64,000 bases of DNA from Aquimixticola soesokkakensis (GTDB lineage Bacteria > Pseudomonadota > Alphaproteobacteria > Rhodobacterales > Rhodobacteraceae). The translations under genes were made by a program, and so were the position numbers. Under the pieces are notes generated by a model. That model ran no database searches. It was not told the origin of the DNA and worked only from the letters and a program-made list of their open reading frames with translations. The stretch lies in contig NZ_FWFS01000002.1 of NCBI RefSeq assembly GCF_900172375.1, positions 1-64,000 of the forward strand, written 5' to 3'. Positions 1 to 64,000 of this stretch are shown here, one piece after another; the first letter of the stretch is position 1, and the number at the start of each line of letters is the position of its first letter.

Positions 1-229
1 CGACGCGCACAGCGGGTTTGAGGCCTCAAAGGCCGCCGCGGCCTATCTGCGCGACGAAGAGGCCCGCGCCGTGGCGCGCCTTGAGGGTGTCACGATCCGC
101 GACGCAACGCCCGAAGATCTTGTCGCCCTTGAGCCCGCCTTTGCCGCAGGGCGCGCGGTCTATGTCAACAGCGCCCCTGAAAACGCCGCCTACCTGAGCG
201 CCATCGAGGCGGCTTTGGCCGCGCAGTAA
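1..229 (+). CDS. TRAP transporter solute-binding protein, C-terminal fragment (5' end outside window)
   Basis: The frame is open from base 2 to a TAA at 227-229, giving the last 75 residues of a protein. That tail aligns without gaps to the last 75 residues of the next gene (402-1391), with 41 of 75 identical by hand count, including the shared ending ALAAQ. This identifies it as a DctP-type periplasmic substrate-binding protein of a TRAP transporter. The start and signal peptide lie upstream of the window. With the next gene it forms a tandem pair of paralogous binding proteins. The DctQ and DctM permeases that should serve them are not nearby in the window and may lie upstream. Confidence 0.8.
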   Translation, partial: DAHSGFEASKAAAAYLRDEEARAVARLEGVTIRDATPEDLVALEPAFAAGRAVYVNSAPENAAYLSAIEAALAAQ

Positions 230-401
230 AACGCGCAGTAATCCGCGCCTGCGCGCGGGTACGGCACTGGTTCCCGCACCGAAGCGGGGCGCGCGACACC
301 AAAACTTGGCAACTCTGCGTCAAGACGAAACCGCGCGCGCCTTTCATTGTGAGTCCAGCGGCGGGCGGGAAACCGCACCGCCCGGCACAGGGAGGATTAC
401 C

Positions 402-1391
402 ATGACATTCACGAAATACATCGGTCTTGCAGGGATGATGGTGCTTGGCGCAAGTGCTGCCCATGCGGCTGACCCCGAAGTCACCATTCGCATCGCCGCA
501 GGGGCATCGTCCAACGGCAACGTCTGCAAGGGCTACCTTGATGTCTGGGGCGAAAAGGTCAAAGCCGCCTCTGACGGGCGGATCGACTACGAACTTTATT
601 GCGACGGCACGCTGGCCAAGATGGGCGATGCGGTCAACCGCGTTGAACAGGGCGTGGCCGATATGGCCTGGGACGTGCCCGCCGCCTATGGCGCACGCTT
701 TGCAGGCTTTAACGTGATCGGCGTTCCGGGCCTCTACCACGACCCCGAGGTGGCCGGCGCTGCCCTGTGGCAAACCTATGCCGAAGGTACGCTTGGCGGC
801 AGCGACGAGGTCAAGGTGATGTGGGTGCAGGTTGTGAACAACAACAGCTTCTTCATGGCCAATCCGATGGCGGATTACGCCAACTTCGACGGCGCCAAAA
901 TTGGCATGGGCAGCCAGATGCGGGCCAAAGTGATCGAAACCATGGGCGGTGTGCCTGTCGCGATCAAGGTGCCCGAATATTACCAATCCCTTTCCAAAGG
1001 CGCCATTGATGGCATCATGTCCACCGCAGGCGCGATCTTCGACTTCGGGATGGAAAGCCTGTTGAGCGAGGTTTACGAGGGCGAATTTGGCGGCGGCTTG
1101 ACCTTTGTGGTGATGAACCAGGATTTCTACACCAGCCTGCCCGACGACCTGCGCGAGATCATTGACGAAAATTCTGGCCTCGAGATGACGAAATGGGCCT
1201 CGGCCTATCTGCGCGACCGCGAGCACGACGAAATGAGCGCCCTGCCCAACGTCAAAATCATCCAGGCCAGCGACAGCGATATGGTCGCGTTCGAACCTGC
1301 CTTTGCCGCCGCGCGCGACGTCTACCTCGACTCCGATCCGGCGAATGCCGGCTATCTCGCCGCGCTTGAGACAGCCCTCGCGGCGCAGTGA
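402..1391 (+). CDS. TRAP transporter DctP-type solute-binding protein
   Basis: A 329-residue protein with a clear Sec signal peptide: basic start, hydrophobic core, and a cleavage site near residue 22 after SAAHA. The mature part has the DctP fold signature: a binding-lobe region around GMGSQMRAKV followed by the PEYYQSLSKGAIDGIMS motif typical of the family. It should act in the periplasm, capturing an organic acid and delivering it to a TRAP permease. The ATG at 402 follows a GGGAGG-type ribosome site at about 390-396; an in-frame start further upstream would lose the signal peptide. It is a paralog of the truncated gene at 1-229. The CMD-like gene follows 67 bp downstream on the same strand. 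The substrate is unknown; context suggests an aromatic or other organic acid. Confidence 0.88.
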   Translation: MTFTKYIGLAGMMVLGASAAHAADPEVTIRIAAGASSNGNVCKGYLDVWGEKVKAASDGRIDYELYCDGTLAKMGDAVNRVEQGVADMAWDVPAAYGARFAGFNVIGVPGLYHDPEVAGAALWQTYAEGTLGGSDEVKVMWVQVVNNNSFFMANPMADYANFDGAKIGMGSQMRAKVIETMGGVPVAIKVPEYYQSLSKGAIDGIMSTAGAIFDFGMESLLSEVYEGEFGGGLTFVVMNQDFYTSLPDDLREIIDENSGLEMTKWASAYLRDREHDEMSALPNVKIIQASDSDMVAFEPAFAAARDVYLDSDPANAGYLAALETALAAQ

Positions 1392-1458
1392 GAGATCGCC
1401 TAATCTCGGCGGGGCCGGTGGGAAACCGTCGGCCCCTTTGTCACGACAGGAGGCCGCC

Positions 1459-2022
1459 ATGCCGGACCGTTTCACGCTCGACACTCTGGCAGATCTGCCC
1501 CCCGAGGCCCGACCTTTGGCACAGCGTGTGCTCGAAGTGTCCTCGGACGGGATCGGCGGACCGTTCAACCTGTTGCTCAAGTCGCCGCAATCAGGTGCAA
1601 AGATCGTCGATCTTCTGGATCACTTCAACGGCGGGTTTTCCAGGATCGACAGCGACAGCCGTCGCCTTGCGGTCTTGATCCTGGCGCGCTCTGCGGGCGC
1701 GCGCTATGCGTGGTGGACCCACGAGCGGCGCGCAATTGCTGCGCAGCAATTTTCGCCCGACCAGATCGCCGCCCTGAACAATAAACAGCGCCCCCTCGGC
1801 CTGACACCGCGCCTGAATGCGGTCTTTGACTATGTCACGGCCCTGAACAGGGGCACGCCGACGCCCGCGGCCACCCTTGCAGCCTTGCAAAGCGAGATGT
1901 CTGAAGCCGAAATTGTGGATCTGATCCTCTTTTGCGGCCTCTACACGACCATTGCCCTGCTGCTAAACGAAGGGGATGTCGCCCTCCCCGAGGGCGCGCA
2001 CGACAGTCTTAAACGCGACTGA
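1459..2022 (+). CDS. carboxymuconolactone decarboxylase-like (AhpD-fold) protein
   Basis: A 187-residue protein with the all-helical CMD/AhpD fold. The central segment LAVLILARSAGARYAWWTHERRA matches the family core in pieces: a hydrophobic helix, then a Trp followed by a His (AWWTHE), then the downstream helix with QFSPDQIAAL. The CxxC redox pair of true AhpD is absent, so a peroxidase role is unlikely. Relatives often act on lactone or aromatic-degradation intermediates, or have no known function. The start at 1459 is preceded by ACAGGAGG at 1446-1453. It shares the strand of the TRAP binding protein 67 bp upstream. Its last 14 bases overlap the end of the convergent hydrolase gene (2009-2770). 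Confidence 0.75.
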   Translation: MPDRFTLDTLADLPPEARPLAQRVLEVSSDGIGGPFNLLLKSPQSGAKIVDLLDHFNGGFSRIDSDSRRLAVLILARSAGARYAWWTHERRAIAAQQFSPDQIAALNNKQRPLGLTPRLNAVFDYVTALNRGTPTPAATLAALQSEMSEAEIVDLILFCGLYTTIALLLNEGDVALPEGAHDSLKRD

Positions 2023-2770
2023 CGAGATCGGATAACCACGTTGAAAAGGCGTCAGGATCTTCGACGTGGGGCGCATGGGCGGCATGGGCGAACAGGTGTG
2101 TCTTGGCCTGCGGATAGCGTTGTTTCGCCTGTGCCAGCATCGCGGGGGTGAACAGGCGGTCGCGCGCGCCTGTCGCGATGCAAAGCGGGGCCATATCTGT
2201 CAGAGCCGCCGGATCAGCGGGGCAAAACTGCGCAGGCTCGCCCGCATTTCGACGCTGGTTTTCGGCCTCTTGCCGGCGCCAATGCTGCGCAGCATTTGTC
2301 GAGCGGAAAACATCCGAAAGCTCGCGCTCCTCGCATGTGCCCTGCGGGGAATCCTCTTGCGTCAGCGCAAACCAGTCGCGCGCGGGTTGCCCCAAGAAAG
2401 AGCACGCAAAGCCCAACCCCAGAACGCTTGACGGGCTCCGCCGCGCAAACTCCACAAGGCAGGCACCGCCCGCCGCCACACCGACAAACACGGCCCGAGC
2501 AATGTTCAGATGGGCCAATAGCGCGGATAAATCCGCCCCCTGACTTTCCGCATACGCCCCGCGCGTCGACTGCCCGTAGCCCCGACGATCCCAGATCAAA
2601 ACCGGACCGCCATAGCGTGACAGCACGGCCGCAAAGCCGGACATCGTGCCCGAATGCGGATGGGCCAGCACCAGAATCGGCCCCGCCCCCCGCCGCAGCC
2701 GATAGGACAGCTGCGCCCCGTCATCGCAGGAAAAGACGGCGGGGTCAGGCACCTTCGGGAACAAACGCAT
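2009..2770 (-). CDS. alpha/beta-hydrolase-fold protein with Ala in place of the nucleophile Ser
   Basis: A 253-residue alpha/beta-hydrolase. The strand-turn DRRGYGQS (61-68), the late acid Asp204 (GARDRLF) and a His-rich loop (His232 or His235) fit the fold. The nucleophile elbow, normally G-x-S-x-G, reads G97-V98-A99-A100-G101, so Ser is replaced by Ala99. It therefore cannot use the standard acyl-serine mechanism. It may bind a ligand, act as a decarboxylase or lyase, or use cofactor-free chemistry. The chosen ATG at 2770 lies inside the end of the upstream MBL-fold gene (26 bp overlap), implying translational coupling. Its 3' end overlaps the convergent CMD gene by 14 bp. The second hydrolase of this module (4428-5195) has the same substitution. 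Confidence 0.8.
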   Translation of the reverse strand: MRLFPKVPDPAVFSCDDGAQLSYRLRRGAGPILVLAHPHSGTMSGFAAVLSRYGGPVLIWDRRGYGQSTRGAYAESQGADLSALLAHLNIARAVFVGVAAGGACLVEFARRSPSSVLGLGFACSFLGQPARDWFALTQEDSPQGTCEERELSDVFRSTNAAQHWRRQEAENQRRNAGEPAQFCPADPAALTDMAPLCIATGARDRLFTPAMLAQAKQRYPQAKTHLFAHAAHAPHVEDPDAFSTWLSDLVSRV

Positions 2771-3626
2771 AGCCCTCTTGCGTGCGCGCAATTCGCCCGC
2801 AATGCGGCGCGCCGAAATGGCACGGCATGACCAAAGCGCCCGTTTGCGCCATCTCTGCCAGGAATGCGTGTCGCGTGTTGCGCGCCACATCCTGTTCGAC
2901 ATCAATCACCGTGTTGATGTCAGGGCACAGGATTTGCAGCGGCGAGTGGAAAATATCGGCGCAAAACACCCCTTTTTCGCCCTCGCTCTCGAGATCGACG
3001 CGCATCATTCCCGGCGTATGGCCAAAGGCATTGCGCGCGCTCAGACCGGGGGCAAATTCCAGGCCCTCGTCGTAAAATTCCACCCGCCCCGCCTCAACGA
3101 GCGGATTGATCGCATCCACAAAGGCTTCGGTTTCACCAATGCCCTGCGTCTCTAGAAATTTGCGGTGCCAATGCGCATAATCCTTGCGCGGCATCCAGTA
3201 GCGCGCATTGGGGAACATCGCGGCCCAGCCCGATCCATCCGCGGTGGTGTTCCAGCCCACATGATCGCCGTGCAAATGGGTGTTGATCACCTGTGTCACC
3301 TGATCGGGTGCCGCCCCCGCCGCCGCAAGCCAGCTTGGGACCAGCGTGTTCAGCCGGTCAAACCGCGCCAATCCGCGCGGCTTGCCATTGCCGACACCCG
3401 TGTCGATGACGATGACCTCCTTGCCCAGACGCACCACCCAGATCTGGATGCCGATCACCAGTTTGCCCACTTCGGGGCGGTAATGCGCCGGCGTCAGCTG
3501 TGGCGCGATTTCGGCAAATTTTGCAGGCGATAGCGCGGGATAGAGCATTTTGGGGTCATGCGTCGGGCCGATCATTTCGACAATGTTAAAGACATCGGCC
3601 GCGCCGATTTTGCGATGATACATCAT
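2745..3626 (-). CDS. MBL-fold metallo-hydrolase
   Basis: A 293-residue metallo-beta-lactamase-superfamily enzyme. The metal motif H117-L-H119-G-D121-H122 is intact, and further His residues follow in FGHTPGM and near the C-terminus in MPCHFGAPH. The family covers lactonases, thioesterases and other hydrolases, and the overall layout resembles lactonase-type members. No signal peptide is visible, so it should be cytoplasmic. A GGAGG sits 6 bases before the first of two adjacent ATG codons (3626). It is the first gene of a two-gene minus-strand operon with the 26-bp-overlapping alpha/beta-hydrolase. Opening a lactone intermediate in the module's pathway is plausible, but the substrate cannot be read from the sequence. 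Confidence 0.82.
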   Translation of the reverse strand: MMYHRKIGAADVFNIVEMIGPTHDPKMLYPALSPAKFAEIAPQLTPAHYRPEVGKLVIGIQIWVVRLGKEVIVIDTGVGNGKPRGLARFDRLNTLVPSWLAAAGAAPDQVTQVINTHLHGDHVGWNTTADGSGWAAMFPNARYWMPRKDYAHWHRKFLETQGIGETEAFVDAINPLVEAGRVEFYDEGLEFAPGLSARNAFGHTPGMMRVDLESEGEKGVFCADIFHSPLQILCPDINTVIDVEQDVARNTRHAFLAEMAQTGALVMPCHFGAPHCGRIARTQEGYAFVPEGA

Positions 3627-3793
3627 GGGAATCCTCCGACCCTCAGTCTGACAGGGGGGCGTTATGGGGTCTTGACCCTTGGTGGCGCAGTTTTTGGTCC
3701 AGCGTCAAGCAACACGCTTTGAGCGTTGCGCGGCCCGCCCTTGGCGCTAGGCTGACCCGACAGCGACGAGACCCCCATGGAAAGGACCCCCGC

Positions 3794-4402
3794 ATGACCT
3801 GGCATCTTTATACCTCACCGCGCTCGCCCTTCGTGCGCAAGGTGATGATTGCAGCCCATGAGTTGGGTCTTGCGGATCAAATAACCACACAGGACGTGGT
3901 GACCACCCCCATGACCCCTGCTCCCGAACTGCTGGTCGATAATCCTCTGGGCATGATCCCGACGCTCATGGCAGGGGAGCGGATGATTTTCGACAGCCTC
4001 ACCATTCTGGAAGTGCTCAACGATGCGGCGGGCGGCGCTTTGTTTCCCGCTGGAACGCGTCAGGACTGCCTGACGCGTCATGCCATGGCCAACGGGATGA
4101 TGGACAAGGCCGTGCGCATTCTTGATGAACAGTTTCGTGCGCAAAACGGCGATACAGAGGCGCATATCGCAGGCTTTGTCGCGGCCATCAAACGCGGAAT
4201 TTCCTGGATGGAGCCGCGCCTGACGGAAGGGCGGTTCGACGCGGGCGACATCGCGTTTTGCGCACTGCTGGCCTATCTGGACATGCGCTTTCCAAAGTTC
4301 CTCTGGCTTGCGGATGCGCCCGTGGCCGCGCGCTGGTATGCAGACATCAGCACGCGGCCCTGTGTCGCCGATACCGCCTTTCAAACCCCGCCCTTTGTCT
4401 AG
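3794..4402 (+). CDS. glutathione S-transferase-like protein
   Basis: A 202-residue protein. The N-terminal thioredoxin-like segment starts with TSPRSPFVRKVMIAAHELGL and contains NPLGMIPTL (the cis-Pro region) and then FDSLTILEVL, where the glutathione-binding Asp/Ser usually sits. The C-terminal half is helical with LTEGRFDAGDIAFCALLAYLD, typical of GST domain 2. The start at 3794 follows AAAGGA at 3781-3786. The gene stands alone on the plus strand, convergent with the five-gene HpaB operon. GST-fold proteins serve as maleylpyruvate or maleylacetoacetate isomerases in gentisate and homogentisate pathways. With an FAH-family hydrolase next door that role is attractive, but it is inferred. Confidence 0.82.
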   Translation: MTWHLYTSPRSPFVRKVMIAAHELGLADQITTQDVVTTPMTPAPELLVDNPLGMIPTLMAGERMIFDSLTILEVLNDAAGGALFPAGTRQDCLTRHAMANGMMDKAVRILDEQFRAQNGDTEAHIAGFVAAIKRGISWMEPRLTEGRFDAGDIAFCALLAYLDMRFPKFLWLADAPVAARWYADISTRPCVADTAFQTPPFV

Positions 4403-4427
4403 GCGCCATTGTGTAGGCGCCCCACCG

Positions 4428-5195
4428 CTAGGCAAGCAAATCGGCGACCAGCTTTGGCGTTTGCAGCGCCATGAAATGCCCGCTGTCGATTTCGCAAAAT
4501 CTCGCGCCTCTCACGCGCTCTGCCACGGCTTTGACAAGCGCGGGTGTGCGCGCCACATCCTGCGTCCCTGCCACAAATCGCGCAGGACAGGTCAGACCGG
4601 AGAGGGCGGGCCCAAGGTCCATCTGCGCGAGCATGCGATAGGTCGCCGCCAGCGATGCCGGTGAGGTGCCCAGTTGCGTGCCACAGAAGATCTCGAACCC
4701 TTCCCCCCTCTGCGCGAACCGGGGTTCAGGCCATGCTTTGGGCAATGTGTCCTTCATCAGAAACGCACGCAAGCCGCCCTCCTCCAACATCTGCGCGAGG
4801 TTCAAAACACCTGCGCGCCGCTCGGGCGGCACGCCTGTTGCAGGCGCAAAGGCGGTAAGCGCCGCCACCTGCGGCCCCATGGCAGCCGCGGTGGCAATGG
4901 CCACGCCCCCGCCCACCGCGCAGCCCGCCAGATGCACAGGCCCAAGGCCCAGCAGCTTGATCAAACCGGTGACATCCCCTGTGTGATCGGACAAAGCGAC
5001 CGCTCCGGACGGCTTTTCAGACCGCCCAAAGCCACGCAGATCCAGCCGCAGAACGGCGCGCCCGGGCAGATGGCGCAGCACCAGATCCCAGCTTTCCAAC
5101 GCCCCGCCCATTTCGTGCAGCAAAACCAGCGGAACTCCCGCGCCATCTCGCCAGTCGAAATGCAGGCTAACCCCGTTAACTTGCGCGTAACTCAT
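4428..5195 (-). CDS. alpha/beta-hydrolase-fold protein, nucleophile replaced by Ala
   Basis: A 255-residue alpha/beta-hydrolase most like 3-oxoadipate enol-lactonase or C-C hydrolase relatives. It has LVLLHEMGG at the oxyanion loop, DLRGFGRSEKP, the acid Asp213 (GTQDVARTP) and the base His240 (DSGHFMALQTP). The nucleophile elbow reads G91-C92-A93-V94-G95 instead of G-x-S-x-G, so Ser is Ala93 while the Asp and His remain. It is the last gene of the HpaB operon, and its ATG overlaps the stop of the FAH gene as ATGA (5192-5195). The retained Asp-His pair suggests an active protein with different chemistry rather than decay, since the reading frame is intact. Confidence 0.82.
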   Translation of the reverse strand: MSYAQVNGVSLHFDWRDGAGVPLVLLHEMGGALESWDLVLRHLPGRAVLRLDLRGFGRSEKPSGAVALSDHTGDVTGLIKLLGLGPVHLAGCAVGGGVAIATAAAMGPQVAALTAFAPATGVPPERRAGVLNLAQMLEEGGLRAFLMKDTLPKAWPEPRFAQRGEGFEIFCGTQLGTSPASLAATYRMLAQMDLGPALSGLTCPARFVAGTQDVARTPALVKAVAERVRGARFCEIDSGHFMALQTPKLVADLLA

Positions 5196-6031
5196 TGCGC
5201 GATAACGCTGTTTTCCAACCGGCCGACGTTGTCGATCTCGACACTTACCACCTTGCCCGGCTCAAGCAGAACCATTGGACGGCGGGTAAAGCCCACCCCC
5301 CCCGGCGTGCCGGTGACAATCACATCCCCCGGCAGTAATTCGCAAAACTGCGAACAATAGGCGATGAGGGTCGGGATATCGAAAATCAGAAAGTCGAGCT
5401 TGGAGCGCTGCATGATTTCCCCGTCCAACAGGGTGCGCAATTCCAGCTCTTCCAGCGGGCCGGTTTCATCCAGCGTGACCATGTAGGGGCCAAAGGGGCC
5501 GGAGGTCGGGAAATTTTTACCCGGTCCCCATTGCTCGCCCTTCATCTGCCAGTCGCGCATCGACACATCGTTGAAACAGGCGACCCCTGCGACGTGATCC
5601 ATCGCGGTTTGCGCCGTCAGGTAGCGCCCGGGTTTGCCGATGATCACCGCCAGCTCGCCCTCGTAGTCGACTACATCGGAGTTGCGGGGTTTGACAATCT
5701 GCGCCCCGTGCCCGCAAAGCGAGGTCGCGAAGCGCATGAAAATCACGGGGTGTTCGGGATAGGCCTTGCGATGCTCGGGGCGGGTTTCGTCGCGGTGATG
5801 CTGATAGTTCAGGCCCGCGCAAAAAATCTGCGCCGGATCGGGGATGACGGGGGCAAATTGCACGGCATCCAGAGGAATCGCAGGGCGGCTGCGCAAGTCC
5901 TGCGCGATGGCCGCCAGATCCCCCGCGACCACCGATTTAAGGGTCAGCCCATGGGCCGCAAGGTGGATCGCATCGCCTTCGACAAGGCCGAACCGGAGGG
6001 CACCCTGATGGGTCACTGTGGCAAATTTCAT
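5192..6031 (-). CDS. fumarylacetoacetate hydrolase (FAH) family protein
   Basis: A 279-residue FAH-family enzyme. The metal-binding carboxylates are visible as E124 and E126 in DYEGELAVIIGK and D155 in FNDVSMRDWQ, and TGTPGGVG (240-247) is the family's C-terminal signature. Members cleave or hydrate 2-oxo-dicarboxylates such as fumarylpyruvate, acylpyruvates and 2-hydroxyhepta-2,4-dienedioate, using Mg2+ or Mn2+. The N-terminal 60 residues look like the usual FAH N-terminal domain. It overlaps the DUF3500 gene upstream and the alpha/beta-hydrolase downstream by 4 bp each (ATGA), so the three are translated as a coupled unit. In this operon it is the natural candidate for the C-C bond hydrolysis step after ring cleavage. 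Confidence 0.9.
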   Translation of the reverse strand: MKFATVTHQGALRFGLVEGDAIHLAAHGLTLKSVVAGDLAAIAQDLRSRPAIPLDAVQFAPVIPDPAQIFCAGLNYQHHRDETRPEHRKAYPEHPVIFMRFATSLCGHGAQIVKPRNSDVVDYEGELAVIIGKPGRYLTAQTAMDHVAGVACFNDVSMRDWQMKGEQWGPGKNFPTSGPFGPYMVTLDETGPLEELELRTLLDGEIMQRSKLDFLIFDIPTLIAYCSQFCELLPGDVIVTGTPGGVGFTRRPMVLLEPGKVVSVEIDNVGRLENSVIAQ

Positions 6032-7320
6032 TTTGTGTCTCGCAGTTTGGCGACCAGATCCATGCCGTAATCCCCGCCGTTAGGCGTGCGGGTGATCGTG
6101 TGGACATGGAAACGGGCCGGTTCTTTGTTGGTCAAAAAGACCGCTTGGTGATGATCTAGTTCGACCAGCACAACAGGCGAATAGAGGCGGATATAAAAGG
6201 GCGACCAATCATCTATGCCCCCCATCCACACCAGCCAGGTCTGATCCAGATGCGCTTCGATTTCCGCCCTGCGCGCGCGACCCGGTCCTTGCGGCAGGGC
6301 GGTGAAAAACGTCTCGAAAAGCGTCATCAGACGCGCCTTGTCGGCAGGGGTGAACTCCTGCGCACAGACCCCTTCTGCGGGGATGATCTGGTTGTCGCGA
6401 AATGCGCCGCCCAGATGCAGACTGTCGGCCCAGTGCCGCCGACCCGCGGGCACATCGCCGCTCAGGATCGAGGGCAGCACGATGGCGCGCGCCTGCAGAT
6501 CGGGGGCCAGCCCGCGGATCAGGTCCAGCGCGGCCTCTTCCGTCTCGATGAAGGCGTTGATTCCTGCCTTGGGCCCTGTGTCGACAACGGTCGGCTCGGC
6601 CGCCAGCAGGGTCGGTGAGAGCACATAGGTGTCACCGACCACACGACAGGACAGGCAAATATGGTGACCGTAAAATTGCCACCCCCAAGCGTCATCCTCG
6701 GGGGTGCCGAACAGGCCCACCGTGTAGCAAAATTCGTTCAGGTATTTTTCCCGCCCGATCAATTCGCCCGAAAAGCGGTTGATTTCCAACAACGCCTGTA
6801 GCGTGGCAAAGCCTTCTTGGGACAGGGAGCTGCGCAAAAGCGCCATCACCGCGTCGCGTTCTGCCGTGTTCATTTCCTCAAGGCCCAGACCATCGCGCGG
6901 CCAGGCCATGGGCATGTTGTGCCAGCGCCGCCACGCGGGCGCATCGCTTGGCAAACACACCGCAGCCGCGATCTCTGGGCGCAGCACCGCTTGCAGCGCG
7001 CGCATGGCCGTTGTCATCTCGGCAATCGGGGCGTCATTGCCCGCAAGCGTGCGCGTTCCCGCCGCCTCCTGCCCGTCGAAACGGACCCCCACAAAAGGCG
7101 CCTCCATGGCTTTCGTCATCAGCGCGAATTGCTCTTGGAAGAAGGCCCCTTCCATCACTTCGGCCGTTCGTTGATGGCGGGTCGAATTCAGCGCAGGGGG
7201 GGCTTTTTGCGCGGGCACAAAGGGGCGAAAGTCGCGCGGATGCGCCATCTGGCCAAAGGCCGCTTTCAGCTTGGCATCCGTTAGCGGGGCCAGCGTTTTG
7301 GACGGGGCTGCATGGCTCAT
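6028..7320 (-). CDS. DUF3500 family protein
   Basis: A 430-residue member of the DUF3500 family, which has no established function as far as I know. The family core appears as W212-G-W-Q-F-Y-G-H-H220, followed by a stretch ending AAEPTVVDTGP. Near the C-terminus are ELDHHQAVF and FHVHTITRTPNGGDYGMDL, so conserved His residues cluster in two places as if to bind metal. No signal peptide or membrane segment is seen. It sits third in the five-gene operon, with 4-bp overlaps to the bicupin before it and the FAH protein after it. A divergent paralog occurs at 25095-26459 in the second catabolic module. Position in an enzyme operon suggests a catalytic role on an aromatic-derived substrate. Confidence 0.85.
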   Translation of the reverse strand: MSHAAPSKTLAPLTDAKLKAAFGQMAHPRDFRPFVPAQKAPPALNSTRHQRTAEVMEGAFFQEQFALMTKAMEAPFVGVRFDGQEAAGTRTLAGNDAPIAEMTTAMRALQAVLRPEIAAAVCLPSDAPAWRRWHNMPMAWPRDGLGLEEMNTAERDAVMALLRSSLSQEGFATLQALLEINRFSGELIGREKYLNEFCYTVGLFGTPEDDAWGWQFYGHHICLSCRVVGDTYVLSPTLLAAEPTVVDTGPKAGINAFIETEEAALDLIRGLAPDLQARAIVLPSILSGDVPAGRRHWADSLHLGGAFRDNQIIPAEGVCAQEFTPADKARLMTLFETFFTALPQGPGRARRAEIEAHLDQTWLVWMGGIDDWSPFYIRLYSPVVLVELDHHQAVFLTNKEPARFHVHTITRTPNGGDYGMDLVAKLRDTK

Positions 7321-8117
7321 GTCAGGGTGCCTTCGGGTTCGTTGACGAAAGGCGGAGCAGTCGAATAGTCGATCTGTACCTTGTAGTCGAATTGAGTGCC
7401 CGATGCAGGTTCGGGGATCAGGATTGCCAGATGGTATTCCGGCGTGGTGCCGAGATTGAGGTTGGTATGCACACAGCCCTTGGGCAGCATCACCAGATCC
7501 CCTGTGCGCGCCACGGCGCGTTCATGGCCGACCTGAATCGTCAATTCACCGCCATAAACATAGTAAAACTGATCGAAATCGTGAAAATGCAACGCCGGAC
7601 CGCCCGCGCCCACGGGCACTTGGGCTGCATAGATGCGCGCATGTTCTGACCCCGTTTCGCGGCGCGCCAGATGTTGCGAGGCAAACAGCCGCCCCATCGT
7701 GTAGCCATCGGGGGTGATCGGGGTGATCAAAGCGGCGGCATCGGGCACTTCGGGCACCTCCCCCTCCCAATATTCGATCAGCCGGTCTTGGGGCGGGCGG
7801 GGCACCATCAGCTCCAGATGTTTTTCGTAGGCGTCGGTTTCATTCCAGTTGCAATGCGGCGTGCCGGCGGGGAAATGGACCATCGCCATCGGGCCGACCT
7901 TGAACACATCGCGCCCGATCTGCACCGTCGCCTGCCCCTCGAAAATCACATAGAACTGGTCCACGGGATGGGTGTGCAGGCGCGGCCCCCTATGGCCCGG
8001 GGGCACGCGGCTGATCAGGAAATTGCAGCTGTCCACGCCCCCCTCCGGCCCGTTGAGCCAGAGGGATTTGAAGGTCTCGGGGAACTGCTCCTCGGGGTTG
8101 GGGATGATATTGCGCAT
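7317..8117 (-). CDS. bicupin protein, candidate ring-cleavage dioxygenase
   Basis: A 266-residue protein made of two cupin domains. The first has H48-x-H50-x3-Q54 and His88; the second has H177-x-H179-x3-Q183 and His217. Both sites carry the same 2-His/Gln/His pattern, where many cupins have Glu in third position, so both could hold a metal. Bicupins include gentisate 1,2-dioxygenase (longer, about 350 residues), quercetinase and oxalate-processing enzymes. Here it is one base downstream of an HpaB-type hydroxylase and overlaps DUF3500 by 4 bp. The context favours oxygenative cleavage of the hydroxylated ring, though an isomerase or regulatory role cannot be excluded. It is cytoplasmic by absence of a signal peptide. 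Confidence 0.85.
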   Translation of the reverse strand: MRNIIPNPEEQFPETFKSLWLNGPEGGVDSCNFLISRVPPGHRGPRLHTHPVDQFYVIFEGQATVQIGRDVFKVGPMAMVHFPAGTPHCNWNETDAYEKHLELMVPRPPQDRLIEYWEGEVPEVPDAAALITPITPDGYTMGRLFASQHLARRETGSEHARIYAAQVPVGAGGPALHFHDFDQFYYVYGGELTIQVGHERAVARTGDLVMLPKGCVHTNLNLGTTPEYHLAILIPEPASGTQFDYKVQIDYSTAPPFVNEPEGTLT

Positions 8118-8118
8118 G

Positions 8119-9669
8119 TTAGTGGCCCGCGTTGAACAGGTCGGGCGCTTTCCAGCCGTTCAGATCGTATTCGGCCATGCAGGTATCGACGAGGCCAAGC
8201 ATCTGTTCTGCCGTGCCATTCTGGAAACTGCGCACATATTGATCGACGCGCACCTGTTCTTGCGACCCTGCATAGTTGGTTTCATACAGCTCGTGACGCG
8301 AGGCAAATTCCGACCCGAACGCATCCCACGTCAGCTTGAGGATCTTGGAGCGGTCCACCGATGACATCCCGTTGGAGCCGCGCGCATATTGATCGAGCAG
8401 CGGGCTCATGTCGGGGTTCAGGTGATCCTTGGCCGAGGACGGCAGATAGATTAGCCCCGAGGCCACATGACGCAACACCGACTGGCGGATTTTGGAATAC
8501 ATATCGGCGGCGATCACGCGATAGGCATGGCCATGCACGCGGTTGGGCATCTGGTATTGCCCCTGCCAGTCGTGGCTGTCGCGCGCCATGGCTTCCATGA
8601 TGGCCCAAAGCGTGTGGCGATAGGCAATTGCCTCGCCCACGGCCGCCTGAACGCCGCGAAAATCCTTGGTGCCGCCGACTTCGACCGCTTTCATGAAGGC
8701 CCCGCAGAGGAAATCGAGCTTGACCGCCAAGCGCACCCCTGCCTGCAACAATCCGCGCGACGCCTGTCCGGGCACAGCCATGAAGGTATTGGCCTTTTGC
8801 GCATCATACATCAGCACGTTTTCCCAGGGCACCAGCACGCGGTCGAGCACAAGGATGGCATCGTTTTCATCCAGCCGCGATGACAAAGGCGCATCAAAGG
8901 CGCTGGCGGTCTGGTTCGCCGTGCCCTCATAGGAGCGGCGGCAGTACATCTTGACGCCGGGGCTGTTCACGTCGAGCACAAAGACCGGCGCGAATTTCTT
9001 GTCCGTGACGGGAATGAAATGATGCGCAATGAGGATTTGTTGCGCCAGCGCCGATCCGGTCGCGACCACTTTGGCCCCCGACACGATGATCCCCGCATCG
9101 GTTTCTTCCTCGACGCGGATCATGATGTCTTGGGCTTTTTCGGGCGACGAGCGGTCGATGGGCGGGTTCACGATCGCATGGCCGATGAAGGACACATTTT
9201 CGCGGATGTGTTTGGCCACACCACGCGCATTATCGGCGTATTCCCCGAAATACTCCGCCTCGACCTCAAGGCTGGGCACGAAAGCCGCCCCCACGAAATC
9301 GGGCGAACGCCCCAGCCAGCCATAGCCAACCCGCGCCCAAAGCGCATAGGCGTCTTTCTGTTGCAGGCTCTCTTCAAGGCTGCGCGGTGCCTGAAAGGCC
9401 GAATGGGTCCAGCCCGTGCCATCGCGCAACGGCGCGCGCATGGTTTTGGCGTTTTTCTCGTCGTGCAACGCCTCGTAAAGCCGCGCGACCATGCGGGCCG
9501 AATTGCGAAACGCCGGATGGGTGGTCACATCGCGCACGCGCTCGCCATCGACCCAGACTTCGCGGCCATCATCCTTGATCGAGTCCAGATATTCTGCCCC
9601 CGTCTGGGGACGTTTTCCATCCTTGCTGGTTTTGGCACGGGCAGGCGCTGTCAAAGTTGTCGCACTCAT
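8119..9669 (-). CDS. HpaB/PvcC-family FADH2-dependent monooxygenase
   Basis: A 516-residue protein of the 4-hydroxyphenylacetate 3-hydroxylase large-component family. Recognisable blocks are TGAEYLDSIKDDGREVWVDGE at the N-terminus in the usual place, IGHAIVNPPIDR near residue 165, VVATGSALAQQ, and DAILVLDRVLVPWENV, which corresponds to the family's FDNVFVPWE block. Such enzymes hydroxylate phenolic rings with O2 and reduced flavin supplied by a separate reductase. No HpaC-type reductase is seen in the window. It is the first gene of the operon running to 4428, with GAGAGGACC just before the ATG. The start is shielded by a 219-bp divergent promoter region containing an inverted repeat. The specific substrate is unknown. 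Confidence 0.9.
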   Translation of the reverse strand: MSATTLTAPARAKTSKDGKRPQTGAEYLDSIKDDGREVWVDGERVRDVTTHPAFRNSARMVARLYEALHDEKNAKTMRAPLRDGTGWTHSAFQAPRSLEESLQQKDAYALWARVGYGWLGRSPDFVGAAFVPSLEVEAEYFGEYADNARGVAKHIRENVSFIGHAIVNPPIDRSSPEKAQDIMIRVEEETDAGIIVSGAKVVATGSALAQQILIAHHFIPVTDKKFAPVFVLDVNSPGVKMYCRRSYEGTANQTASAFDAPLSSRLDENDAILVLDRVLVPWENVLMYDAQKANTFMAVPGQASRGLLQAGVRLAVKLDFLCGAFMKAVEVGGTKDFRGVQAAVGEAIAYRHTLWAIMEAMARDSHDWQGQYQMPNRVHGHAYRVIAADMYSKIRQSVLRHVASGLIYLPSSAKDHLNPDMSPLLDQYARGSNGMSSVDRSKILKLTWDAFGSEFASRHELYETNYAGSQEQVRVDQYVRSFQNGTAEQMLGLVDTCMAEYDLNGWKAPDLFNAGH

Positions 9670-9741
9670 TTGGTGGTCCTCTCAATCTGGCTCAAAGGCG
9701 TTGCCCCGACTGTTCCAGAACCCGCAGAGGCGGTCTTGAAC

Positions 9742-9819
9742 GAGAGTCGCCAGCTTTTGGGCCTGCGCGAAGGCGCGCAGCATGCCCTGCGGACCCGCGC
9801 TCTGAAATTGGCGACTCTC
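9742..9819. promoter_or_regulatory. 11-bp perfect inverted repeat in the divergent hpaB-like/ThDP enzyme promoter region
   Basis: GAGAGTCGCCA at 9742-9752 is repeated as its exact reverse complement TGGCGACTCTC at 9809-9819. The copies lie 67 bp apart start to start, in the 219-bp gap between divergently transcribed genes. The arms are too far apart for a hairpin terminator and sit where both promoters must lie, so paired operator sites for one regulator are likely. The regulator is not known; the IclR and LysR proteins of the window are candidates. Confidence 0.45.
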
Positions 9820-9888
9820 AGGCAATCCCCCGCTGCGCTTTGCGTGGCATGTCTTTGGAAAATGACCCTATGACCGGAGCTTGCCCCC

Positions 9889-11595
9889 ATGTCCTCGCTT
9901 GATAACACCGTCGCCCATCAGATCGTTCGCGCGCTCAAACGCCACCGGATCGACTGCTTTTTCGGCCAAAGCCTGCCCTCGGCGCTGGTGCTGGCCTGCG
10001 AAGACAACGGCATCCGCCAGATTTCCTACCGACAGGAAAATTCCGGGGGCGCCATGGCCGACGCCTATGCCCGTGTGTCGCGCCGCATCGGCATGGTGGT
10101 GGCGCAAAACGGCCCTGCCGCCACGCTTTTGGTGCCACCCATGGCCGAGGCAAAACAGGCGGGCATCCCGATGATTGCCTTCGTGCAGGAAGTTGAAACC
10201 CCCACGGTGGATCGCAACGCTTTTCAGGAACTCGACCATTTCGCGCTGTTTCATGGCGTGACCAAATTTGTGCGCCGCATTGACGATCCCGACCGCGTGG
10301 ATGACTACATCGACATGGCGCTAACGGCGGCGACCACCGGCAAACCCGGTCCTGTGGTGCTGCTGCTGCCCGCCGATGTGCTGCGCGGCCCGCAAGGCAA
10401 AGCCCCCTACAAACGCACGCAAAGCCTCGGGCATTTCCCGCTTGATCGCCCCGCCGCCGCCAGCGCTGCGGTGGCCCAAGCCGCCCGGCTGATCGCCGGC
10501 GCAAAGCACCCCGTTGTGATTGCGGGCGGTGGCGTGAACATCAGCGATGCCAGCGCGATCCTGGGCGAGGTGATGGATCTGGCCCATCTGCCGGTCTTTA
10601 CCACCAACATGGGCAAGGGCGCGGTCGATGAAACCCACCCGCTGGCGGGCGGCGTGCAAGGCGCGCTGAACGGTCCCGCATCGCTCGCGCGCGAAACCAA
10701 ACCCCTGCTCGAAACAGCCGATGTGGTGTTGCTGATCGGCACGCGCACCAACCAGAACGGCACCGACAACTGGAAAATCTATCCGCAAGGCGCGACCTTC
10801 ATTCACATCGACATCGACCCGATGGAAATTGGCCGCACCTATGAGGCGCTGCGCCTGCAAGGGGATGCGCGCGAAACGCTGACGGCGCTCAAAGCCGCCC
10901 TTGCCGCGCAGGACCTCGCGGCGCGCAAGGCCGCGCGCGCAGGACTTGAGGCCAAGATCGCCACGGCTTGGGCGGATTTCGAAAGCGCGCGCGCAAAATA
11001 TGCCGCCTCGGATGAAACCCCGATGCGCCCCGAACGGCTGATGGCCGAACTCCAGAGGCTGCTTACCCCTGAAACGGTGGTCGTGGCCGATGCCTCCTAT
11101 TCGTCGATGTGGGTCGTCGGACAGCTGCGCAACGCGACAACTGGTGCGCGATTTATCACGCCGCGCGGACTGGCGGGTCTGGGTTGGGGGATGCCGATGG
11201 GGCTTGGCGCGGCAATGGCGCGCAAGGGCGCCCCGGTGATTGCACTGGTGGGCGACGGCGGCTTTGCCCACAACTGGGCGGAACTGGAAACCGCAATGCG
11301 CCACAACATCCCGCTGGTCACCATCGTCCTCAACAACGGCATTCTCGGCTTCCAGAAAGATGCCGAAACCGTGAAATTCGGCAAATACACCACCTCGTGC
11401 CATTTTGGCGAGGTTGACCACACGCAGGTCGCCAAAGCGGTCGGGATGCAGGCCCTGCGCATCGATCGCGTCGATCAGATCGCCCCTGCCCTGCGCGAAG
11501 CGTTGGCCGCGCGCGCCCCGCGCATGATCGAGGTCGTCACCTCCCCCGCCGCGCATCCCGCGCTGTCGCTTTTTGCGGGCAGCCTCGACACATAA
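9889..11595 (+). CDS. thiamine-diphosphate-dependent enzyme, acetolactate-synthase-like
   Basis: A 568-residue ThDP enzyme with the standard three domains. The cofactor-activating Glu is E50 in RQENSGGAMADAYAR. The central domain contains KHPVVIAGGGVNISDA. The C-terminal ThDP/Mg motif begins VGDGGFAHNW (GDG near residues 455-457) and ends VTIVLNNG. Family members include acetolactate synthase, benzoylformate and oxalyl-CoA decarboxylase and C-C lyases, and the sequence alone does not choose among them. A GGAG lies about 10 bases before the ATG. It is transcribed divergently from the HpaB operon and shares its regulatory region, so decarboxylation of a 2-oxo acid from that pathway is plausible. 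A second, distinct ThDP enzyme is at 36918-38588. Confidence 0.88.
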   Translation: MSSLDNTVAHQIVRALKRHRIDCFFGQSLPSALVLACEDNGIRQISYRQENSGGAMADAYARVSRRIGMVVAQNGPAATLLVPPMAEAKQAGIPMIAFVQEVETPTVDRNAFQELDHFALFHGVTKFVRRIDDPDRVDDYIDMALTAATTGKPGPVVLLLPADVLRGPQGKAPYKRTQSLGHFPLDRPAAASAAVAQAARLIAGAKHPVVIAGGGVNISDASAILGEVMDLAHLPVFTTNMGKGAVDETHPLAGGVQGALNGPASLARETKPLLETADVVLLIGTRTNQNGTDNWKIYPQGATFIHIDIDPMEIGRTYEALRLQGDARETLTALKAALAAQDLAARKAARAGLEAKIATAWADFESARAKYAASDETPMRPERLMAELQRLLTPETVVVADASYSSMWVVGQLRNATTGARFITPRGLAGLGWGMPMGLGAAMARKGAPVIALVGDGGFAHNWAELETAMRHNIPLVTIVLNNGILGFQKDAETVKFGKYTTSCHFGEVDHTQVAKAVGMQALRIDRVDQIAPALREALAARAPRMIEVVTSPAAHPALSLFAGSLDT

Positions 11596-11647
11596 ACCGG
11601 ACATATAAACCGGCAGGGCTGCGCGCGCCGACTTGGGTCTGCGCAGC

Positions 11648-14350
11648 CTATTTTCCCAAAATCCCGCGGGCGCCGCCTGAAATCAGCAGCGCCACCTCGG
11701 CCATGGCCACCATGGGCGACACATTGGGCGGTAGCGCGATATAGCGCGGACGCCAATCGGGGCGGAATTTCTGTTTGAAGGCCCGCAGCCCCTCGAAGTT
11801 GTAAAACGCTCCGCCGTGGCGAAACATCTGATGCCCGAAGCGATCCCAGAGTTTCGCCGTGCGCCGTTCGTTCAACCCGGCCAGCGGCGCAACCCCGAGG
11901 CTGAATTCCTGCGCCCCCGCCTCGCGGTAGTGCTCGATCAGCGACAGGAACAAAAACTCCATCATTCCAGAGGCATGGTCAGGCAGATAGCGCATCAGAT
12001 CAATCGCGACCCGCGCGCCGCTCCCCGGCGCCATGACATTGGCAAAAGCCACGATCGGCCCCTGGCTGGCGGGCAGATCACCCGTTTGAGCTGTGTTTTT
12101 GCGGATCACGGCGATGGGGAAATTGTCCAGATAGGCCGCGTCGAAGCGTCCCACCGAAAACCCTTTTTCGCGACCGGTTTTCCCGCCCAGCCAGGCGTCC
12201 GAGACCCCGCGCAGCGTCTCGATAAGCTCGGGCGCATGGGGCGGTGCCAGCATCTCAAGCGCATAGCCTTCGCGCTGCGCTTTGTTGAACGCCGCCCGCA
12301 TGGTTTTGAATTTGGACCCCGACAGCGAAAATTCCGGCAAGGGGATCACGGCCTCTTCGCCCACTTTGTGCAAGACCATGCCCATCTCGATCCAGAGCGG
12401 CAGGCGATGGGCGCTCACCTCGTAGAAAATCGGGCGTCCGCCCGCCGCAAAAGCCGCCTCGCGAAAGCTCCATGCCGCTTGGGTGGATTGCTCGGCATCC
12501 CCGATCGGATCGCCAAAGGCCACCCAGTTCGAACGGTGACGCGCATACATCACGCAGGCCCCGCCCTGAGCGGAGAATTCATAGCTTTTGTCGCCCGAAA
12601 GCGCGAGGCAGGCCTGTGGATCGTCTTGCCGAGTGACGATGGCCCGCGCCTTGGCCACCTGATCGATATCAGGCGCAAAGGCCGGCTTTCGCGCCGGTTT
12701 TAGGGCGATGTAAATCGAAAAGGCCAGCAAGACCGCGGAGCCTGCAAGCCCTGCGCGAAAGGCGCGCGGCGTGTTGGCACCGGGGCGGAATTCGGTCCAG
12801 AACGCGTCGGAATAGGGCGTGGCCTCGCGCAGGAAAAACAAGAACGACAGCGCCGCGATGACAACGGCTGCGACCACCGCGAACCACGCAGGGCTGAACA
12901 CCCCCTCCGTCAGCTTTGCGTGGCGGTGGAATTCGCGCCGGAACGGCAAAAGCGCCAGCGCGCCAAGCACCAGAACGATGGCCGTGCGATAGTCGAAATT
13001 GTTGAGAAGGGCAGCAACCATCCCCCCCCCGAGCGCCAGTAGCGTCAACCAGAATGCCCCCTCGATGCGGCGGCGCAGGGCCTGGCTGAGGATGATCAGG
13101 ATGGTGCCGATCACCGCAGAGGCCATGGTGCCGCCCTCGAACAGGATCGCCGCGACAAGATCGACCTCATCGGGTTCGCGGTAGAGATGGGGCAAGGCCG
13201 AGGGCATCAGCGACACGAAGATCAAAAAAGCCCCGAACCCGAGCGCCCAAAGCGCTGCAAGACCCGGTGCCGCGCCCCCCAAGGCGCCCACCACCGGCTT
13301 CATCGGCTCGGAAATCCCGCCAAACACCTTGGCGATCCAACCGCCCGCCATGCGCGCCTCGTTGAGCGCGACAACGACAAAGGCCAGCGCAAAGGGCAGC
13401 AGGAAGTAGATCAAGCGAAACAGCAAAAGCGCCGCCGCAATATGTTCGACACCAAACTGGCCGTCGGCGGAGACCGGCATCGCGGCGATGACAACCGTTT
13501 CAAACACCCCCACGCCACCGGGAACATGGCTGGCGATGCCGATCATCGTCGCGGCGGCGTAGATGGGCAAAAAGTCGATGAAATCAGGCCCGCCAGCGGG
13601 CAAAAGCACCCAAAGCGCCAGCGCCGCCATTGTGGTGTCAAACAGCGAGAGCACGATTTGACCCGCCAGCACCTTTGGCGGCGGCATGGCCATTTCGAAC
13701 CGGCCGATCTTGAGGGTGCTTTTGCTGGCCGAGAGCGCAAAAAGCCCCGCAAGCGAGACAAGGCACAGCGCAACGGCGATGATACGCACCGCCAGATCCG
13801 AAAGCGGCACAAGCGCGGCCAGCGCCGCAGGATGGATCGCCACGGAGGCGACCCCGACAAGCGACAGGCCCAAGCCCACGGAAATGGCAATATAGGACGA
13901 CACGGAGGCCATCTCGAACGCGTTCAACCCGAAAGCCGAATAGATGCGCCAGCGGACCGCGCCGCCCGACAAAACGCTGACGCCCACGGTATTTCCAAAG
14001 CCAAAGCCCAGAAAACTGCCCAAGGCCACGGTGCGCGCGGGCAGGTGTTTGCCCACAGAGGCAAGCGCCCAACGGTCATAGCCCGCCATCGCGCCGTAGC
14101 CCGCAGCAGTGGCAGCCACGGCCGCCAACAGAAGCTGCGGATCCATCGCGCGCACCTGTGCAAATACGCCCCCGATGTGCACGCTGCGCAATTCATGGGC
14201 CAGCGCCCAGATCCCCAGACAGAACAAAACCAGCCCGATCACGATCGGCATCAGCGTGCGCAGCCGCCCCTTGGCATCCAAAGCTTTCGCCCCCCCGTCC
14301 CGTTTGGGAGAGGTCGCAAGCTGCGCCGTTGGTTCGCTCTGGTCGGTCAT
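11648..14350 (-). CDS. mprF: bifunctional phosphatidylglycerol lysyltransferase/flippase (MprF-like)
   Basis: A 900-residue membrane protein. After a short cytoplasmic start there are many transmembrane segments forming an UPF0104-type flippase domain (roughly residues 40-350), then further helices to about residue 545. A soluble C-terminal DUF2156 domain follows, with WVAFGDPIGD, FYEVSAHRLPLWIEMG, GRFDAAYLDNFPIAV and FSLGVAPLAGL, the layout of aminoacyl-phosphatidylglycerol synthases. The protein is expected to transfer an amino acid from tRNA to phosphatidylglycerol and flip the product, lowering surface charge and raising resistance to cationic peptides. Which amino acid is used cannot be told. 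The start at 14350 follows a GAGGG site. The phosphohexomutase gene lies 95 bp upstream on the same strand. Confidence 0.85.
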   Translation of the reverse strand: MTDQSEPTAQLATSPKRDGGAKALDAKGRLRTLMPIVIGLVLFCLGIWALAHELRSVHIGGVFAQVRAMDPQLLLAAVAATAAGYGAMAGYDRWALASVGKHLPARTVALGSFLGFGFGNTVGVSVLSGGAVRWRIYSAFGLNAFEMASVSSYIAISVGLGLSLVGVASVAIHPAALAALVPLSDLAVRIIAVALCLVSLAGLFALSASKSTLKIGRFEMAMPPPKVLAGQIVLSLFDTTMAALALWVLLPAGGPDFIDFLPIYAAATMIGIASHVPGGVGVFETVVIAAMPVSADGQFGVEHIAAALLLFRLIYFLLPFALAFVVVALNEARMAGGWIAKVFGGISEPMKPVVGALGGAAPGLAALWALGFGAFLIFVSLMPSALPHLYREPDEVDLVAAILFEGGTMASAVIGTILIILSQALRRRIEGAFWLTLLALGGGMVAALLNNFDYRTAIVLVLGALALLPFRREFHRHAKLTEGVFSPAWFAVVAAVVIAALSFLFFLREATPYSDAFWTEFRPGANTPRAFRAGLAGSAVLLAFSIYIALKPARKPAFAPDIDQVAKARAIVTRQDDPQACLALSGDKSYEFSAQGGACVMYARHRSNWVAFGDPIGDAEQSTQAAWSFREAAFAAGGRPIFYEVSAHRLPLWIEMGMVLHKVGEEAVIPLPEFSLSGSKFKTMRAAFNKAQREGYALEMLAPPHAPELIETLRGVSDAWLGGKTGREKGFSVGRFDAAYLDNFPIAVIRKNTAQTGDLPASQGPIVAFANVMAPGSGARVAIDLMRYLPDHASGMMEFLFLSLIEHYREAGAQEFSLGVAPLAGLNERRTAKLWDRFGHQMFRHGGAFYNFEGLRAFKQKFRPDWRPRYIALPPNVSPMVAMAEVALLISGGARGILGK

Positions 14351-14445
14351 TTGTGGCCCTCGATGCGGTTTGGCGCGGTGGTATCCAGCAGCGCGCAAAA
14401 TTTCAACAGCGCAAGTACCAATGAGGCGGGGCGGTCAGGCGGCGA

Positions 14446-15840
14446 TCAGGGGGTCAGCGCATCCGACACCAAAACAAGCGTGCGCGCAAGAATGTCGCGC
14501 GCGCGCGCCTGATCCGCGGCCTGCGCATAGACCCGAAATTCGGGCGCATTGCCGGAGGGGCGCAGGTGGGCGACATCGCCGCTGTCGAAATTGACCCGCA
14601 AACCATCGGTCAGATCGACGGTTGCGATCCGGCCGACGGGAGCAAAGAAGGCCGCGCGGCTGTGGGGATCTTCAATCAACCCCGTGAGAAAGACGTGGGC
14701 ACGCGCGCGGTCGATGTCTTGCAGACGATCGGCGGTGGTAAAACAGGGCGGCAGGGCGGCCACGCTCTGGGCAAGGCTTTGGCCCGACAGCTTGGCCCCG
14801 TGCAGCGGCGCGAGCACCGGCAACAGGCAATCGCGCGTCGCCAGCGCCGACAAAGGCGCGGCAAGCTGCGCGTCAAAGCCAAGCAAAAAGCCGCCGTTGG
14901 CCTCGAAACCGACGACCGCGCGCTGCGCCGCGCGCGCCTCGGCCATGCCCGCGATCACAAAGGGCGAGCCGATGCGCGTCAGGATCACCTCTTCGAATTC
15001 GGGGCAGCGGCGCACCATGTCGTTGGAGGAGACCGGCGTGACAACGATGGCCGCCTTGAGATAGCGCGCGCTCAACACCCCCAGGACATCGCCTGGGATC
15101 ACGGTCCCCGAAGCATCGGCCAGCAGCGGGCGATCCGCATCGCCATCGGCAGAGACCACCGCATCCAGCGTGTGATCGCGTGCCCAAGTGACCAGATCGG
15201 CGCGGGTTTGGGGATCAACGGCTTCGGTATCGACGGGGATGAAGCTGTCGGAATGGGCCAGCGGCACGACCTGCGCCCCCAATCCCGTCAACACGGCTTC
15301 GATCGCATCGCGCGCCACGCAGGAATGGCGGTAGACCCCGATGCGCAGCCCCTCCAGAGCGCCTTTTCCAAAGGCCTCGACGTAGCGCGCGACGTATTGC
15401 GCCTGCGCCTGCGGATAGGCCCGGTAGCTGCCGCCAGCCCGCGCGCTCGGGCGCAGTTTTTGCGCGTAGGCGGCGGAGATCGCGACCTCGTCCTCTTTGG
15501 AAATCTCGCCCTCGGGACTGTAGAACTTCAGGCCGTTGCGGTCGGCGGGAATGTGGCTGCCGGTGACCATGATTGCCATCGCCCGCGCCGGAAGAGAGGC
15601 CAGCGCCAAGGCGGGTGTGGCCAGCGCACCGCAGTCGACGACATGGATGCCACAGGCCTGAGCCGCGCTGCTCAGGGTCTGGGCAATGGCCGGCGAGGAG
15701 GGGCGCAGGTCGCGGCCCAGATACAGCGTGTCGCAATCGGGCTGGGTGGTCAGAAATGCATGCAGATAATCCGCAATCAGATCGTCGGTGAGGTCAACCA
15801 CGAGCCCGCGCAGGCCGCTGGTACCAAAAGAAGGAGCCAT
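14446..15840 (-). CDS. phosphomannomutase/phosphoglucomutase family protein
   Basis: A 464-residue alpha-D-phosphohexomutase. It starts with the family's substrate-entry motif FGTSGLRG (residues 5-12). The phosphoserine loop is MVTGSHIPADRNG with Ser95 as phospho-carrier. The metal loop is DGDADRPLLAD, and the sugar loop GFEANGGFLLG contains the expected E-A-N-G-G. The C-terminal domain has RPSGNAPEFRVYAQA, where the usual S-G-T-E-P is changed to S-G-N-A-P. Such enzymes interconvert hexose-6- and hexose-1-phosphates for nucleotide-sugar and polysaccharide synthesis. The ATG at 15840 begins at the conserved N-terminal region, and upstream in-frame codons extend into non-conserved sequence. Glucosamine mutase is less likely because of the sugar loop. 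Confidence 0.88.
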   Translation of the reverse strand: MAPSFGTSGLRGLVVDLTDDLIADYLHAFLTTQPDCDTLYLGRDLRPSSPAIAQTLSSAAQACGIHVVDCGALATPALALASLPARAMAIMVTGSHIPADRNGLKFYSPEGEISKEDEVAISAAYAQKLRPSARAGGSYRAYPQAQAQYVARYVEAFGKGALEGLRIGVYRHSCVARDAIEAVLTGLGAQVVPLAHSDSFIPVDTEAVDPQTRADLVTWARDHTLDAVVSADGDADRPLLADASGTVIPGDVLGVLSARYLKAAIVVTPVSSNDMVRRCPEFEEVILTRIGSPFVIAGMAEARAAQRAVVGFEANGGFLLGFDAQLAAPLSALATRDCLLPVLAPLHGAKLSGQSLAQSVAALPPCFTTADRLQDIDRARAHVFLTGLIEDPHSRAAFFAPVGRIATVDLTDGLRVNFDSGDVAHLRPSGNAPEFRVYAQAADQARARDILARTLVLVSDALTP

Positions 15841-16133
15841 GTGGCGATGTCCTTTTATACACGGGGCGGCACTCCCGTGGTTCTCGTCGATTTCACACGG
15901 CTCTGGCGCCAACACAGCCACGGGCCGCACGCGCCTGCGCCGATCCGTTTGTGCCACGCTACAGCGCAGGCGCACCAAGGTCGAGTAACAAGCCACCGTG
16001 CGTGGCACGCCTGCCCATGAAATCCGCAAGGCGCGCGCGAAAGCCGCCGATTTTTCGCATGGGGCGGGCGACAGTTGCACGAGGCCAAGCGTCAGAGTAG
16101 CTAGGAGGCGCAAGAAACCCGACGGAGACCCCC

Positions 16134-16892
16134 GTGAGCGAGAAGACACGCGCCACCGATGGCCAATCGATTTCGCGCGCCGTCGCGGTGCTGCGCGCCA
16201 TCGGCGCACGTCCCGGTGCCTCGCTGGGCGAAATTGCCAAGGAAACCGGTCTGGCACGTTCCACCGTTCAACGCCTTGTGGGCGCGCTGAACAACGAAGG
16301 GCTGGTGACGAAAAATTTCGGCCAGCAGGGCGTGTTTCTAGGTATGGAACTGGCGCGGCTTGGGGCGCAGGTCAATCTGGATGCGCGCACCATTCTGGCC
16401 CCGATGATGGACGAATTGCACCAACAGATCGGTGACAATATCGACCTCACCGTTTTCGAGGGCGACAGGGTGATTGTCATCGACCAAAAGGCCTCCAACG
16501 AGTCGATCCGCGTGGTTTCCCATGTGGGCAAAGAGCATCCCATCCACGCCACCGCCAACGGCAAAGCCCATCTCAGCCAGCTGACCCGCGCCGAGGCCGA
16601 AGCGCTTTTGCCAAGCGAACTTCCCGCCTTTACCGCCAAAACCTTTACCGAACGCGCCCGGCTTCTGGATCAGGTCGAGGCCTTCGGCCAGCTCGGACTC
16701 TACATCGATCGCGAAGAATTCTCGCTTGAAGCCTGTGCCATCGCGACCACCTTGCCCCCGTTTGGCGGGCGCAAGCTGGCGGTGGCGATTGCCATGCCAA
16801 GCGCGCGGTTCGCGCGGCGCGAGGAGGACCTGAAATCCGCACTTTTGGCCTTTCGCCGTGCGGTGCAAGAGCGTTTTGGCGCCTCCATCTAA
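16134..16892 (+). CDS. IclR-family transcriptional regulator
   Basis: A 252-residue regulator. The N-terminal winged helix-turn-helix spans about residues 12-65 (SISRAVAVLRAIGARPG, then LGEIAKETGLARSTVQRLVGAL). The C-terminal IclR effector domain carries HATANGKAHLSQL, and EEFSLEACAIATTLP near the end matches the family's ligand pocket signature. The start codon is GTG at 16134 with GACGGAG just upstream; no in-frame ATG fits better. It is divergent from the phosphohexomutase, separated by 293 bp in which I see no other gene. It precedes the periplasmic dehydrogenase genes. IclR proteins commonly control aromatic and sugar-acid catabolism, so either neighbouring module could be its target. 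Confidence 0.92.
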   Translation: MSEKTRATDGQSISRAVAVLRAIGARPGASLGEIAKETGLARSTVQRLVGALNNEGLVTKNFGQQGVFLGMELARLGAQVNLDARTILAPMMDELHQQIGDNIDLTVFEGDRVIVIDQKASNESIRVVSHVGKEHPIHATANGKAHLSQLTRAEAEALLPSELPAFTAKTFTERARLLDQVEAFGQLGLYIDREEFSLEACAIATTLPPFGGRKLAVAIAMPSARFARREEDLKSALLAFRRAVQERFGASI

Positions 16893-16902
16893 GCCCCTTC
16901 AG

Positions 16903-16952
16903 CCCCCCTGCTCCCCGTGCCCCCCTGCTCCCTGTGCCCCCGTGCTCCCCTG
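16903..16952. repeat. C-rich 17-bp tandem repeat, about three copies
   Basis: Units 16903-16919, 16920-16936 and 16937-16952 follow the pattern CCCCCCTGCTCCCNGTG with a few changes. The array starts 10 bp after the iclR stop codon, in the 272-bp gap before the dehydrogenase operon. One strand is almost free of A and highly C-rich. The rest of the gap shows no further gene. A role is not evident; replication slippage or a transcription pause site are possible. Confidence 0.7.
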
Positions 16953-17164
16953 TTTGACGGGCGGGAAGGACAGGGCCGGACCTGGGCAGTGTTCACGCAG
17001 TTAACCTGGCGTTATTTTGCACTTCCAATCCCATAAGAAACGTGCAGGCCGCGATAAGCGGGGAGTAATGTGACCGCCTGAGGCGTTGACCTTCAAGCCG
17101 TCAGGCACAGCATAAGACCGGCGCGTGCTCACCGCGCTATTATGTTTCAAAGGTCTCCCTGCCC

Positions 17165-17944
17165 ATGTCACCAGCTCACACCCGCCTCTCCCGCCGCCAG
17201 CTTCTTGTTTCCCTGATCGCCATACCGCTGTTTTCCCCGCGCAGCGTCTTTGCCCAAACGGCGGGAACAGACAGCGATATCGCCCGCGCCAGTGCCCTGC
17301 TGACGGGGCGCAGCACACTTGCCCCTGAAACTGCGATGCGGGTTCAGGAGTTGCTCAGCGCGCAGGACGCTGCCTTTCCCAGCCATCTTGCCAGCTTGAT
17401 CCGCGCGCTCGAGACCGCCAGCGGCACCGATCCGCAAACCCTTTCCGACAGCCTTAGCGACACCGATGCCGCCACGGCACTTGCGATTTTGGAGGCATGG
17501 TATCTGGGCTATGTGGGCAGCGTCTCCACCAGCTCGATGGATTATGACGGCAAATTCGTCACCTATCTGCAAGCGCTGATGTTCGAGCCGACGGGCGATG
17601 TCACCCCGCGTCCGGCCTATTCGAAACGCGGTGCGAATTACTGGAGTGCCGTGCCCGAGGGCGTAGCGGCCCCCGCGATGGCTGACAATGTCGCAACCTG
17701 GGGGCTTGCGGGGCTGAAACCCACAACATCCCCGCCCGACCCTGATCCGGCCTGGCTTTACATGATGCAAGGCTACGCGACGACGATCACCGCCGCGCGC
17801 GCGGCCCTCGCAGGCGGGGCCGCACCGCTGACATCCGATGAGGTCAACGCCAAGTCCCTCGCAGCCGCGCAGGCCTCGGCTGGCGCCCAAACCACTGGCG
17901 CCCAAACCAGTGACAGCGAGACGCGCGAGGGGGACTCCAAATGA
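17165..17944 (+). CDS. small (gamma) subunit of a periplasmic FAD-dependent sugar/sugar-acid dehydrogenase
   Basis: A 259-residue protein starting with a twin-arginine signal (L-S9-R10-R11-Q-L-L, hydrophobic run, A-Q near residue 30). The mature part matches the sorbitol/gluconate dehydrogenase small-subunit type: a helical region with ALAILEAWYLGYVG, then FEPTGDVTPRPAYSKRGANYW. In these complexes the small subunit carries the Tat signal and takes the cofactor-loaded flavoprotein across the membrane. That fits here because the GMC subunit has no signal of its own. The C-terminus after about residue 230 is low-complexity (Ala, Thr, Gln, Gly). Its stop overlaps the next start by 4 bp (17941-17944). 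The specific sugar substrate is unknown. Confidence 0.8.
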   Translation: MSPAHTRLSRRQLLVSLIAIPLFSPRSVFAQTAGTDSDIARASALLTGRSTLAPETAMRVQELLSAQDAAFPSHLASLIRALETASGTDPQTLSDSLSDTDAATALAILEAWYLGYVGSVSTSSMDYDGKFVTYLQALMFEPTGDVTPRPAYSKRGANYWSAVPEGVAAPAMADNVATWGLAGLKPTTSPPDPDPAWLYMMQGYATTITAARAALAGGAAPLTSDEVNAKSLAAAQASAGAQTTGAQTSDSETREGDSK

Positions 17945-19533
17945 GCGACTATGATGCAGATGTGATCATCATCGGCTCCGGCACGATCGGCTCTCACGTG
18001 GCCTTGCAATGCGCGCAGGCTGGAAAATCGGTAATCATCCTCGAAGCAGGCACCAAATTGCCGCGCTGGAAGGCCGTGCAGAATTTTCACGAAGACGCCG
18101 CCAAGCGCAACTGGAACGCCCCCTACCCGCGCCTGCCTTGGGCGCCGCATTCCTACATGGAGGGCTATATCGAGGCCACGGGCGATGCGGATTTCGACTA
18201 TGTCACCAGCTACCTGCGGGTTGCGGGCGGGACAACGCGACACTGGGCGGCGGCCTGTTGGCGGCTTTTGCCCAATGATTTCAAACTGAAATCCACCTAC
18301 GGGGTCGGGCGTGACTGGCCCATTTCCTACGATGATCTCGAACCGTGGTACGTCAAGGCCGAACGCTCCGTCGGCGTGTCGGGCACCGCCCAGGACGACC
18401 AGTCCGGCCAGAACCGGGGCGCCTATCCTCCGCGGTCGCAAGACTACCCCATGCCCCCCGAAGCCATGCCCTATTCCGTGCAGCGCATGACGTCGAAACT
18501 GACGGACATGGGCTACAGTATTGCGCATGAACCCTGCGGGCGGGCCTCGCGGCCCTATGACGGGCGGCCTGCCTGTATCGGCAACAACAACTGCGAACCG
18601 GCCTGTCCGATCGGCGCGATGTATTCGGGCGATATGACGTTGGAGAAAGCCGTGGCCGCGGGCGCGGATCTGCGCACCGAAAGCGTCGCCTTCAAGCTGG
18701 AAACGGGAGAAGGCGGCGCGATCACGGCGGTCCATTTTCGCAAACCCGACGGCTCGGACCACCAGCTGACGGCACGCCGCTTCGTCGTTGCCTCCCACGG
18801 GCTTGAAAGCCCGAAGTTGCTGTTGATGTCGGATGTTGCCAATAGCTCGGATCAGGTCGGGCGCAACCTGATGGACCACACGGGCCTCACCTTTTCCTTC
18901 CTTGCAGACGAGCCGCTGTGGACGGGGCGCGGATCGGTGCAGCACGGCTGTATCGTGAACCGGCGCGACGAACCCAGCCGCGCCCAACATTCCGCAATCC
19001 GCTATTCGTTTCGCAACCTTGTGCCCAACCTCGATATCGCCCCCGATCTGATCGAACAGGGTCTGCGCGGCGAGGCGCTGGATGATGCCATTCGCGACCG
19101 CGCGGGCCGCTACATGCAGATTTCGACGATGTCCGAAACCCTCGCCATCCCCACAAACCGGGTCCAGCCCAACCCCGACTGGACCGATAGCATCGGCTTA
19201 CCCGGCCTCAAGGTGACCTATCGCCTCGACCGGTACGTGCGCGCCATGTTGCCCCAGGCGCAACGCGACTTTGCCAATTTCGCGCAGGCCTTTGGGGCCG
19301 AGGTCCTGACCGCGCCCAACCAATGGCGCAACCAGTTCCATATCATGGGCACCTGCATCATGGGCGATGATCCCGCCGATTCCGTCGTCGATAAAGACTG
19401 TCGGACCCACGACCACGACAACCTTTTTGTCGTGACAACGGGCGTCATGCCCACATCCGCCACGGTAAACCCGACGTTGACCGGTATCGCGCTTGCGATC
19501 CGCGCCGGCGACACGCTGGTCAAGGAGCTCTGA
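17941..19533 (+). CDS. GMC-family FAD-dependent dehydrogenase, large subunit
   Basis: A 530-residue glucose-methanol-choline oxidoreductase. The FAD-binding Rossmann motif is VIIIGSGTIGSHV (G12-x-G14-x2-G17) followed by the Glu of ILEAG. The C-terminal catalytic region contains NQFHIMGTCIMG with the active-site His, and TSATVNPTLTG with the second catalytic residue (Asn). A Cys-rich stretch, CIGNNNCEPACPIGAM, near residues 211-226 is typical of the gluconate/sorbitol dehydrogenase branch, which may hold an Fe-S cluster. It should oxidise a sugar, polyol or aldonate in the periplasm and pass electrons to the cytochrome encoded next. Translationally coupled to the small subunit (ATGA). Confidence 0.88.
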   Translation: MSDYDADVIIIGSGTIGSHVALQCAQAGKSVIILEAGTKLPRWKAVQNFHEDAAKRNWNAPYPRLPWAPHSYMEGYIEATGDADFDYVTSYLRVAGGTTRHWAAACWRLLPNDFKLKSTYGVGRDWPISYDDLEPWYVKAERSVGVSGTAQDDQSGQNRGAYPPRSQDYPMPPEAMPYSVQRMTSKLTDMGYSIAHEPCGRASRPYDGRPACIGNNNCEPACPIGAMYSGDMTLEKAVAAGADLRTESVAFKLETGEGGAITAVHFRKPDGSDHQLTARRFVVASHGLESPKLLLMSDVANSSDQVGRNLMDHTGLTFSFLADEPLWTGRGSVQHGCIVNRRDEPSRAQHSAIRYSFRNLVPNLDIAPDLIEQGLRGEALDDAIRDRAGRYMQISTMSETLAIPTNRVQPNPDWTDSIGLPGLKVTYRLDRYVRAMLPQAQRDFANFAQAFGAEVLTAPNQWRNQFHIMGTCIMGDDPADSVVDKDCRTHDHDNLFVVTTGVMPTSATVNPTLTGIALAIRAGDTLVKEL

Positions 19534-19536
19534 GCG

Positions 19537-20922
19537 ATGAAACACATGCGTCCCATCCTCGTTCTTCTCGCCGCGCTCTGCGCAGGGCCGCTGAGCGCGC
19601 AACAGGCCGATCCTGCGCTGGTCGCTGCGGGCAAAGCCGTGGCCGTTGCAGGCGATTGCGCGGCCTGCCACACCAACCCCGAGGGCAAAGGTGATTTCGC
19701 CGGAGGCTATGGCGTCGACAGCCCGCTGGGCACGATCTACGGGGCCAATATCACGCCCTCGCCGCAGGGCATCGGCGATTGGAGCTTTGATCAATTCGAC
19801 ACGGCCATGCGCAAAGGGCGCGCGCCCGATCTGCATTTTCTCTACCCCGCCATGCCCTACACGGCCTATGCGGGGATGGCCGAAAGCGACATGAAGGCGC
19901 TTTACAGCTATCTGCAGCTCGGGGTTGACCCCAGCGACAACGTGCCGCCGCACACCGACCTTGGCTTTCCCTTCAGCTTTCGCGCGATCATGGCGGGCTG
20001 GAACCTGTTGTTTTTGAACGGGGACGTCGTGGCGGGTGCGAATGCCGAGGCAGGCAGTGCGGCGCGGGGCGAATATCTGGTGAAAACCCTTGCGCATTGT
20101 TCCACCTGCCACACCCCGCGCAACGCGCTTATGGGCGAGGAAAGCGACAGCTTTCTGGGCGGCGGCGCGGTTGGCGAATGGATCGCCCCCAATATCACCG
20201 CAGGGCCGGATGGCATTGGCGACTGGAGCCGCGATGACATCGCGCGCTTTCTTGCCACCGGGCGCAACGCGCATGGCGTTGCGGGCGGCGAAATGGGCAC
20301 GGCTGTAGAACGCTCTTTCAGCAAAATGCCCCGAAGTGATCTCGATGCGATCGCTGCCTATCTGGTGAGCGTGCCAGCGGTTGCGGGCAACGGGCCAGTG
20401 CGCGGCGCGCGCGATCCGGCCAGCATTCCCGACATCGAGCCGCCGCTCTCTGGTCTCAACGACTATATCGACACCACCGACATGAGCGGCGCCCGGCTGT
20501 ATCAAGCGGCCTGTGCAACCTGCCATGGATGGGACGGCATGGGGTCTGTGGACGGCGCGCATCCCGCGCTGGTGGGCAATACCGCCGTCGCCCTGGACGA
20601 TCCGGGCAATCTGGTCATGACCATCCTGAACGGTGCGCAGCTGACGCTTGACCCAGATGCGAGCCTCATGCCCGCGTTTGGCGACCAGTTCACCGATGCA
20701 GAGGTTGCCAAACTCGCCAGCTATGTGCGCACCGGCTTTGGCGCAAAGGCGCTGGCGCCGGTCACGCAGGCGCAGGTCTGGAACATTCGCAATGGCGTGG
20801 TGCAAACCGGCTGGCTGCTTGCCAATGCCAAAGCCCTGACGATCGCCGGGCTGGGCCTTGGGGCGCTGATCCTGATCGCAGGCCTTGCGGTACTGATCCG
20901 CAGGCGGCGGCGCATCCGCTAA
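19537..20922 (+). CDS. triheme cytochrome c subunit of the periplasmic dehydrogenase
   Basis: A 461-residue protein with a Sec signal peptide (cleavage after LSAQQ region, about residue 21), three c-type heme sites and one C-terminal membrane anchor. The heme sites are C41-A-A-C-H45, C188-S-T-C-H192 and C326-A-T-C-H330. The anchor is about residues 428-452, ending in a basic run of Arg. This is the arrangement of the cytochrome subunit of gluconate, sorbitol, fructose or alcohol dehydrogenases, which hands electrons to ubiquinone. The gene starts 3 bp after the GMC stop codon, completing a small-large-cytochrome operon. The hemes divide the protein into three roughly equal cytochrome domains. 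Confidence 0.92.
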   Translation: MKHMRPILVLLAALCAGPLSAQQADPALVAAGKAVAVAGDCAACHTNPEGKGDFAGGYGVDSPLGTIYGANITPSPQGIGDWSFDQFDTAMRKGRAPDLHFLYPAMPYTAYAGMAESDMKALYSYLQLGVDPSDNVPPHTDLGFPFSFRAIMAGWNLLFLNGDVVAGANAEAGSAARGEYLVKTLAHCSTCHTPRNALMGEESDSFLGGGAVGEWIAPNITAGPDGIGDWSRDDIARFLATGRNAHGVAGGEMGTAVERSFSKMPRSDLDAIAAYLVSVPAVAGNGPVRGARDPASIPDIEPPLSGLNDYIDTTDMSGARLYQAACATCHGWDGMGSVDGAHPALVGNTAVALDDPGNLVMTILNGAQLTLDPDASLMPAFGDQFTDAEVAKLASYVRTGFGAKALAPVTQAQVWNIRNGVVQTGWLLANAKALTIAGLGLGALILIAGLAVLIRRRRRIR

Positions 20923-20925
20923 AGC

Positions 20926-20953
20926 GGGGCGGGCCGCCATGCGCGGCCGCCCC
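20926..20953. terminator. GC-rich stem-loop between convergent genes
   Basis: GGGGCGGGCCGC at 20926-20937 pairs with GCGGCCGCCCC at 20943-20953 with one bulged G. It starts 4 bp after the cytochrome stop codon and lies before the end of the convergent aldehyde dehydrogenase gene. There is no strong T-run on either strand, so it is a stem-loop of terminator type rather than a textbook rho-independent site. Confidence 0.45.
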
Positions 20954-20987
20954 CTCCTGACCAGATCATCGTTTGACCAGATCGCCG

Positions 20988-22499
20988 TTACGCCAGATCG
21001 GGGGGCAGGATCTCGGCCGGAAGGTTCTGGAAACAGACGGGCCGCAGGAACCGCCGGATTGCCATCGTCCCGACCGAGGTCGCCCCGAAGTTGGTGCTGG
21101 CAGGATAGGGTCCGCCGTGCACCATCGTGTCGCACACCTCGACCCCCGTGGGAAAACCGTTGGCCAGAATGCGCCCCGCTTTATGTTGCAGGATCGCCAA
21201 AAGCCCGCGCGCCGTCTCCGTGTCGCCCGCGTCCAGATGCAGCGTGCAGGTCAACTGCCCCTGAAGGCTTTGGGCAACGGCCACCATCTGGGCGGGATTT
21301 TCCACCGTCACGATCACCCCCAGCGGGCCAAAGACCTCCTCGCTCAGACTGTGATCGGCCAGCCAATCGGTGGCGCAGACGCGGTAGAGATAGGGCGTGG
21401 CCTGGCGCAAATCGCAGGTCGAGGTCAGCACCTCCTGCACCCCCCTGCCCGCCGCCACACGCGCGCGCCCCGTGCGATAGGCCTGCGCGATACCGTCGGT
21501 GAGCATGGTCTGCGCACCGGTCGCGCCCAACGCCTGTGCAGTCGCCTCTGCCAGAGCCTGCGCCTGCTCCTGCGCGACAACCGCGATGCCGGGATTGGTG
21601 CAGAACTGACCGGCCCCCATGGTGAGTGACGCCGCCCATCCTGCACCGATCTGCGCGGCGCGCGCCGCTCCTGCCTCGGGCAGAATGAACATCGGGTTCA
21701 CCGAACCAAGTTCCCCAAAAAACGCAATAGGTTCAGCGCGCTGCGCGCATAGGTCAAACAGCGCGCGCCCCCCCGCCAGCGACCCCGTAAAGCCCACGGC
21801 CTTGATCAGCGGATGGGTAACGAGGGCCGTTCCCACGTCGCGCCGCCCGCCCTGCACCAGGCTGAAGACCCCGCGCGGCATGTCAGCGGCTTTGATCGCC
21901 GCCAGCACCGCCTCGGCGATGATCTCGCCCGTGCCGGGATGGGCGGAATGGCCTTTGACCACCACCGGACAGCCAGCGGCAAGCGCGCTGGCCGTGTCCC
22001 CGCCCGCCGTGGAAAAGGCGAGCGGAAAGTTGGACGCCCCGAAGACCGCCACCGGACCAAGGGGCAGCTGCATCATCCGCATGTCAGGGCGCGGCACAGG
22101 GGCGCGATCGGGAAGCGCCGGGTCGAACCGGCGATCCAGATAGTCGCCCTTGCGAATGTGATCGGCAAAGAGGCGAAGCTGGCCCGTCGTGCGCCCGCGC
22201 TCGGCGTTCAGGCGCGCCTCGGGCAGGCCGGTTTCCTGCGTCGCGATTTGGGTGATCGCCGCGGCACGCGCCTCGATCTCATCGGCGATGGTGTCGAGAA
22301 AATCCGCCCGTTGCGCGCGCGAGACCGTGCTAAAGACAGGAAAGGCCGCCTGCGCCGCACAGGCCGCCCGATCCACCAGTTCAACCGTTCCGACCCCGAA
22401 CTCATGTGCAGGCCCGTGGGCAGGCTCGGACGAGAACCGCGCATCGGTGGCAATCCAGTCGCCCGCAATCAGGTGTTTTCCATGGGGGGTAAATCGCAT
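20988..22499 (-). CDS. aldehyde dehydrogenase (2,5-dioxovalerate / ketoglutaric semialdehyde dehydrogenase type)
   Basis: A 503-residue NAD(P)-dependent aldehyde dehydrogenase. N-terminal KHLIAGDWI and the substrate-pocket block PLGPVAVFGASNFPLAFSTAGGD are characteristic of alpha-ketoglutaric semialdehyde dehydrogenases. The catalytic Glu is in FFGELGSVNP and the catalytic Cys in GAGQFCTNPG. The product would be 2-oxoglutarate, the last step of non-phosphorylative pentose, uronate or hydroxyproline routes. I start at the ATG at 22499; an in-frame GTG at 22511 would add four residues, and neither has a strong ribosome site. It is convergent with the periplasmic dehydrogenase operon, which could generate an upstream sugar acid. 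Confidence 0.85.
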   Translation of the reverse strand: MRFTPHGKHLIAGDWIATDARFSSEPAHGPAHEFGVGTVELVDRAACAAQAAFPVFSTVSRAQRADFLDTIADEIEARAAAITQIATQETGLPEARLNAERGRTTGQLRLFADHIRKGDYLDRRFDPALPDRAPVPRPDMRMMQLPLGPVAVFGASNFPLAFSTAGGDTASALAAGCPVVVKGHSAHPGTGEIIAEAVLAAIKAADMPRGVFSLVQGGRRDVGTALVTHPLIKAVGFTGSLAGGRALFDLCAQRAEPIAFFGELGSVNPMFILPEAGAARAAQIGAGWAASLTMGAGQFCTNPGIAVVAQEQAQALAEATAQALGATGAQTMLTDGIAQAYRTGRARVAAGRGVQEVLTSTCDLRQATPYLYRVCATDWLADHSLSEEVFGPLGVIVTVENPAQMVAVAQSLQGQLTCTLHLDAGDTETARGLLAILQHKAGRILANGFPTGVEVCDTMVHGGPYPASTNFGATSVGTMAIRRFLRPVCFQNLPAEILPPDLA

Positions 22500-22613
22500 C
22501 AAGAGGGTCACTTTCTGTGTCTTGTGTCAGGGTAAAAAATCGCGCCCAAATCAGCGCAGGAATCGGGGCAGAAATCGCGTCAGCGCACCGCCCTGATCGA
22601 TGTCTGACGGGCG

Positions 22614-23552
22614 TCAGGCCCAGCCGATCCAACGGTTCATGTTGGCGCCAAGGATCGCGGCAAGGTCGGCCTCGGAGGTAAAATCAAGCGCGCTCCAGAA
22701 ATCGAGACCCTCAGAATAGGGGCCCTTCAAAAGGGTGATATCGGAGGCGTAAATCAGCCGCTCGGGCCCGAAACTGTCATAGGCGTGACGCACCAGCGCC
22801 TGCATGTCGGGAAAGGGAAAGGCGGCTGCGCTATCGCGCGGGATGGCCCCGGTTTTGAGCATCACATTGGGCAAAGGCGCAAGTTTTTGAGCAACAATGC
22901 GGAATTTGGGCAGGGCTTGGTCCTCCTCGACCCCGCGCCCGAGGCCAAAGGCATCCACGCATAGTTTAAGGTCGGGATAGGCGCGGGCGGCCTGCGCCAG
23001 CACATCAAGACTGTCACCGGCATGTACCGAAACCGGAATTTGCTTTTGCGCAAGCACGGGCCAGAGCCAGTCGGCCCCGCCTTCGGCCAGCCATGCCGTG
23101 CCGCTGTCGCTGGACAGGAACATCCGCATGCCCGCCATTCCGGCCTGATCCATCCATGTCTCGACGGTGGCACGCTGATCTTCGCCGGGCATGGAAATCA
23201 GGCCCAAAACTGCCAAGCGGTCCGGGTATTTTTGAGCCGATTCAAGGGCATAATCATTGCCGCGCGCCGCCCAGCTTGGGGGGACGATCACCGCGCGATC
23301 GACAGCATTCGCGTCCAGCGTTTCCAGAAGTTCTTCGGCAGACAACGGGTCCTGACGGCCGCTGGCACTGGGGCTTTTGGTGCCGCCTGCTTGCCAGATG
23401 TGAACCTGACCGTCGGTGATCTGGCGTGGCAGGGGGGCCGCCTGCGCGCGACCGACGCCCAGCCCGACAGAAACACCGCCGCCAAGCCCGGCAAGCGCCG
23501 TCGCCGCACCGCCATGGGCCAAAACCGTCCGTCTGTTTAGGGTAAATGTCAT
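22614..23552 (-). CDS. Tat-exported amidohydrolase-family (COG2159/COG3618-like) hydrolase
   Basis: A 312-residue amidohydrolase_2-type TIM-barrel protein. It carries a twin-arginine signal (L-N-R7-R8-T-V-L, Gly/Ala-rich core, AQA cleavage near residue 38). The barrel begins ITDGQVHIW, where the usual HxH is reduced to a single His. Later blocks are VIVPPSW, ALESAQKYPDRLAVLGLI, SVHAGDSL and LIYASDITLL with a catalytic-position Asp. Family members are lactonases, decarboxylases or hydratases of aromatic and sugar-acid intermediates; periplasmic ones are unusual. GAGGAG precedes the chosen ATG. It is divergent from the TTT binding protein (23811), sharing a 258-bp promoter region, which suggests it may convert a compound before uptake. 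Confidence 0.78.
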   Translation of the reverse strand: MTFTLNRRTVLAHGGAATALAGLGGGVSVGLGVGRAQAAPLPRQITDGQVHIWQAGGTKSPSASGRQDPLSAEELLETLDANAVDRAVIVPPSWAARGNDYALESAQKYPDRLAVLGLISMPGEDQRATVETWMDQAGMAGMRMFLSSDSGTAWLAEGGADWLWPVLAQKQIPVSVHAGDSLDVLAQAARAYPDLKLCVDAFGLGRGVEEDQALPKFRIVAQKLAPLPNVMLKTGAIPRDSAAAFPFPDMQALVRHAYDSFGPERLIYASDITLLKGPYSEGLDFWSALDFTSEADLAAILGANMNRWIGWA

Positions 23553-23810
23553 CTCAAAGGCTCCTCGCGAAAGCACGCAAGGACAGCCCCCGCGCCGCGC
23601 CACTGTGACGCCAAACTCCCCAAACTTCCCCATCGAAACCCTTGCTTTGGGAATTGAAAAATCGCACCGCCGCAGCCCTTTTCTTATTGGCAGGGTGCGC
23701 AATCCGATTTGTTCCCCGGGGGGCAGGATGCCAAGGTTCAGGCAGCCGGCTGTTGCGTGGCCTTTGCAGGGCGCATCCACAGGCGGGCACTATATTCTTG
23801 GGAGGAATAC

Positions 23811-24860
23811 ATGACAATTTTCAACACAGGTAAATGCGCGGTCTTCGGCCTTGGCGCGCTGCTGGCAAGCACCGCCGTTGTGCAGGCCCAAACCGCCGAA
23901 GAGTTTTACACGGGCAAAACCGTGACGATGGTTGTCGCCGCTGCGCCCGGTGGCTTTGCCGATACGATCGCACGCACCTTTGTGACGAAATTTGCCCAAC
24001 ATTTTCCCGGAAAACCCGAATTTATCGTGGTGAACAAACCCGGCGCGGGCGGGATTGTGGCCGCTGCCCAGCTTCAAAACACCGAAGCCAAAGACGGCAC
24101 GACCATCGGATTTTTGTTGGGCAACGTGTTGACGACGCCGCTGGTGACCGGCCAGACCGCCCAATTCGACCCACATAACGTGCAGTGGATCGGCTCGATC
24201 CGCAACGGCGACTACCCCTATGCGCTCTATGCCAAAACCGATAGCGATATCCAAAGCGCCCAGGATCTGTTCGACAAGACGCTGGTCGTCGGCTCGACCT
24301 CCTTTACCAATTACAACCGCGTCTTTCCCGCGCTGATGAACGAATATATCGGCACGCAAATGGACATCGTGGCGGGCTACCAAGGGTCGGGCGAGGTCTA
24401 TCTGGCGCTGGAACGCGATGAGGTCAGCGGCTGGATGGAAGGCTCGCATGCCATCCTCAACAAGACCAACAAAGCCGGTCAGATGATCGACGAGGGCACG
24501 CTCAAGCCGATCATGTTGATGGCCAAGGAAACCGACGAACGCTGGCCGGACCTGCCGATCCTCGAGGATTACATCACCGATGAAAACCAACGGGCGGTGG
24601 CCAACTTCTTGATGACCTCCTCGGCCTCGGGTCGCCCCATCGCCGTGCCCGCCGAAGTGCCCGCCGAGCGCGTCGAGGCGATCCGCGCGGCCTTTGACGA
24701 GACCTTCGCAGACCCCGAATTCGTGCCCTACATGCAGGAAATGCTGAGCACGCCGGTCGTGCTGTCGCTGTCGGATGACGATCTGAACGGGATGATCAAC
24801 GATTTCTACGCGGCCTCCGAGGAAACCCTCGAAAAAGTCCGCGGCTTCATGGTCGACTAA
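23811..24860 (+). CDS. tripartite tricarboxylate transporter substrate-binding protein (TctC)
   Basis: A 349-residue periplasmic binding protein with a Sec signal (cleavage after VVQAQ, about residue 26). The mature start EEFYTGKTVTMVVAAAPGGFADTIAR contains the family's P-G-G-x-x-D carboxylate-binding loop in order. NKPGAGGIVAA follows, and the next region has GSTSFTNYNRV. TctC proteins bind carboxylates for a TctA/TctB permease, which here is the fused gene at 26587-28635. GGGAGG at 23800-23805 precedes the ATG. An inverted repeat (24865-24909) follows directly and may end the transcript. The ligand is not predictable; the surrounding genes suggest an aromatic or polycarboxylic acid. Confidence 0.88.
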   Translation: MTIFNTGKCAVFGLGALLASTAVVQAQTAEEFYTGKTVTMVVAAAPGGFADTIARTFVTKFAQHFPGKPEFIVVNKPGAGGIVAAAQLQNTEAKDGTTIGFLLGNVLTTPLVTGQTAQFDPHNVQWIGSIRNGDYPYALYAKTDSDIQSAQDLFDKTLVVGSTSFTNYNRVFPALMNEYIGTQMDIVAGYQGSGEVYLALERDEVSGWMEGSHAILNKTNKAGQMIDEGTLKPIMLMAKETDERWPDLPILEDYITDENQRAVANFLMTSSASGRPIAVPAEVPAERVEAIRAAFDETFADPEFVPYMQEMLSTPVVLSLSDDDLNGMINDFYAASEETLEKVRGFMVD

Positions 24861-24864
24861 GCCG

Positions 24865-24909
24865 TCAAAGCGGCCCTGCCCTTTGGCCCTTTGTGGCGGG
24901 CCGCTTTGA
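24865..24909 (+). terminator. stem-loop after tctC
   Basis: TCAAAGCGGCCC at 24865-24876 is matched exactly by GGGCCGCTTTGA at 24898-24909, a perfect 12-bp stem with a 21-nt loop. It begins 5 bp after the tctC stop. Only short T runs follow, so termination may be partial. The rest of the gap to 25094 shows nothing else I can name. Confidence 0.55.
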
Positions 24910-25094
24910 TCCCGTGCTGATACGTTGCGCACAGACCCCCGATCGGCCGGCATCTTGCGCGGCCTTTCGTCGTTGTGCCAGCCGGTCTGACGACCCCGCC
25001 CGCCCCGGCCCAACAGGCCAATCAATGACCCCTAAAACGGGCTGACCCGCCGCACAAAACCAACCAGACTGCGCACAAGCGACAGGAGTTCTGC

Positions 25095-26459
25095 ATGTCA
25101 GATCACAAGACCCCAACCACCTTCAAGGATTTCATCCCGCCCATGGGCACCCACCGCCTCTATGGCATGGGACCGCAGGATTTTCTGGACACGATGCCCG
25201 AACGCCGCTGGACGCGCCGCGCAGCAGAAATTGCCGAGATCACACCGGAAAATTTCAAGGGGATCACAACCGACGGCACGGTCATGCGCGACGTTTTTTC
25301 CATCCGCTCCGAAGGCGCACCGACCCTGAGCGTGGTGGAGGCCGCGGGCAAAATGCTTGGGCTTTTGAACGATGCACAGCGCGCCAAAGTGGTGCAACCC
25401 GTGACCTCGATGCAAAAGAACCGCTGGCAGAACGGCATCCCCGACTACGAAAAGGAGGGTATCCGCCTTGACGAGGTCCGCCCCCCCGTGCGCGACGCCG
25501 TGATGGCCATTTTGCGCGCTGCCATGGGCGCTGAGGGGTACGCGCGCCTGCGCGATGTGATGCGCCTGAACGGATATCTGGGCGAACTGGTCGGGGCGGA
25601 AAAATTGCTGGGGGAATGGTGTTATCGCATCCACTTCTGGGGCACGCCCTCGACGAGCGAACCCTGGGGCTGGCAATTTGCCGGTCACCATCTGGCGATG
25701 ACCTGTTTCATGCTGGGCGATCAAATGGTGCACACGCCGATCTTTTTCGGGGTCGAACCCAATGAGGCCTCCGAGGGGCAATTCGCCGGGGCAAGCGTTT
25801 TCAAGGACGAGGAAGCCGCAGGGCTGCGCTTTGCCCAGGGGCTGGATGCTGACCAGCGGCGCAAGGCAGTGATCTATGACAGCATCCTTCCCGGTGATCT
25901 CCCGCCGGGGCGTCATCATCCGCTCAACGGTTTGAACCTTGGCAACGCCTATTGCGACAATGTGGTGGTGCCCTACGAAGGGATCACAGGGGCCGATCTG
26001 CGCCCGGATCAAAAGCAGGGCTTGCTGGATCTGGCCCGCAGCTACCTGCGCACCTTGCCCCAAGGCCCCCTGTCGGCAAAGATGGAAGATCTCGAACGTC
26101 ATTGGGCCGAAACGCGGTTCTGCTGGGCGGGGGGATTGGAAGAGGACAGCGTGTTTTACTATCGCATCCAAAGCCCTGTCGTGATGATCGAATTTGACCA
26201 CCACCAAGGCGTGGTTCTGAACAACGAAGCACCCGAAAGGTTTCATATTCACACGCTGGTGCGCACCCCCAACGGCAATGACTACGGGGCGGATTTGCTG
26301 CGCCAGCACTATGAAACCTCGGCCCATCACAACCCGCAGGTGGCGCAGGCACAAGATCACGCCCATTCCCACAGCCCTGCCAAAGAGCACAGCCACCAAA
26401 ACACCCATGCCCAGGATCACCACCACGGTGACGGGCAGCTGCATCACCATCATAAATAG
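25095..26459 (+). CDS. DUF3500 family protein with His-rich C-terminal tail
   Basis: A 454-residue DUF3500 protein, paralogous to the one at 6028-7320. The shared core is W191-G-W-Q-F-A-G-H-H199, with RLNGYLGELVGAEKLLGEW before it and VMIEFDHHQGV plus FHIHTLVRTPNGNDYGADLL near the end. From about residue 411 the sequence changes to a His-rich tail with 15 His in the last 44 residues, ending LHHHHK, which the first paralog lacks. The tail resembles the metal-storage or metal-delivery tails of nickel and zinc proteins. No signal peptide is seen. A GACAGGAG site precedes the ATG. The gene lies between tctC and a strong terminator (26480-26515). Confidence 0.85.
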   Translation: MSDHKTPTTFKDFIPPMGTHRLYGMGPQDFLDTMPERRWTRRAAEIAEITPENFKGITTDGTVMRDVFSIRSEGAPTLSVVEAAGKMLGLLNDAQRAKVVQPVTSMQKNRWQNGIPDYEKEGIRLDEVRPPVRDAVMAILRAAMGAEGYARLRDVMRLNGYLGELVGAEKLLGEWCYRIHFWGTPSTSEPWGWQFAGHHLAMTCFMLGDQMVHTPIFFGVEPNEASEGQFAGASVFKDEEAAGLRFAQGLDADQRRKAVIYDSILPGDLPPGRHHPLNGLNLGNAYCDNVVVPYEGITGADLRPDQKQGLLDLARSYLRTLPQGPLSAKMEDLERHWAETRFCWAGGLEEDSVFYYRIQSPVVMIEFDHHQGVVLNNEAPERFHIHTLVRTPNGNDYGADLLRQHYETSAHHNPQVAQAQDHAHSHSPAKEHSHQNTHAQDHHHGDGQLHHHHK

Positions 26460-26479
26460 ACCCTGACCTGCCACGAAAC

Positions 26480-26515
26480 GGGCCGCGCTTTGGACAAAGC
26501 GCGGCCCTCTTTTTT
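26480..26515 (+). terminator. rho-independent terminator after the DUF3500 gene
   Basis: GGGCCGCGCTTT at 26480-26491 and AAAGCGCGGCCC at 26496-26507 form a perfect 12-bp stem with a GGAC loop, followed by TCTTTTTT. It lies 20 bp after the DUF3500 stop codon. Confidence 0.92.
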
Positions 26516-26538
26516 GGCTCACGCCTGACACAAGCGCA

Positions 26539-26566
26539 AAAGGCCGCCCCAAGTGGAGCGGCCTTT
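26539..26566 (-). terminator. rho-independent terminator of the tctAB fusion gene
   Basis: AAAGGCCGC at 26539-26547 pairs with GCGGCCTTT at 26558-26566. Read on the minus strand, the stem is followed by TTTTGCGC, and it lies 20 bp beyond the stop of the transporter gene. On the plus strand a shorter CTTTCGTTT tail is present, so it may also act as a back-up for the opposite direction. Confidence 0.75.
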
Positions 26567-26586
26567 CGTTTCACATTTTAGGGGGC

Positions 26587-28635
26587 TTACATCGACGGGA
26601 TGTGCTGTGCGAACCACGCAAACCTCTCGCCGATCAGCGTATTGGGCCAGGGCACATGGATCACCTGATCAAAGACGACATAGATCGCCACCGTCACGCA
26701 GGCCGCGTAGACCAGCGTCAGTTTCCACGGCTCGTTGCCCTCCAGCCGCATATAGGCGACGATCAGAACCGGCACCGTGGGGATAAGGCCGATGGTCGCC
26801 ATCAGGATCAGAAAGGCGAGGAACCAGCCGAAAAAGACGCCCGCGCGCAGCAGCACGATCTTGCGATGATGCCCGTCGTCACTGGCGAGGTCCATATGGA
26901 TGCCGCGGTGCGACGTGTCGGCCTCGGCCCCTGATCCGCGCCCCGAAAAGAGCAAAAAGATCAGGCTCAAACCACCCGCGACCAGCATCGTCAGCGCCAC
27001 AGCCGTCGGACCGACCCGCGCGCCAAAGCTCCAGCTTTGCGCCTCGACCAACATGTAGCCGCCAATCGCAAGGAAGAAGACATACAAAAGGTCTTCGGCT
27101 CTGACGGAAAACCTGCCGCGCGGTACAAAGGCCCGCGCGCCGATCGCGCGAAACTCGGTGTAGACGGGGCGCAACAGCACCATAGTGGCCATGCCGAGCA
27201 ACAGGATCACCACAGGGCGCGACAGCCATTCCCCGCCAAAGCGCTGGATGGAAATCGACATGTAGCGTTCGATCAGCGCGCCCAACACGAGGCCGAGGAT
27301 CAGCGGCGGGCGCGGCCATTTCAGCCGTTTCATCGCCCAGCCCACAACACCAAAGAACATCAGCGCATAGAGGTCGCCCCAAGAGCCCGAGCCCTGAAAC
27401 GCGCCGACAAACACCACCGCGATGATCGCGGGCAACACCAGCGTGTAGCGCAGGGTGGAAATCTTGGCGAATTGTCCCGACAGCAGGAAACACAGGCCCG
27501 CGCCGAAAATATTGGCCAGCGCGATGGACCAGACCAGCGTGTAGGTCACATCAAGGTTGGTGGTCAGCATTTCGGGTCCCGGCACAAAACCATGCACCAT
27601 CAGCGCACCCAGCAGGATCGCTTGGGACGCCGATCCGGGCACTCCGAAGGCAATCGTGGGCACAAGGCTGCCCCCCTCTTTGGCATTATTGGCCGATTCC
27701 GGTGCGATCACGCCGCGCACATCACCGGTGGAAAAGCTTTCCTTGGCCCCTTTTTCCGAACGGATGGCATGGCCGTAGGCGATCCAGTCGGTGACCGATC
27801 CGGTGATGCCCGGAATGATCCCCAAAAGCGCGCCGATAGAGGAACAACGGATAACGAGAAACCAGTTCTCAAGCACATCACGCGCGCCGCGCAGCATCCC
27901 TTTGGTGATGGAATGCTCCATTTTTTCCGCCAGGGCCGAGCGTTTGATCGACAGGTCGCACAGTTCGGGCAGCGCGAACATGCCAAGCAGAACCGGCAGC
28001 ATCGGCACACCGTCCCAAAGGTACAAAATATTGCCCGCCCAGCGGATCGTGCCCGTCTGGCTGTCAGTGCCGATCATGCCGACAAGGATGCCAAAACAGG
28101 CAGCGACGACCCCGCGCAGGGGCGCATTTCCCGACAAGGCCGACACCATCGCAATGCCAAAAACGGTCATCGCCAGCAGTTCGGGCGTTCCGATGGCCAG
28201 CACGAAAGGCCGGATGACCGGGATCGACAGCGCCAGAACAACCGCTCCGAAAATGCCGCCAAACAGGGATGCGGTAAACCCCGCACTCAGCGCCCGCCCC
28301 GCCTCGCCTTTGCGCGTCATCGGAAACCCGTCGAGCACCGTCGCCTGTGAGGCTGCCGTTCCGGGCACCCCGAATAAAACGGCCGGAATTGTATCCGAGG
28401 TTGATGTCACCGAATGCATGCCAAGAAGCATCGCAAAGGCCGCGAAAGGGTCCATCGTATAGGTAAACGGGACCAGCAACGCAAAGCCCGTCATCCCGCC
28501 GATCCCCGGCAAAAGCCCGATAGACAGGCCCACGACGACGCCCACGACAAGAAACCCGATCCTTTCGAGCGACATCAATGTGCCCATCGCCTGACCCGCG
28601 GCATCCATCATATAGGCCAGCTCACTGATCGCCAT
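26587..28635 (-). CDS. tripartite tricarboxylate transporter permease, TctA-TctB fusion
   Basis: A 682-residue integral membrane protein. Residues 1 to about 500 are a TctA large permease, with the signature GLLPGIGGMTGFALLVPFT, SDTIPAVLFGVPG, and a second PGITGSVTDWIAYG repeat typical of its two halves. Residues about 507-682 form a separate four-helix module (EDLLYVFFLAIGGYML, GPTAVALTMLVAGGL, GWFLAFLILMATIGLIPT, VYAACVTVAIYVVF) that matches a TctB small subunit. The two are encoded as one chain with no separate tctB in the window. It would transport a carboxylate with the TctC protein at 23811. The ATG at 28635 follows GGGAGCGAGG. It is transcribed toward the DUF3500 gene, ending at its own terminator. 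Confidence 0.87.
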   Translation of the reverse strand: MAISELAYMMDAAGQAMGTLMSLERIGFLVVGVVVGLSIGLLPGIGGMTGFALLVPFTYTMDPFAAFAMLLGMHSVTSTSDTIPAVLFGVPGTAASQATVLDGFPMTRKGEAGRALSAGFTASLFGGIFGAVVLALSIPVIRPFVLAIGTPELLAMTVFGIAMVSALSGNAPLRGVVAACFGILVGMIGTDSQTGTIRWAGNILYLWDGVPMLPVLLGMFALPELCDLSIKRSALAEKMEHSITKGMLRGARDVLENWFLVIRCSSIGALLGIIPGITGSVTDWIAYGHAIRSEKGAKESFSTGDVRGVIAPESANNAKEGGSLVPTIAFGVPGSASQAILLGALMVHGFVPGPEMLTTNLDVTYTLVWSIALANIFGAGLCFLLSGQFAKISTLRYTLVLPAIIAVVFVGAFQGSGSWGDLYALMFFGVVGWAMKRLKWPRPPLILGLVLGALIERYMSISIQRFGGEWLSRPVVILLLGMATMVLLRPVYTEFRAIGARAFVPRGRFSVRAEDLLYVFFLAIGGYMLVEAQSWSFGARVGPTAVALTMLVAGGLSLIFLLFSGRGSGAEADTSHRGIHMDLASDDGHHRKIVLLRAGVFFGWFLAFLILMATIGLIPTVPVLIVAYMRLEGNEPWKLTLVYAACVTVAIYVVFDQVIHVPWPNTLIGERFAWFAQHIPSM

Positions 28636-29041
28636 TATTCCTCGCTCCCTTATCCAAGTATCGCACTGCGGCCCGCGCTTCGTGGCGCGTGCACCGGCAA
28701 AAATCCGGCGTCTCCCCCGGGCCGCACTACCGCGCAAAGATGCGGTGCGCCGCGCGTTGAGCGCAAATCATATTGCAGGGTCGCGCCATAGAATTTGGAC
28801 GGCAAACCCGTGAAAAAGCCACGCGACATTGAAAGTCGCACCCACACCATCGGAAGTCACGCCCCCCCTATTCTCGGACGATATCGCGCGCGCTTAGGGT
28901 TGGCCGGATCGGGCGCAACCCGCCGTACATCTTTCACACAGGCACGCAGACCTGCAGGCGAAATCGCGCAAAGCTAAACAGCGATGCTGCGTCACAAAAC
29001 GCCTGCGCGCCCCTCAGTTACGCAGATCAAGGGAGACCCGC
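28636..29041. other. 406-bp divergent intergenic region
   Basis: I see no gene in this gap between the minus-strand transporter and the plus-strand amidohydrolase. It should hold both promoters. An imperfect inverted pair GGGTTG (28897-28902) and CAACCC (28916-28921) with a 13-bp spacer has the dimensions of a LysR-type or other dimeric regulator site. Direct near-repeats GAAAGTCGCAC (about 28831-28841) and GGAAGTCACGC (about 28852-28862) are also present. None can be assigned with confidence. Confidence 0.35.
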
Positions 29042-29920
29042 ATGGGACAGACGATCATCGACATCCACCCGCATATCATTTCCGGCGACACGACGCGCTA
29101 TCCGCATAATCCATTGGGCGGAAAGCGCTCGGACTGGTCCGCAGAGCGCCCCTTTGCGGTGGAACAATACCTTGAGGAAATGAAAGCCGCCGGTGTCAGC
29201 CGCGCCGCCATGGTGCATTCCTCGACCACCTATGGCTACGACAATTCCTATGTTGCCGACAGCGTTATGGCCCATCCGCAGGCGCTTGTCGGTGTCTATT
29301 CCGTCGACATTTGCGCCCCTGATGCGGTCAAAACGATCGAGGGCTGGCGCGCGCGCGGCATGGCAGGCCTGCGCCTGTTTGGCGCGGGATCGACCGTGCA
29401 AACCGATGGCGCATGGATGATTGCCCCTCAAACCCTGCCCGTTTGGAACCACATGGCCGACATCGGCATGACGGTGGCCATCCAGACCACCAAGATCGGC
29501 CTGCCGGTCGTCGAGCAAATCCTCACCAAATTCCCCAAAGTCACCATTGTGCTTGACCATTTGGGCCGTCCCGACCTGAGCGATGGCGCGCCCTATGCCA
29601 ATGCGGCGCCGCTTTGGGCGCTGTCGCGCTTTGAAAACCTGTTCCTGAAAGTCACGCCGCGCACCTTTGATCTGTCGCAAAAATCCCCCGCCACGCCGGA
29701 CACGTTTTTTCCCAAACTCGTCGCGCAATACGGCGCGAACCGCCTTGCCTGGGGGTCCAATTTCCCCGCCAACGAAGGCACGCTCAAGGATCTCGTCGAT
29801 CAGGGGCACCAGTGCTTTGCCAGCCTGTCGCAGACGGATCGCGACTGGATCTGGGCCAAAACGGCGCAATCGCTTTACCCCGACCTTGTCACCGCCACGC
29901 CAGAGGAGGCCCGCACATGA
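29042..29920 (+). CDS. amidohydrolase-family (amidohydrolase_2) hydrolase
   Basis: A 292-residue cytoplasmic TIM-barrel hydrolase of the LigI/PDC-hydrolase and fuconolactonase group. The metal site starts at IIDIH9-P-H11, a barrel His lies in VLDHLGRPDL, and ARGMAGLRLFGAG marks strand 3-4. The C-terminal motif reads WGSNFPANEG; the Asp found in G-S/T-D-W/F-P of many relatives is Asn here, a variant seen in parts of the family. Such enzymes hydrolyse lactones or pyrone dicarboxylates. AAGGGAG precedes the ATG. The stop overlaps the start of the decarboxylase-like gene by 4 bp (29917-29920), coupling the two. Confidence 0.85.
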   Translation: MGQTIIDIHPHIISGDTTRYPHNPLGGKRSDWSAERPFAVEQYLEEMKAAGVSRAAMVHSSTTYGYDNSYVADSVMAHPQALVGVYSVDICAPDAVKTIEGWRARGMAGLRLFGAGSTVQTDGAWMIAPQTLPVWNHMADIGMTVAIQTTKIGLPVVEQILTKFPKVTIVLDHLGRPDLSDGAPYANAAPLWALSRFENLFLKVTPRTFDLSQKSPATPDTFFPKLVAQYGANRLAWGSNFPANEGTLKDLVDQGHQCFASLSQTDRDWIWAKTAQSLYPDLVTATPEEART

Positions 29921-30840
29921 GCGACTTTCAGACCCGCGACTACCCCGAAAGCGGCCCGCTAACGCTTGCGGCCAACATCACGTTATATGGCGGGACCAAA
30001 GCGCTGATGGAGGGCGATGTCGCCTCCGACCTCGTCAGCTTCGACTTTGCCGGCTTGAAAAACGCCCATGCCGGCTTCAAGGACATGCTGCGACGCGGCA
30101 AGTTCGATGTCAGCGAAATGGCGGTTGCGACGCTGTTGCAGGCCCGCGCGTACGGCAAACCCTTTTCACTGCTGCCAGCGGTGGTTCTGGGGCGCTTTCA
30201 ACACCATTGCATCGGCTTTAACACCGATGTGCATCCCGATCTCAAACCTGCCGATCTGGCGGGGAAACGGGTCGCTGTGCGCTCCTACACCCAGACCACG
30301 GGACTTTGGGTGCGCGGCATTTTGCAAAATGAATATGGTGTCGATCCCGACAGCGTGACCTGGGTCTGCTTTGACCAACCGCATCTGGCCGAATACACCG
30401 ATCCGCCCAGCGTAGAATGGGGCGAAGCGGGCAAGGACCCTGTTCAGATGCTGCTGGATGGCGAAGTGGATGCGGCGATTTTGGGGATGAACATGCCCAG
30501 GGATGCCCGCATCAAACCGCTGGTTACCGATCCGCACAGGGCGGCAAACGCCTGGCACAGCCGCGTCAATCTGGTGCCTCCGAACCACTATATCGTGGTC
30601 CCCGATGCCTTGATCGAAGCCCGCCCGGATGTGGTGCGCGAGGTCTACAGGATGCTCAAGGACAGCCGTGATCGCTTGGCCCTGCCCGACGACGGGATCG
30701 ATCCGATGCCCTTCGGGATCGAGGCCAACCGTGCCGCTTTGGCCTGCGCGGCTGACTATGCACTGCAACAGCACATGATCACCACGCCGATTGCGGTAGA
30801 CGATCTGTTCCACCCGCTTGTACGCGCCTTCGCGCGCTGA
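29917..30840 (+). CDS. 4,5-dihydroxyphthalate decarboxylase-like (Pht5-type) protein
   Basis: A 307-residue protein with a type-2 periplasmic-binding fold but no signal peptide, as in 4,5-dihydroxyphthalate decarboxylase (Pht5). Matching blocks are MLRRGKFDVSEMAVATLLQAR, LAGKRVAVRSYTQTTGLWVRG, LQNEYGVDPDSVTWV and, late, FGIEANRAALACAADYALQQ. Pht5 converts 4,5-dihydroxyphthalate to protocatechuate; members of this family in other clusters have unknown substrates. It follows the amidohydrolase with a 4-bp overlap. A paralog with the same blocks is at 33312-34289. The call is at family level; a binding or sensing role without catalysis remains possible. Confidence 0.78.
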   Translation: MSDFQTRDYPESGPLTLAANITLYGGTKALMEGDVASDLVSFDFAGLKNAHAGFKDMLRRGKFDVSEMAVATLLQARAYGKPFSLLPAVVLGRFQHHCIGFNTDVHPDLKPADLAGKRVAVRSYTQTTGLWVRGILQNEYGVDPDSVTWVCFDQPHLAEYTDPPSVEWGEAGKDPVQMLLDGEVDAAILGMNMPRDARIKPLVTDPHRAANAWHSRVNLVPPNHYIVVPDALIEARPDVVREVYRMLKDSRDRLALPDDGIDPMPFGIEANRAALACAADYALQQHMITTPIAVDDLFHPLVRAFAR

Positions 30841-30845
30841 AAGCC

Positions 30846-30885
30846 CCCTCTTTCCCGCTCATAAATTCGCGGGCGGGAAAGAGGG
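30846..30885 (+). terminator. perfect 13-bp stem-loop after the Pht5-like gene
   Basis: CCCTCTTTCCCGC at 30846-30858 and GCGGGAAAGAGGG at 30873-30885 are exact inverted repeats around a 14-nt loop, starting 5 bp after the stop codon. The plus strand is followed by AAATCTATCC and not by a T-run, so a rho-dependent 3' end or mRNA-stabilising hairpin is as likely as termination. The following 200 bp up to the LysR gene are AT-rich and should contain its promoter. Confidence 0.5.
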
Positions 30886-31098
30886 AAATCTATCCTGTTA
30901 ATCTAAATATTTCAGTTATTTAAACGATATTCTGCATCACAATGCATGTGCCGCGTGCAAAAATATGATGGCTTTGCGGCGATATGTTATTGGCGCTTTG
31001 GGGCGAGATTTGTAAGTTCGTCCTCTCATTGAGGCTTTGAAAACGAAGCCATCGGGGGCGGTGTTTTGGGGAACATCGCGGTTTGGGAGGACCAAAAT

Positions 31099-32361
31099 AT
31101 GGACGCTTATCCAGAAATTCCGAACCTGCGCCATCTGCGTATGGTTCAAGTGATCGGTAAACTTGGCGGCGTGACCTGCGCCTCGCGCGAGCTGAGCACC
31201 TCGCAACCCGCCGTCACGCAGGCCGTGTCCAACCTGGAAGCGGAACTGGGCACGGCGATCTTTGAACGCCGCGCAACGGGGACCTACCCCACGCCGCTGG
31301 GCCAGCAGTTTTTGCTGCGCATCGATCGCTTTTTTGAAATTCTCGACAACGCCGTGCGCGTCATCCAGCCCCGCAGTGACACCCTTCAGACGCGGGCGCT
31401 CCCGCTGGTGGAGCGGATGATCACCGGCACGCAGTTGCGCTCGCTTATTGTCACCGCCGATCCCGGCCGCGTTGATGAGATTGCACAACGCATGGGCCTA
31501 TCAACAGCCTCGCTCTATCGCTCGGCGCGCACGCTTGAACGCTCGCTCGGGACCACAGTGTTCGACCGCTCCGCCCAAGGGCCGATCCTCAACAAAACCG
31601 GCCTTGCGCTGAACCGCGCGTTTCGTCGCGCGATCCGCGAAATCGAAATGGGGCGGGGCGAAATCATGATGGCAGCGGGCGAAGGCTGTCTCGAACTGGT
31701 GGTCGGCGCTTTGCCGATGTCGGGTTCCTTCGAGCTTGCCGAAGCCATCCGCCGCTTCACCCCGCAATGCCCCAATGTCAAAGTGCGCGTGGTTACCGGC
31801 GAATATCACAAGCTGCTCGACGATCTGTCCAACAGCCGGATCGACATGATCTTTGGCCTGTTGCAGCGGCCCCAATGGGCCACCGAAATCAACGAAGAAG
31901 CCATGTTCAACGACAGTTACTGCGTGGTCACCCGCCCTGCGCACCCTTTGTCGCATCTCGCGGATATCACGCCAGACGCGCTCAGCGGCTATGAATGGGT
32001 CGTGCCCGCCGCCGGAACCCCGCGCGGGCGGCGCATCGAAGCGCTGTTTGACAGCTGTGAAAAGCGGCCCAGTTTCAACATCGAGACCAGTTCGATTTCC
32101 ACCTGCCGCGCGCTCTTGCTGCGCTCGGATATGGTCACGGTCATGACCCGCTCGGAGGTGCAATTGGACGTGAGCCTTGGCATTCTCGACAGCCTGCCCT
32201 GCCGCTATCTCGATGCAATCCCGCCCAAAGGTGTCAGCACCCGCGCCGATTGGTTGCCCACCGCCGCGCATGACACCTTTCTTGACTGCCTGCGCGCCGT
32301 GACCTCGGACACCCAGCATGATGCGCCCCACACGCGACCGCAGATTGCGCTGGCCTCGTAA
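31099..32361 (+). CDS. LysR-type regulator with two tandem helix-turn-helix domains
   Basis: A 420-residue protein, about 120 longer than a normal LysR regulator. The extra length is a second DNA-binding domain. HTH 1 covers about residues 10-72 (LRHLRMVQVIGKLGG, STSQPAVTQAVSNLEAELG, FERRATG). HTH 2 covers about 113-172 (LRSLIVTADPGRVDE, STASLYRSARTLERSLG, FDRSAQG). The effector-binding domain follows from about 198 (LELVVGALP to the end). The ATG at 31099 has GGGAGG at 31085-31090. It lies between the Pht5-like pair and is the only regulator in this module, so it probably controls some of these genes. A bidirectional terminator (32375-32408) closes it. Confidence 0.9.
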   Translation: MDAYPEIPNLRHLRMVQVIGKLGGVTCASRELSTSQPAVTQAVSNLEAELGTAIFERRATGTYPTPLGQQFLLRIDRFFEILDNAVRVIQPRSDTLQTRALPLVERMITGTQLRSLIVTADPGRVDEIAQRMGLSTASLYRSARTLERSLGTTVFDRSAQGPILNKTGLALNRAFRRAIREIEMGRGEIMMAAGEGCLELVVGALPMSGSFELAEAIRRFTPQCPNVKVRVVTGEYHKLLDDLSNSRIDMIFGLLQRPQWATEINEEAMFNDSYCVVTRPAHPLSHLADITPDALSGYEWVVPAAGTPRGRRIEALFDSCEKRPSFNIETSSISTCRALLLRSDMVTVMTRSEVQLDVSLGILDSLPCRYLDAIPPKGVSTRADWLPTAAHDTFLDCLRAVTSDTQHDAPHTRPQIALAS

Positions 32362-32374
32362 AACGCGCCCGCAA

Positions 32375-32408
32375 AAAAGGCCCCGCGACATGGATCGCGG
32401 GGCCTTTT
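32375..32408. terminator. bidirectional rho-independent terminator
   Basis: AAAAGGCCCCGCGA at 32375-32388 and TCGCGGGGCCTTTT at 32395-32408 form a perfect 14-bp stem with a 6-nt loop. Each strand ends in a T-run, so it serves both the LysR gene and the convergent aldolase gene. Confidence 0.9.
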
Positions 32409-32427
32409 CGTTTGGCAGTCCTTTGAT

Positions 32428-33279
32428 TTACATCAGGGATTTTGCCTTTTCCAAAGTCGCGTAATTGCGCGACGGTGTGGTAAAGAGGATCGAATAGCCC
32501 TCTGCAATCACCTGTTCGACATTCGCGCCTGTGACATGGGGATGGGCCACGGGGACCCCCGCCGCCTTGCCTGCGGCGAGAATTTTCGCCTTGGCCTCGA
32601 CGACAACGGGATGCTCGTATTGGCGCGCGTAGCCCAGCTGTTGGCTCAGATCGCCCTCGCCAATCATGATCGCGCCGACACCCGGGACCTTGAGGATCTC
32701 CTCAAGGTTTTCCATTGCCTCGACGCTTTCGATCATCAGGACGACCATAATTTCGCCCTTGGGATCGAGGGGCCAGACATCGGCCCGCTCGTAATATTCG
32801 GGCACGCTCAGCCCCCAATAGCGCGCGGCATTGATCGGTCCATCGCCGCGCGCGCCTTTGGGCTCATAAATCGGCGCATCCTTGGGACGGGCATAGCGAC
32901 AGGCGGCAACCGCGTTGCGCGCGTGTTCGGCCGTGGCGATATGGGGCCAGACCACCCCGAACACACCCTGATCAAGCACCTGCTTGGCCATCCATTGGTT
33001 CATTTCCGCACCATTGGCAGGCAGGCGCACGAAAGGCGTGACATTGGGCGCAAGCGAGCCGCTGTCGATCATGCGCCGCCGGTTCATCAGATACTGCAAC
33101 GCATCGCGCAGACCCACGCCTGTATAGGCGGTGTGCTCCATTTCAAACAGCACAGCATCCAGTTGCGACATGCCAAATTGCACCGCTTCCTCGCGCTCGG
33201 CGCGCGCAAATGCGAGGGTGGGTTTGCGCCCTTCCTCGAGGGCGCGGATCACACCGTTCAGTCGTCCGATTTTTGTCAT
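32428..33279 (-). CDS. HpcH/HpaI-family aldolase
   Basis: A 283-residue class II (metal-dependent) aldolase of the HpcH/HpaI/citrate-lyase-beta superfamily. The metal ligands fall in VVLMIESVEAMEN (Glu) and IMIGEGDLSQQ (Asp), and VAHPHVTG near the end lines the active site. The N-terminal AEREEAVQFGMSQLDAVLFEMEHT matches the family start, where the motif for substrate carboxylate binding lies. Typical reactions split 4-hydroxy-2-oxo acids to pyruvate plus an aldehyde or oxo acid. With a LigJ-type hydratase downstream, an aldol product such as 4-carboxy-4-hydroxy-2-oxoadipate is a possible substrate. It is first in sequence order after the terminator but second in its minus-strand operon, 32 bp behind the second Pht5-like gene. 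Confidence 0.85.
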   Translation of the reverse strand: MTKIGRLNGVIRALEEGRKPTLAFARAEREEAVQFGMSQLDAVLFEMEHTAYTGVGLRDALQYLMNRRRMIDSGSLAPNVTPFVRLPANGAEMNQWMAKQVLDQGVFGVVWPHIATAEHARNAVAACRYARPKDAPIYEPKGARGDGPINAARYWGLSVPEYYERADVWPLDPKGEIMVVLMIESVEAMENLEEILKVPGVGAIMIGEGDLSQQLGYARQYEHPVVVEAKAKILAAGKAAGVPVAHPHVTGANVEQVIAEGYSILFTTPSRNYATLEKAKSLM

Positions 33280-33311
33280 TTCTGTCTCGTTTCTGTGGTT
33301 TCAGGCGCGTA

Positions 33312-34289
33312 TCAGGCGTTGAGCGGCAAGAACATATCTTCGGCCGCATAGCTGCGCGGGATCAGTCCCTGTTGGCATCCGTATTTGATCAGCGCCTCGA
33401 TCGAGGCGCGGTTGTTTTCCAGACCGTAGGGAATGGGATCATCCACGATCTGCATCAGCTTCAAATCTTTCTGAGCTTGTTTTCCGGTGGCAGTGCCCGC
33501 CTTGAGCGCGTCCAGATAGGGCGCTTTCGCCGCCGAGAAGGCGTCAAAAATGGCCTGTCCAAGATCGGGATTATTGCGGATGTGCTCTTCTTTGATCGCA
33601 AGACAACCGTGGATCGGATAGACGCCATTCTTGGCAAAAACGTCGCGATCGAGGCGCGCGTGATCGGGGAAAAGTTCGGTCAGATTGTCGGGCAAAACCG
33701 GTGCATTGGCGTTCCAATCCTTGCCCGGCGCGCCCGCGCGGCCCACACCCGCATCCCCCGTACAGCCCGCATCGATGCCGCCATCGCCAATCATCGAGGC
33801 CAGCGACTGGCCCTCGGGCACATGCACAACGTTGCGCGGCAGCGTCATTGCATCGACGTGTTCCTCATCGTCCACGACCCAGGTCACCTTGTCGATATCG
33901 ACGCCGTATTCGTTCTGCAACAGCCCGCGTTTCCACACGCCCGTGGTCACAGAATAGGCGCGCACGCCAACGCGCTTGCCCTCGAGGTCCTTGGGACCAC
34001 CGATGTGGCTTTCGGGGCGCGTCACAAGGCCCTGGTGATGGAAGCGGCGCACGAAAAAGATCGGCAAAGCGATGATCGGCACCCCATGCGCGCGCGCAAT
34101 CATATAGGTGGTCGGCGCCAGTTCGCACAGGTCGAATTCAAGGTCGCGCACCATACGGCGAAACGCGCCGATGTGGGGGTTTACGTCGATGAAATCAAGC
34201 TCGGCGCCGTCAACCTTGATCTCGCCGGATTTGATGGCGGACGTGTAGGGATAGGTGCGCAAGGCGATCGTCAAGGGTCGGCCCGTCAT
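33312..34289 (-). CDS. 4,5-dihydroxyphthalate decarboxylase-like (Pht5-type) protein, second paralog
   Basis: A 325-residue protein of the same family as 29917-30840. Shared blocks are MVRDLEFDLCELAPTTYM, LEGKRVGVRAYSVTTGVWKRG and LQNEYGVDIDKVTWV, with YGLENNRASIEALIKYG near the end. It lacks a signal peptide, which argues for a cytoplasmic enzyme. The middle differs from the paralog (GDGGIDAGCTGDAGVGRAG), so the two probably act on different substrates. The ATG at 34289 follows GGAGC. It is followed by the HpcH/HpaI aldolase 32 bp downstream, so a decarboxylation feeding an aldol cleavage is a reasonable reading of the pair. The upstream 242-bp gap holds the promoter region shared with the MFS gene. 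Confidence 0.8.
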   Translation of the reverse strand: MTGRPLTIALRTYPYTSAIKSGEIKVDGAELDFIDVNPHIGAFRRMVRDLEFDLCELAPTTYMIARAHGVPIIALPIFFVRRFHHQGLVTRPESHIGGPKDLEGKRVGVRAYSVTTGVWKRGLLQNEYGVDIDKVTWVVDDEEHVDAMTLPRNVVHVPEGQSLASMIGDGGIDAGCTGDAGVGRAGAPGKDWNANAPVLPDNLTELFPDHARLDRDVFAKNGVYPIHGCLAIKEEHIRNNPDLGQAIFDAFSAAKAPYLDALKAGTATGKQAQKDLKLMQIVDDPIPYGLENNRASIEALIKYGCQQGLIPRSYAAEDMFLPLNA

Positions 34290-34531
34290 TGCAAAAGCTC
34301 CAGTCTGAGAAGTGTAAAACGTCCGTGAGGCGGACGGATTTTGAAGGTCTGCGCATTGGAACGGATGCCAGAGAAACATGAAAATAGGAACTCCCGTTAG
34401 GGCCATAGGATTGTCGCAGCCGCAAGATGCGGCGCGCCCCCCGTCGGAGATTCAATGGCTTGCGGATGGCAATGGATTTGGCATTACAGCGCGACTTCAG
34501 GTTAAGGTTGCGCGAATAGGAAAGGCTGGCC

Positions 34532-35749
34532 ATGCCCAAGACCCCCCCGTCGATCTTCGCCCAAAACGGCTACGGAAATTTCTTGGGGGCGTTGCTTTTC
34601 AACGGGATTTCTGTGCAAATCCTGACCGTTTCGGTAGGGTGGCAACTCTATGACCTCACGCGCGACCCCCTTGACCTCGGCCTTGTGGGCCTGTCGCAAT
34701 TCGCGCCGGCCCTGCTTTTGTTCCTGGTGACGGGATCGGTGGCCGACCGCTTTCCCCGGCGCCTGATCATGAGCATCTGCCTTGCGTTGATGGGCATGGT
34801 GTCGGGGGCGTTCTTGCTGTTCACGGCGTTGGGGCGCATCACACCACCGCTGGTTTTCGGACTGATCGTGGTTTTTGGCGTTGCGCGGGCCTTTTACAAC
34901 CCCACGCGCCAGTCGCTTGCCACGAATGTGGTCTCGGCGGCCAATCTGCCGCGCGCGCTTGCGCTCAATTCCTCTGCCTTCAAAATCGCCACGATTTGCG
35001 GCCCCGTTCTGGGCGGCCTGCTGTTTGGCGTTTCGGCCGAACTGGCCTATGGCACGGGCTTTGCCTGCGCGCTGGTGGCCAGCCTGTTGATCCTGCTCGT
35101 GCCCGCGCCCGCACAGCGCAGCGCGATCGCCAAACAAAGCTGGAGCGAAATCACCGCAGGCCTGCAGTTCATCCGACGCCAACCGATCATTCTGGGCGCG
35201 ATTTCGCTCGATCTCTTTGTCGGCCTGCTTGGCGGGGCATTCGCTTTGCTGCCGGTCTATGCGCGCGACATTCTGGATGTCGGCGCTTTGGGCTTGGGTC
35301 TGTTGCGCGCCGCCCCTGCGGTGGGCGCCATCACCATCGGATTTTGCCTGATGATCATGCCCATCCGGCGCAATGCAGGGCGCCTCATGTTTCTGACGGT
35401 CGCGCTTTTTGCGCTGGCCACGCTGGTGTTCGCGCTGTCCAAAACCGTCTGGATTTCGGTTGTCGCGCTGGTCGTCGTCGGTGGGAGCGACATGATTTCC
35501 GTCGTCATCCGCTCGACGCTTGTGCAGCTCAACACACCGGACGAATTGCGCGGGCGGGTGAACGCCGTCAATGTGGTGTTCATCGGCGCATCAAACGAAT
35601 TGGGCGCCTTTCGTGCGGGCACGATGGCGGCCGTGTTCGGACCCGTGGTGGCGGTCGCAGGCGGCGCTTTGGCCGCGCTTGGCGTCTGCGGTCTTTGGTG
35701 GCGCTACTTCCCTGCGCTGCGGCGCGCAAACGACCTTAGCGGCCATTAA
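34532..35749 (+). CDS. MFS transporter, EntS-like
   Basis: A 405-residue major facilitator with about 12 predicted membrane segments. The cytoplasmic loop motif GSVADRFPRRLIMS between helices 2 and 3 is the MFS signature, and ARAFYNPTRQSLATNVV, followed by RALALNSSAFKIATICGPVLGG, is characteristic of the EntS/DHA3-type group. These proteins usually export siderophores, drugs or metabolites, but some import. The start at 34532 is preceded by AGGAAAGG. It is divergent from the Pht5-like gene and 146 bp upstream of the LigJ-type gene. Removing a toxic intermediate or exchanging a pathway product is possible; the substrate is unknown. Confidence 0.85.
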   Translation: MPKTPPSIFAQNGYGNFLGALLFNGISVQILTVSVGWQLYDLTRDPLDLGLVGLSQFAPALLLFLVTGSVADRFPRRLIMSICLALMGMVSGAFLLFTALGRITPPLVFGLIVVFGVARAFYNPTRQSLATNVVSAANLPRALALNSSAFKIATICGPVLGGLLFGVSAELAYGTGFACALVASLLILLVPAPAQRSAIAKQSWSEITAGLQFIRRQPIILGAISLDLFVGLLGGAFALLPVYARDILDVGALGLGLLRAAPAVGAITIGFCLMIMPIRRNAGRLMFLTVALFALATLVFALSKTVWISVVALVVVGGSDMISVVIRSTLVQLNTPDELRGRVNAVNVVFIGASNELGAFRAGTMAAVFGPVVAVAGGALAALGVCGLWWRYFPALRRANDLSGH

Positions 35750-35895
35750 ACCTGCGGCACGTGCGCTTCTTTATGCACGCGGGACGATATCCGATTGGCC
35801 CCGCCGCGCGCCCTTTGGCTAAGGTCTGACCAAACAGGCGGCCCCTGCGGCCGATTGCCCTGCCAAGACACATCAAAACAAAGGCTTCCCTCGCT

Positions 35896-36921
35896 ATGAT
35901 CATTGATTGCCACGGTCACTTCACCACCGTTCCCGGCTATTTTCGCGACTATCGCAAGGCCCAGATCGAAGATTACAACGCAGGCAAGACCTCCGGCTTT
36001 TGCGATGCCCCGCGCATTTCGGATGACGAGTTGCAAGACGGTCTGGAAAAGAACCAGATCCGCCTGCAAAAAGAGCGCGGCATCGACATGACGCTGTTTT
36101 CGCCCATCGCCGGTTTGATGGGCCACCATCAGGGCAATGAGGCGATGAGCCAGCACTGGTCGCGCACCTCCAACGACCTCATCAAACGCGTTGTCGACCT
36201 CTATCCCGACCGCTTTGCTCCCGTCGCCCAGCTCCCCCAAAGCCCCGGCGCGGACCCGCGGGGCTGCATCGAGGAACTCGAACGCTGCGTGAACGAGCTT
36301 GGCTTTGTCGGCTGTAACCTCAACCCCGATCCATCGGGCGGCTACTGGACCGATCCGCCCATGACCGATCCCTATTGGTATCCGCTGTATGAAAAGCTGG
36401 TCGCGCTCGATGTGCCCGCGATGATCCACGTTTCGGGGTCTTGCAACCCCAATTTCCACGGCACCGGCGCGCATTACCTCAACGGTGACACATCGGTGTT
36501 CATGCAGCTTTTGATGTCCGATCTGTTCAAGGATTTCCCCGGCCTGCGCCTTGTGATCCCCCATGGCGGCGGCGCGGTCCCCTACCACTGGGGCCGCTAT
36601 CGTGGTCTGGCCCAAGATCTGGGCCGCCCGCCGCTGGCCGAGGCATTGATGGACAATGTGTTCTTTGACACCTGCGTCTACCACCAACCCGGTGTGAACC
36701 TGCTGACCGAGGTGATCCCCGCGAAAAACGTGCTGTTTGGGTCGGAAATGGTTGGCGCCGTGCGCTCGATCGACCCCGAAACGGGCCATTATTTCGACGA
36801 CACCAAACGCTATGTGGACGCGCTGCCCCTGCCCGCCGACACCAAAGCGCAGATTTTCGAAGGCAACACGCGCCGCGTCTATCCCCGCCTTGATGCGCGA
36901 CTGAAAGCGATGGGCAAATGA
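35896..36921 (+). CDS. ligJ: 4-oxalomesaconate hydratase (LigJ-type amidohydrolase)
   Basis: A 341-residue amidohydrolase. Length, H6 and H8 (IIDCHGH), H178 (PAMIHVS) and E284 (LFGSEMVGAVR) coincide with the zinc ligands and catalytic residues I recall for LigJ of Sphingobium SYK-6. The blocks FVGCNLNPDPSGGYWTDPP, IPHGGGAVPYHWGRYRG, FFDTCVYHQPGVNLLTEVIP and DPETGHYFDDTKRYV are those of this enzyme rather than of generic amidohydrolases. LigJ hydrates 4-oxalomesaconate to 4-carboxy-4-hydroxy-2-oxoadipate in protocatechuate 4,5-cleavage and gallate catabolism. Its stop overlaps the ThDP enzyme start by 4 bp (36918-36921). No ring-cleaving LigAB or gallate dioxygenase is present in the window. 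Confidence 0.85.
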   Translation: MIIDCHGHFTTVPGYFRDYRKAQIEDYNAGKTSGFCDAPRISDDELQDGLEKNQIRLQKERGIDMTLFSPIAGLMGHHQGNEAMSQHWSRTSNDLIKRVVDLYPDRFAPVAQLPQSPGADPRGCIEELERCVNELGFVGCNLNPDPSGGYWTDPPMTDPYWYPLYEKLVALDVPAMIHVSGSCNPNFHGTGAHYLNGDTSVFMQLLMSDLFKDFPGLRLVIPHGGGAVPYHWGRYRGLAQDLGRPPLAEALMDNVFFDTCVYHQPGVNLLTEVIPAKNVLFGSEMVGAVRSIDPETGHYFDDTKRYVDALPLPADTKAQIFEGNTRRVYPRLDARLKAMGK

Positions 36922-38588
36922 GCCTGCAAACCGCCCCCCGCACAGCCGCCCGCGTCCTCGTCGATCAGCTGGTGATCCAGGGCATCGACCGTGTGTTCTG
37001 CGTGCCGGGAGAAAGCTTTCTCGCCGTGCTCGACGCGCTGGTCGACAGCCCCGAAATCGAGCTGGTCACCTGCCGCCACGAAGGCGGCGCGGCGATGATG
37101 GCCGAAGCCTACGCCAAGGTGACCGGCCGCCCCGGCGTGGTGTTTTGTTCGCGCGGTCCGGGGGCGACGAATGCCTCCAGCGGTCTGCATGTCGCCTTTC
37201 AAGACAGCACGCCCTTCCTCATGTTCATCGGACAAAATCCGCGTGATGTGATGACGCGCGAAGGCTTTCAAGAGGTCGATTATCGCCGCATGTTCGGCAC
37301 GCAGGCAAAGGCCGTGTTGCAACTTGACGACGCTGAGCGCACCTCGGAATTTGTCACCCGCGCTTTCCAGCTGGCGCTGTCAGGACGTCCCGGACCGGTG
37401 GTCATTCCCCTTCCCGAGGACATGCTGACCGACACGGCCGATTGCATCGACGGCAAGCGCGCGACAGCGGCGTTGAGCGGGCCGACGACAGAGCACATCA
37501 ACGCCGTGCGGGCGCGCATTGCCGCCGCCAAGCGCCCGGTGGTGATGCTGGGCGGTAGCGGCTGGACGGCTGGGGCGGTGCGCGACTTTCGCGCCTTTGC
37601 CGAGGCCAGCGACCTGCCGGTCTGCGCCAGCTTTCGCCGTCAGGACCTGCTGGACAACCAAAGCCCCAGCTATATCGGGGAAATCGGGCTGGGCGCGAAC
37701 CCTGCCCTGCTGAACACCGTCAAGACCGCCGATCTTCTGGTCGTGCTCGGCGCGCGTCTGGGCGAAATCGGCACCATGAGCTACACGATCATGGAATGCC
37801 CCGTCCCGACCCAGGAGTTGATCCACATCTACCCCGATCCCGACGAACTGGGGCATGTCTATCAGCCCGATCTGGCGGTCGTCTCCAACGCGGGCGCCTT
37901 TGCGCAGGCCTTGGCCGCAGGCGGGCCGATCAGCGGTAGCTGGGGCGAGATGCGCGCCCGCTGCCGCGCCGATTTCACCGCATGGACCGCGCCCAAAACC
38001 AGTCCCGGTGCCATCCAGATGTGCGAGATCATGGCGTGGATCGACGCCCATGCGCCCGAGGACACGATCTACACCAATGGCGCGGGAAATTTCTCGGTCT
38101 GGCTGCACCGGTTCCACCGCTATCGTCAATTCGGCACGCAGGTCGCGCCGATTTGCGGGTCGATGGGCTACGGCGTGCCGGCGGCTCTGGCCGCGAAATT
38201 CGCCCGCCCCGACGCCCCTGTGATCTGCATCGCCGGCGACGGGGATTTCCAGATGACGGGAAGCGAACTGGCCACCGCCGTGGCGCATAAATTGAAGCTG
38301 AAAATCATCCTCCTCAACAACGGGATGCTCGCAACAATCCGCATGCATCAGGAAAAACATTTTCCCGGGCGTCTCAGCGGCACGCAGCTTGAAGCGGGCA
38401 ATCCCGACTTTGTCGCCTTTGCCAAAGCCTATGGCGCCTTGGGGGTTCGGGTGAGTGAAACCTCTGAATTCGCGCAGGCTTTCACGCAGGCTGACGCGTT
38501 TGACGGGCCCTCCCTGATCGAAGTGATGATCGACCCCGAGGCAATTTCCCCCAATGTCACCTTGAGTGAACTCAGCGGCGCGTCCTAG
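36918..38588 (+). CDS. thiamine-diphosphate-dependent enzyme, acetolactate-synthase-like
   Basis: A 556-residue ThDP enzyme with the cofactor Glu at E55 (TCRHEGGAAMMAEAYAK), a central domain starting AAKRPVVMLGGSGWT, and the C-terminal ThDP/Mg motif AGDGDFQMTGSELATA (GDG near residue 440) ending IILLNNG. The GRPGPVVIPLPEDML linker is common to acetolactate-synthase-like enzymes. It is not especially close to the one at 9889-11595. The start codon overlaps the LigJ stop (ATGA), so it is made with the hydratase. A 2-oxo acid decarboxylase or carboligase acting on a product of the ring-cleavage route is likely, but the reaction is not determined. It ends 18 bp from the convergent uxaC gene. Confidence 0.87.
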   Translation: MSLQTAPRTAARVLVDQLVIQGIDRVFCVPGESFLAVLDALVDSPEIELVTCRHEGGAAMMAEAYAKVTGRPGVVFCSRGPGATNASSGLHVAFQDSTPFLMFIGQNPRDVMTREGFQEVDYRRMFGTQAKAVLQLDDAERTSEFVTRAFQLALSGRPGPVVIPLPEDMLTDTADCIDGKRATAALSGPTTEHINAVRARIAAAKRPVVMLGGSGWTAGAVRDFRAFAEASDLPVCASFRRQDLLDNQSPSYIGEIGLGANPALLNTVKTADLLVVLGARLGEIGTMSYTIMECPVPTQELIHIYPDPDELGHVYQPDLAVVSNAGAFAQALAAGGPISGSWGEMRARCRADFTAWTAPKTSPGAIQMCEIMAWIDAHAPEDTIYTNGAGNFSVWLHRFHRYRQFGTQVAPICGSMGYGVPAALAAKFARPDAPVICIAGDGDFQMTGSELATAVAHKLKLKIILLNNGMLATIRMHQEKHFPGRLSGTQLEAGNPDFVAFAKAYGALGVRVSETSEFAQAFTQADAFDGPSLIEVMIDPEAISPNVTLSELSGAS

Positions 38589-38606
38589 GCGCGCCGCCTG
38601 CGCGGA

Positions 38607-40013
38607 TCACTCGATGAACCAGCGTCTGGCGTTGGTGTAGCTGATGTCGCGCACCAGCCCCTCCAGCGCCTGTGGATCATCGGGCAGATGGCCTGTCTCG
38701 GCCCACCGTCCGATCAGACGGCACAACAAGCGGCGGAAATATTCGTGGCGCGGGAAGGACAGGAACGAACGACTGTCGGTGAGCATCCCCAGAAAGGTGG
38801 AAATCAGCCCCATCTGGGTGAGGTCGATCATCTGGCGTTCCATCCCGTCAAGCTGGTCGGCATGCCACCAGCCGGTGCCGACCTGCACTTTGCCCGCGAC
38901 GCTGCCGTCCTGAAAGGAGGCGGCCGTGGTCGTGAGGATGGCGTTTTTCGTTGCATCGACGCAGTAAAGCACCGTGCGCGGCAGCTCGTTGGTGCGATCT
39001 AGCCGGTCGAGCAGCGCATTGAGCGGCTCGGCAATGGCGCGGTCGCGCACCCCGTCGCCCCCCGCATCGCGCCCTTTGGCGTGAAGCAGGCGCGAGGAGG
39101 TGTTGCGCAGCGGCCCGATGTGCAACTGCATGACAATGTCGCGCTCGGCATAGGCGCGGCCCAGTGCGACCAGCAAGGCGGCGCGCAGGCTGGCGGCCTC
39201 ATCGCTTGTGACGCTGTCCATGCCCGTATCGAGGCGGCGGCGCAGGATATCGTCGAGCGTCGCGCCCGACACTTCGTCGCCTGCATCCAGCAATTCCAGC
39301 CCGTGATCCGAGGCTTTGCAGCCATGGGCCACGAAATGGTCAAGCCGTGTCACCATCGCCCCAACCAGCGCGTCGAAATCGCGGATCGGCGCGCCCGTGA
39401 CCCCGGCCAGACGGTCGATGTAGGGCGCAAATTCCGCCGCCTCGACCTTGAGCGCCGTATCAGGGCGAAACGAGGGCGCAACCACCAGCCCCTCAGCGCC
39501 GCGCAAGGCCGCGTGATGTTCAAGCGTGTCGCAGGGATCATCGGTGGTGCCGACGAATTCCACCTTCATTTTTGCAAGCAAGCCGCGCGCGCCGAAACCG
39601 GCTTCGGCCAGTTTGGCATTCGCCTGCTCCCAAATGGCATCCGCCGTTTGAGGCGACAGGACCGTGCCGTCCAGATCGAAGTAGCGCCAGAGTTCCAGAT
39701 GCGACCAGTGGTGAACCGGGTTCAGCACCATGCGCGGCATCGCCTGCGCATAGGCGTTGAATTTGTCGTGCCAGCTCGCAGTGCCCGACACCCGCGCCTC
39801 TTCGATGCCCGCCCACCGCATCATCCGCCATTTGTAGTGGTCATGCGCTAGCCACAGCTCCCCCAGATTGTCCCAGTGGTGATCGGCAGCGATTTCGGCA
39901 GGGGGGAGGTGGTTGTGGTAGTCGATGATCGGCAGATCGGCGGCGACCTCGTGATACAGACGCCGCGCGGTGGCGGTGTCGAGCAGGAAATCGGCGTTGA
40001 GAAAAGCGGACAT
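38607..40013 (-). CDS. uxaC: uronate isomerase
   Basis: A 468-residue uronate isomerase (glucuronate/galacturonate to fructuronate/tagaturonate). Features are the metal pair YHNHLP in LPIIDYHNHLPP, the following LWLAHDHYKWRMMRWAG, FRPDTALKVEA, and MQLHIGPLRN, where the catalytic His sits. The C-terminal LTDSRSFLSFPRHEYFRRLLC is family-typical. Length is normal. It is the last gene of the operon dctQ-dctM-GH31-uxuB-uxaC, 15 bp after uxuB. With uxuB and uxuA (47896) it completes the Ashwell route from glucuronate to 2-keto-3-deoxygluconate. Expression is probably repressed by the GntR protein encoded at 47115. Confidence 0.95.
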   Translation of the reverse strand: MSAFLNADFLLDTATARRLYHEVAADLPIIDYHNHLPPAEIAADHHWDNLGELWLAHDHYKWRMMRWAGIEEARVSGTASWHDKFNAYAQAMPRMVLNPVHHWSHLELWRYFDLDGTVLSPQTADAIWEQANAKLAEAGFGARGLLAKMKVEFVGTTDDPCDTLEHHAALRGAEGLVVAPSFRPDTALKVEAAEFAPYIDRLAGVTGAPIRDFDALVGAMVTRLDHFVAHGCKASDHGLELLDAGDEVSGATLDDILRRRLDTGMDSVTSDEAASLRAALLVALGRAYAERDIVMQLHIGPLRNTSSRLLHAKGRDAGGDGVRDRAIAEPLNALLDRLDRTNELPRTVLYCVDATKNAILTTTAASFQDGSVAGKVQVGTGWWHADQLDGMERQMIDLTQMGLISTFLGMLTDSRSFLSFPRHEYFRRLLCRLIGRWAETGHLPDDPQALEGLVRDISYTNARRWFIE

Positions 40014-40028
40014 ATCGGACCTTTCTGA

Positions 40029-41477
40029 TCAGAGAACGGGGCTGTGCAGCCGCGCATTGATCGCCGCGCGCACGCCCTTGGTGGTAAGCTCGGCGTAGGC
40101 CTTCTGGATCGCGGCGGCAAATTCCGCGTTATGGGCCAGATCAGCGTCAAACACCGCGCGCAGGCTTAGCAGCGCAGACACATATTCTGCGCCGTCCTGC
40201 GCGGCTACGATATCGCGCAGCGCGTCGGCCAGCGGATCACAAAGCGGCAGGTCGTTGCCCGCCTCATCCTTGCCGCGCAGATACAGCATCCAACCGGCGA
40301 TGCCCAAAGCGGTCAACGGCCACGCGGAGCCGTCGGCCAGATGCGCCTTGGCCGGTGCCAGCAGGCGCTGGGGCAGTTTCGCGGAGGTGTCGGTGGCGAT
40401 CTGCGTGGTGCGGTGTTGCAGGCGCGCATTGCCGAAACGCGCGATCAACGCATCCGCGTAGGCGTCCAGATCGACACCCGAAAGAGGCGCCAGTGTGGCG
40501 GCCTGTTCAGCCCCCATCAGCTGGCGCGCGGCGGCACGAAAAACAGGATCGGCCACCGAACTGGCGACGGTTGCATGGCCCGTAACCGCCCCCAGATTCG
40601 CGATAAATGTATGCGCGCCGTTGAGCATGCGCAGCTTCATGTCCTCAAACGGGCGCACATCGGGCACGATCTGCACCCCCACCTTTTCCCACGCGGGGCG
40701 CGGACCGGCAAAATTGTCCTCGATCACCCATTGGCAAAAGGGTTCGCACAGGATGCCATTGGCATCCTCATGCCCCGTCACCTCCTCGATCAGCGCGGCG
40801 CTGTCGGCGTCCAGCGCAGGAACGATGCGATCCACCATCGTAGCAGGAAAGCGGCAGGTGTTCTCGATCCAGCGCGCCAGCGCGGCGTCACGCGCTTGCG
40901 CAAAAGCCAGCACGGCGGCTTTGGCCAGCGCGCCGTTTTCAGGCAGGTTGTCACAGGACATCACCGTAAGCCCGCCCTGGCCCGCCGCGCGCCGCCGCGC
41001 CAGACCTTCGACGATGACGCCAATGGCGGTCTTGGGGGCCGTGGGGGTGTCCAGATCGGCCTTGATCCCCTTGTGATCCAGATCAAGCGTATGACCGCTC
41101 AGGCAATAGCCCTTTTCGGTAATGGTCAGGGACACAATCGCCAGATCAGGCGCCCCAAAGGCATCAAGCAGCCTGTCGCGCCCGTCGCGTTCGGGATGGC
41201 AAGTGCCTGCGATCACACCGATTTCGCGCGCGGTGAGCGTGTCGTCATCGGCTTCGATCACCGTATAGAGGCCGTTCGCGGCATCCAGCGCCGACAGCGC
41301 CTGCGCACCCGAATTCAGGCGCACCGCCATCACGCCCCAATCGCCGCCCTCTTGCGACAGCAATTCATCCAGATAGACCATCTGATGGGCGCGGGCAAAC
41401 GCCCCGAACCCGATGTGCAGGATGCGCGGCTTGAGGGCGCTGCGATCGTAAGCGGGGGTGATTTTGGTGACCTTCAT
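40029..41477 (-). CDS. uxuB: D-mannonate oxidoreductase (fructuronate reductase)
   Basis: A 482-residue NAD-dependent long-chain mannitol dehydrogenase-type enzyme. The Rossmann start ILHIGFGAFARAHQMVYLDELL matches the family. The block VMSCDNLPENGA is the conserved D-N-x-x-x-N-G, and MVDRIVPA follows. LNGAHTFIANLGAVTGH and the C-terminal SLRAVFDADLAHNAEF are in place. It converts D-fructuronate to D-mannonate; tagaturonate reductase (UxaB) is an alternative, but uxuA in the same locus favours UxuB. A GGGAG site lies 8 bp before the ATG at 41477. The gene starts one base after the GH31 stop codon, so the two are tightly coupled. Confidence 0.93.
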   Translation of the reverse strand: MKVTKITPAYDRSALKPRILHIGFGAFARAHQMVYLDELLSQEGGDWGVMAVRLNSGAQALSALDAANGLYTVIEADDDTLTAREIGVIAGTCHPERDGRDRLLDAFGAPDLAIVSLTITEKGYCLSGHTLDLDHKGIKADLDTPTAPKTAIGVIVEGLARRRAAGQGGLTVMSCDNLPENGALAKAAVLAFAQARDAALARWIENTCRFPATMVDRIVPALDADSAALIEEVTGHEDANGILCEPFCQWVIEDNFAGPRPAWEKVGVQIVPDVRPFEDMKLRMLNGAHTFIANLGAVTGHATVASSVADPVFRAAARQLMGAEQAATLAPLSGVDLDAYADALIARFGNARLQHRTTQIATDTSAKLPQRLLAPAKAHLADGSAWPLTALGIAGWMLYLRGKDEAGNDLPLCDPLADALRDIVAAQDGAEYVSALLSLRAVFDADLAHNAEFAAAIQKAYAELTTKGVRAAINARLHSPVL

Positions 41478-41478
41478 C

Positions 41479-43851
41479 CTAGGCTCCCAAGCTGACGGTA
41501 TCGCCATCTGTGACGGCTTTGCCTGCGACCGAAACCTTGCGCGTTTCACCCTTGGGCAGGCGGATCGTGAACCGATCAAAGGCCGGTTTGAACCCGCCTT
41601 CGCTCATGAGGTCAAGGCGCAGGTCCTCATCCCCTGACAGGGTGGCGGTGATCAGGCAGTGATTGCCCGACAGCGCGTCACGCGCCAGACCGTCATCCTC
41701 ATAGCTGATGCTGCTGGTGTCGTTTTTCCCGTTGGCGGGGAAAACGGCCAGCACCCGCGTACCGCTGCTGGCATCGGCGCGGGTTGCGCCCTCGGCCAGC
41801 GGCAAGATAGCCCCCGCGCGCACGAACAACGGCATGGAGCCCAGCGTCACAGGCACCGTGATCTGCTGACCGCCCGCGTGCCACGCGCCTGACCAGAAAT
41901 CCCACCAGCCCGCCCCGTTGTCGGGCAGATAGAGCGTGCGGCTGGTCGCGCCTTCCTCCATCACGCTCGCCACCAAAAGGTCGCGCCCGAGCAGGAATTC
42001 GTCGCATTCCTCAAAGGTGCGCGCATCGTGTTCGTGATCAAGGAAGGTGGGGCGGATCATCGGCTCATCCGCCGTCACCGATTGGTAGAGCAGCGTGTAA
42101 AGATAGGGCACCAGCGCATAGCGCAGCGCCAGGGCGTCGCGCACCTGCGGCAGGATTTCGGGATACATCCAGGCTTCGTTCACCGTCGCATCATCGTTCC
42201 ACGAATGGATGGTGAAACGCGGGTGGAAGATACCGTTCTGGATCCAGCGCAAGAACAATTCGGGTTCGGGACGCGGGCCCGAAAAACCGCCGACATCATG
42301 ACCGACGTTGAAAATCCCCGACAGCGACAACCCCAGCCCCATGCGGGTGTTGTAGCGGATGGTTTTCCATGCGGTGCGGTTGTCGCCCGTCCAGGTCTGC
42401 GCGTAGCGCTGGATACCGGGCGCACCGGAACGCGAGATCAGATAGGGGCGTTCCTCGGGGTTGAAGGCAAGCTGCGCCTCTTCGGAGGCACGGGTCATCA
42501 GCACCGAATGCAGCGGGCGGATCAGCTTGATGTCGATCGCCTCGCCAAAGCCCTGACAGATCGCATGGCCATCCCAGACTTCGTATTCGTTGTTGTCGTT
42601 CCACGTAGAACCAATGCCATGCGCCAGCAGCTGGGTGGTCACGTTTTCCTTCCACCACGCGATGGTGTCGGGATTGGTAAAATCGAGGTGCGAGCCCTCT
42701 TCATCCCAGTAGGACGAAATTTCCGGCCTGTCCTCTTCGCTGTCGCGGATGAACAGACCGGCCTCGGCCACCTCACCGTAGCGCGGGTGATCGCGCAGCA
42801 GGCAGGGTTTGATATTGGCCACAAGGTTCACGCCCTCGGCGGCAAAATCGGCTGTCATCGCGTCGATATCGGGGAATTTCGCTGTGTTCCAGTTGAACAC
42901 ATAGCGCTTGGGGCCAATCGAGGTATAGCCCGAGGACATTTGAAAACTGTCGCAGGGAATGGCGAATTCGTCGATCTTTTCGAGGAAGGTCGAAAGCTGC
43001 ACCTGCGCATCTTCGGCGTCGGTGTAAAGCATGGTCGAGCCGGAATACCCCAAGGCCCAGCGTGGCGGAAAGGCCGTGCCACCGGTGATCGACGCCTGAC
43101 GTTTGACAAGCCCCAGAACATCGGGCGACCACGCAAGGTAGTAGTCCAGATCGCCGTCCTCGGCGCGGTACACGCGGTAGGGCTTGTGGTAGTTGTCAAG
43201 CTCGTTGCCCAGATCGAACCAGCAGCTCGACAGGTTGTCGTAAAACACCGAATAGCTACCCGCCTGCGCGGTGCGCGTCAGGGTGACGGGCAGGTGTTTG
43301 TACAGCGGATCGGTGCTTTCGGCGTCATAGCCCATCGCATCGAGGTTGCGCATTTCATAGCGCTTGCCGCTACGTTCGAGATCGCCGGATTTCTCGCCCA
43401 AACCATAGTGGCGTTCGCCGTGCTGGCGCAGAAAGAAATGCGAATGCGCCGACGTGCGCGTACCGGCCATATAGGCGCCGGTGGGGCGTTCTTGGGCAAA
43501 GGTTTTCCACGCACCGTCCACTTTTGCATCCCATGTCAGGCACAGGGGTGTCGCCACCGTCAGGCGCACCGAAGCAGTTTGCAAAACCAGCCTATCCGCG
43601 CCGCGATCAAGCGTGAAGGCAGGGCAGGAAAACCCGTCGTTGCTGTCACGAGAACGGCCTTCCCACGCGACATCGCTGTCCGGGGCGATGGACCATGTGC
43701 GATCCAACCGCCAGCCCGCCTCGCGCAGCATCGAGACCCGAAAGAGCGTGTCTTCGAGCACCGCGATCCGCAGGGACCGCCCGCCGTCGAGGGATAGGAT
43801 CACGCCAGTGGCGCTCTGATCCGCGACAGACCAGCTTTTGAGCGTTTTCAT
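41479..43851 (-). CDS. glycoside hydrolase family 31 alpha-glycosidase
   Basis: A 790-residue GH31 enzyme without a signal peptide, so cytoplasmic. The N-terminal beta-sandwich contains HYGLGEKSGDLERSGKRYEMRN. The (beta/alpha)8 barrel holds the nucleophile Asp419 in GSTWNDNNEYEV and the acid/base Asp490 in QTWTGDNRTAW. The C-terminal region has PLFVRAGAILPL, the family's usual metal-free sandwich start. GH31 includes alpha-glucosidases, alpha-xylosidases and sulfoquinovosidases; the specificity is unclear. Placement between TRAP permease genes and uxuB-uxaC suggests that it splits an imported alpha-linked uronic-acid disaccharide, giving a uronate for the operon's other enzymes. That role is inferred. 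It is 14 bp after dctM. Confidence 0.88.
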   Translation of the reverse strand: MKTLKSWSVADQSATGVILSLDGGRSLRIAVLEDTLFRVSMLREAGWRLDRTWSIAPDSDVAWEGRSRDSNDGFSCPAFTLDRGADRLVLQTASVRLTVATPLCLTWDAKVDGAWKTFAQERPTGAYMAGTRTSAHSHFFLRQHGERHYGLGEKSGDLERSGKRYEMRNLDAMGYDAESTDPLYKHLPVTLTRTAQAGSYSVFYDNLSSCWFDLGNELDNYHKPYRVYRAEDGDLDYYLAWSPDVLGLVKRQASITGGTAFPPRWALGYSGSTMLYTDAEDAQVQLSTFLEKIDEFAIPCDSFQMSSGYTSIGPKRYVFNWNTAKFPDIDAMTADFAAEGVNLVANIKPCLLRDHPRYGEVAEAGLFIRDSEEDRPEISSYWDEEGSHLDFTNPDTIAWWKENVTTQLLAHGIGSTWNDNNEYEVWDGHAICQGFGEAIDIKLIRPLHSVLMTRASEEAQLAFNPEERPYLISRSGAPGIQRYAQTWTGDNRTAWKTIRYNTRMGLGLSLSGIFNVGHDVGGFSGPRPEPELFLRWIQNGIFHPRFTIHSWNDDATVNEAWMYPEILPQVRDALALRYALVPYLYTLLYQSVTADEPMIRPTFLDHEHDARTFEECDEFLLGRDLLVASVMEEGATSRTLYLPDNGAGWWDFWSGAWHAGGQQITVPVTLGSMPLFVRAGAILPLAEGATRADASSGTRVLAVFPANGKNDTSSISYEDDGLARDALSGNHCLITATLSGDEDLRLDLMSEGGFKPAFDRFTIRLPKGETRKVSVAGKAVTDGDTVSLGA

Positions 43852-43865
43852 CTTATGTCTCCGGA

Positions 43866-45164
43866 TCAGTAATTGAGGATCAGTTGCGGCAGGAAGAGGC
43901 TGATTTCAGGGACATAGGTCACGACCAGCAACAAAACGATCAGCACCGCATAAAAGGGCATCATCGGTTTGATCACGCTGCCAATCGGCACCTTGCCGAC
44001 CGAACAGCCGATAAACAGCACCGAACCGACAGGGGGGGTGCACACCCCGATGCACAGGTTCATCGTCATCATGATGCCGAAATGCACGGGGTCCATGCCA
44101 AGGCTTTGCACCACGGGCAGGAAAATCGGGGTAAAGATCAGCAAAGCGGGCGTCATATCCATAAAGGTGCCGACAACCAGCAGGGCGATGTTGATGACAA
44201 GCAGGATGATCAGCGGGTTGTCGGACATGCCCAGCAACAGATCAGAGATCGAATAGGGAATATCGCCAAAGGCCATCGCGCGCGACATCCCCATCGAGGC
44301 GCCGATCATGAACAACACGATGGTGGTCGTCACAGCGCTTTCAAGCACGATTTTGGGCAGATCGCGCAGACCGATTTCACGGTAGACCGCAAGGGCGAGG
44401 AAAAGCGAATAGAGCACGGCAGCGGCGGAGGCTTCGGTTGCGGTAAAGACGCCGAATACGATGCCACCCATCACGACGACGATCAGGCCCAGCGGCAGGA
44501 TCGCGTCGCGCGCCGTGATCGCGATTTCGCGCCAACTGGGCTTGGGCGCCAGCGGATAGCCGCGTTTCTTGGCGATGATCGCCGCGACCGTCATCAGCGC
44601 CACCCCCATCAGGATGCCCGGCAGATAGCCCGCCACGAACAGCGCAGAAATCGAGGTACCGCCGGTGATCAGCGAATAGACGATGAAGGTGGTCGAGGGC
44701 GGGATCAGCAGACCCGTCGGGGAAGAGGCAATATTGACCGCCGCCGAGAAGGACGGATCATAGCCCGCCTTGCGTTGCAGCGGGGCCATCACGCCCCCGA
44801 CAGCCGCCGCCGACGCCACCGCAGAGCCGGAAATCGAGCCGAACATCATATTGGCGATGACGTTAACATGGGCCAACGCACCCGGAAGGCGGCCCCCGAT
44901 GACCTGCGCAAGGTTGACCAGTCGCATGGCCAGCCCGCCACGGTTCATAATGTTGCCCGCAAGGATGAAAAAGGGGATCGCGAGCAGCGTGAAACTGTCG
45001 AGGCCGGAGGCCATTTGCTGGGCGATGACAAAGACCGACTGGTCAAAGCTCATGAACAGCAGAAAGGTCAGCGCCGCCGAGATGCCGATGGAAAAGGCAA
45101 TGGGCACGCCCACGACCATGAGAACGCCAAAAGACGCAAAGAGGATGATTACAGCCCAGTTCAT
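43866..45164 (-). CDS. dctM: TRAP transporter large permease (DctM)
   Basis: A 432-residue hydrophobic protein with about 12 membrane segments. Characteristic features are LLAIPFFILAGNIMNRGGLAMRLVN, GSISGSAVASAAAVGGVMAP, LIPPSTTFIVYSLITG and, at the end, CIGVCTPPVGSVLFIGC. DctM proteins form the ion-coupled channel of TRAP importers and pair with DctQ and the DctP binding protein. The gene overlaps neither neighbour: 10 bp from dctQ and 14 bp from GH31. It is expected to import uronate or a uronate-containing disaccharide with the binding protein at 45987. Confidence 0.95.
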   Translation of the reverse strand: MNWAVIILFASFGVLMVVGVPIAFSIGISAALTFLLFMSFDQSVFVIAQQMASGLDSFTLLAIPFFILAGNIMNRGGLAMRLVNLAQVIGGRLPGALAHVNVIANMMFGSISGSAVASAAAVGGVMAPLQRKAGYDPSFSAAVNIASSPTGLLIPPSTTFIVYSLITGGTSISALFVAGYLPGILMGVALMTVAAIIAKKRGYPLAPKPSWREIAITARDAILPLGLIVVVMGGIVFGVFTATEASAAAVLYSLFLALAVYREIGLRDLPKIVLESAVTTTIVLFMIGASMGMSRAMAFGDIPYSISDLLLGMSDNPLIILLVINIALLVVGTFMDMTPALLIFTPIFLPVVQSLGMDPVHFGIMMTMNLCIGVCTPPVGSVLFIGCSVGKVPIGSVIKPMMPFYAVLIVLLLVVTYVPEISLFLPQLILNY

Positions 45165-45174
45165 TTGGCAGTCC

Positions 45175-45678
45175 TTACTCTACAGGAGGCGCATCGTTGA
45201 TCAGCTGCATCGGCAGGCGACCACGTGCCAGCTCGATCAGCGCGACAACGGCATAGGCAAGGATCACAACCCCTGCAAAGGGAATGGCGAGATAGACCAG
45301 ACCCATGGGAATTTGCAGCGAGGGCGAAATCTGCCCGGCGTCCAGCGTGCGCGACACCAGCTGATAGCCGCCCCAGATCATCACGAAGAGCGCGAAAGAG
45401 GCGACAAGCAGCGTGATACAGGCCTCGATGATCAACCGCGCGCGGCCCGTCATCATCATGGGAATCACGTCGATCGCAAGGTGGCGCCCCTGCCCGTAGG
45501 TATAGGCACCGCCGATCAGTGCGAGCCAGATAAAGAGAAAGCGTGCGATTTCATCCGTCACGGTCGAGGGCACGCCAAGCGCGTAGCGCGTGATCACCTG
45601 CCAGCTGACACAGCCGACGAGAACAACAAAAACAGACACGATAACCGTGACTTGAATGCCTTCCAGAATGCGTTTCAT
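45175..45678 (-). CDS. dctQ: TRAP transporter small permease (DctQ)
   Basis: A 167-residue protein with four predicted membrane helices. The loop SWQVITRYALGVPSTVTDEIARFLFIWLALIGGAY is the DctQ signature, in which the order R-Y and W-x-x-E/D-E-I-A-R are conserved. The ATG at 45678 is chosen because GGCAGGT lies 7 bp upstream; a more distal start would add an unconserved tail. It is the first gene of the dctQ-dctM-GH31-uxuB-uxaC operon, and its promoter region holds two UxuR-like operators. It mediates contact between the binding protein and the large permease. Confidence 0.9.
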   Translation of the reverse strand: MKRILEGIQVTVIVSVFVVLVGCVSWQVITRYALGVPSTVTDEIARFLFIWLALIGGAYTYGQGRHLAIDVIPMMMTGRARLIIEACITLLVASFALFVMIWGGYQLVSRTLDAGQISPSLQIPMGLVYLAIPFAGVVILAYAVVALIELARGRLPMQLINDAPPVE

Positions 45679-45820
45679 GCCGCACCTGCCCGACAAAAAT
45701 AGAGTGATGGAATGTCCCACGGTGTTCTCATAGCGCCCCCCTCCTCAAGGAATATTCACGACATCACCAAGCTTGACGCAGGCCTGCCGGAAGTTTGGCA
45801 AACATGGCCCCCGCGGCAAT

Positions 45821-45834
45821 ATTGGTCAACCAAT
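45821..45834. promoter_or_regulatory. UxuR/FadR-type operator, site 1
   Basis: ATTGGTCAACCAAT is a perfect dyad (ATTGGT, two-base centre, ACCAAT) with the AT-rich flanks of the UxuR/ExuR consensus. It lies between divergent dctQ and dctP. A GntR-family regulator of the FadR subgroup, which uses TGGTnnACCA sites, is encoded at 47115. Confidence 0.75.
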
Positions 45835-45904
45835 TTTATTTTCTGGTTGACAAGTTTGGGGTCTGAATGGTCTTCATTGCGGCACACCGGCGCCAAAATG
45901 GCAA

Positions 45905-45922
45905 AAATCGGTCAACCAATTT
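45905..45922. promoter_or_regulatory. UxuR/FadR-type operator, site 2
   Basis: AAATCGGTCAACCAATTT matches site 1 (45821-45834) with one mismatch in the left arm and the same AT-rich flanks. It lies 65 bp upstream of the dctP start. A half-site CTGGTTGACA lies between the two at about 45843-45852. The two sites could repress both arms, or loop the DNA between them. The surrounding 308-bp gap (45679-45986) holds nothing else I can name. Confidence 0.7.
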
Positions 45923-45986
45923 ACGACGTGACCGCCCGTCAGGATATACCCGTCACGTCGAAGTTTACGAGGGAGGAGAACCTTAA

Positions 45987-46967
45987 ATGACGAAAACACT
46001 ACGTACATTGATTCTTGCAGGGACGGCTCTGGCCGCTCTGGGCAGCGCTGCTGATGCGAAAACACTGCGCCTGAGCCACAACAACCCCCCCGATCACCCC
46101 CTGCATATCGCCATGCAGCTTATGGCGGATCGTGCCGAAGAACTCACCGATGGCGACCTTAAAATCCGCATCTACCCCAACGGCCAGCTGGGCAACCAGC
46201 GCGAGTCGATGGAACTGGTGCAGAACTGCTCGCTCGATATGGCAAAATCCAACACCTCCGAGCTGGAAGCCTTTTACCCCGAATACGCCGCCTTCAACCT
46301 GCCCTTCCTGTTTGAAAGCGAAGAGCATTTCTGGTCGATCATCAACGGCGACATCGGCGCTGAAGTGTTGACGGGGTCCGTCGACAACGGCTTTCGCGGC
46401 ATTTCCTACCTGACCGAGGGCGCGCGTTCCTTTTACGCCTCAAAGCCGATCAACAGCCCGGCCGACCTGCAAGGCATGAAAATCCGCGTTCAGCCCAGCC
46501 CCTCCGCGATCCGCATGGTCGAACTGCTTGGCGGCAACCCCACCCCCATCGCCTGGGGCGAACTCTACTCCGCCTTGCAGCAGGGCGTGGTCGATGGCGC
46601 TGAAAACAACCCCACGGCGCTCACCACCGGGCGTCACGGCGAGGTCGCCAAATTCTTCTCGCTCGACGAGCACACGATGGTGCCCTCGGTTGTCGTGATC
46701 TCCAACTGCGCCTGGGACGGCCTGAGCGACGATGAAAAAGCAGCCCTCGACACGGCGGCAAAGGAATCCATGTCCTTCCAGCGTGACCAGTGGCAGGGCA
46801 TCGTCGACGAGACCTTCGCCCAGGCCGAGGCCGACATGGGCGTGACCGTCGTCGAAGTGGACAAAGCCCCCTTCATCGAAGCCGTTGCACCGATGATCGA
46901 GGAAACCGCCGCGACCAGCCCTGAAATCGCCGATCTGATTTCGCGCATTCAAGCGGCTGCGAACTAA
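45987..46967 (+). CDS. dctP: TRAP transporter solute-binding protein (DctP)
   Basis: A 326-residue periplasmic binding protein with a signal peptide ending near SAADA (residue 24). The start TLRLSHNNPPDHPLHIAMQLMADRAEE and the block ADLQGMKIRVQPSPSAIRMVELLGGNPTPIAWGELYSALQQGVVDGAENN are the DctP hallmark, including the Arg that binds the ligand carboxylate. GGGAGGAG at 45971-45978 precedes the ATG. It faces away from its permease genes across the operator region, and its ligand should be a uronate. A terminator follows (46983-47014). Confidence 0.92.
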   Translation: MTKTLRTLILAGTALAALGSAADAKTLRLSHNNPPDHPLHIAMQLMADRAEELTDGDLKIRIYPNGQLGNQRESMELVQNCSLDMAKSNTSELEAFYPEYAAFNLPFLFESEEHFWSIINGDIGAEVLTGSVDNGFRGISYLTEGARSFYASKPINSPADLQGMKIRVQPSPSAIRMVELLGGNPTPIAWGELYSALQQGVVDGAENNPTALTTGRHGEVAKFFSLDEHTMVPSVVVISNCAWDGLSDDEKAALDTAAKESMSFQRDQWQGIVDETFAQAEADMGVTVVEVDKAPFIEAVAPMIEETAATSPEIADLISRIQAAAN

Positions 46968-46982
46968 GCGCCCCCAATGGTG

Positions 46983-47014
46983 GGTCCGGCCATCCTCCCA
47001 TGGCCGGACCTTTC
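46983..47014 (+). terminator. stem-loop terminator after dctP
   Basis: GGTCCGGCCAT at 46983-46993 and ATGGCCGGACC at 47000-47010 form a perfect 11-bp stem with a 6-nt loop, followed by TTT. It begins 16 bp after the dctP stop, so gntR needs its own promoter. Confidence 0.8.
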
Positions 47015-47114
47015 CCCAGCCCTGTTGCACGCGCGAGAGCTGTGACAAACTTGGTCCTGAGGACATAAAAAGACCCGGTGCCCGCGCGGCACGGATTGGG
47101 ATGGAGACCAAAGC

Positions 47115-47852
47115 ATGACCGATGAAGCCCGCCGTTATCAGGATGTCGCGCGTGAATTGCGCCGCCATATCGTTGCGCAGGGTTTCAACGTGGGCGATCG
47201 GTTGATGACCGAGCGCCAGATTGCCGAATTGCTCAATGTCAGCCGCGGATTGGTGCGCGATGCGGTGATCATGCTGGAAGTCGAGGGAACGGTGCAGGTT
47301 CGCAAAGGTTCGGGCATCTATCTAACCCGCAGCCCCGAGGGCGAAGTCCAACCCGACCATGACGACATCGGCCCGTTTGAATTGCTTCAAGCGCGGCAGC
47401 TTTTGGAAAGTGCGGTTGCGGGATTTGCCGCGGCGATGGTGACCAAGGCCGACGTGACGCGGATGCGTGAGGCGCTTGAAAGCGAACGCCGCAACATCGA
47501 GGCAGGCTCTGATGATTATTCCGGCGATGAGCGGTTTCACCGACTGATCGCCGAAGCGACCCAGAACGGCGTTTTGGTCAGCATGGTCGAAGACCTCTGG
47601 GCCAAACGCAGTCAAAGCCGGATGTGGGAACAGCTGCATCACCGGATTTTCGACGAAACCTATCGCCGCCAATGGCTGGACGATCACCACGAAATTCTTG
47701 CCGCTCTGCAAGCGCGCGATTCCAACCGTGCGCGTCAAGCCATGTGGGACCACCTGACCCATGTGTCCGACACGTTGATGGCGCTGTCGGATGTGGATGA
47801 TCCCGCTTTTGACGGCTACCTCTTTGCACCCCGTGCAAAGATTGCAATTTGA
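47115..47852 (+). CDS. GntR-family regulator, FadR subgroup (UxuR/ExuR-like)
   Basis: A 245-residue regulator. The N-terminal winged helix (residues about 8-75) has VGDRLMTERQIAELLNVSRGLVRDAVIMLEVEGTVQVRKGSG. The C-terminal FCD domain includes ARQLLESAVAGFAA and the metal/ligand residues in DERFHRLIAEAT and WLDDHHEILAALQARD (Asp-His pattern). FCD regulators commonly bind hydroxy-acid ligands, and UxuR uses fructuronate. Its place next to uxuA and the two TTGGT-type operators at 45821 and 45905 make it the probable repressor of this regulon. It lies 44 bp before uxuA on the same strand. Confidence 0.9.
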   Translation: MTDEARRYQDVARELRRHIVAQGFNVGDRLMTERQIAELLNVSRGLVRDAVIMLEVEGTVQVRKGSGIYLTRSPEGEVQPDHDDIGPFELLQARQLLESAVAGFAAAMVTKADVTRMREALESERRNIEAGSDDYSGDERFHRLIAEATQNGVLVSMVEDLWAKRSQSRMWEQLHHRIFDETYRRQWLDDHHEILAALQARDSNRARQAMWDHLTHVSDTLMALSDVDDPAFDGYLFAPRAKIAI

Positions 47853-47895
47853 TTTCGCAGTCAGAAAACTGCTTTAAAACAATACGGAGACAGAT

Positions 47896-49056
47896 GTGAA
47901 ACAGACATGGCGCTGGTTTGGGCCCGAGGACGCAATCAGTCTGCAAGACATCCGTCAGGCAGGCGCCAGCGGCATTGTCACTGCCCTCCACCACCTGCAA
48001 AATGGCGCGGTATGGTCGATCGAAGAGATCACCGCGCGGCGCGACATGATCGAAGCGGCGGGTCTGACGTGGGATGTGGTCGAAAGCATTCCGGTCCATG
48101 AGGACATCAAAACCGCGAGCGCGGGTTGGGAACAACACGCCAAGGCCTGGGCACAATCCGTGCGCAACCTTGGCGCCTGCGGCATCACCACCGTGTGCTA
48201 CAATTTCATGCCTGTGCTGGATTGGACCCGCACCAACCTGTGGTACGAATTGCCCGATGGCGCGCGCTGCCTGCGCTTTGACGCCACCGATTTTGCTGCC
48301 TTCGACATCCATGTGCTCCAGCGCAAAAACGCAAAAGCAGACCACGCACCGGCCCTGCGCGAGGCAGCCGCCAAACGCGCAGCGCAGATGTCGAACGCGC
48401 AGCGCGAGGCCCTGATTGGCACAATTCTGGCCGGTCTTCCGGGATCGGAAGAAAGCTATACGCCCGAAAGTTTTAACACCCGCCTGGAGGCCTATGCCGA
48501 CATCGGTGCAGATGAATTGCGGGCCAACCTGCGCGCCTTCCTGATGGCCGTTCTGCCCGCCTGTGAGGAAAGCGGTGTGGTGCTTGCCATCCATCCCGAC
48601 GATCCGCCGCGTCCGATTTTCGGCCTGCCGCGCGTGGTCTCCACCGCCGCCGACATGGATTTCATCGCCAACATTTCCGACAGTCCCGCGAACGGATTTA
48701 CGTTTTGCACAGGCTCCTACGGCGTTCTGCCCGACAACGATCTGCCGGCGATGCTGCGCAAACACGGCGCGCGCACGCATTTTTTGCACCTGCGCGCCAC
48801 CAAACGCGAAGCGGACGGGCTATCGTTCCACGAAGCGCCGCATCTTGACGGCGATGTGGACATGGTCGCGGTTGTGCGCGCGGCCCTTGAGGTCGAAACG
48901 GCGCGCGGCGTGACCCTGCCCTTTCGTCCTGATCACGGCCACGCCATTCTGGACGACAACACCCGAAAGACGGCTCCGGGCTATCCGCTGATCGGGCGCT
49001 TGCGCGGCATGGCCGAAATTCGCGGCATCGAACGCGCCCTGAAATCGGTGATGTAA
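47896..49056 (+). CDS. uxuA: mannonate dehydratase
   Basis: A 386-residue enzyme converting D-mannonate to 2-keto-3-deoxygluconate. It starts MKQTWRWFGPEDAISLQDIRQAGA in the family's usual manner, followed by ITARRDMIEAAGLTWDVVESIPVHEDIK, VCYNFMPVLDWTRTNL, LAIHPDDPPRPIFGLPRVVS, NGFTFCTGSYG and FHEAPHLDGDVDMV. The His and Cys residues that hold the Mn2+ sit in these blocks. The start codon is GTG at 47896 (ATG two bases upstream is out of frame). Cotranscription with gntR is likely. A terminator follows at 49060. Confidence 0.95.
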   Translation: MKQTWRWFGPEDAISLQDIRQAGASGIVTALHHLQNGAVWSIEEITARRDMIEAAGLTWDVVESIPVHEDIKTASAGWEQHAKAWAQSVRNLGACGITTVCYNFMPVLDWTRTNLWYELPDGARCLRFDATDFAAFDIHVLQRKNAKADHAPALREAAAKRAAQMSNAQREALIGTILAGLPGSEESYTPESFNTRLEAYADIGADELRANLRAFLMAVLPACEESGVVLAIHPDDPPRPIFGLPRVVSTAADMDFIANISDSPANGFTFCTGSYGVLPDNDLPAMLRKHGARTHFLHLRATKREADGLSFHEAPHLDGDVDMVAVVRAALEVETARGVTLPFRPDHGHAILDDNTRKTAPGYPLIGRLRGMAEIRGIERALKSVM

Positions 49057-49059
49057 CGC

Positions 49060-49088
49060 AAAAGGCCCCCCGGATCGGAGGGCCTTTT
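49060..49088. terminator. bidirectional terminator between uxuA and glpK
   Basis: AAAAGGCCC at 49060-49068 pairs with GGGCCTTTT at 49080-49088, with an extra C-C/G-G extension inside. Each strand ends in T4. It lies 4 bp after the uxuA stop and 4 bp before the glpK end. Confidence 0.85.
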
Positions 49089-49092
49089 ATCG

Positions 49093-50583
49093 TTAGAAGC
49101 TTAATGTTGCCTCGACAGCGCGCCGCCACGCGGCGTATTTTTGCGCGCGCAGATCCGGGTCGATCGCGGGCGTAAAGGCGCGCTCCACCGCCCATGTTTT
49201 CGCAAATTCGCCTTGATCGGGCCAGACGCCCGCCCGATGCCCCGCAAGCCATGCAGCCCCCAAAGCGGTCGTCTCGGTAATTTGCGGGCGATCCACCGGC
49301 GCATCCAGCATGTCAGACAAAAACTGCATCGCGAAATTGCTCGCCGACATCCCACCATCCACCCGCAACACCGACTGGCCACCACCACTGTTTTGCCAAT
49401 CGTCATGCATCGCATCGACCAGATCCCGCGTCTGGAACGCAACACTTTCAAGGGCGGCGCGGGCCAGTTCCGCCGGTCCCGAATTGCGCGTAAGCCCGAA
49501 AATCGCCCCGCGACATTCCGCGTTCCAATAGGGGGCCCCAAGGCCGGTAAAGGCCGGAACAAGAACAACATTTTGCGTCTCATCCGCTGTTTCCGCCAGC
49601 GGCTGGGTTTCGCCTGCATCGCGGATGATCTTCAACCCGTCGCGCAGCCATTGCACCACGGCCCCCGCCACAAAGATGGAGCCTTCCAACGCATAGGTCG
49701 GTTTCCCGTCAAGCTGGTAGGCGATGGTCGTCAGCAGACGGTTTTTCGATTCGACCGGCGTGTCGCCCGTGTTCAAAAGCGCAAAACACCCCGTGCCGTA
49801 AGTCGATTTCATCATACCGGTTTCAAAACAGGCCTGACCGACGGTCGCCGCCTGTTGGTCGCCCGCAACGCCCAGGATCGGAATTTCGCGCCCGAACAGG
49901 TCCGCGCGCGTCATGCCGAAATCGGAGGCGCAATCGCGCACCTCAGGCAGCACCGTCATCGGGATATCCAGCATGTCGCACATGGTCTGCGACCAACGGC
50001 CCTTGCGGATATCATACAGCATGGTGCGCGCCGCATTGGTCGCGTCTGTCGCGTGTACCCGGCCCCCTGTCAGCTTCCAGATCAACCACGTGTCCACGGT
50101 GCCAAAGGCCAATTCGCCCCGCGCGGCCTTGTCCCGCGCGCCCTCGACATTGTCCAACAACCACTTCAGCTTGGTGGCCGAAAAATACGGATCCAAAAGC
50201 AACCCCGTGCGGGCGGTGACCGTATCGCCGTGACCCTGCGCAACAAGGTTGCGGCACAGATCAAAGGTGCGGCGGTCCTGCCAAACGATGGCCCGATGCA
50301 AGGGCTGGCCGGTTTTGCGATCCCAGATCAACGTCGTTTCGCGCTGGTTGGTGATCCCGATACCGGCGATCTCGGAAATCGGCACGCCTGAACGCTCGAT
50401 TGCGGCCCGACAGGTCGCCGCCGTACTGGCCCAAAGGTCGGCTGCCTCATGCTCGACCCAGCCGCTGGCGGGAAAATGCTGCGCAAATTCTTCCTGCGCT
50501 TTGGCTACGATCCGCGCTTGCGCGTCGAACAAAATCGCCCGCGTTGATGTGGTACCTTGATCAATCGCCAGAATATGACCCAT
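49093..50583 (-). CDS. glpK: glycerol kinase
   Basis: A 496-residue FGGY-family kinase. The phosphate loop [34 protein letters not shown] and [15 protein letters not shown], with the glycerol-binding residues in LIWKLTGG and in VAGDQQAA, are all as in glycerol kinases. The C-terminal [19 protein letters not shown] holds the adenosine-binding loop. It phosphorylates glycerol to sn-glycerol-3-phosphate in the cytoplasm. It lies downstream of glpD on the same strand, separated by 80 bp that contain a 13-bp tandem repeat (50620-50671). No glycerol facilitator or ABC importer is nearby. Confidence 0.96.
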
Positions 50584-50619
50584 GTTTCAACTCCCCCCGT
50601 CTATCTTCATTTGCAACCT

Positions 50620-50671
50620 GTCTTCAGGCCCGTATTTTCAGGCCATATTTTCAGGCCATATTTTCAGGCCC
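50620..50671. repeat. 13-bp tandem repeat at the glpD stop codon
   Basis: TATTTTCAGGCCA repeats at 50633-50645 and 50646-50658, with the next copy ending CCC (50659-50671) and a degenerate copy (GTCTTCAGGCCCG) before them. The last copy contains the glpD stop codon (TGA on the minus strand, 50664-50666). If the array changes length, the distance between glpD and glpK changes, but neither reading frame does. Confidence 0.8.
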
Positions 50672-52265
50672 GTCGCGCCGCCATAAACGCTTCGACGGCG
50701 CCGATTTCATCCTCGCTCATGCGCAGGCCCAATTTGCTGCGCCGCCAGACCACGTCCTCTGCATGGCGTGCATATTCCTTATCCATCAGCCAGATCACCT
50801 CCGCCTCCGAGAGGCTCGCGCCAAAGTCGCGCCCAAGGTCACTTGCCTGCGTTGCCGTACCAAGGATCAGATTTGCCTCGGTGCCATAGGCGCGGATCAG
50901 GCGGCGCGCCCACCGCGCGCTCAGGAAAGGATAGGCCGCTGCAAGCCGTTCGACCAGAAGGTCAACGTCACCGACCGCAAAATCCCCCCCCGCAAGAGCG
51001 ACACCCGCCGTCCAATCCGGTTTGCGCACCTCAAGATGCTGCGCGATTTTTTCGACCGCATGTTCTGCGAGTTTACGATAGGTGGTGATCTTGCCGCCAA
51101 AGATGTTCAACACCGGCGCGCCCCCATCGGTGTCGACCTTTAGCGTATAGTCACGGGTCGCCGCCGCAGCCGAACTTGCGCCATCATCATAGAGGGGCCG
51201 CACCCCCGAATAGCTCCAGACCACGTCCTGGGGCGTCACCGGTTTCTTGAAATAGTTGCTGGCAAACGCGCAGAGATAGTCACGCTCTGCCTCGGTGCAA
51301 ACGGGTTTCTCATCCGGCGTTTGGTGGTCCGCATCCGTCGTGCCGATCAGCGTGAAATCCGTCTCATAGGGGATCGAAAAAATGATCCGCCCGTCGGTGC
51401 CTTGGAAAAAATAGCATTTATCATGGTCATAAAGCCGCTTGGTGACGATGTGGCTGCCGCGCACAAGCCGCACGCCCTCGCGCGAGTTCAGGTCCAATTT
51501 CGTACGGATCACATCGCCCACCCAAGGGCCAGCGGCGTTCACAAGCATCCGTGCATAATGCGTGGCGCGCGTGCCGTTGCTGTCGGTTTCGATGCGCCAC
51601 AGATCGCCTTCACGCACGGCGTCAAGCACTTTGGTGCGCACCATGATCTGCGCGCCGCGCGCTTCGGCGTCCCTTGCGTTCAACACGACAAGCCGCGCGT
51701 CCTCGACCCAGGCGTCTGAATATTCAAACGCTTTTTCAAACCGGTCATCAAGCGGCACACCCTCGGGCGCGCGGGTCAGATCAAGGGTGCTGGTCGCGGG
51801 CAAAATTTTGCGCCCGCCAAGATTGTCATATAAAAACAGGCCAAACCGGATCAGCCATGCCGGGCGCCGCCCCTTCATCCAGGGCATGACCGTGCTGAGC
51901 AGACGCGATGTCGGCGTTGTGCTTTCAAAGCGCATGTCGCGGTGCACCGGAAGCACAAAACGCATCGGCCAGCTGATGTGGGGCATGGCGCGCAGCAAGG
52001 TTTCGCGTTCGATCAGGGATTCGCGCACCAAGCGGACTTCGAAATATTCCAGATAGCGCAAACCGCCGTGGAACAGTTTGGTGGAGGCCGAGGAGGTCGC
52101 GGAGGCAAGGTCATTCATTTCCGCCAAAGCAACGCTTAAACCGCGCCCCGCCGCATCGCGCGCAATGCCACATCCGTTGATCCCGCCACCGATCACAAAG
52201 AGATCGAGAGGGCTTTGGGGCGCGCTGCCCGCGATCGCCGGGGTCATTTCAGGGTCAAAAGCCAT
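50664..52265 (-). CDS. glpD: glycerol-3-phosphate dehydrogenase (respiratory, FAD-dependent)
   Basis: A 533-residue FAD enzyme of the inner membrane. The N-terminal FAD motif is LFVIGGGINGCGIARDAAGRG; the STKLFHGGLRYLEYFEVRLVRESLIER block follows, and YDHDKCYFFQGTDGRIIFSIPYE and LIGTTDAD are family-typical. It passes electrons from glycerol-3-phosphate to quinone, giving dihydroxyacetone phosphate. The ATG at 52265 is taken because AAAGGTG lies in front; a GTG five codons upstream is a weaker alternative. It is divergent from glpR, with GlpR-type operator sequence in the 213-bp gap. Confidence 0.95.
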   Translation of the reverse strand: MAFDPEMTPAIAGSAPQSPLDLFVIGGGINGCGIARDAAGRGLSVALAEMNDLASATSSASTKLFHGGLRYLEYFEVRLVRESLIERETLLRAMPHISWPMRFVLPVHRDMRFESTTPTSRLLSTVMPWMKGRRPAWLIRFGLFLYDNLGGRKILPATSTLDLTRAPEGVPLDDRFEKAFEYSDAWVEDARLVVLNARDAEARGAQIMVRTKVLDAVREGDLWRIETDSNGTRATHYARMLVNAAGPWVGDVIRTKLDLNSREGVRLVRGSHIVTKRLYDHDKCYFFQGTDGRIIFSIPYETDFTLIGTTDADHQTPDEKPVCTEAERDYLCAFASNYFKKPVTPQDVVWSYSGVRPLYDDGASSAAAATRDYTLKVDTDGGAPVLNIFGGKITTYRKLAEHAVEKIAQHLEVRKPDWTAGVALAGGDFAVGDVDLLVERLAAAYPFLSARWARRLIRAYGTEANLILGTATQASDLGRDFGASLSEAEVIWLMDKEYARHAEDVVWRRSKLGLRMSEDEIGAVEAFMAARRA

Positions 52266-52367
52266 TTCGCACCTTTTCACACATCCGTCGCGCCAAGGAA
52301 GGTAGGGCGCGCGCTCTTGATGTCGACTTACCCAAACCGATCAGATTAGAAAACATCTATTTTCGCA

Positions 52368-52388
52368 AATGTTCGTTTTCAAAACATG
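52368..52388. promoter_or_regulatory. GlpR-like operator between glpD and glpR
   Basis: ATGTTCG (52369-52375), TTTT, CAAAACAT (52380-52387) form an imperfect dyad like the enteric GlpR consensus (A/T)ATGTTCG-A/T-C/GAACAT. A second partial half-site, AAAACATCTATTTTCGC (52350-52366), lies just upstream. Together they sit between the divergent glpD and regulator genes, as expected for autoregulated control. Confidence 0.55.
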
Positions 52389-52478
52389 TCGCTGCGGATT
52401 TGGCTGTATTTTGCGCAAATATTTTTCGGATTTATTCCAGAACGCCGCCCGTGCTATCGAGGGGAAAAGGAACCCATC

Positions 52479-53258
52479 ATGTCCCAAGCCCTGCGCCATC
52501 CCGAGATCCTCGACCTTGCGCGCCGTGACGGCAAAGTCACGGTCGAAGGGCTGGCATCGCATTTCGGTGTGACCTTGCAAACCATCCGCCGCGATCTGTC
52601 CGATCTGGCGGATGCGGGGCGATTGGAACGCGTCCACGGGGGAGCTATTTTGCCCTCGGGCACGATGAACATCGGGTATGAAGAGCGGCGGCTGATGAAC
52701 CTGCGCGAAAAACAGGACATCGCGCGGATCTGTGCGCGCCACGTCCCCGAGGATGCGTCGCTGTTCATCGGCATCGGCACATCGACCGAAGCTGTCGCAC
52801 ATGAATTACTGGCCCATCGCAACATGATGGTGGTGACCAACAACATGAATGTTGCCAATATTCTGGTCGACAACGCGAGCTGTGAAATCAATGTCGCCGG
52901 CGGGACCCTGCGGCGCTCGGACGGCGGGTTGGTGGGCACGCTGACAACGGAAACCATCGCCCGATTCAAGTTCGATCTGGCCATCATCGGCTGCTCGGCG
53001 CTCGACGAGGACGGTGATCTGCTTGATTTCGATATTCGCGAGGTGGGCGTCAGCCAAACCATCATGCGCCACGCGCGGCGCGTTTTTCTGGTCGCGGATC
53101 ATTCAAAAATCGCAAGATCAGCGCCCGCGCGCATTGCGTCCCTCGCGCAGGTCGAGGCGCTTTTTACCGACCGCCCGCTGCCCGACGCGCTTGGTGCGCG
53201 CTGCGCGGATTGGGGTGTGGCCGTGCATTGCGCGAGGGCTTGGGACCAGACGCGCTGA
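52479..53258 (+). CDS. glpR: DeoR-family regulator, glycerol-3-phosphate repressor type
   Basis: A 259-residue DeoR/GlpR regulator. The N-terminal HTH (residues about 6-58) has GKVTVEGLASHFGVTLQTIRRDLSDLADAGRLERVHGGA, ending in the conserved V-H-G-G-A. The C-terminal sugar-phosphate-binding domain has FIGIGTSTEAVAHELL and VVTNNMNVANIL. The Asp-Gly motif for ligand contact is in GCSALDEDGDLLDFD. Divergence from glpD and the site at 52368 argue for repression relieved by glycerol-3-phosphate. GAGGGGAAAAGGA precedes the ATG. Its stop codon abuts that of the convergent VOC gene with no spacer. Confidence 0.87.
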   Translation: MSQALRHPEILDLARRDGKVTVEGLASHFGVTLQTIRRDLSDLADAGRLERVHGGAILPSGTMNIGYEERRLMNLREKQDIARICARHVPEDASLFIGIGTSTEAVAHELLAHRNMMVVTNNMNVANILVDNASCEINVAGGTLRRSDGGLVGTLTTETIARFKFDLAIIGCSALDEDGDLLDFDIREVGVSQTIMRHARRVFLVADHSKIARSAPARIASLAQVEALFTDRPLPDALGARCADWGVAVHCARAWDQTR

Positions 53259-53873
53259 TCAAGCGCGCGCCGTTTCGACCGGTAGAAAACCGACCCAGCC
53301 CGCCCCTGCCTGCGGCGCGCGGACCTGTGGCTCGTCAAACAGTTCAAACATCTGCGCCCCCGCAGCCAGAAAGCGCACATCGACGGGGGGCGTGCCCGCC
53401 AACAGATGCACGGCCGCGACCTGCGTTGGCGCAAATTTTTGCGCCAGATCGGCGGCGGTTTGTGCCACATCAACGCAGCGAATACCGTAGTGATCGTGCC
53501 CCTGCTCGGTGATCGAGCCATCGCGGCGCATGCAAAATTCGATCGGCCAGCCTTCCGGCCCGTCAAAAAAGACAAAGCGCACCCCGCCCCAGAACGCCGC
53601 AATTTCCCGCGGGCCGTCGGGGGTGAACTGTTGCGACACAACGCCCCCCGCCCGGGTCACGCGGGCTTGCAAACCGTCGACATCGGGCACGCGCAGCGCG
53701 AGGTGATCAAGCCCCTGCGCAACGCTCCCCTCGGGCAGCGCGCCGGCTTTGGCGACGAAAACCTGTTGATCCCCGAAGGCAAGCAGCCCTGCCTCGATCC
53801 GCGCAAAACCGAACACCTCGACAAGCTGGTCACAGGCCGCGTCTACATTTTGAACGGCAAGAATCGGGATCAT
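53259..53873 (-). CDS. VOC-family (glyoxalase/dioxygenase fold) protein
   Basis: A 204-residue protein with two beta-alpha-beta-beta-beta modules of the vicinal oxygen chelate superfamily. The first starts IPILAVQNVDAACDQLVEVFGF and ends with DGPEGWPIEFCM; between them is LDHLALRVPDVDGLQARVTRAGG, where the second half begins. The usual metal ligands (His, Glu) are recognisable in GLDHLALRV and WPIEFC, and HDHYGIRCVDVAQ looks like a second module start. No specific reaction can be assigned; glyoxalase-like isomerases and ring-cleaving dioxygenases share the fold. It is the gene convergent with glpR, 316 bp from the phosphorylase upstream. Confidence 0.75.
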   Translation of the reverse strand: MIPILAVQNVDAACDQLVEVFGFARIEAGLLAFGDQQVFVAKAGALPEGSVAQGLDHLALRVPDVDGLQARVTRAGGVVSQQFTPDGPREIAAFWGGVRFVFFDGPEGWPIEFCMRRDGSITEQGHDHYGIRCVDVAQTAADLAQKFAPTQVAAVHLLAGTPPVDVRFLAAGAQMFELFDEPQVRAPQAGAGWVGFLPVETARA

Positions 53874-54189
53874 GTTCGGCAGTCGCTTTCGTGTGAGACC
53901 CGCCGCTTGCGGGGCGGGCCGATGGGAGGAGCATCGCGCGATGCCATGTTTGCGCTCTCATGTAAGGGGGCATCGGCCCCAGAGCAAGCGCATGAGACCC
54001 TGCATAGCATCCCCTTGCGCGCCGCGCGATCGGCCCAAGCCGCACAACCGCACGCCCCGGCGCCCAAAAAACTTGCAAAACCTCCAAAGCGCACGCCAAC
54101 CGGCGCATTGGAGGCCCTGATCGGCGCGCCTCCCTTGAACCTGCGCCCCAGCGATTGAAAGGTTAAGGGAGCAGAAGGTAACATAACTT
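53874..54189. other. 316-bp region without a confident gene
   Basis: This gap lies between the VOC gene and the GH13 phosphorylase. It contains a hairpin CCCGCC/GGCGGG (53899-53904 and 53913-53918) and a 14-bp palindrome GCATCGCGCGATGC at 53931-53944, 16 bp or fewer from each other. A GGGAGGAG lies at 53924-53931. A small reading frame begins just after (next entry). No known RNA gene motif was found. Confidence 0.4.
53946..54158 (+). CDS. possible small hypothetical protein
   Basis: A 70-codon frame starting at ATG 53946, rich in Ala, Pro and Lys in its middle (APAPKKLAKPPKRTP) and ending APPLNLRPSD. A GGGAGGAG lies about 15 bp upstream, a little far for a ribosome site. I recognise no family. 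Codon usage is not clearly coding and an overlapping minus-strand frame is equally open, so this is weak. Confidence 0.2.
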   Translation: MFALSCKGASAPEQAHETLHSIPLRAARSAQAAQPHAPAPKKLAKPPKRTPTGALEALIGAPPLNLRPSD

Positions 54190-55938
54190 ATGGACAAACC
54201 GGCCTCGAAAATCCGCGAACGCCTCGGCGCTTTGCTTGCGCAAATTTATCCCGATCAGGACAGATCGGCCCTGACCACCGCCGCGATCGAGGCCTTTTGG
54301 CCGCAAGGCGCGGTCATGCGCTCACGGGCGCGCGTCCCGGGCAACAGCCTGTGGAGCGAAAAGGACACCTTGGTCATCACCTACGGCAACTCGCTGGTGG
54401 ATGGCCAACACAAGCCGCTGGATTTGTTGCGTGATTTTCTTGAACGCTACCTGAGCGGCGTTGTAAAAGGCGTCCATATCCTGCCGTTCTTTCCCTACAC
54501 TTCCGATGACGGCTTTGCGGTTACGGATTATCGGGCGGTGAATTCCGCCTTGGGCGATTGGGAAGACATCCAGCGCATCGGCGCGGAATTCAAACTGATG
54601 TCCGATCTGGTGCTCAACCATGTGTCGAGCCTGTCGACGTGGTTTACGGAATACCGCCAAGGCCACGAACCCTTTGACAAATTCTTTTTCGAAGCCACGC
54701 CGCAGGACGATCTGTCCTCGGTGGTGCGCCCGCGCACCTCCCCGCTGCTGCGCGAGGTCGAAACGGCCAATGGCACACGCCACGTCTGGTGTACCTTCAG
54801 CCATGATCAGGTCGATGTGGATTTTCGCAATCCCGAAGTCCTGTTCGAGTTTCTGCGCATCATGCGGCTGCATATCGACAACGGGGTGCGCATTGTCCGC
54901 CTCGACGCCGTGGCCTTTGTCTGGAAGGAAATCGGCACTTCCTGCATCCACCTGCCCCAGACCCACGCCATCGTGCGGCTGATGCGCCTGCTGTGCGATT
55001 ATGCAGAGGAACGGGTGGTGTTGCTGACCGAAACCAACGTGCCCAACACCGAGAACCTCAGCTATTTCGGCAACCGCAACGAAGCGCATGCGGTCTACAA
55101 TTTCTCCCTGCCGCCGCTGTTGCTGCACGGGCTTTTGACGGGCACCTCGGCGCATTTGAACAAATGGGTGATGCGGATGCCGCCTGCGCAACTGGGCTGC
55201 GCCTATCTGAACTTTTCCGCCTCCCATGACGGGATCGGGGTGCGCGGCGCCGAGGGCCTGTTGTCGGACGACGATCTGGACGGGATGATCGCCGCGATCC
55301 GCGATTTTGGCGGGCGGGTGTCGATGCGCGCGCTGCCCGGTGGGGGCGAGCGGCCCTATGAGCTGAACTGCACCTATTTTGATGCGCTCAAAGGGACCGT
55401 TGCCGGCCCCGACGCGTTTCAGGTCGAGCGGTTTTTTGCCTCGCAAACCATTGTGATGTCCCTCGAAGGTATCCCCGCCTTCTACATCCATTCGCTGATC
55501 GCCACGCCCAATGACCAGGAAGGGGTCGAGAAAAGCGGCGCGAATCGCGCCATCAACCGCTACCGCTGGGACTATGCGCAGTTGCGCTCCGCGCTCGACG
55601 ATCCGCAAACCGTCCACGCGCAGGTGCTGGGCGAATTGAAGCGGCGGATTTCGATCCGAACCGCCCAAAAGGCGTTTCACCCCAATGCGACGCAGTTCAC
55701 GATGCAGCTTGGCGACAAGATTTTCGGGATCTGGCGTCAGAGCCTTGATCGCGACCAGTCGATCTTTGCGCTGCACAACATGACCGGCGAAACCGTCAGC
55801 CTGCCGGTGATTTCGATCAATATGATCGACGGCGAAAACTGGATAGATCTGTTGTCGAACGAGGCGGTTTCTGTGGAGACAGGGGCGATCACCTTTGCGC
55901 CCTACCAATGTCGCTGGATTTCAAACCGCGCCCGCTAG
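54190..55938 (+). CDS. GH13_18 glycoside phosphorylase (sucrose/glucosylglycerate phosphorylase-like)
   Basis: A 582-residue GH13 enzyme of the sucrose phosphorylase subfamily, in which the usual alpha-amylase hydrolysis is replaced by phosphorolysis. The blocks are LVITYGNSLVDGQ, VHILPFFPYTSDDGFAVTDY, LMSDLVLNHVS and the triad Asp239 (VRIVRLDAVAFVWK), Glu281 (LLTETNVPN) and Asp347 (SASHDGIG). No signal peptide is seen. Substrates known for the subfamily include sucrose, sucrose-6-phosphate, glucosylglycerol and glucosylglycerate (YcjM type). Proximity to glycerol catabolism makes a glucosyl-glycerol or -glycerate phosphorylase attractive. The product glucose-1-phosphate could be used by the phosphohexomutase at 14446. 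The substrate is inferred only. Confidence 0.85.
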   Translation: MDKPASKIRERLGALLAQIYPDQDRSALTTAAIEAFWPQGAVMRSRARVPGNSLWSEKDTLVITYGNSLVDGQHKPLDLLRDFLERYLSGVVKGVHILPFFPYTSDDGFAVTDYRAVNSALGDWEDIQRIGAEFKLMSDLVLNHVSSLSTWFTEYRQGHEPFDKFFFEATPQDDLSSVVRPRTSPLLREVETANGTRHVWCTFSHDQVDVDFRNPEVLFEFLRIMRLHIDNGVRIVRLDAVAFVWKEIGTSCIHLPQTHAIVRLMRLLCDYAEERVVLLTETNVPNTENLSYFGNRNEAHAVYNFSLPPLLLHGLLTGTSAHLNKWVMRMPPAQLGCAYLNFSASHDGIGVRGAEGLLSDDDLDGMIAAIRDFGGRVSMRALPGGGERPYELNCTYFDALKGTVAGPDAFQVERFFASQTIVMSLEGIPAFYIHSLIATPNDQEGVEKSGANRAINRYRWDYAQLRSALDDPQTVHAQVLGELKRRISIRTAQKAFHPNATQFTMQLGDKIFGIWRQSLDRDQSIFALHNMTGETVSLPVISINMIDGENWIDLLSNEAVSVETGAITFAPYQCRWISNRAR

Positions 55939-55972
55939 GGGCGGTCCCGCACCGCCCCCCAGCCGCTTTTGA

Positions 55973-56677
55973 TCAGGCGGCAAACCCGCCCATCAACAGG
56001 GCGATGACGCGGGTGAACACCTCTGGCGAAAGGGTCTTGGAGGTGGACACCGCCCCATGTCCGAGCGTTTCCATCCGCCGCACCAGCGGGTCAAGATCCG
56101 CGAGCATGTGGATCGACGCCCCGCGCGCAAATTCGTATCGCCAGATAATCTCCTCGCGCGACACCTTCGCAAAGGTTTTACCCATCGCGTCGAGAAACGC
56201 CTGCGCCACGTGATCGTTGCGATCAAAGGCTTCCTGCGCAAACCGGTCCTGCGGATTGATGCGCATCTGGTAAATCATGCGCAGATAAAGACTGCCGCCA
56301 TCGCGCGCGCGCGACACCTCCGCCACGGGTTCGATCAGGGCACGCAAAATATCCTCAGGGGCCAGCGCCTGACCCTGAGCGGCGACCTCATAGCTGCGCA
56401 ACCGCGCGAGGCGCGCCGCGTTCAGCGCGTCGGTGATCGAGGTCATGGCCTGACGCACCAATTCCTCTTTGGAGTGGAAATAATAATTCACCGCAGCGAC
56501 ATTGGCGCCCGACGCTTCGGTAATGTCGCGCACCGTCGTCGCGTGCGGCCCCTTCAACGCAACCAACTCCCGCGTCGCTTCCAAAATCGTGATCCGCGCT
56601 TGTTCGCCCTTTTTCAAGGGGCTCTGTGCCACGGCACCATCGGGTGAAATTTTCATGTCCTGCGACTGAAGCGACAT
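55973..56677 (-). CDS. TetR-family transcriptional regulator
   Basis: A 234-residue regulator. The HTH region (residues about 25-75) reads ARITILEATRELVALKGPHATTVRDITEASGANVAAVNYYFHSKEELV in order, with the conserved Y-Y-F-x-S-K-E. The C-terminal ligand domain is of the kind with a PF17939-like all-helical core (ILRALIEPVAEVSRARDGG). The ATG at 56677 follows GGAGAG. It is convergent with the GH13 phosphorylase (34-bp gap) and divergent from modA across 290 bp; the latter gap shows no further gene. The target is unknown. Confidence 0.87.
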   Translation of the reverse strand: MSLQSQDMKISPDGAVAQSPLKKGEQARITILEATRELVALKGPHATTVRDITEASGANVAAVNYYFHSKEELVRQAMTSITDALNAARLARLRSYEVAAQGQALAPEDILRALIEPVAEVSRARDGGSLYLRMIYQMRINPQDRFAQEAFDRNDHVAQAFLDAMGKTFAKVSREEIIWRYEFARGASIHMLADLDPLVRRMETLGHGAVSTSKTLSPEVFTRVIALLMGGFAA

Positions 56678-56967
56678 TGGTTCTCTCCTCATACACTCTG
56701 TAAAATCACGGCGCACACAGCCGCAATCCAAGGCAACTCCCACGGCCTTTGTGTGGAGTTTGCGACAGTTAGCGCAATTGAACAATTGTTTAAATACTGC
56801 GTTGCGGCGTTGCACGCCACGGACTTGCACCTTTTGAATTAGCGCTTGCGGGGCGCGGGCATGGCTCTATCCTTGACGCCAAAGCACCGCGCGCACCCGA
56901 TGTCTGCGCGCTGTTTTTTCGCGGCGACCCCGTCGGAGCCACGCATATATGTCGGTTTGAGGTTCTC

Positions 56968-57735
56968 ATGCGCCTGATTTTAGCGATCCTTCTGGGTCTC
57001 GTGCTGCCCCATACTGTGCGGGCAGCCGATGTGACGGTCTTTGCCGCCGCAAGCCTGCGCGGGGCCCTGGACCGCGTGGTCGAGACCTGGCAAAGCGAAA
57101 CAGGCGCACAGGTCGCCGTGTCTTACGCAGGCTCGGCCACGCTGGCCCGTCAAATCCAGAACGGCGCACCTGCGGATCTGTTTCTCTCGGCCAATAGCGC
57201 GTGGATGGATGTGCTCGAGGCCGCGGGCGCGCTGCAACCCGACAGCCGCATGGATCTGCTCGGCAACACTTTGGTGCTGGTCGCGCATGGCGCGGGCGGC
57301 GACACCGATCTGGACGCCCGGGCGGTGCTCGGGGCGAAACCCGCCGCGGCGCGGATCGCGATGGGGTTAACCGGCTCGGTCCCTGCGGGCATCTATGGCA
57401 AACAAGCCCTGATCAGTCTGGGCCTGTGGGACGCGCTGGCGGGCGATGTCGTGGAAAGCGACAATGTTCGCGCGGCGATGGCCCTTGTCGCGCAGGGCGA
57501 AGCCCCCTTTGGCATTCTTTACGGCTCGGACGCGCGCGCCGCGCACGATGCACAGCTCGCGCTTCATGTCGTCGCGCAGTTTGCCCCGCAAACCCATGAT
57601 CCCATCACCTACCCCGCCGCCCTGACCGCCCGCGCGACCCCTCTCGCATCCGCCCTTTTGTCGGCGCTTACCACTGACACCGCAGGCCGGATATTCACCG
57701 AGGCGGGGTTCACCCCCCTGCGCGGCGCGCCGTGA
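56968..57735 (+). CDS. modA: molybdate ABC transporter substrate-binding protein
   Basis: A 255-residue periplasmic binding protein. The signal peptide ends near TVRAA (residue 19-20). The mature start is DVTVFAAASLRGALDRV, followed by the oxyanion-binding SYAGSATLARQIQNGAPADLFLSANSAWMD and later IYGKQAL with its Tyr contact, the standard ModA layout. A short GGT-type ribosome site precedes the ATG. The stop overlaps the GTG of modB by 4 bp. A CATATATG element at about 56944-56951 upstream is only faintly like a ModE/Mop box. Confidence 0.92.
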   Translation: MRLILAILLGLVLPHTVRAADVTVFAAASLRGALDRVVETWQSETGAQVAVSYAGSATLARQIQNGAPADLFLSANSAWMDVLEAAGALQPDSRMDLLGNTLVLVAHGAGGDTDLDARAVLGAKPAAARIAMGLTGSVPAGIYGKQALISLGLWDALAGDVVESDNVRAAMALVAQGEAPFGILYGSDARAAHDAQLALHVVAQFAPQTHDPITYPAALTARATPLASALLSALTTDTAGRIFTEAGFTPLRGAP

Positions 57736-58430
57736 CGGTGTTTGGTCTGGGTCCGCAGGATTGGCAGGCGGTCGCGCTGTCGCTCAAGGTGTCCAGCCTT
57801 GCAACGCTGCTGACATTGCCGCTGGCCCTCGCCACCGCCTACCTGCTGGCGCGGGTCGATTTTATCGGCAAAACGCTGGTGAACACCCTTGTCCACCTGC
57901 CGCTGATCCTGCCACCGGTGGTCACGGGCTACCTTTTGTTGCTGGTGTTTGGCACGCAGGCACCGCTGGGCAAAGCCTTTGCCGGGATCGGCATCACCTT
58001 TGCCTTTCGCTGGACGGGCGCAGCTTTGGCGGCGGGGATCATGGCCTTTCCGCTGATGGTGCGTGCGATCCGCCTGTCCATCGAGGCGGTGGACCCCAAA
58101 CTCGAACGTGCCGCCCTCACCCTGGGGGCCGCGCCGTGGCAGGTTTTTGCGCGCATCACCCTGCCGCTGGTCACGCCCGGCGTGCTCACGGCCGCCGTCA
58201 TCGGCTTTGCCAAAGCCTTTGGCGAATTCGGTGCCACGATCACCTTTGTCTCCAACATCGCCGGCGAGACACGCACCTTGCCAACCGCGATCTACACGGC
58301 GCTGCAAATCCCCGGTGGCGAGGCGGCCGTCCTGCGGCTGGTTGCCATCGCCATTGCCATCGCCGTCGCCGCGCTTGTCCTGTCGGAATGGGCGGCGCGT
58401 GCGGTGGCCAGACGGGTCAGCGGCGCATGA
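57732..58430 (+). CDS. modB: molybdate ABC transporter permease
   Basis: A 232-residue permease with about six membrane segments. The EAA loop reads ERAALTLGAAPWQVFARITLPLVTPG, and GFAKAFGEFGATITFVSNIAGETRTLPTAIY is typical of ModB. The start is GTG at 57732, overlapping the modA stop as GTGA, and the stop overlaps the modC start as ATGA, so the three are coupled. Confidence 0.93.
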   Translation: MTVFGLGPQDWQAVALSLKVSSLATLLTLPLALATAYLLARVDFIGKTLVNTLVHLPLILPPVVTGYLLLLVFGTQAPLGKAFAGIGITFAFRWTGAALAAGIMAFPLMVRAIRLSIEAVDPKLERAALTLGAAPWQVFARITLPLVTPGVLTAAVIGFAKAFGEFGATITFVSNIAGETRTLPTAIYTALQIPGGEAAVLRLVAIAIAIAVAALVLSEWAARAVARRVSGA

Positions 58431-59551
58431 GCCTGTCCATCCGCCTGCGTCAGGTCCGCGCCGCCTTTACCCTTGATGTCGGCTTCGAGGCGCCTGCGGG
58501 GGTCACGGCGCTGTTCGGTCCCTCGGGGGCCGGGAAAACCAGTGTTATCGAGGCAATCGCCGGCCTGTCGCGCCCCGATCTCGCGCAGATTTCGCTGAAC
58601 GGCCGTGTGCTTGACGACAGTCCGGCGGGCCTGCGCATCGCCCCGCACAAACGCCGCATCGGCTATGTGTTTCAGGACGCGCGGCTGTTTCCCCATCTGA
58701 GCGTGCGCGCCAACCTGTGCTTTGGGCATCACCGCAGACGCAGCGCAGGACAGTTTGATGACATCACCGCGCTTTTGGGTCTGGAAACCCTGCTCGAGCG
58801 CCGCCCGCGCGACCTGTCAGGCGGAGAAAAATCCCGCGTGGCAATCGGTCGCGCGCTTCTCTCGGGGCCTGATATTTTGCTTTTGGATGAACCGCTTGCG
58901 GCCCTTGATGCGGCGCGAAAAGCCGAAGTGTTGCCCTATCTCGATGCCCTCGCAACCTACGGGCTTCCGATGCTTTACGTCAGCCATGCACTGGAAGAAG
59001 TCCTGCGACTGGCACAGACGCTGGTGATGCTGGACAACGGTCAGGTCACCGCCTGCGGCCCCGTCGAAGAGGTGCTGAGCGACCCGGATCTGGCGCAGCA
59101 TCTGGCGCGCGATGACGTGGGCGCGGTGATCCGCGCGACCCTCACCGGCGATGCGCCGGACGGGCTGTCGCAACTCACCTGCGGCGCGGGCCCGCTGTTC
59201 CTGCCGCGCCTGCCCCATCCGGTGGGAACCCCGCTTCGGCTGCGCATTCGGGCGCGCGACGTGATGATCGCGCGCACCCCTCCCCAAGGGCTATCGGCGC
59301 TCAACATCCTGCCCGCGACCCTTCGCCGGATCGACACAGCCGCCGCCCGCGAGGGGGGCGCGTCCTCCCACACGGCGCTCGTGACGCTGGATCTGGGTGG
59401 CACGCCGCTGTTGGCGCGCCTCACCCGCCGCTCGGTGCGGCTTCTCGGCCTCGAACTGGGAATGGACGTCTTTGCGGTGGTGAAATCCGTCGCCCTGGCG
59501 CGCGAGGAATTGCAGCTCGGCGCGCCCCCAAAGCCCAGGGCCACCCCATGA
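58427..59551 (+). CDS. modC: molybdate ABC transporter ATP-binding protein
   Basis: A 374-residue ATPase. Walker A is G31-PSGAGKT-38, the signature motif LSGGEKSRVAIGRALL, and Walker B ILLLDEPLAALD. The C-terminal part (about residues 285-360) is a molybdate-binding Mop/TOBE domain, with SALNILPATLRRI and GLELGMDVFAVVKSVALA. The Q-loop is RIGYVFQDARLFPH. It energises molybdate uptake. The stop overlaps the pxpB start by 4 bp. Confidence 0.93.
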   Translation: MSLSIRLRQVRAAFTLDVGFEAPAGVTALFGPSGAGKTSVIEAIAGLSRPDLAQISLNGRVLDDSPAGLRIAPHKRRIGYVFQDARLFPHLSVRANLCFGHHRRRSAGQFDDITALLGLETLLERRPRDLSGGEKSRVAIGRALLSGPDILLLDEPLAALDAARKAEVLPYLDALATYGLPMLYVSHALEEVLRLAQTLVMLDNGQVTACGPVEEVLSDPDLAQHLARDDVGAVIRATLTGDAPDGLSQLTCGAGPLFLPRLPHPVGTPLRLRIRARDVMIARTPPQGLSALNILPATLRRIDTAAAREGGASSHTALVTLDLGGTPLLARLTRRSVRLLGLELGMDVFAVVKSVALAREELQLGAPPKPRATP

Positions 59552-60279
59552 CCTATCCGCGCCTGCGCCCGCTCGGGGACACCGCGCTTAGCGTGGAATT
59601 TGGCGAGCGGATCGACGCCGCTCTCAACGCCCGCGCCCGTGCTTTGTCCTACGATTTGGCCCAGAACCCGATCACCGGCGTGGTGGATGTTGTCCCCACC
59701 TATCGCGCGGTTCTGGTGTCCTACGACCCGCATGTCATCCGTGGCGCGACCTTGGAAACGGCGCTGAACGAGCGCCTGCGCGCGCCCCTCGGCGCGCCCG
59801 AAAACGCTCCCCAATCAGGCGCTTTGTGGCATGTTCCGGTGGTCTACGGCGCGGAGACCGGCTGCGACCTTGCCCCGCTGGCGCGCGACAAGGGCCTGAG
59901 CGAACAGGCGCTGATCGCCTTGCATTGCAGCGTCGAATACCGTGTCTACATGATCGGCTTTGCCCCCGGGTTTGCCTATCTGGGCGGCTTGCCCGAGCAG
60001 CTTCATGCGCCGCGCCTTGCCACCCCGCGCCAATGGGTTCCCGCCGGCGCAATCGGGATTGGCGGCCAGCAGGCCAGCATCAATTCCGTCGCGGGTCCCT
60101 CGGGCTGGCGCTACATCGGCCAGACACCGTGGCGCAGTTTTGATCCCGATCGCGCCCGCCCCTTTCTGTTTGCCGCAGGCGATCGCATCCGCTTTATCCC
60201 CGTGAGCGCGCGCGAGGGCCAGGACATTGCCGCGCGCGCCGCCATGCCCGACGCCCCCCTGCCCGAGCCCCAGCCATGA
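59548..60279 (+). CDS. pxpB: 5-oxoprolinase subunit B (KipI/allophanate hydrolase subunit 1 family)
   Basis: A 243-residue protein with the family start PRLRPLGDTALSVEFGERID, ARALSYDLAQNPITGVVDVVPTYRAVLVSYDP and the catalytic-region IGFAPGFAYLGGLPEQLHAPRLATPR, ending with the AIGIGGQQASI block. PxpA, PxpB and PxpC hydrolyse 5-oxoproline to glutamate with ATP; the B and C subunits carry the ATP-using half. Here it overlaps modC and pxpC by 4 bp each. No PxpA (LamB/YcsF) gene occurs in the window. The older KipI name refers to kinase inhibition in Bacillus and should not be transferred here. Confidence 0.9.
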   Translation: MTYPRLRPLGDTALSVEFGERIDAALNARARALSYDLAQNPITGVVDVVPTYRAVLVSYDPHVIRGATLETALNERLRAPLGAPENAPQSGALWHVPVVYGAETGCDLAPLARDKGLSEQALIALHCSVEYRVYMIGFAPGFAYLGGLPEQLHAPRLATPRQWVPAGAIGIGGQQASINSVAGPSGWRYIGQTPWRSFDPDRARPFLFAAGDRIRFIPVSAREGQDIAARAAMPDAPLPEPQP

Positions 60280-61316
60280 GTGCACAAGCCCGCCTGAGCG
60301 TCCTCTCTGCCGGTCCGCTGGTAAGCGTGCAGGATCTGGGCCGCGCGGGGCTTCGCCAGTTCGGCGTGTCCTGCGCGGGTGCCGTCGATGCGCCTGCGGC
60401 CCGGCTGGCCAATGCGCTTTGCGCCAATGCACCCGCTGCGGCGCTGCTGGAATTTGCGGGGCTGGGCGGCAGCTTTGCGACCTCACGCGATCTGCGCTTT
60501 GCCGTCACGGGCGGGGCCTGCGACATTCGCATCGGCGCGCGACAGCTGCCCGCCTATGAGTCCCATGTTTTGCGCGCGGGCGAGACGCTGCGCATCGGGG
60601 CGATGTCGGACGCGGTTTGGGGCTATCTCGCGCTGGCGGGCGGCATTGACGTGCCTTGCGTGCTGGGGGCGCGCGCCACCCATTTGCGCACCGGGCTGGG
60701 CGGCGTGGCGGGGCGGTGCCTGCGCGCGGGCGACCAGCTTGTGCTTGGCCCCGCGTCCGAGGATTCCCCCTGTCTCGCGCCCGGGGCGCAGACCGCCCCG
60801 GACAGCGGCCCGATCCGCCTTGTGCTTGGCCCCCAGGACCGGCAATTTGCCCCCGAGGCGCTGGAACGTCTGAGGGAGGCGGTATTTATCGTCACACCCC
60901 AGCGCGACCGGATGGCAATGGTGCTGGATGGCCCGCCCCTCGTGGCGCCGGCCGGACACGATATCGTGTCCGACGGGACTGTGGCAGGTGTCCTTCAAGT
61001 GCCCGCCTCCGGCAAGCCCATCGTTTTGCTTGCCGAAAGCCAGACAACCGGCGGCTATCCCAAAATCGCCACTGTGATCAGTGCCGATTTGCCGCGCCTT
61101 GCACAAATGGCCGTTGGCGCACAGGTGCGGTTCCAGATCATCGACCGCGACAGCGCCGAAGACATCGCCATCGCGGCGCGCGCAAGAGAACACCGTCTTT
61201 TCGCGACGCTGCGCCCCAAAATCCGCCGCGATCTCAGCAGCGCTTTCTTGCTGTCCCAAGAGCTTGTGGGGGGGATTTTCGACCCCGATGCTGTCCTCTC
61301 GCCCCCCGACAGCTGA
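60276..61316 (+). CDS. pxpC: 5-oxoprolinase subunit C (KipA/allophanate hydrolase subunit 2 family)
   Basis: A 346-residue protein with the family blocks LVSVQDLGRAGLRQFGVSCAGAVDAPAARLAN, YLALAGGIDVPCVLGARATH, LRAGDQLVLG, RLVLGPQDRQF, DRMAMVLDGPPL, DIVSDGTVAGVLQVPASGKPIVLLAESQTTGGYPKIATV, all in family order. It pairs with PxpB. It is the last gene of the mod-pxp string; a 112-bp gap precedes the GH3 gene. Confidence 0.9.
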   Translation: MSAQARLSVLSAGPLVSVQDLGRAGLRQFGVSCAGAVDAPAARLANALCANAPAAALLEFAGLGGSFATSRDLRFAVTGGACDIRIGARQLPAYESHVLRAGETLRIGAMSDAVWGYLALAGGIDVPCVLGARATHLRTGLGGVAGRCLRAGDQLVLGPASEDSPCLAPGAQTAPDSGPIRLVLGPQDRQFAPEALERLREAVFIVTPQRDRMAMVLDGPPLVAPAGHDIVSDGTVAGVLQVPASGKPIVLLAESQTTGGYPKIATVISADLPRLAQMAVGAQVRFQIIDRDSAEDIAIAARAREHRLFATLRPKIRRDLSSAFLLSQELVGGIFDPDAVLSPPDS

Positions 61317-61428
61317 CCCGATTGCATCCTCAGCCGACTGTGCACCCGCGCACCTTGCGGCGCTTGACCCTGCCCCGCGGCGCGTTTCATGTTAGCGGAA
61401 ACATTTGAGACATCCATCCGAGGTTCCC

Positions 61429-63897
61429 ATGACGACACCCACCGCTGCGCGCTGCGACACGCTTGTTGACCAGCTCACTCTTGCAGAACAGGTCAGCCTG
61501 CTTGCCGGTCAAGACATCTGGTCCATCAACCCCATCGAGCGCCTCTCGATCGGCCGGTTGCGCGTCACCGATGGTCCCAACGGAGCGCGCGGCGCGGGCA
61601 ATTTGACCGGCGGCGTCAAATCGGCGGCCTTTCCGGTGGGCATCGCCCTTGGCGCGACATGGAACCCTGATCTGCTGAAACGGATCGGCGGCGCGCTTGC
61701 CGAGGAGGTCAAAGACAAAAGCGCCCATGTGCTGTTGGCCCCGACGGTCAACCTGCAACGCGGCCCGCTGAACGGGCGCAATTTCGAATGCTATTCCGAG
61801 GACCCGCAGCTGACGGGCGCTTTGGCCGTTGCCTATGTCCAAGGTCTGCAAGCGGCCGGTATTTCCGCGACGATCAAACATTTCGTCGGCAATGAAAGCG
61901 AAATTCAACGCACGACCGTCTCTTCGGATGTGGATGAGCGCAGCTTGCGCGAACTTTACCTCGTGCCCTTCGAGCGGGCTGTCAAAGAGGCGGGCGTCTG
62001 GGGCATCATGACCAGCTACAACCGGCTGAACGGCACCTTCACCTCTGATCATGACTGGCTTTTGCAAACGGTGCTGCGCCAGCAATGGGGCTATTCGGGG
62101 CTTGTGATGTCCGATTGGTACGGCTCGCACAACGGCGATAAAACACTGCGCGCGGGACTGGATCTGGAAATGCCGGGGCCGACACGCTTTCGCGGTGCGG
62201 ATGTTGTGGCAGCGGTCGAGCGGGGCGATCTTCCCGCCGAACTGGTGCGCCGCGCCGCGCTGAACGTGCTGCGCCTGATGGAGCGCACGGGCGCGATGGA
62301 CGGCGATGGCACCTTGAACGAGCAGGCGGTCGAGCGCGAGACCACGCGCGCCCTGATCCGTGAAGCCGGTGCCGATGGCATGGTTTTGTTGAAAAACGAG
62401 GCGGTGCTGCCCTTGGCGCCGGGGACAAAAGTTGCGCTGATCGGCCCCAATGCGGCCACGGCGCGCTGCATGGGCGGTGGCTCGGCGCAACTCAACGCCC
62501 ATCGCCTGGTGTCACCGCTCGAGGGGCTCACCCAAGCGCTCGGAGCGCAGGCGATCACCCATGCCACGGGCTGTACCAACCACCGGTTCGAACCCACGCT
62601 TACGGGCGAGTTTACCGTCGATTGGTATGACAACCTTGACCTGTCGGGCGATCCGGCCCATCGCGACACCATCGAGGCGACGGAGCAATTCCTGCTCGGC
62701 AAACCGGGCGGCGGCAAGGTCGATCCGATGCGCTTTTCCCTGCGCCTGCGCGGCACCTTCACGCCCGAAGAAAGCGGCACCCACCGGATTGGCCTGCATG
62801 TCGCTGGGCGCGCCAAGCTACGCCTGGACGGCGCGCCGGTGATCGACGCCTGGGACAGCTGGGAACGCGGCACGACTTTCTTTGAGGAAGGCTGCGATCC
62901 TGTTACGAGCGAAGTTATTCTGGAAAAAGGGAAATCTTACGAGATCGAGATGGATTTCCATACGTGTGATTACCACAACCTGCTTGTCTTCGGGTATGGA
63001 ATCGGCATTGGCAAGGTGATGGGACAGGCCGAAATCGACGCGGCGGCCGATCTTGCGGCGCAGGCCGATGTCGCGGTGCTTTGCGTCGGGCGTTCGGCAG
63101 AATGGGACACGGAAGGCTGGGATTTGCCCTCGATGTCCCTGCCCGGATTGCAGGATGATCTTATCCGCGCTGTTGCCGCCAAAGCCAAACGCACGGTGGT
63201 GCTCTTGCAAACCGGCGGGCCGGTGGAAATGCCGTGGATCGACGCGGTCGATGGGGTGGTTCAGGCATGGTACGGCGGACAAGAGGCGGGCCATGCGATT
63301 GCCGATGTTCTGAGCGGCGCGGCCGAGCCGCGCGGACGGCTGGCGCAAAGTTTTCCGCGCCGTCTGGCGGATGCGCCCACCATGGGCGCAGGCGCGCTTG
63401 CCTACCCCGGTGTCGAGGGGCACATCCGCTACGATGAACAGCTCGAGATCGGCTATCGCCATCATCAACGCCATGATATTGAACCCCTTTTCTCCTTTGG
63501 TCATGGGCTTGGCTACACGGAGTTCCGCCTTGGGGAGGCGCGCATCAGCGCAGATCGTTTCGAGGAAACCGGCGATTTGAGCGTCACGGTGACGCTTAGC
63601 AACATCGGGAAAGCCGCCGGCACGACCGTTGTCCAGCTCTATGTTGCGCCCCAAGATGCCCCCGTCAGCCGCCCCAAAAGCGAGTTGAAAGCCTTTGCGA
63701 AAGTCAGCCTAGATGCGGGCGCGGCGCAGGAAGTCACCCTGTCCCTGAGCGCGCGCGATTTCGCGTGGTTCAGCGTTGAGGATCAGGCGTGGCAAATCAG
63801 TCAGGGCGCCTATGACCTTTGCCTCGGGCAGTCGTCTGACAGGATCGAAACGCGGATCACCGTCACACGCGACACCGCCTTGGTCGCGGCGGTATAG
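61429..63897 (+). CDS. GH3 beta-glucosidase with PA14 domain
   Basis: An 822-residue beta-glucosidase-type GH3 enzyme. The N-terminal barrel has IGRLRVTDGPNGARG, HVLLAPTVNLQRGPLNGRNFECYSEDP, TIKHFVGNESE and the nucleophile Asp229 in LVMSDWYGSHNG. The alpha/beta sandwich domain follows. A PA14 carbohydrate-binding insert covers about residues 395-530 (FTVDWYDNLDL to FGYGIGIGK), and a C-terminal fibronectin-III-like domain begins near GDLSVTVTLSNIG. No signal peptide is present, so the enzyme is probably cytoplasmic. The ATG at 61429 is preceded by CCGAGG. Transport or regulatory partners lie beyond the window. The substrate is a beta-glucoside or related glycoside. Confidence 0.9.
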   Translation: MTTPTAARCDTLVDQLTLAEQVSLLAGQDIWSINPIERLSIGRLRVTDGPNGARGAGNLTGGVKSAAFPVGIALGATWNPDLLKRIGGALAEEVKDKSAHVLLAPTVNLQRGPLNGRNFECYSEDPQLTGALAVAYVQGLQAAGISATIKHFVGNESEIQRTTVSSDVDERSLRELYLVPFERAVKEAGVWGIMTSYNRLNGTFTSDHDWLLQTVLRQQWGYSGLVMSDWYGSHNGDKTLRAGLDLEMPGPTRFRGADVVAAVERGDLPAELVRRAALNVLRLMERTGAMDGDGTLNEQAVERETTRALIREAGADGMVLLKNEAVLPLAPGTKVALIGPNAATARCMGGGSAQLNAHRLVSPLEGLTQALGAQAITHATGCTNHRFEPTLTGEFTVDWYDNLDLSGDPAHRDTIEATEQFLLGKPGGGKVDPMRFSLRLRGTFTPEESGTHRIGLHVAGRAKLRLDGAPVIDAWDSWERGTTFFEEGCDPVTSEVILEKGKSYEIEMDFHTCDYHNLLVFGYGIGIGKVMGQAEIDAAADLAAQADVAVLCVGRSAEWDTEGWDLPSMSLPGLQDDLIRAVAAKAKRTVVLLQTGGPVEMPWIDAVDGVVQAWYGGQEAGHAIADVLSGAAEPRGRLAQSFPRRLADAPTMGAGALAYPGVEGHIRYDEQLEIGYRHHQRHDIEPLFSFGHGLGYTEFRLGEARISADRFEETGDLSVTVTLSNIGKAAGTTVVQLYVAPQDAPVSRPKSELKAFAKVSLDAGAAQEVTLSLSARDFAWFSVEDQAWQISQGAYDLCLGQSSDRIETRITVTRDTALVAAV

Positions 63898-63946
63898 CGC
63901 GCAAAGCGCGCCGCGATGGACAAAGGCGCGCCAAACATGTCATATA

Positions 63947-63974
63947 TCTCGTGCACCCAGCGATGTGCACGAGA
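63947..63974. promoter_or_regulatory. 10-bp perfect inverted repeat near the window end
   Basis: TCTCGTGCAC (63947-63956) and GTGCACGAGA (63965-63974) are exact inverted repeats around an 8-nt loop, 49 bp after the GH3 stop. No T-run follows on the plus strand, so an operator or promoter element of the next gene is as likely as a terminator. The rest to 64000 has no identifiable gene. Confidence 0.45.
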
Positions 63975-64000
63975 GACAGCAAGGCAGGCAAACGCGTGAG

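Follow-up and report, generated by a model that had tools for sequence, protein, structure and literature searches.

A conserved alphaproteobacterial gene cluster that may open a hydroxylated aromatic ring with a DUF3500 protein

Five genes within the window, the whole 64-kb stretch analysed (contig NZ_FWFS01000002.1 of Aquimixticola soesokkakensis), form the core of a larger cluster that is present in three further alphaproteobacteria. This set of about ten bacterial genes is rare, conserved and co-regulated, and it most likely serves to import and break down a phenolic acid. The best explanation, which we regard as somewhat probable, is that these co-regulated genes make up a self-contained catabolic unit for a phenolic carboxylate, in which an HpaB-type monooxygenase would make a polyhydroxybenzene and a DUF3500 protein would open its ring.

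The operon described in the earlier note (HpaB-type monooxygenase, bicupin, DUF3500 protein, FAH-superfamily hydrolase and alpha/beta-hydrolase, the last called ABH1 here) was confirmed. All five open reading frames lie on the minus strand (Table 1) with a single 1-bp gap (position 8118) and three 4-bp overlaps between them, and the family calls were borne out by Pfam (HpaB_N and HpaB, two Cupin_2 domains, DUF3500, FAA_hydrolase and Abhydrolase_6). The neighbourhood search found the five genes in identical order in the loci L014, L015 and L016 (DUF3500 identity 63-67%), indicating that this order is not due to chance. The operon is thus real, but the conserved unit is larger: the earlier note had overlooked a thiamine-diphosphate enzyme, a metallo-beta-lactamase-fold hydrolase, a second alpha/beta-hydrolase (ABH2), and GST-like, carboxymuconolactone-decarboxylase (CMD)-like and TRAP-type proteins as parts of it. 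The divergent thiamine-diphosphate enzyme and the lactonase-like metallo-beta-lactamase-fold hydrolase were found in all four clusters, and ABH2, the GST-like protein and the CMD-like protein in three of the four each. Relatives of the TRAP substrate-binding protein occur in L014 and L016 and DctQ/DctM adjoin the L015 cluster; because base 1 of the window is the contig end, the DctQM partners of the window's protein would fall off the contig. All four clusters also have an operator-like inverted repeat, in paired form, within the divergent promoter region (9670-9888 in the window); L014 and L015 carry the identical right-half 17-mer at the corresponding position. Rhizobium sp. CF080 is among the bacteria that have the cluster.

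Table 1. Features of the cluster and of the second DUF3500 locus, in window coordinates.
Feature	Position	Strand	Basis
TRAP-type substrate-binding protein	402..1391	+	ORF translation; relatives in L014, L016
CMD-like protein	1453..2022	+	weak CMD match; ortholog above cut-off; 3/4 clusters
ABH2, second alpha/beta-hydrolase, Ala for Ser (GVAAGG)	2009..2809	-	domain search, ortholog alignment; 3/4 clusters
Metallo-beta-lactamase-fold lactonase-like hydrolase	2745..3626	-	HxHxDH intact; 4/4 clusters
GST-like protein	3794..4402	+	domain search; 3/4 clusters; not MaiA by score
ABH1, PcaD-like alpha/beta-hydrolase, Ala for nucleophilic Ser; Asp and His kept	4428..5195	-	Abhydrolase_6, ortholog alignment
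FAH-superfamily hydrolase/isomerase, 279 aa	5192..6031	-	FAA_hydrolase 219 bits; metal motif DYEGELAV intact
DUF3500 protein, 430 aa, proposed ring-opening enzyme	6028..7320	-	PF12006, E 6.8e-85
Bicupin, 266 aa	7317..8117	-	Pfam Cupin_2 x2; ortholog alignment
HpaB-type two-component flavin monooxygenase, 516 aa	8119..9669	-	Pfam HpaB_N/HpaB
Operator-like inverted repeat, left half	9736..9752	+	TTGAACGAGAGTCGCCA
Operator-like inverted repeat, right half	9809..9825	-	TTGCCTGAGAGTCGCCA
Divergent thiamine-diphosphate enzyme, acetolactate-synthase-like (PRK06112)	9889..11595	+	domain/model searches; 4/4 clusters
Second DUF3500 protein, 38% identical	25095..26459	+	separate TctABC/amidohydrolase/HpaI-aldolase cluster; same aromatic clade

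The monooxygenase belongs to the HpaB superfamily (HpaB_N 267.4 bits, HpaB 174.9 bits) and falls below the cut-off of the HpaB equivalog TIGR02310 (560.7 versus 885.2 bits). In the alignment, Phe takes the place of the Tyr in the E. coli HpaB motif GRxPDY, both in the window's protein and in three orthologs. Its PDB relatives are 4oo2, the best match, 6b1b and 6qyh. No flavin reductase is encoded within the operon, and seven PF01613 loci are present elsewhere in the genome. The closest PDB entries to the FAH-superfamily protein are HpcE/HpaG and acylpyruvate-type enzymes, and this protein fails every pathway-specific model, with 23.7 versus 375.3 bits for fumarylacetoacetase (TIGR01266) and 149 versus a cut-off of 276.4 for the HpaG C-terminal model.

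For ABH1 the best PDB match is the 3-oxoadipate enol-lactonase 2xua, and its score against the PcaD model TIGR02427 is 99.6 bits (cut-off 255.85). That this hydrolase lacks its nucleophile, as the earlier note had seen, holds true, its elbow reading G-C-A-V-G-G with Ala in place of Ser, but the same loss in ABH2 had escaped notice. None of the orthologs examined has a G-x-S-x-G nucleophile elbow: all those of ABH1 carry GCAVGG or GGAVGG, and all those of ABH2 GVAAGG or GIAAGG. Because the Ala of ABH1 is conserved in three orthologs, both a sequencing error and a decayed gene were rejected as its origin. The metallo-beta-lactamase-fold hydrolase has a reconstructed lactonase/dihydrocoumarin hydrolase as its best PDB match, and the lactonase- and PcaD/PcaC-like enzymes point to a lower route of the lactone or beta-ketoadipate-like type.

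To our knowledge, lists of the classical ring-cleavage dioxygenases do not include DUF3500 proteins. Membership of the window's protein in PF12006 is clear (285.6 bits versus a curated cut-off of 27.2). The view of DUF3500 as a family without a known role no longer holds, given that papers from 2025-2026 assign it the ring-opening step of a fungal 1,2,3,5-tetrahydroxybenzene pathway (PMC12388069, PMC13094099), an assignment graded 'proposed/putative' (PMC12388069) in a pathway described as seemingly 'restricted to fungi'. In the literature searched, we found no activity for any bacterial DUF3500 protein; the sole structure of the family is 'Amc20' (9x86), and a search for this name returned unrelated papers only. 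Residues W133, W212, H219, H220, Y376, E387, H405, H407 and R411 are conserved family-wide (43 sequences), and the protein is probably a metalloenzyme, with His219, His220, Glu387, His405 and His407 as candidate ligands. The putative metal residues do not by themselves mark ring cleavage, since DUF3500 proteins outside the aromatic clade described below keep them without any aromatic context. An AlphaFold model built from four sequences was unusable (pLDDT 43). A selenoprotein form, considered because of a TGA codon within DUF3500 in G880, G710 and G803, was set aside: in G880, the one inspected, the probable start codon comes only after the TGA.

When 45 bacterial sequences were placed in a tree, with context labels taken from HMMs seeded partly from the clade's own loci, all DUF3500 proteins that adjoin aromatic-catabolism genes fell in one clade (17 of 17 inside versus 0 of 28 outside; support 100/99; none of 500 shuffles as low). 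Plasmids annotated by PGAP, independently of our labels, agree with this context (Thioclava, Paraburkholderia, Rhodococcus and Streptomyces versus outside-clade records). The second DUF3500 protein of the window, overlooked in the earlier note, belongs to the same clade (Table 1). A scan of the genome contigs with a single protein returned only two loci. In L052/L053 the DUF3500 gene lies between an FAD-monooxygenase gene and a distant HpaB (29%), and neither FAH nor bicupin was found there.

These data suggest the following route. The acid would be imported by the TRAP transporter and hydroxylated ortho to an existing phenol by the HpaB-type FADH2 monooxygenase, with a reductase encoded elsewhere, giving a polyhydroxybenzene. 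DUF3500, in place of a classical dioxygenase, would then open the ring, as proposed for the fungal protein acting on 1,2,3,5-tetrahydroxybenzene. Processing of the lactone, enol and acid intermediates may fall to the metallo-beta-lactamase-fold lactonase, the bicupin and the CMD-like protein, together with both PcaD-like proteins that lack the Ser, after which FAH would isomerise, decarboxylate or hydrolyse the ketoacid and the thiamine-diphosphate enzyme would use a 2-oxoacid product. Ring hydroxylation followed by ring opening, the logic put forward in the earlier note, is still the best reading of the operon, but the parallel that it drew with gentisate and homogentisate degradation holds poorly.

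Ring-cleaving bicupins include gentisate, salicylate and 1-hydroxy-2-naphthoate dioxygenases, and quercetinase is likewise a bicupin. The window's bicupin keeps HxH...Q...H in both halves (H48/H50/Q54/H88 and H177/H179/Q183/H217), fit for a 3-His iron site, salicylate 1,2-dioxygenase and quercetin dioxygenase are among its weak Foldseek matches, and the searches used found no classical ring-cleavage gene in the 64-kb window. It could thus be the ring-cleaving dioxygenase, with DUF3500 acting further down the route, for example by isomerisation, hydration or decarboxylation; we consider this unlikely, given that the bicupin accompanies DUF3500, the constant member, at no more than 6 of the 17 loci of the aromatic clade, and that in Bosea a bicupin relative and FAH coexist with an MhpA-like monooxygenase and an extradiol-type VOC protein (two glyoxalase domains) in place of DUF3500. 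The best fold matches, from a weak predicted structure (pLDDT 58), are of the oxalate decarboxylase, BacB and YlbA types; Foldseek with this model matches bicupins generally, too weakly to assign a chemistry.

A route of the classical gentisate/homogentisate or homoprotocatechuate type, with ring opening by a dioxygenase encoded elsewhere on the chromosome and DUF3500 as an accessory, appears distinctly unlikely. Its FAH, GST and HpaB components are all there, the genome has two intradiol-family genes elsewhere, and another enzyme could open the ring in related loci, because those of the Thioclava type combine DUF3500 with FAH-HpaH-HpaI and extradiol HpaD, that of Paraburkholderia also has a hydroxyquinol 1,2-dioxygenase, and in G097 an intradiol dioxygenase-like gene adjoins the thiamine-diphosphate enzyme gene. 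However, no ring-cleavage gene is common to the four clusters, and LigB, VOC and intradiol relatives are missing from the 64-kb window and from most aromatic-clade DUF3500 loci. The G097 gene was rejected as a member of the conserved set, since the other three clusters, as read, lack it and the window's genome has only 26-47% partial matches to it and no close homolog. FAH scores below the equivalog cut-offs for fumarylacetoacetase and HpaG, and the GST-like protein, the isomerase candidate of the earlier note, was rejected as maleylacetoacetate isomerase on score (TIGR01262, 22.6 versus 171.05 bits), and one of the four clusters lacks it. A role of the cluster in making or modifying a secondary metabolite or signal, instead of degrading an aromatic carbon source, is highly improbable: the best PDB match of HpaB, 4oo2 (SgcC of enediyne biosynthesis), the only DUF3500 structure, Amc20, and one outside-clade Streptomyces DUF3500 gene next to a P450 and a pyridoxal-dependent decarboxylase would fit it, but the TRAP transporter, FAH, metallo-beta-lactamase-fold, PcaD/PcaC-like and thiamine-diphosphate enzymes are catabolic, and the conserved set contains neither synthase nor carrier protein.

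Returning to DUF3500 as the ring-opening enzyme, it is quite possible, and we propose it tentatively, that the cluster encodes a central pathway of bacteria: an HpaB-type hydroxylase would produce a polyhydroxybenzene, DUF3500 would open it, and two alpha/beta-hydrolase-fold enzymes free of the Ser nucleophile would act in the lower route. Ring opening by DUF3500 would then be a widespread, overlooked bacterial trait (alpha- and betaproteobacteria, actinobacteria). If so, many unannotated DUF3500 genes would gain a function, and two natural Ser-to-Ala alpha/beta-hydrolases would necessarily work by another mechanism. The fungal tetrahydroxybenzene route has so far been described without a bacterial counterpart, which the clade could supply; if it performs the fungal chemistry, it would represent a new ring-opening enzyme family for bacterial degradation of lignin, tannin or phlorotannin.

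In agreement with the earlier note, searching the literature for these genes as a set turned up no described bacterial pathway. With the gentisate and homogentisate pathways the cluster shares an FAH-fold hydrolase, a cupin and a GST-like neighbour, but the 266-aa bicupin is unmatched to gentisate dioxygenase, no homogentisate dioxygenase was found in the cluster, the GST is not MaiA, and neither route has a step for lactonase-type enzymes. An HpaB-family hydroxylase and an FAH-superfamily enzyme recall the 4-hydroxyphenylacetate (homoprotocatechuate) pathway (HpaB/HpaG/HpaH/HpaI), whereas HpaC, HpaD and HpaE are missing from the window's cluster, HpaB and FAH lie below the cut-offs, and HpaB departs from the 4-hydroxyphenylacetate enzyme in the substrate-loop region and at the Tyr-to-Phe position. 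The PcaD-like ABH1 and ABH2 and the CMD-like (PcaC-like) proteins resemble the beta-ketoadipate pathway, but the catalytic Ser is gone from both PcaD-like proteins and the conserved set lacks a protocatechuate or catechol dioxygenase. The fungal DUF3500 cluster of Martins et al. 2024 reportedly also has a monooxygenase and an FAH-like gene; in the window, L014, L015 and L016, DUF3500, monooxygenase and FAH likewise stand in one cluster. The lactonase/PcaD/PcaC-like partners are consistent with the lactone that fungi are reported to form. The fungal 1,2,3,5-tetrahydroxybenzene central pathway (gallate route; AN10530) shares DUF3500 as the proposed ring-opening protein, whereas in the bacterial cluster the hydroxylase is of the HpaB type and the additional members are a bicupin, a metallo-beta-lactamase-fold hydrolase, two Ser-less alpha/beta-hydrolases, a thiamine-diphosphate enzyme and a TRAP transporter.

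The five open reading frames, encoding the HpaB-type monooxygenase, a bicupin, a DUF3500 protein, an FAH protein and the alpha/beta-hydrolase ABH1, lie exactly where the earlier note had placed them and are spaced as it described, with one base between the HpaB and bicupin genes and 4-bp overlaps at the remaining three junctions. Their products match HpaB_N/HpaB, two cupin stretches, DUF3500, FAA_hydrolase and Abhydrolase_6 in Pfam, and none of the five reaches an NCBIfam equivalog cut-off (HpaB, 560.7 against 885.2 for HpaB-2; ABH1, 99.6 against 255.85 for PcaD). The neighbouring GST, regarded earlier as an isomerase candidate, falls far short of the MaiA model (22.6 against 171).

Relatives of this DUF3500 with 63-67% identity occur in three other genomes, the alphaproteobacterial MAG NORP194 (L014), Rhizobium sp. 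CF080 (L015) and G097 (L016), the latter from the same family as the window's genome, and all five genes occur in identical order in the three. The conserved unit is bigger than these five genes: a divergent thiamine-diphosphate (TPP) enzyme and a metallo-beta-lactamase-fold hydrolase (MBL) accompany them in all three genomes, a second alpha/beta-hydrolase (ABH2), the GST and a carboxymuconolactone-decarboxylase-like (CMD-like) protein are each present in three of the four clusters, and TRAP components lie beside all four. The cluster is rare: among 199 sampled family genomes, the window's own aside, one had a match above 60% identity, and those sampled from the order, class and phylum had none. 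In NORP194, three more carboxymuconolactone-decarboxylase-family genes adjoin the cluster besides the CMD-like ortholog. Only in G097 does an intradiol dioxygenase-like gene, with apparent Tyr/His iron ligands kept, adjoin the TPP enzyme; it may encode another enzyme for cleaving the ring, or may have been added later.

Coordinates of the features discussed
Feature	Locus	Position	Strand
Five-gene operon	window	4428-9669	minus
Inverted 17-mer pair	window	9736-9825	
Right 17-mer copy	window	9809-9825	
Cluster around second DUF3500	window	22614-38588	
Second DUF3500	window	25095-26459	
Three further carboxymuconolactone-decarboxylase-family genes	L014	15472-19327	
Intradiol dioxygenase-like gene	L016	4181-4912	
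Bosea bicupin-relative locus	L068	4927-11896	

Between the divergent HpaB and TPP enzyme genes lies an inverted pair of the 17-mer TTGCCTGAGAGTCGCCA. In the window its right copy matches, letter for letter, one found between the same two genes in L014 and L015; with the diverged pair of L016, each of the four clusters has a conserved inverted pair in its divergent promoter region. Across the whole genome of the window the zero-mismatch copy occurs only once, and allowing up to three mismatches gave five sites, including this pair, against two for a reversed control pattern. L015 has a weaker copy, with 2 mismatches, ahead of its AraC gene. Copies with 4 mismatches precede the TRAP gene in L014 and in the window, and the one in the window may be a chance match. 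The pair is a putative operator for some regulator, and genes for AraC-type regulators flank two of the four clusters (L014 and L015). These 17-mer copies support co-regulation of the operon and the TPP gene, and possibly the transporter.

DUF3500 had been described as having no known role; however, the Aspergillus nidulans DUF3500 protein AN10530 has been proposed to convert 1,2,3,5-tetrahydroxybenzene to 5-hydroxydienelactone (PMC12388069). We read IPR021889 as DUF3500. We collected 45 bacterial DUF3500s with their flanks and inferred a tree from them, defining aromatic context as FAH, HpaI aldolase, HpaB, FAD-monooxygenase, Rieske oxygenase, bicupin or amidohydrolase at most 4 kb away. With context HMMs partly seeded from clade loci, a bias in the clade's favour, a single branch (support 100/99) separates all 17 DUF3500s with such context from the other 28, of which 0 have such neighbours, and none of 500 label shuffles was as clustered as the real data. 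Annotation by others gives the same split: clade members in Thioclava, Paraburkholderia, Rhodococcus and Streptomyces lie in aromatic clusters, and records outside neighbour methyltransferase, hypothetical, HupE/UreJ and unrelated genes. Outside the clade, at L033, L091, L092 and L093, DUF3500 adjoins a conserved hypothetical protein of ~180 aa, after which L092 has a HupE/UreJ-like membrane protein; this context is distinct from the aromatic one. On a plasmid of Streptomyces sp. 3211 (L094), the genes near DUF3500 encode a cupin, a P450, a pyridoxal-dependent decarboxylase and an acyl-CoA dehydrogenase; they look like a biosynthetic cluster, possibly a parallel to Amc20 (PDB 9x86). The window itself holds a second DUF3500 of the aromatic clade, 38% identical to the first, in a separate cluster that may represent another DUF3500 pathway of this organism. 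This cluster also encodes TctC, TctA/TctB, an HpaI-type aldolase, a further TPP enzyme, two NMT1/THI5-like proteins and three amidohydrolases, of which two weakly resemble 4-sulfomuconolactone hydrolase.

Ring opening could instead be assigned to the bicupin, but we prefer DUF3500 because it is constant in the clade loci, whereas the bicupin occurs in only 6 of 17; at L052 and L053, DUF3500 is flanked by an FAD-monooxygenase and a distant HpaB (29%), and neither FAH nor bicupin was found. Among three bicupin relatives on plasmids, two adjoin DUF3500 and one, on a Bosea sp. F3-2 plasmid, adjoins a two-domain VOC protein, along with an MhpA-like monooxygenase, FAH and TctC, so that DUF3500 and a VOC extradiol-type enzyme appear to occupy one slot and the Bosea locus looks like a related pathway. 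Relatives of classical ring-cleavage enzymes, searched with single-sequence seeds of limited reach (one extradiol LigB, E. coli MhpB; two VOC; two intradiol; homogentisate-type enzymes not among them), were found only at Thioclava-type loci, L018, L029 and L016, and nowhere in the whole 64-kb window. Residues at least 85% conserved across 43 diverse DUF3500s include H219, H220, E387, H405, H407, R411, W133, W212 and Y376, and the GHH, E and HxH motifs recur in Amc20, the sole solved relative; we infer a metal site in DUF3500. These residues are likewise kept outside the aromatic clade and are therefore no proof of ring cleavage on their own.

As to the remaining enzymes, the GRxPD Arg and the GHAIVNPP His are both retained in HpaB. 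The catalytic Tyr that ends the GRTPDY motif in E. coli, however, is replaced by Phe in all four orthologs, and the substrate-loop region also departs from that of the E. coli enzyme. The operon contains no flavin reductase gene; seven PF01613 loci occur elsewhere in the genome. The nearest solved relatives are 3-oxoadipate enol-lactonase for ABH1, a reconstructed lactonase/dihydrocoumarin hydrolase for MBL, and HpaG/HpcE and acylpyruvate-type enzymes for FAH. Given these ABH1 and MBL relatives and CMD-like proteins at all four loci, the predicted theme of the lower enzymes is lactones and enol-lactones. ABH1 indeed lacks its nucleophile, with Ala for Ser in every ortholog examined, as does ABH2; all orthologs examined of both keep Asp and His, and both probably work by general-base catalysis as a tautomerase, decarboxylase or lyase rather than as hydrolases.

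In the pathway that we propose, a phenolic acid would be taken up, HpaB would hydroxylate an ortho position, DUF3500 would open the ring, lactone/enol intermediates would be processed, and the FAH and TPP enzyme steps would come last. Observed are the identities of the genes, the conservation of the cluster, the shared operator-like pair and the DUF3500 clade, and the chemistry of each step is inferred. HpaB-type enzymes introduce a hydroxyl group ortho to a phenol, which makes a resorcinol- or phloroglucinol-type precursor yielding a tetrahydroxybenzene an attractive, if rather unlikely, guess. Ring opening by DUF3500 is known in fungi as a proposal, and according to a 2026 report no counterpart was known in bacteria. 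The fungal cluster of Martins et al. 2024 reportedly comprises a monooxygenase, an FAH-like protein, DUF3500 and a short protein. Compared with the fungal DUF3500 pathway, the bacterial cluster has another hydroxylase and another lower pathway. Its putative lactone and enol-lactone theme agrees with the lactone product reported for fungi.
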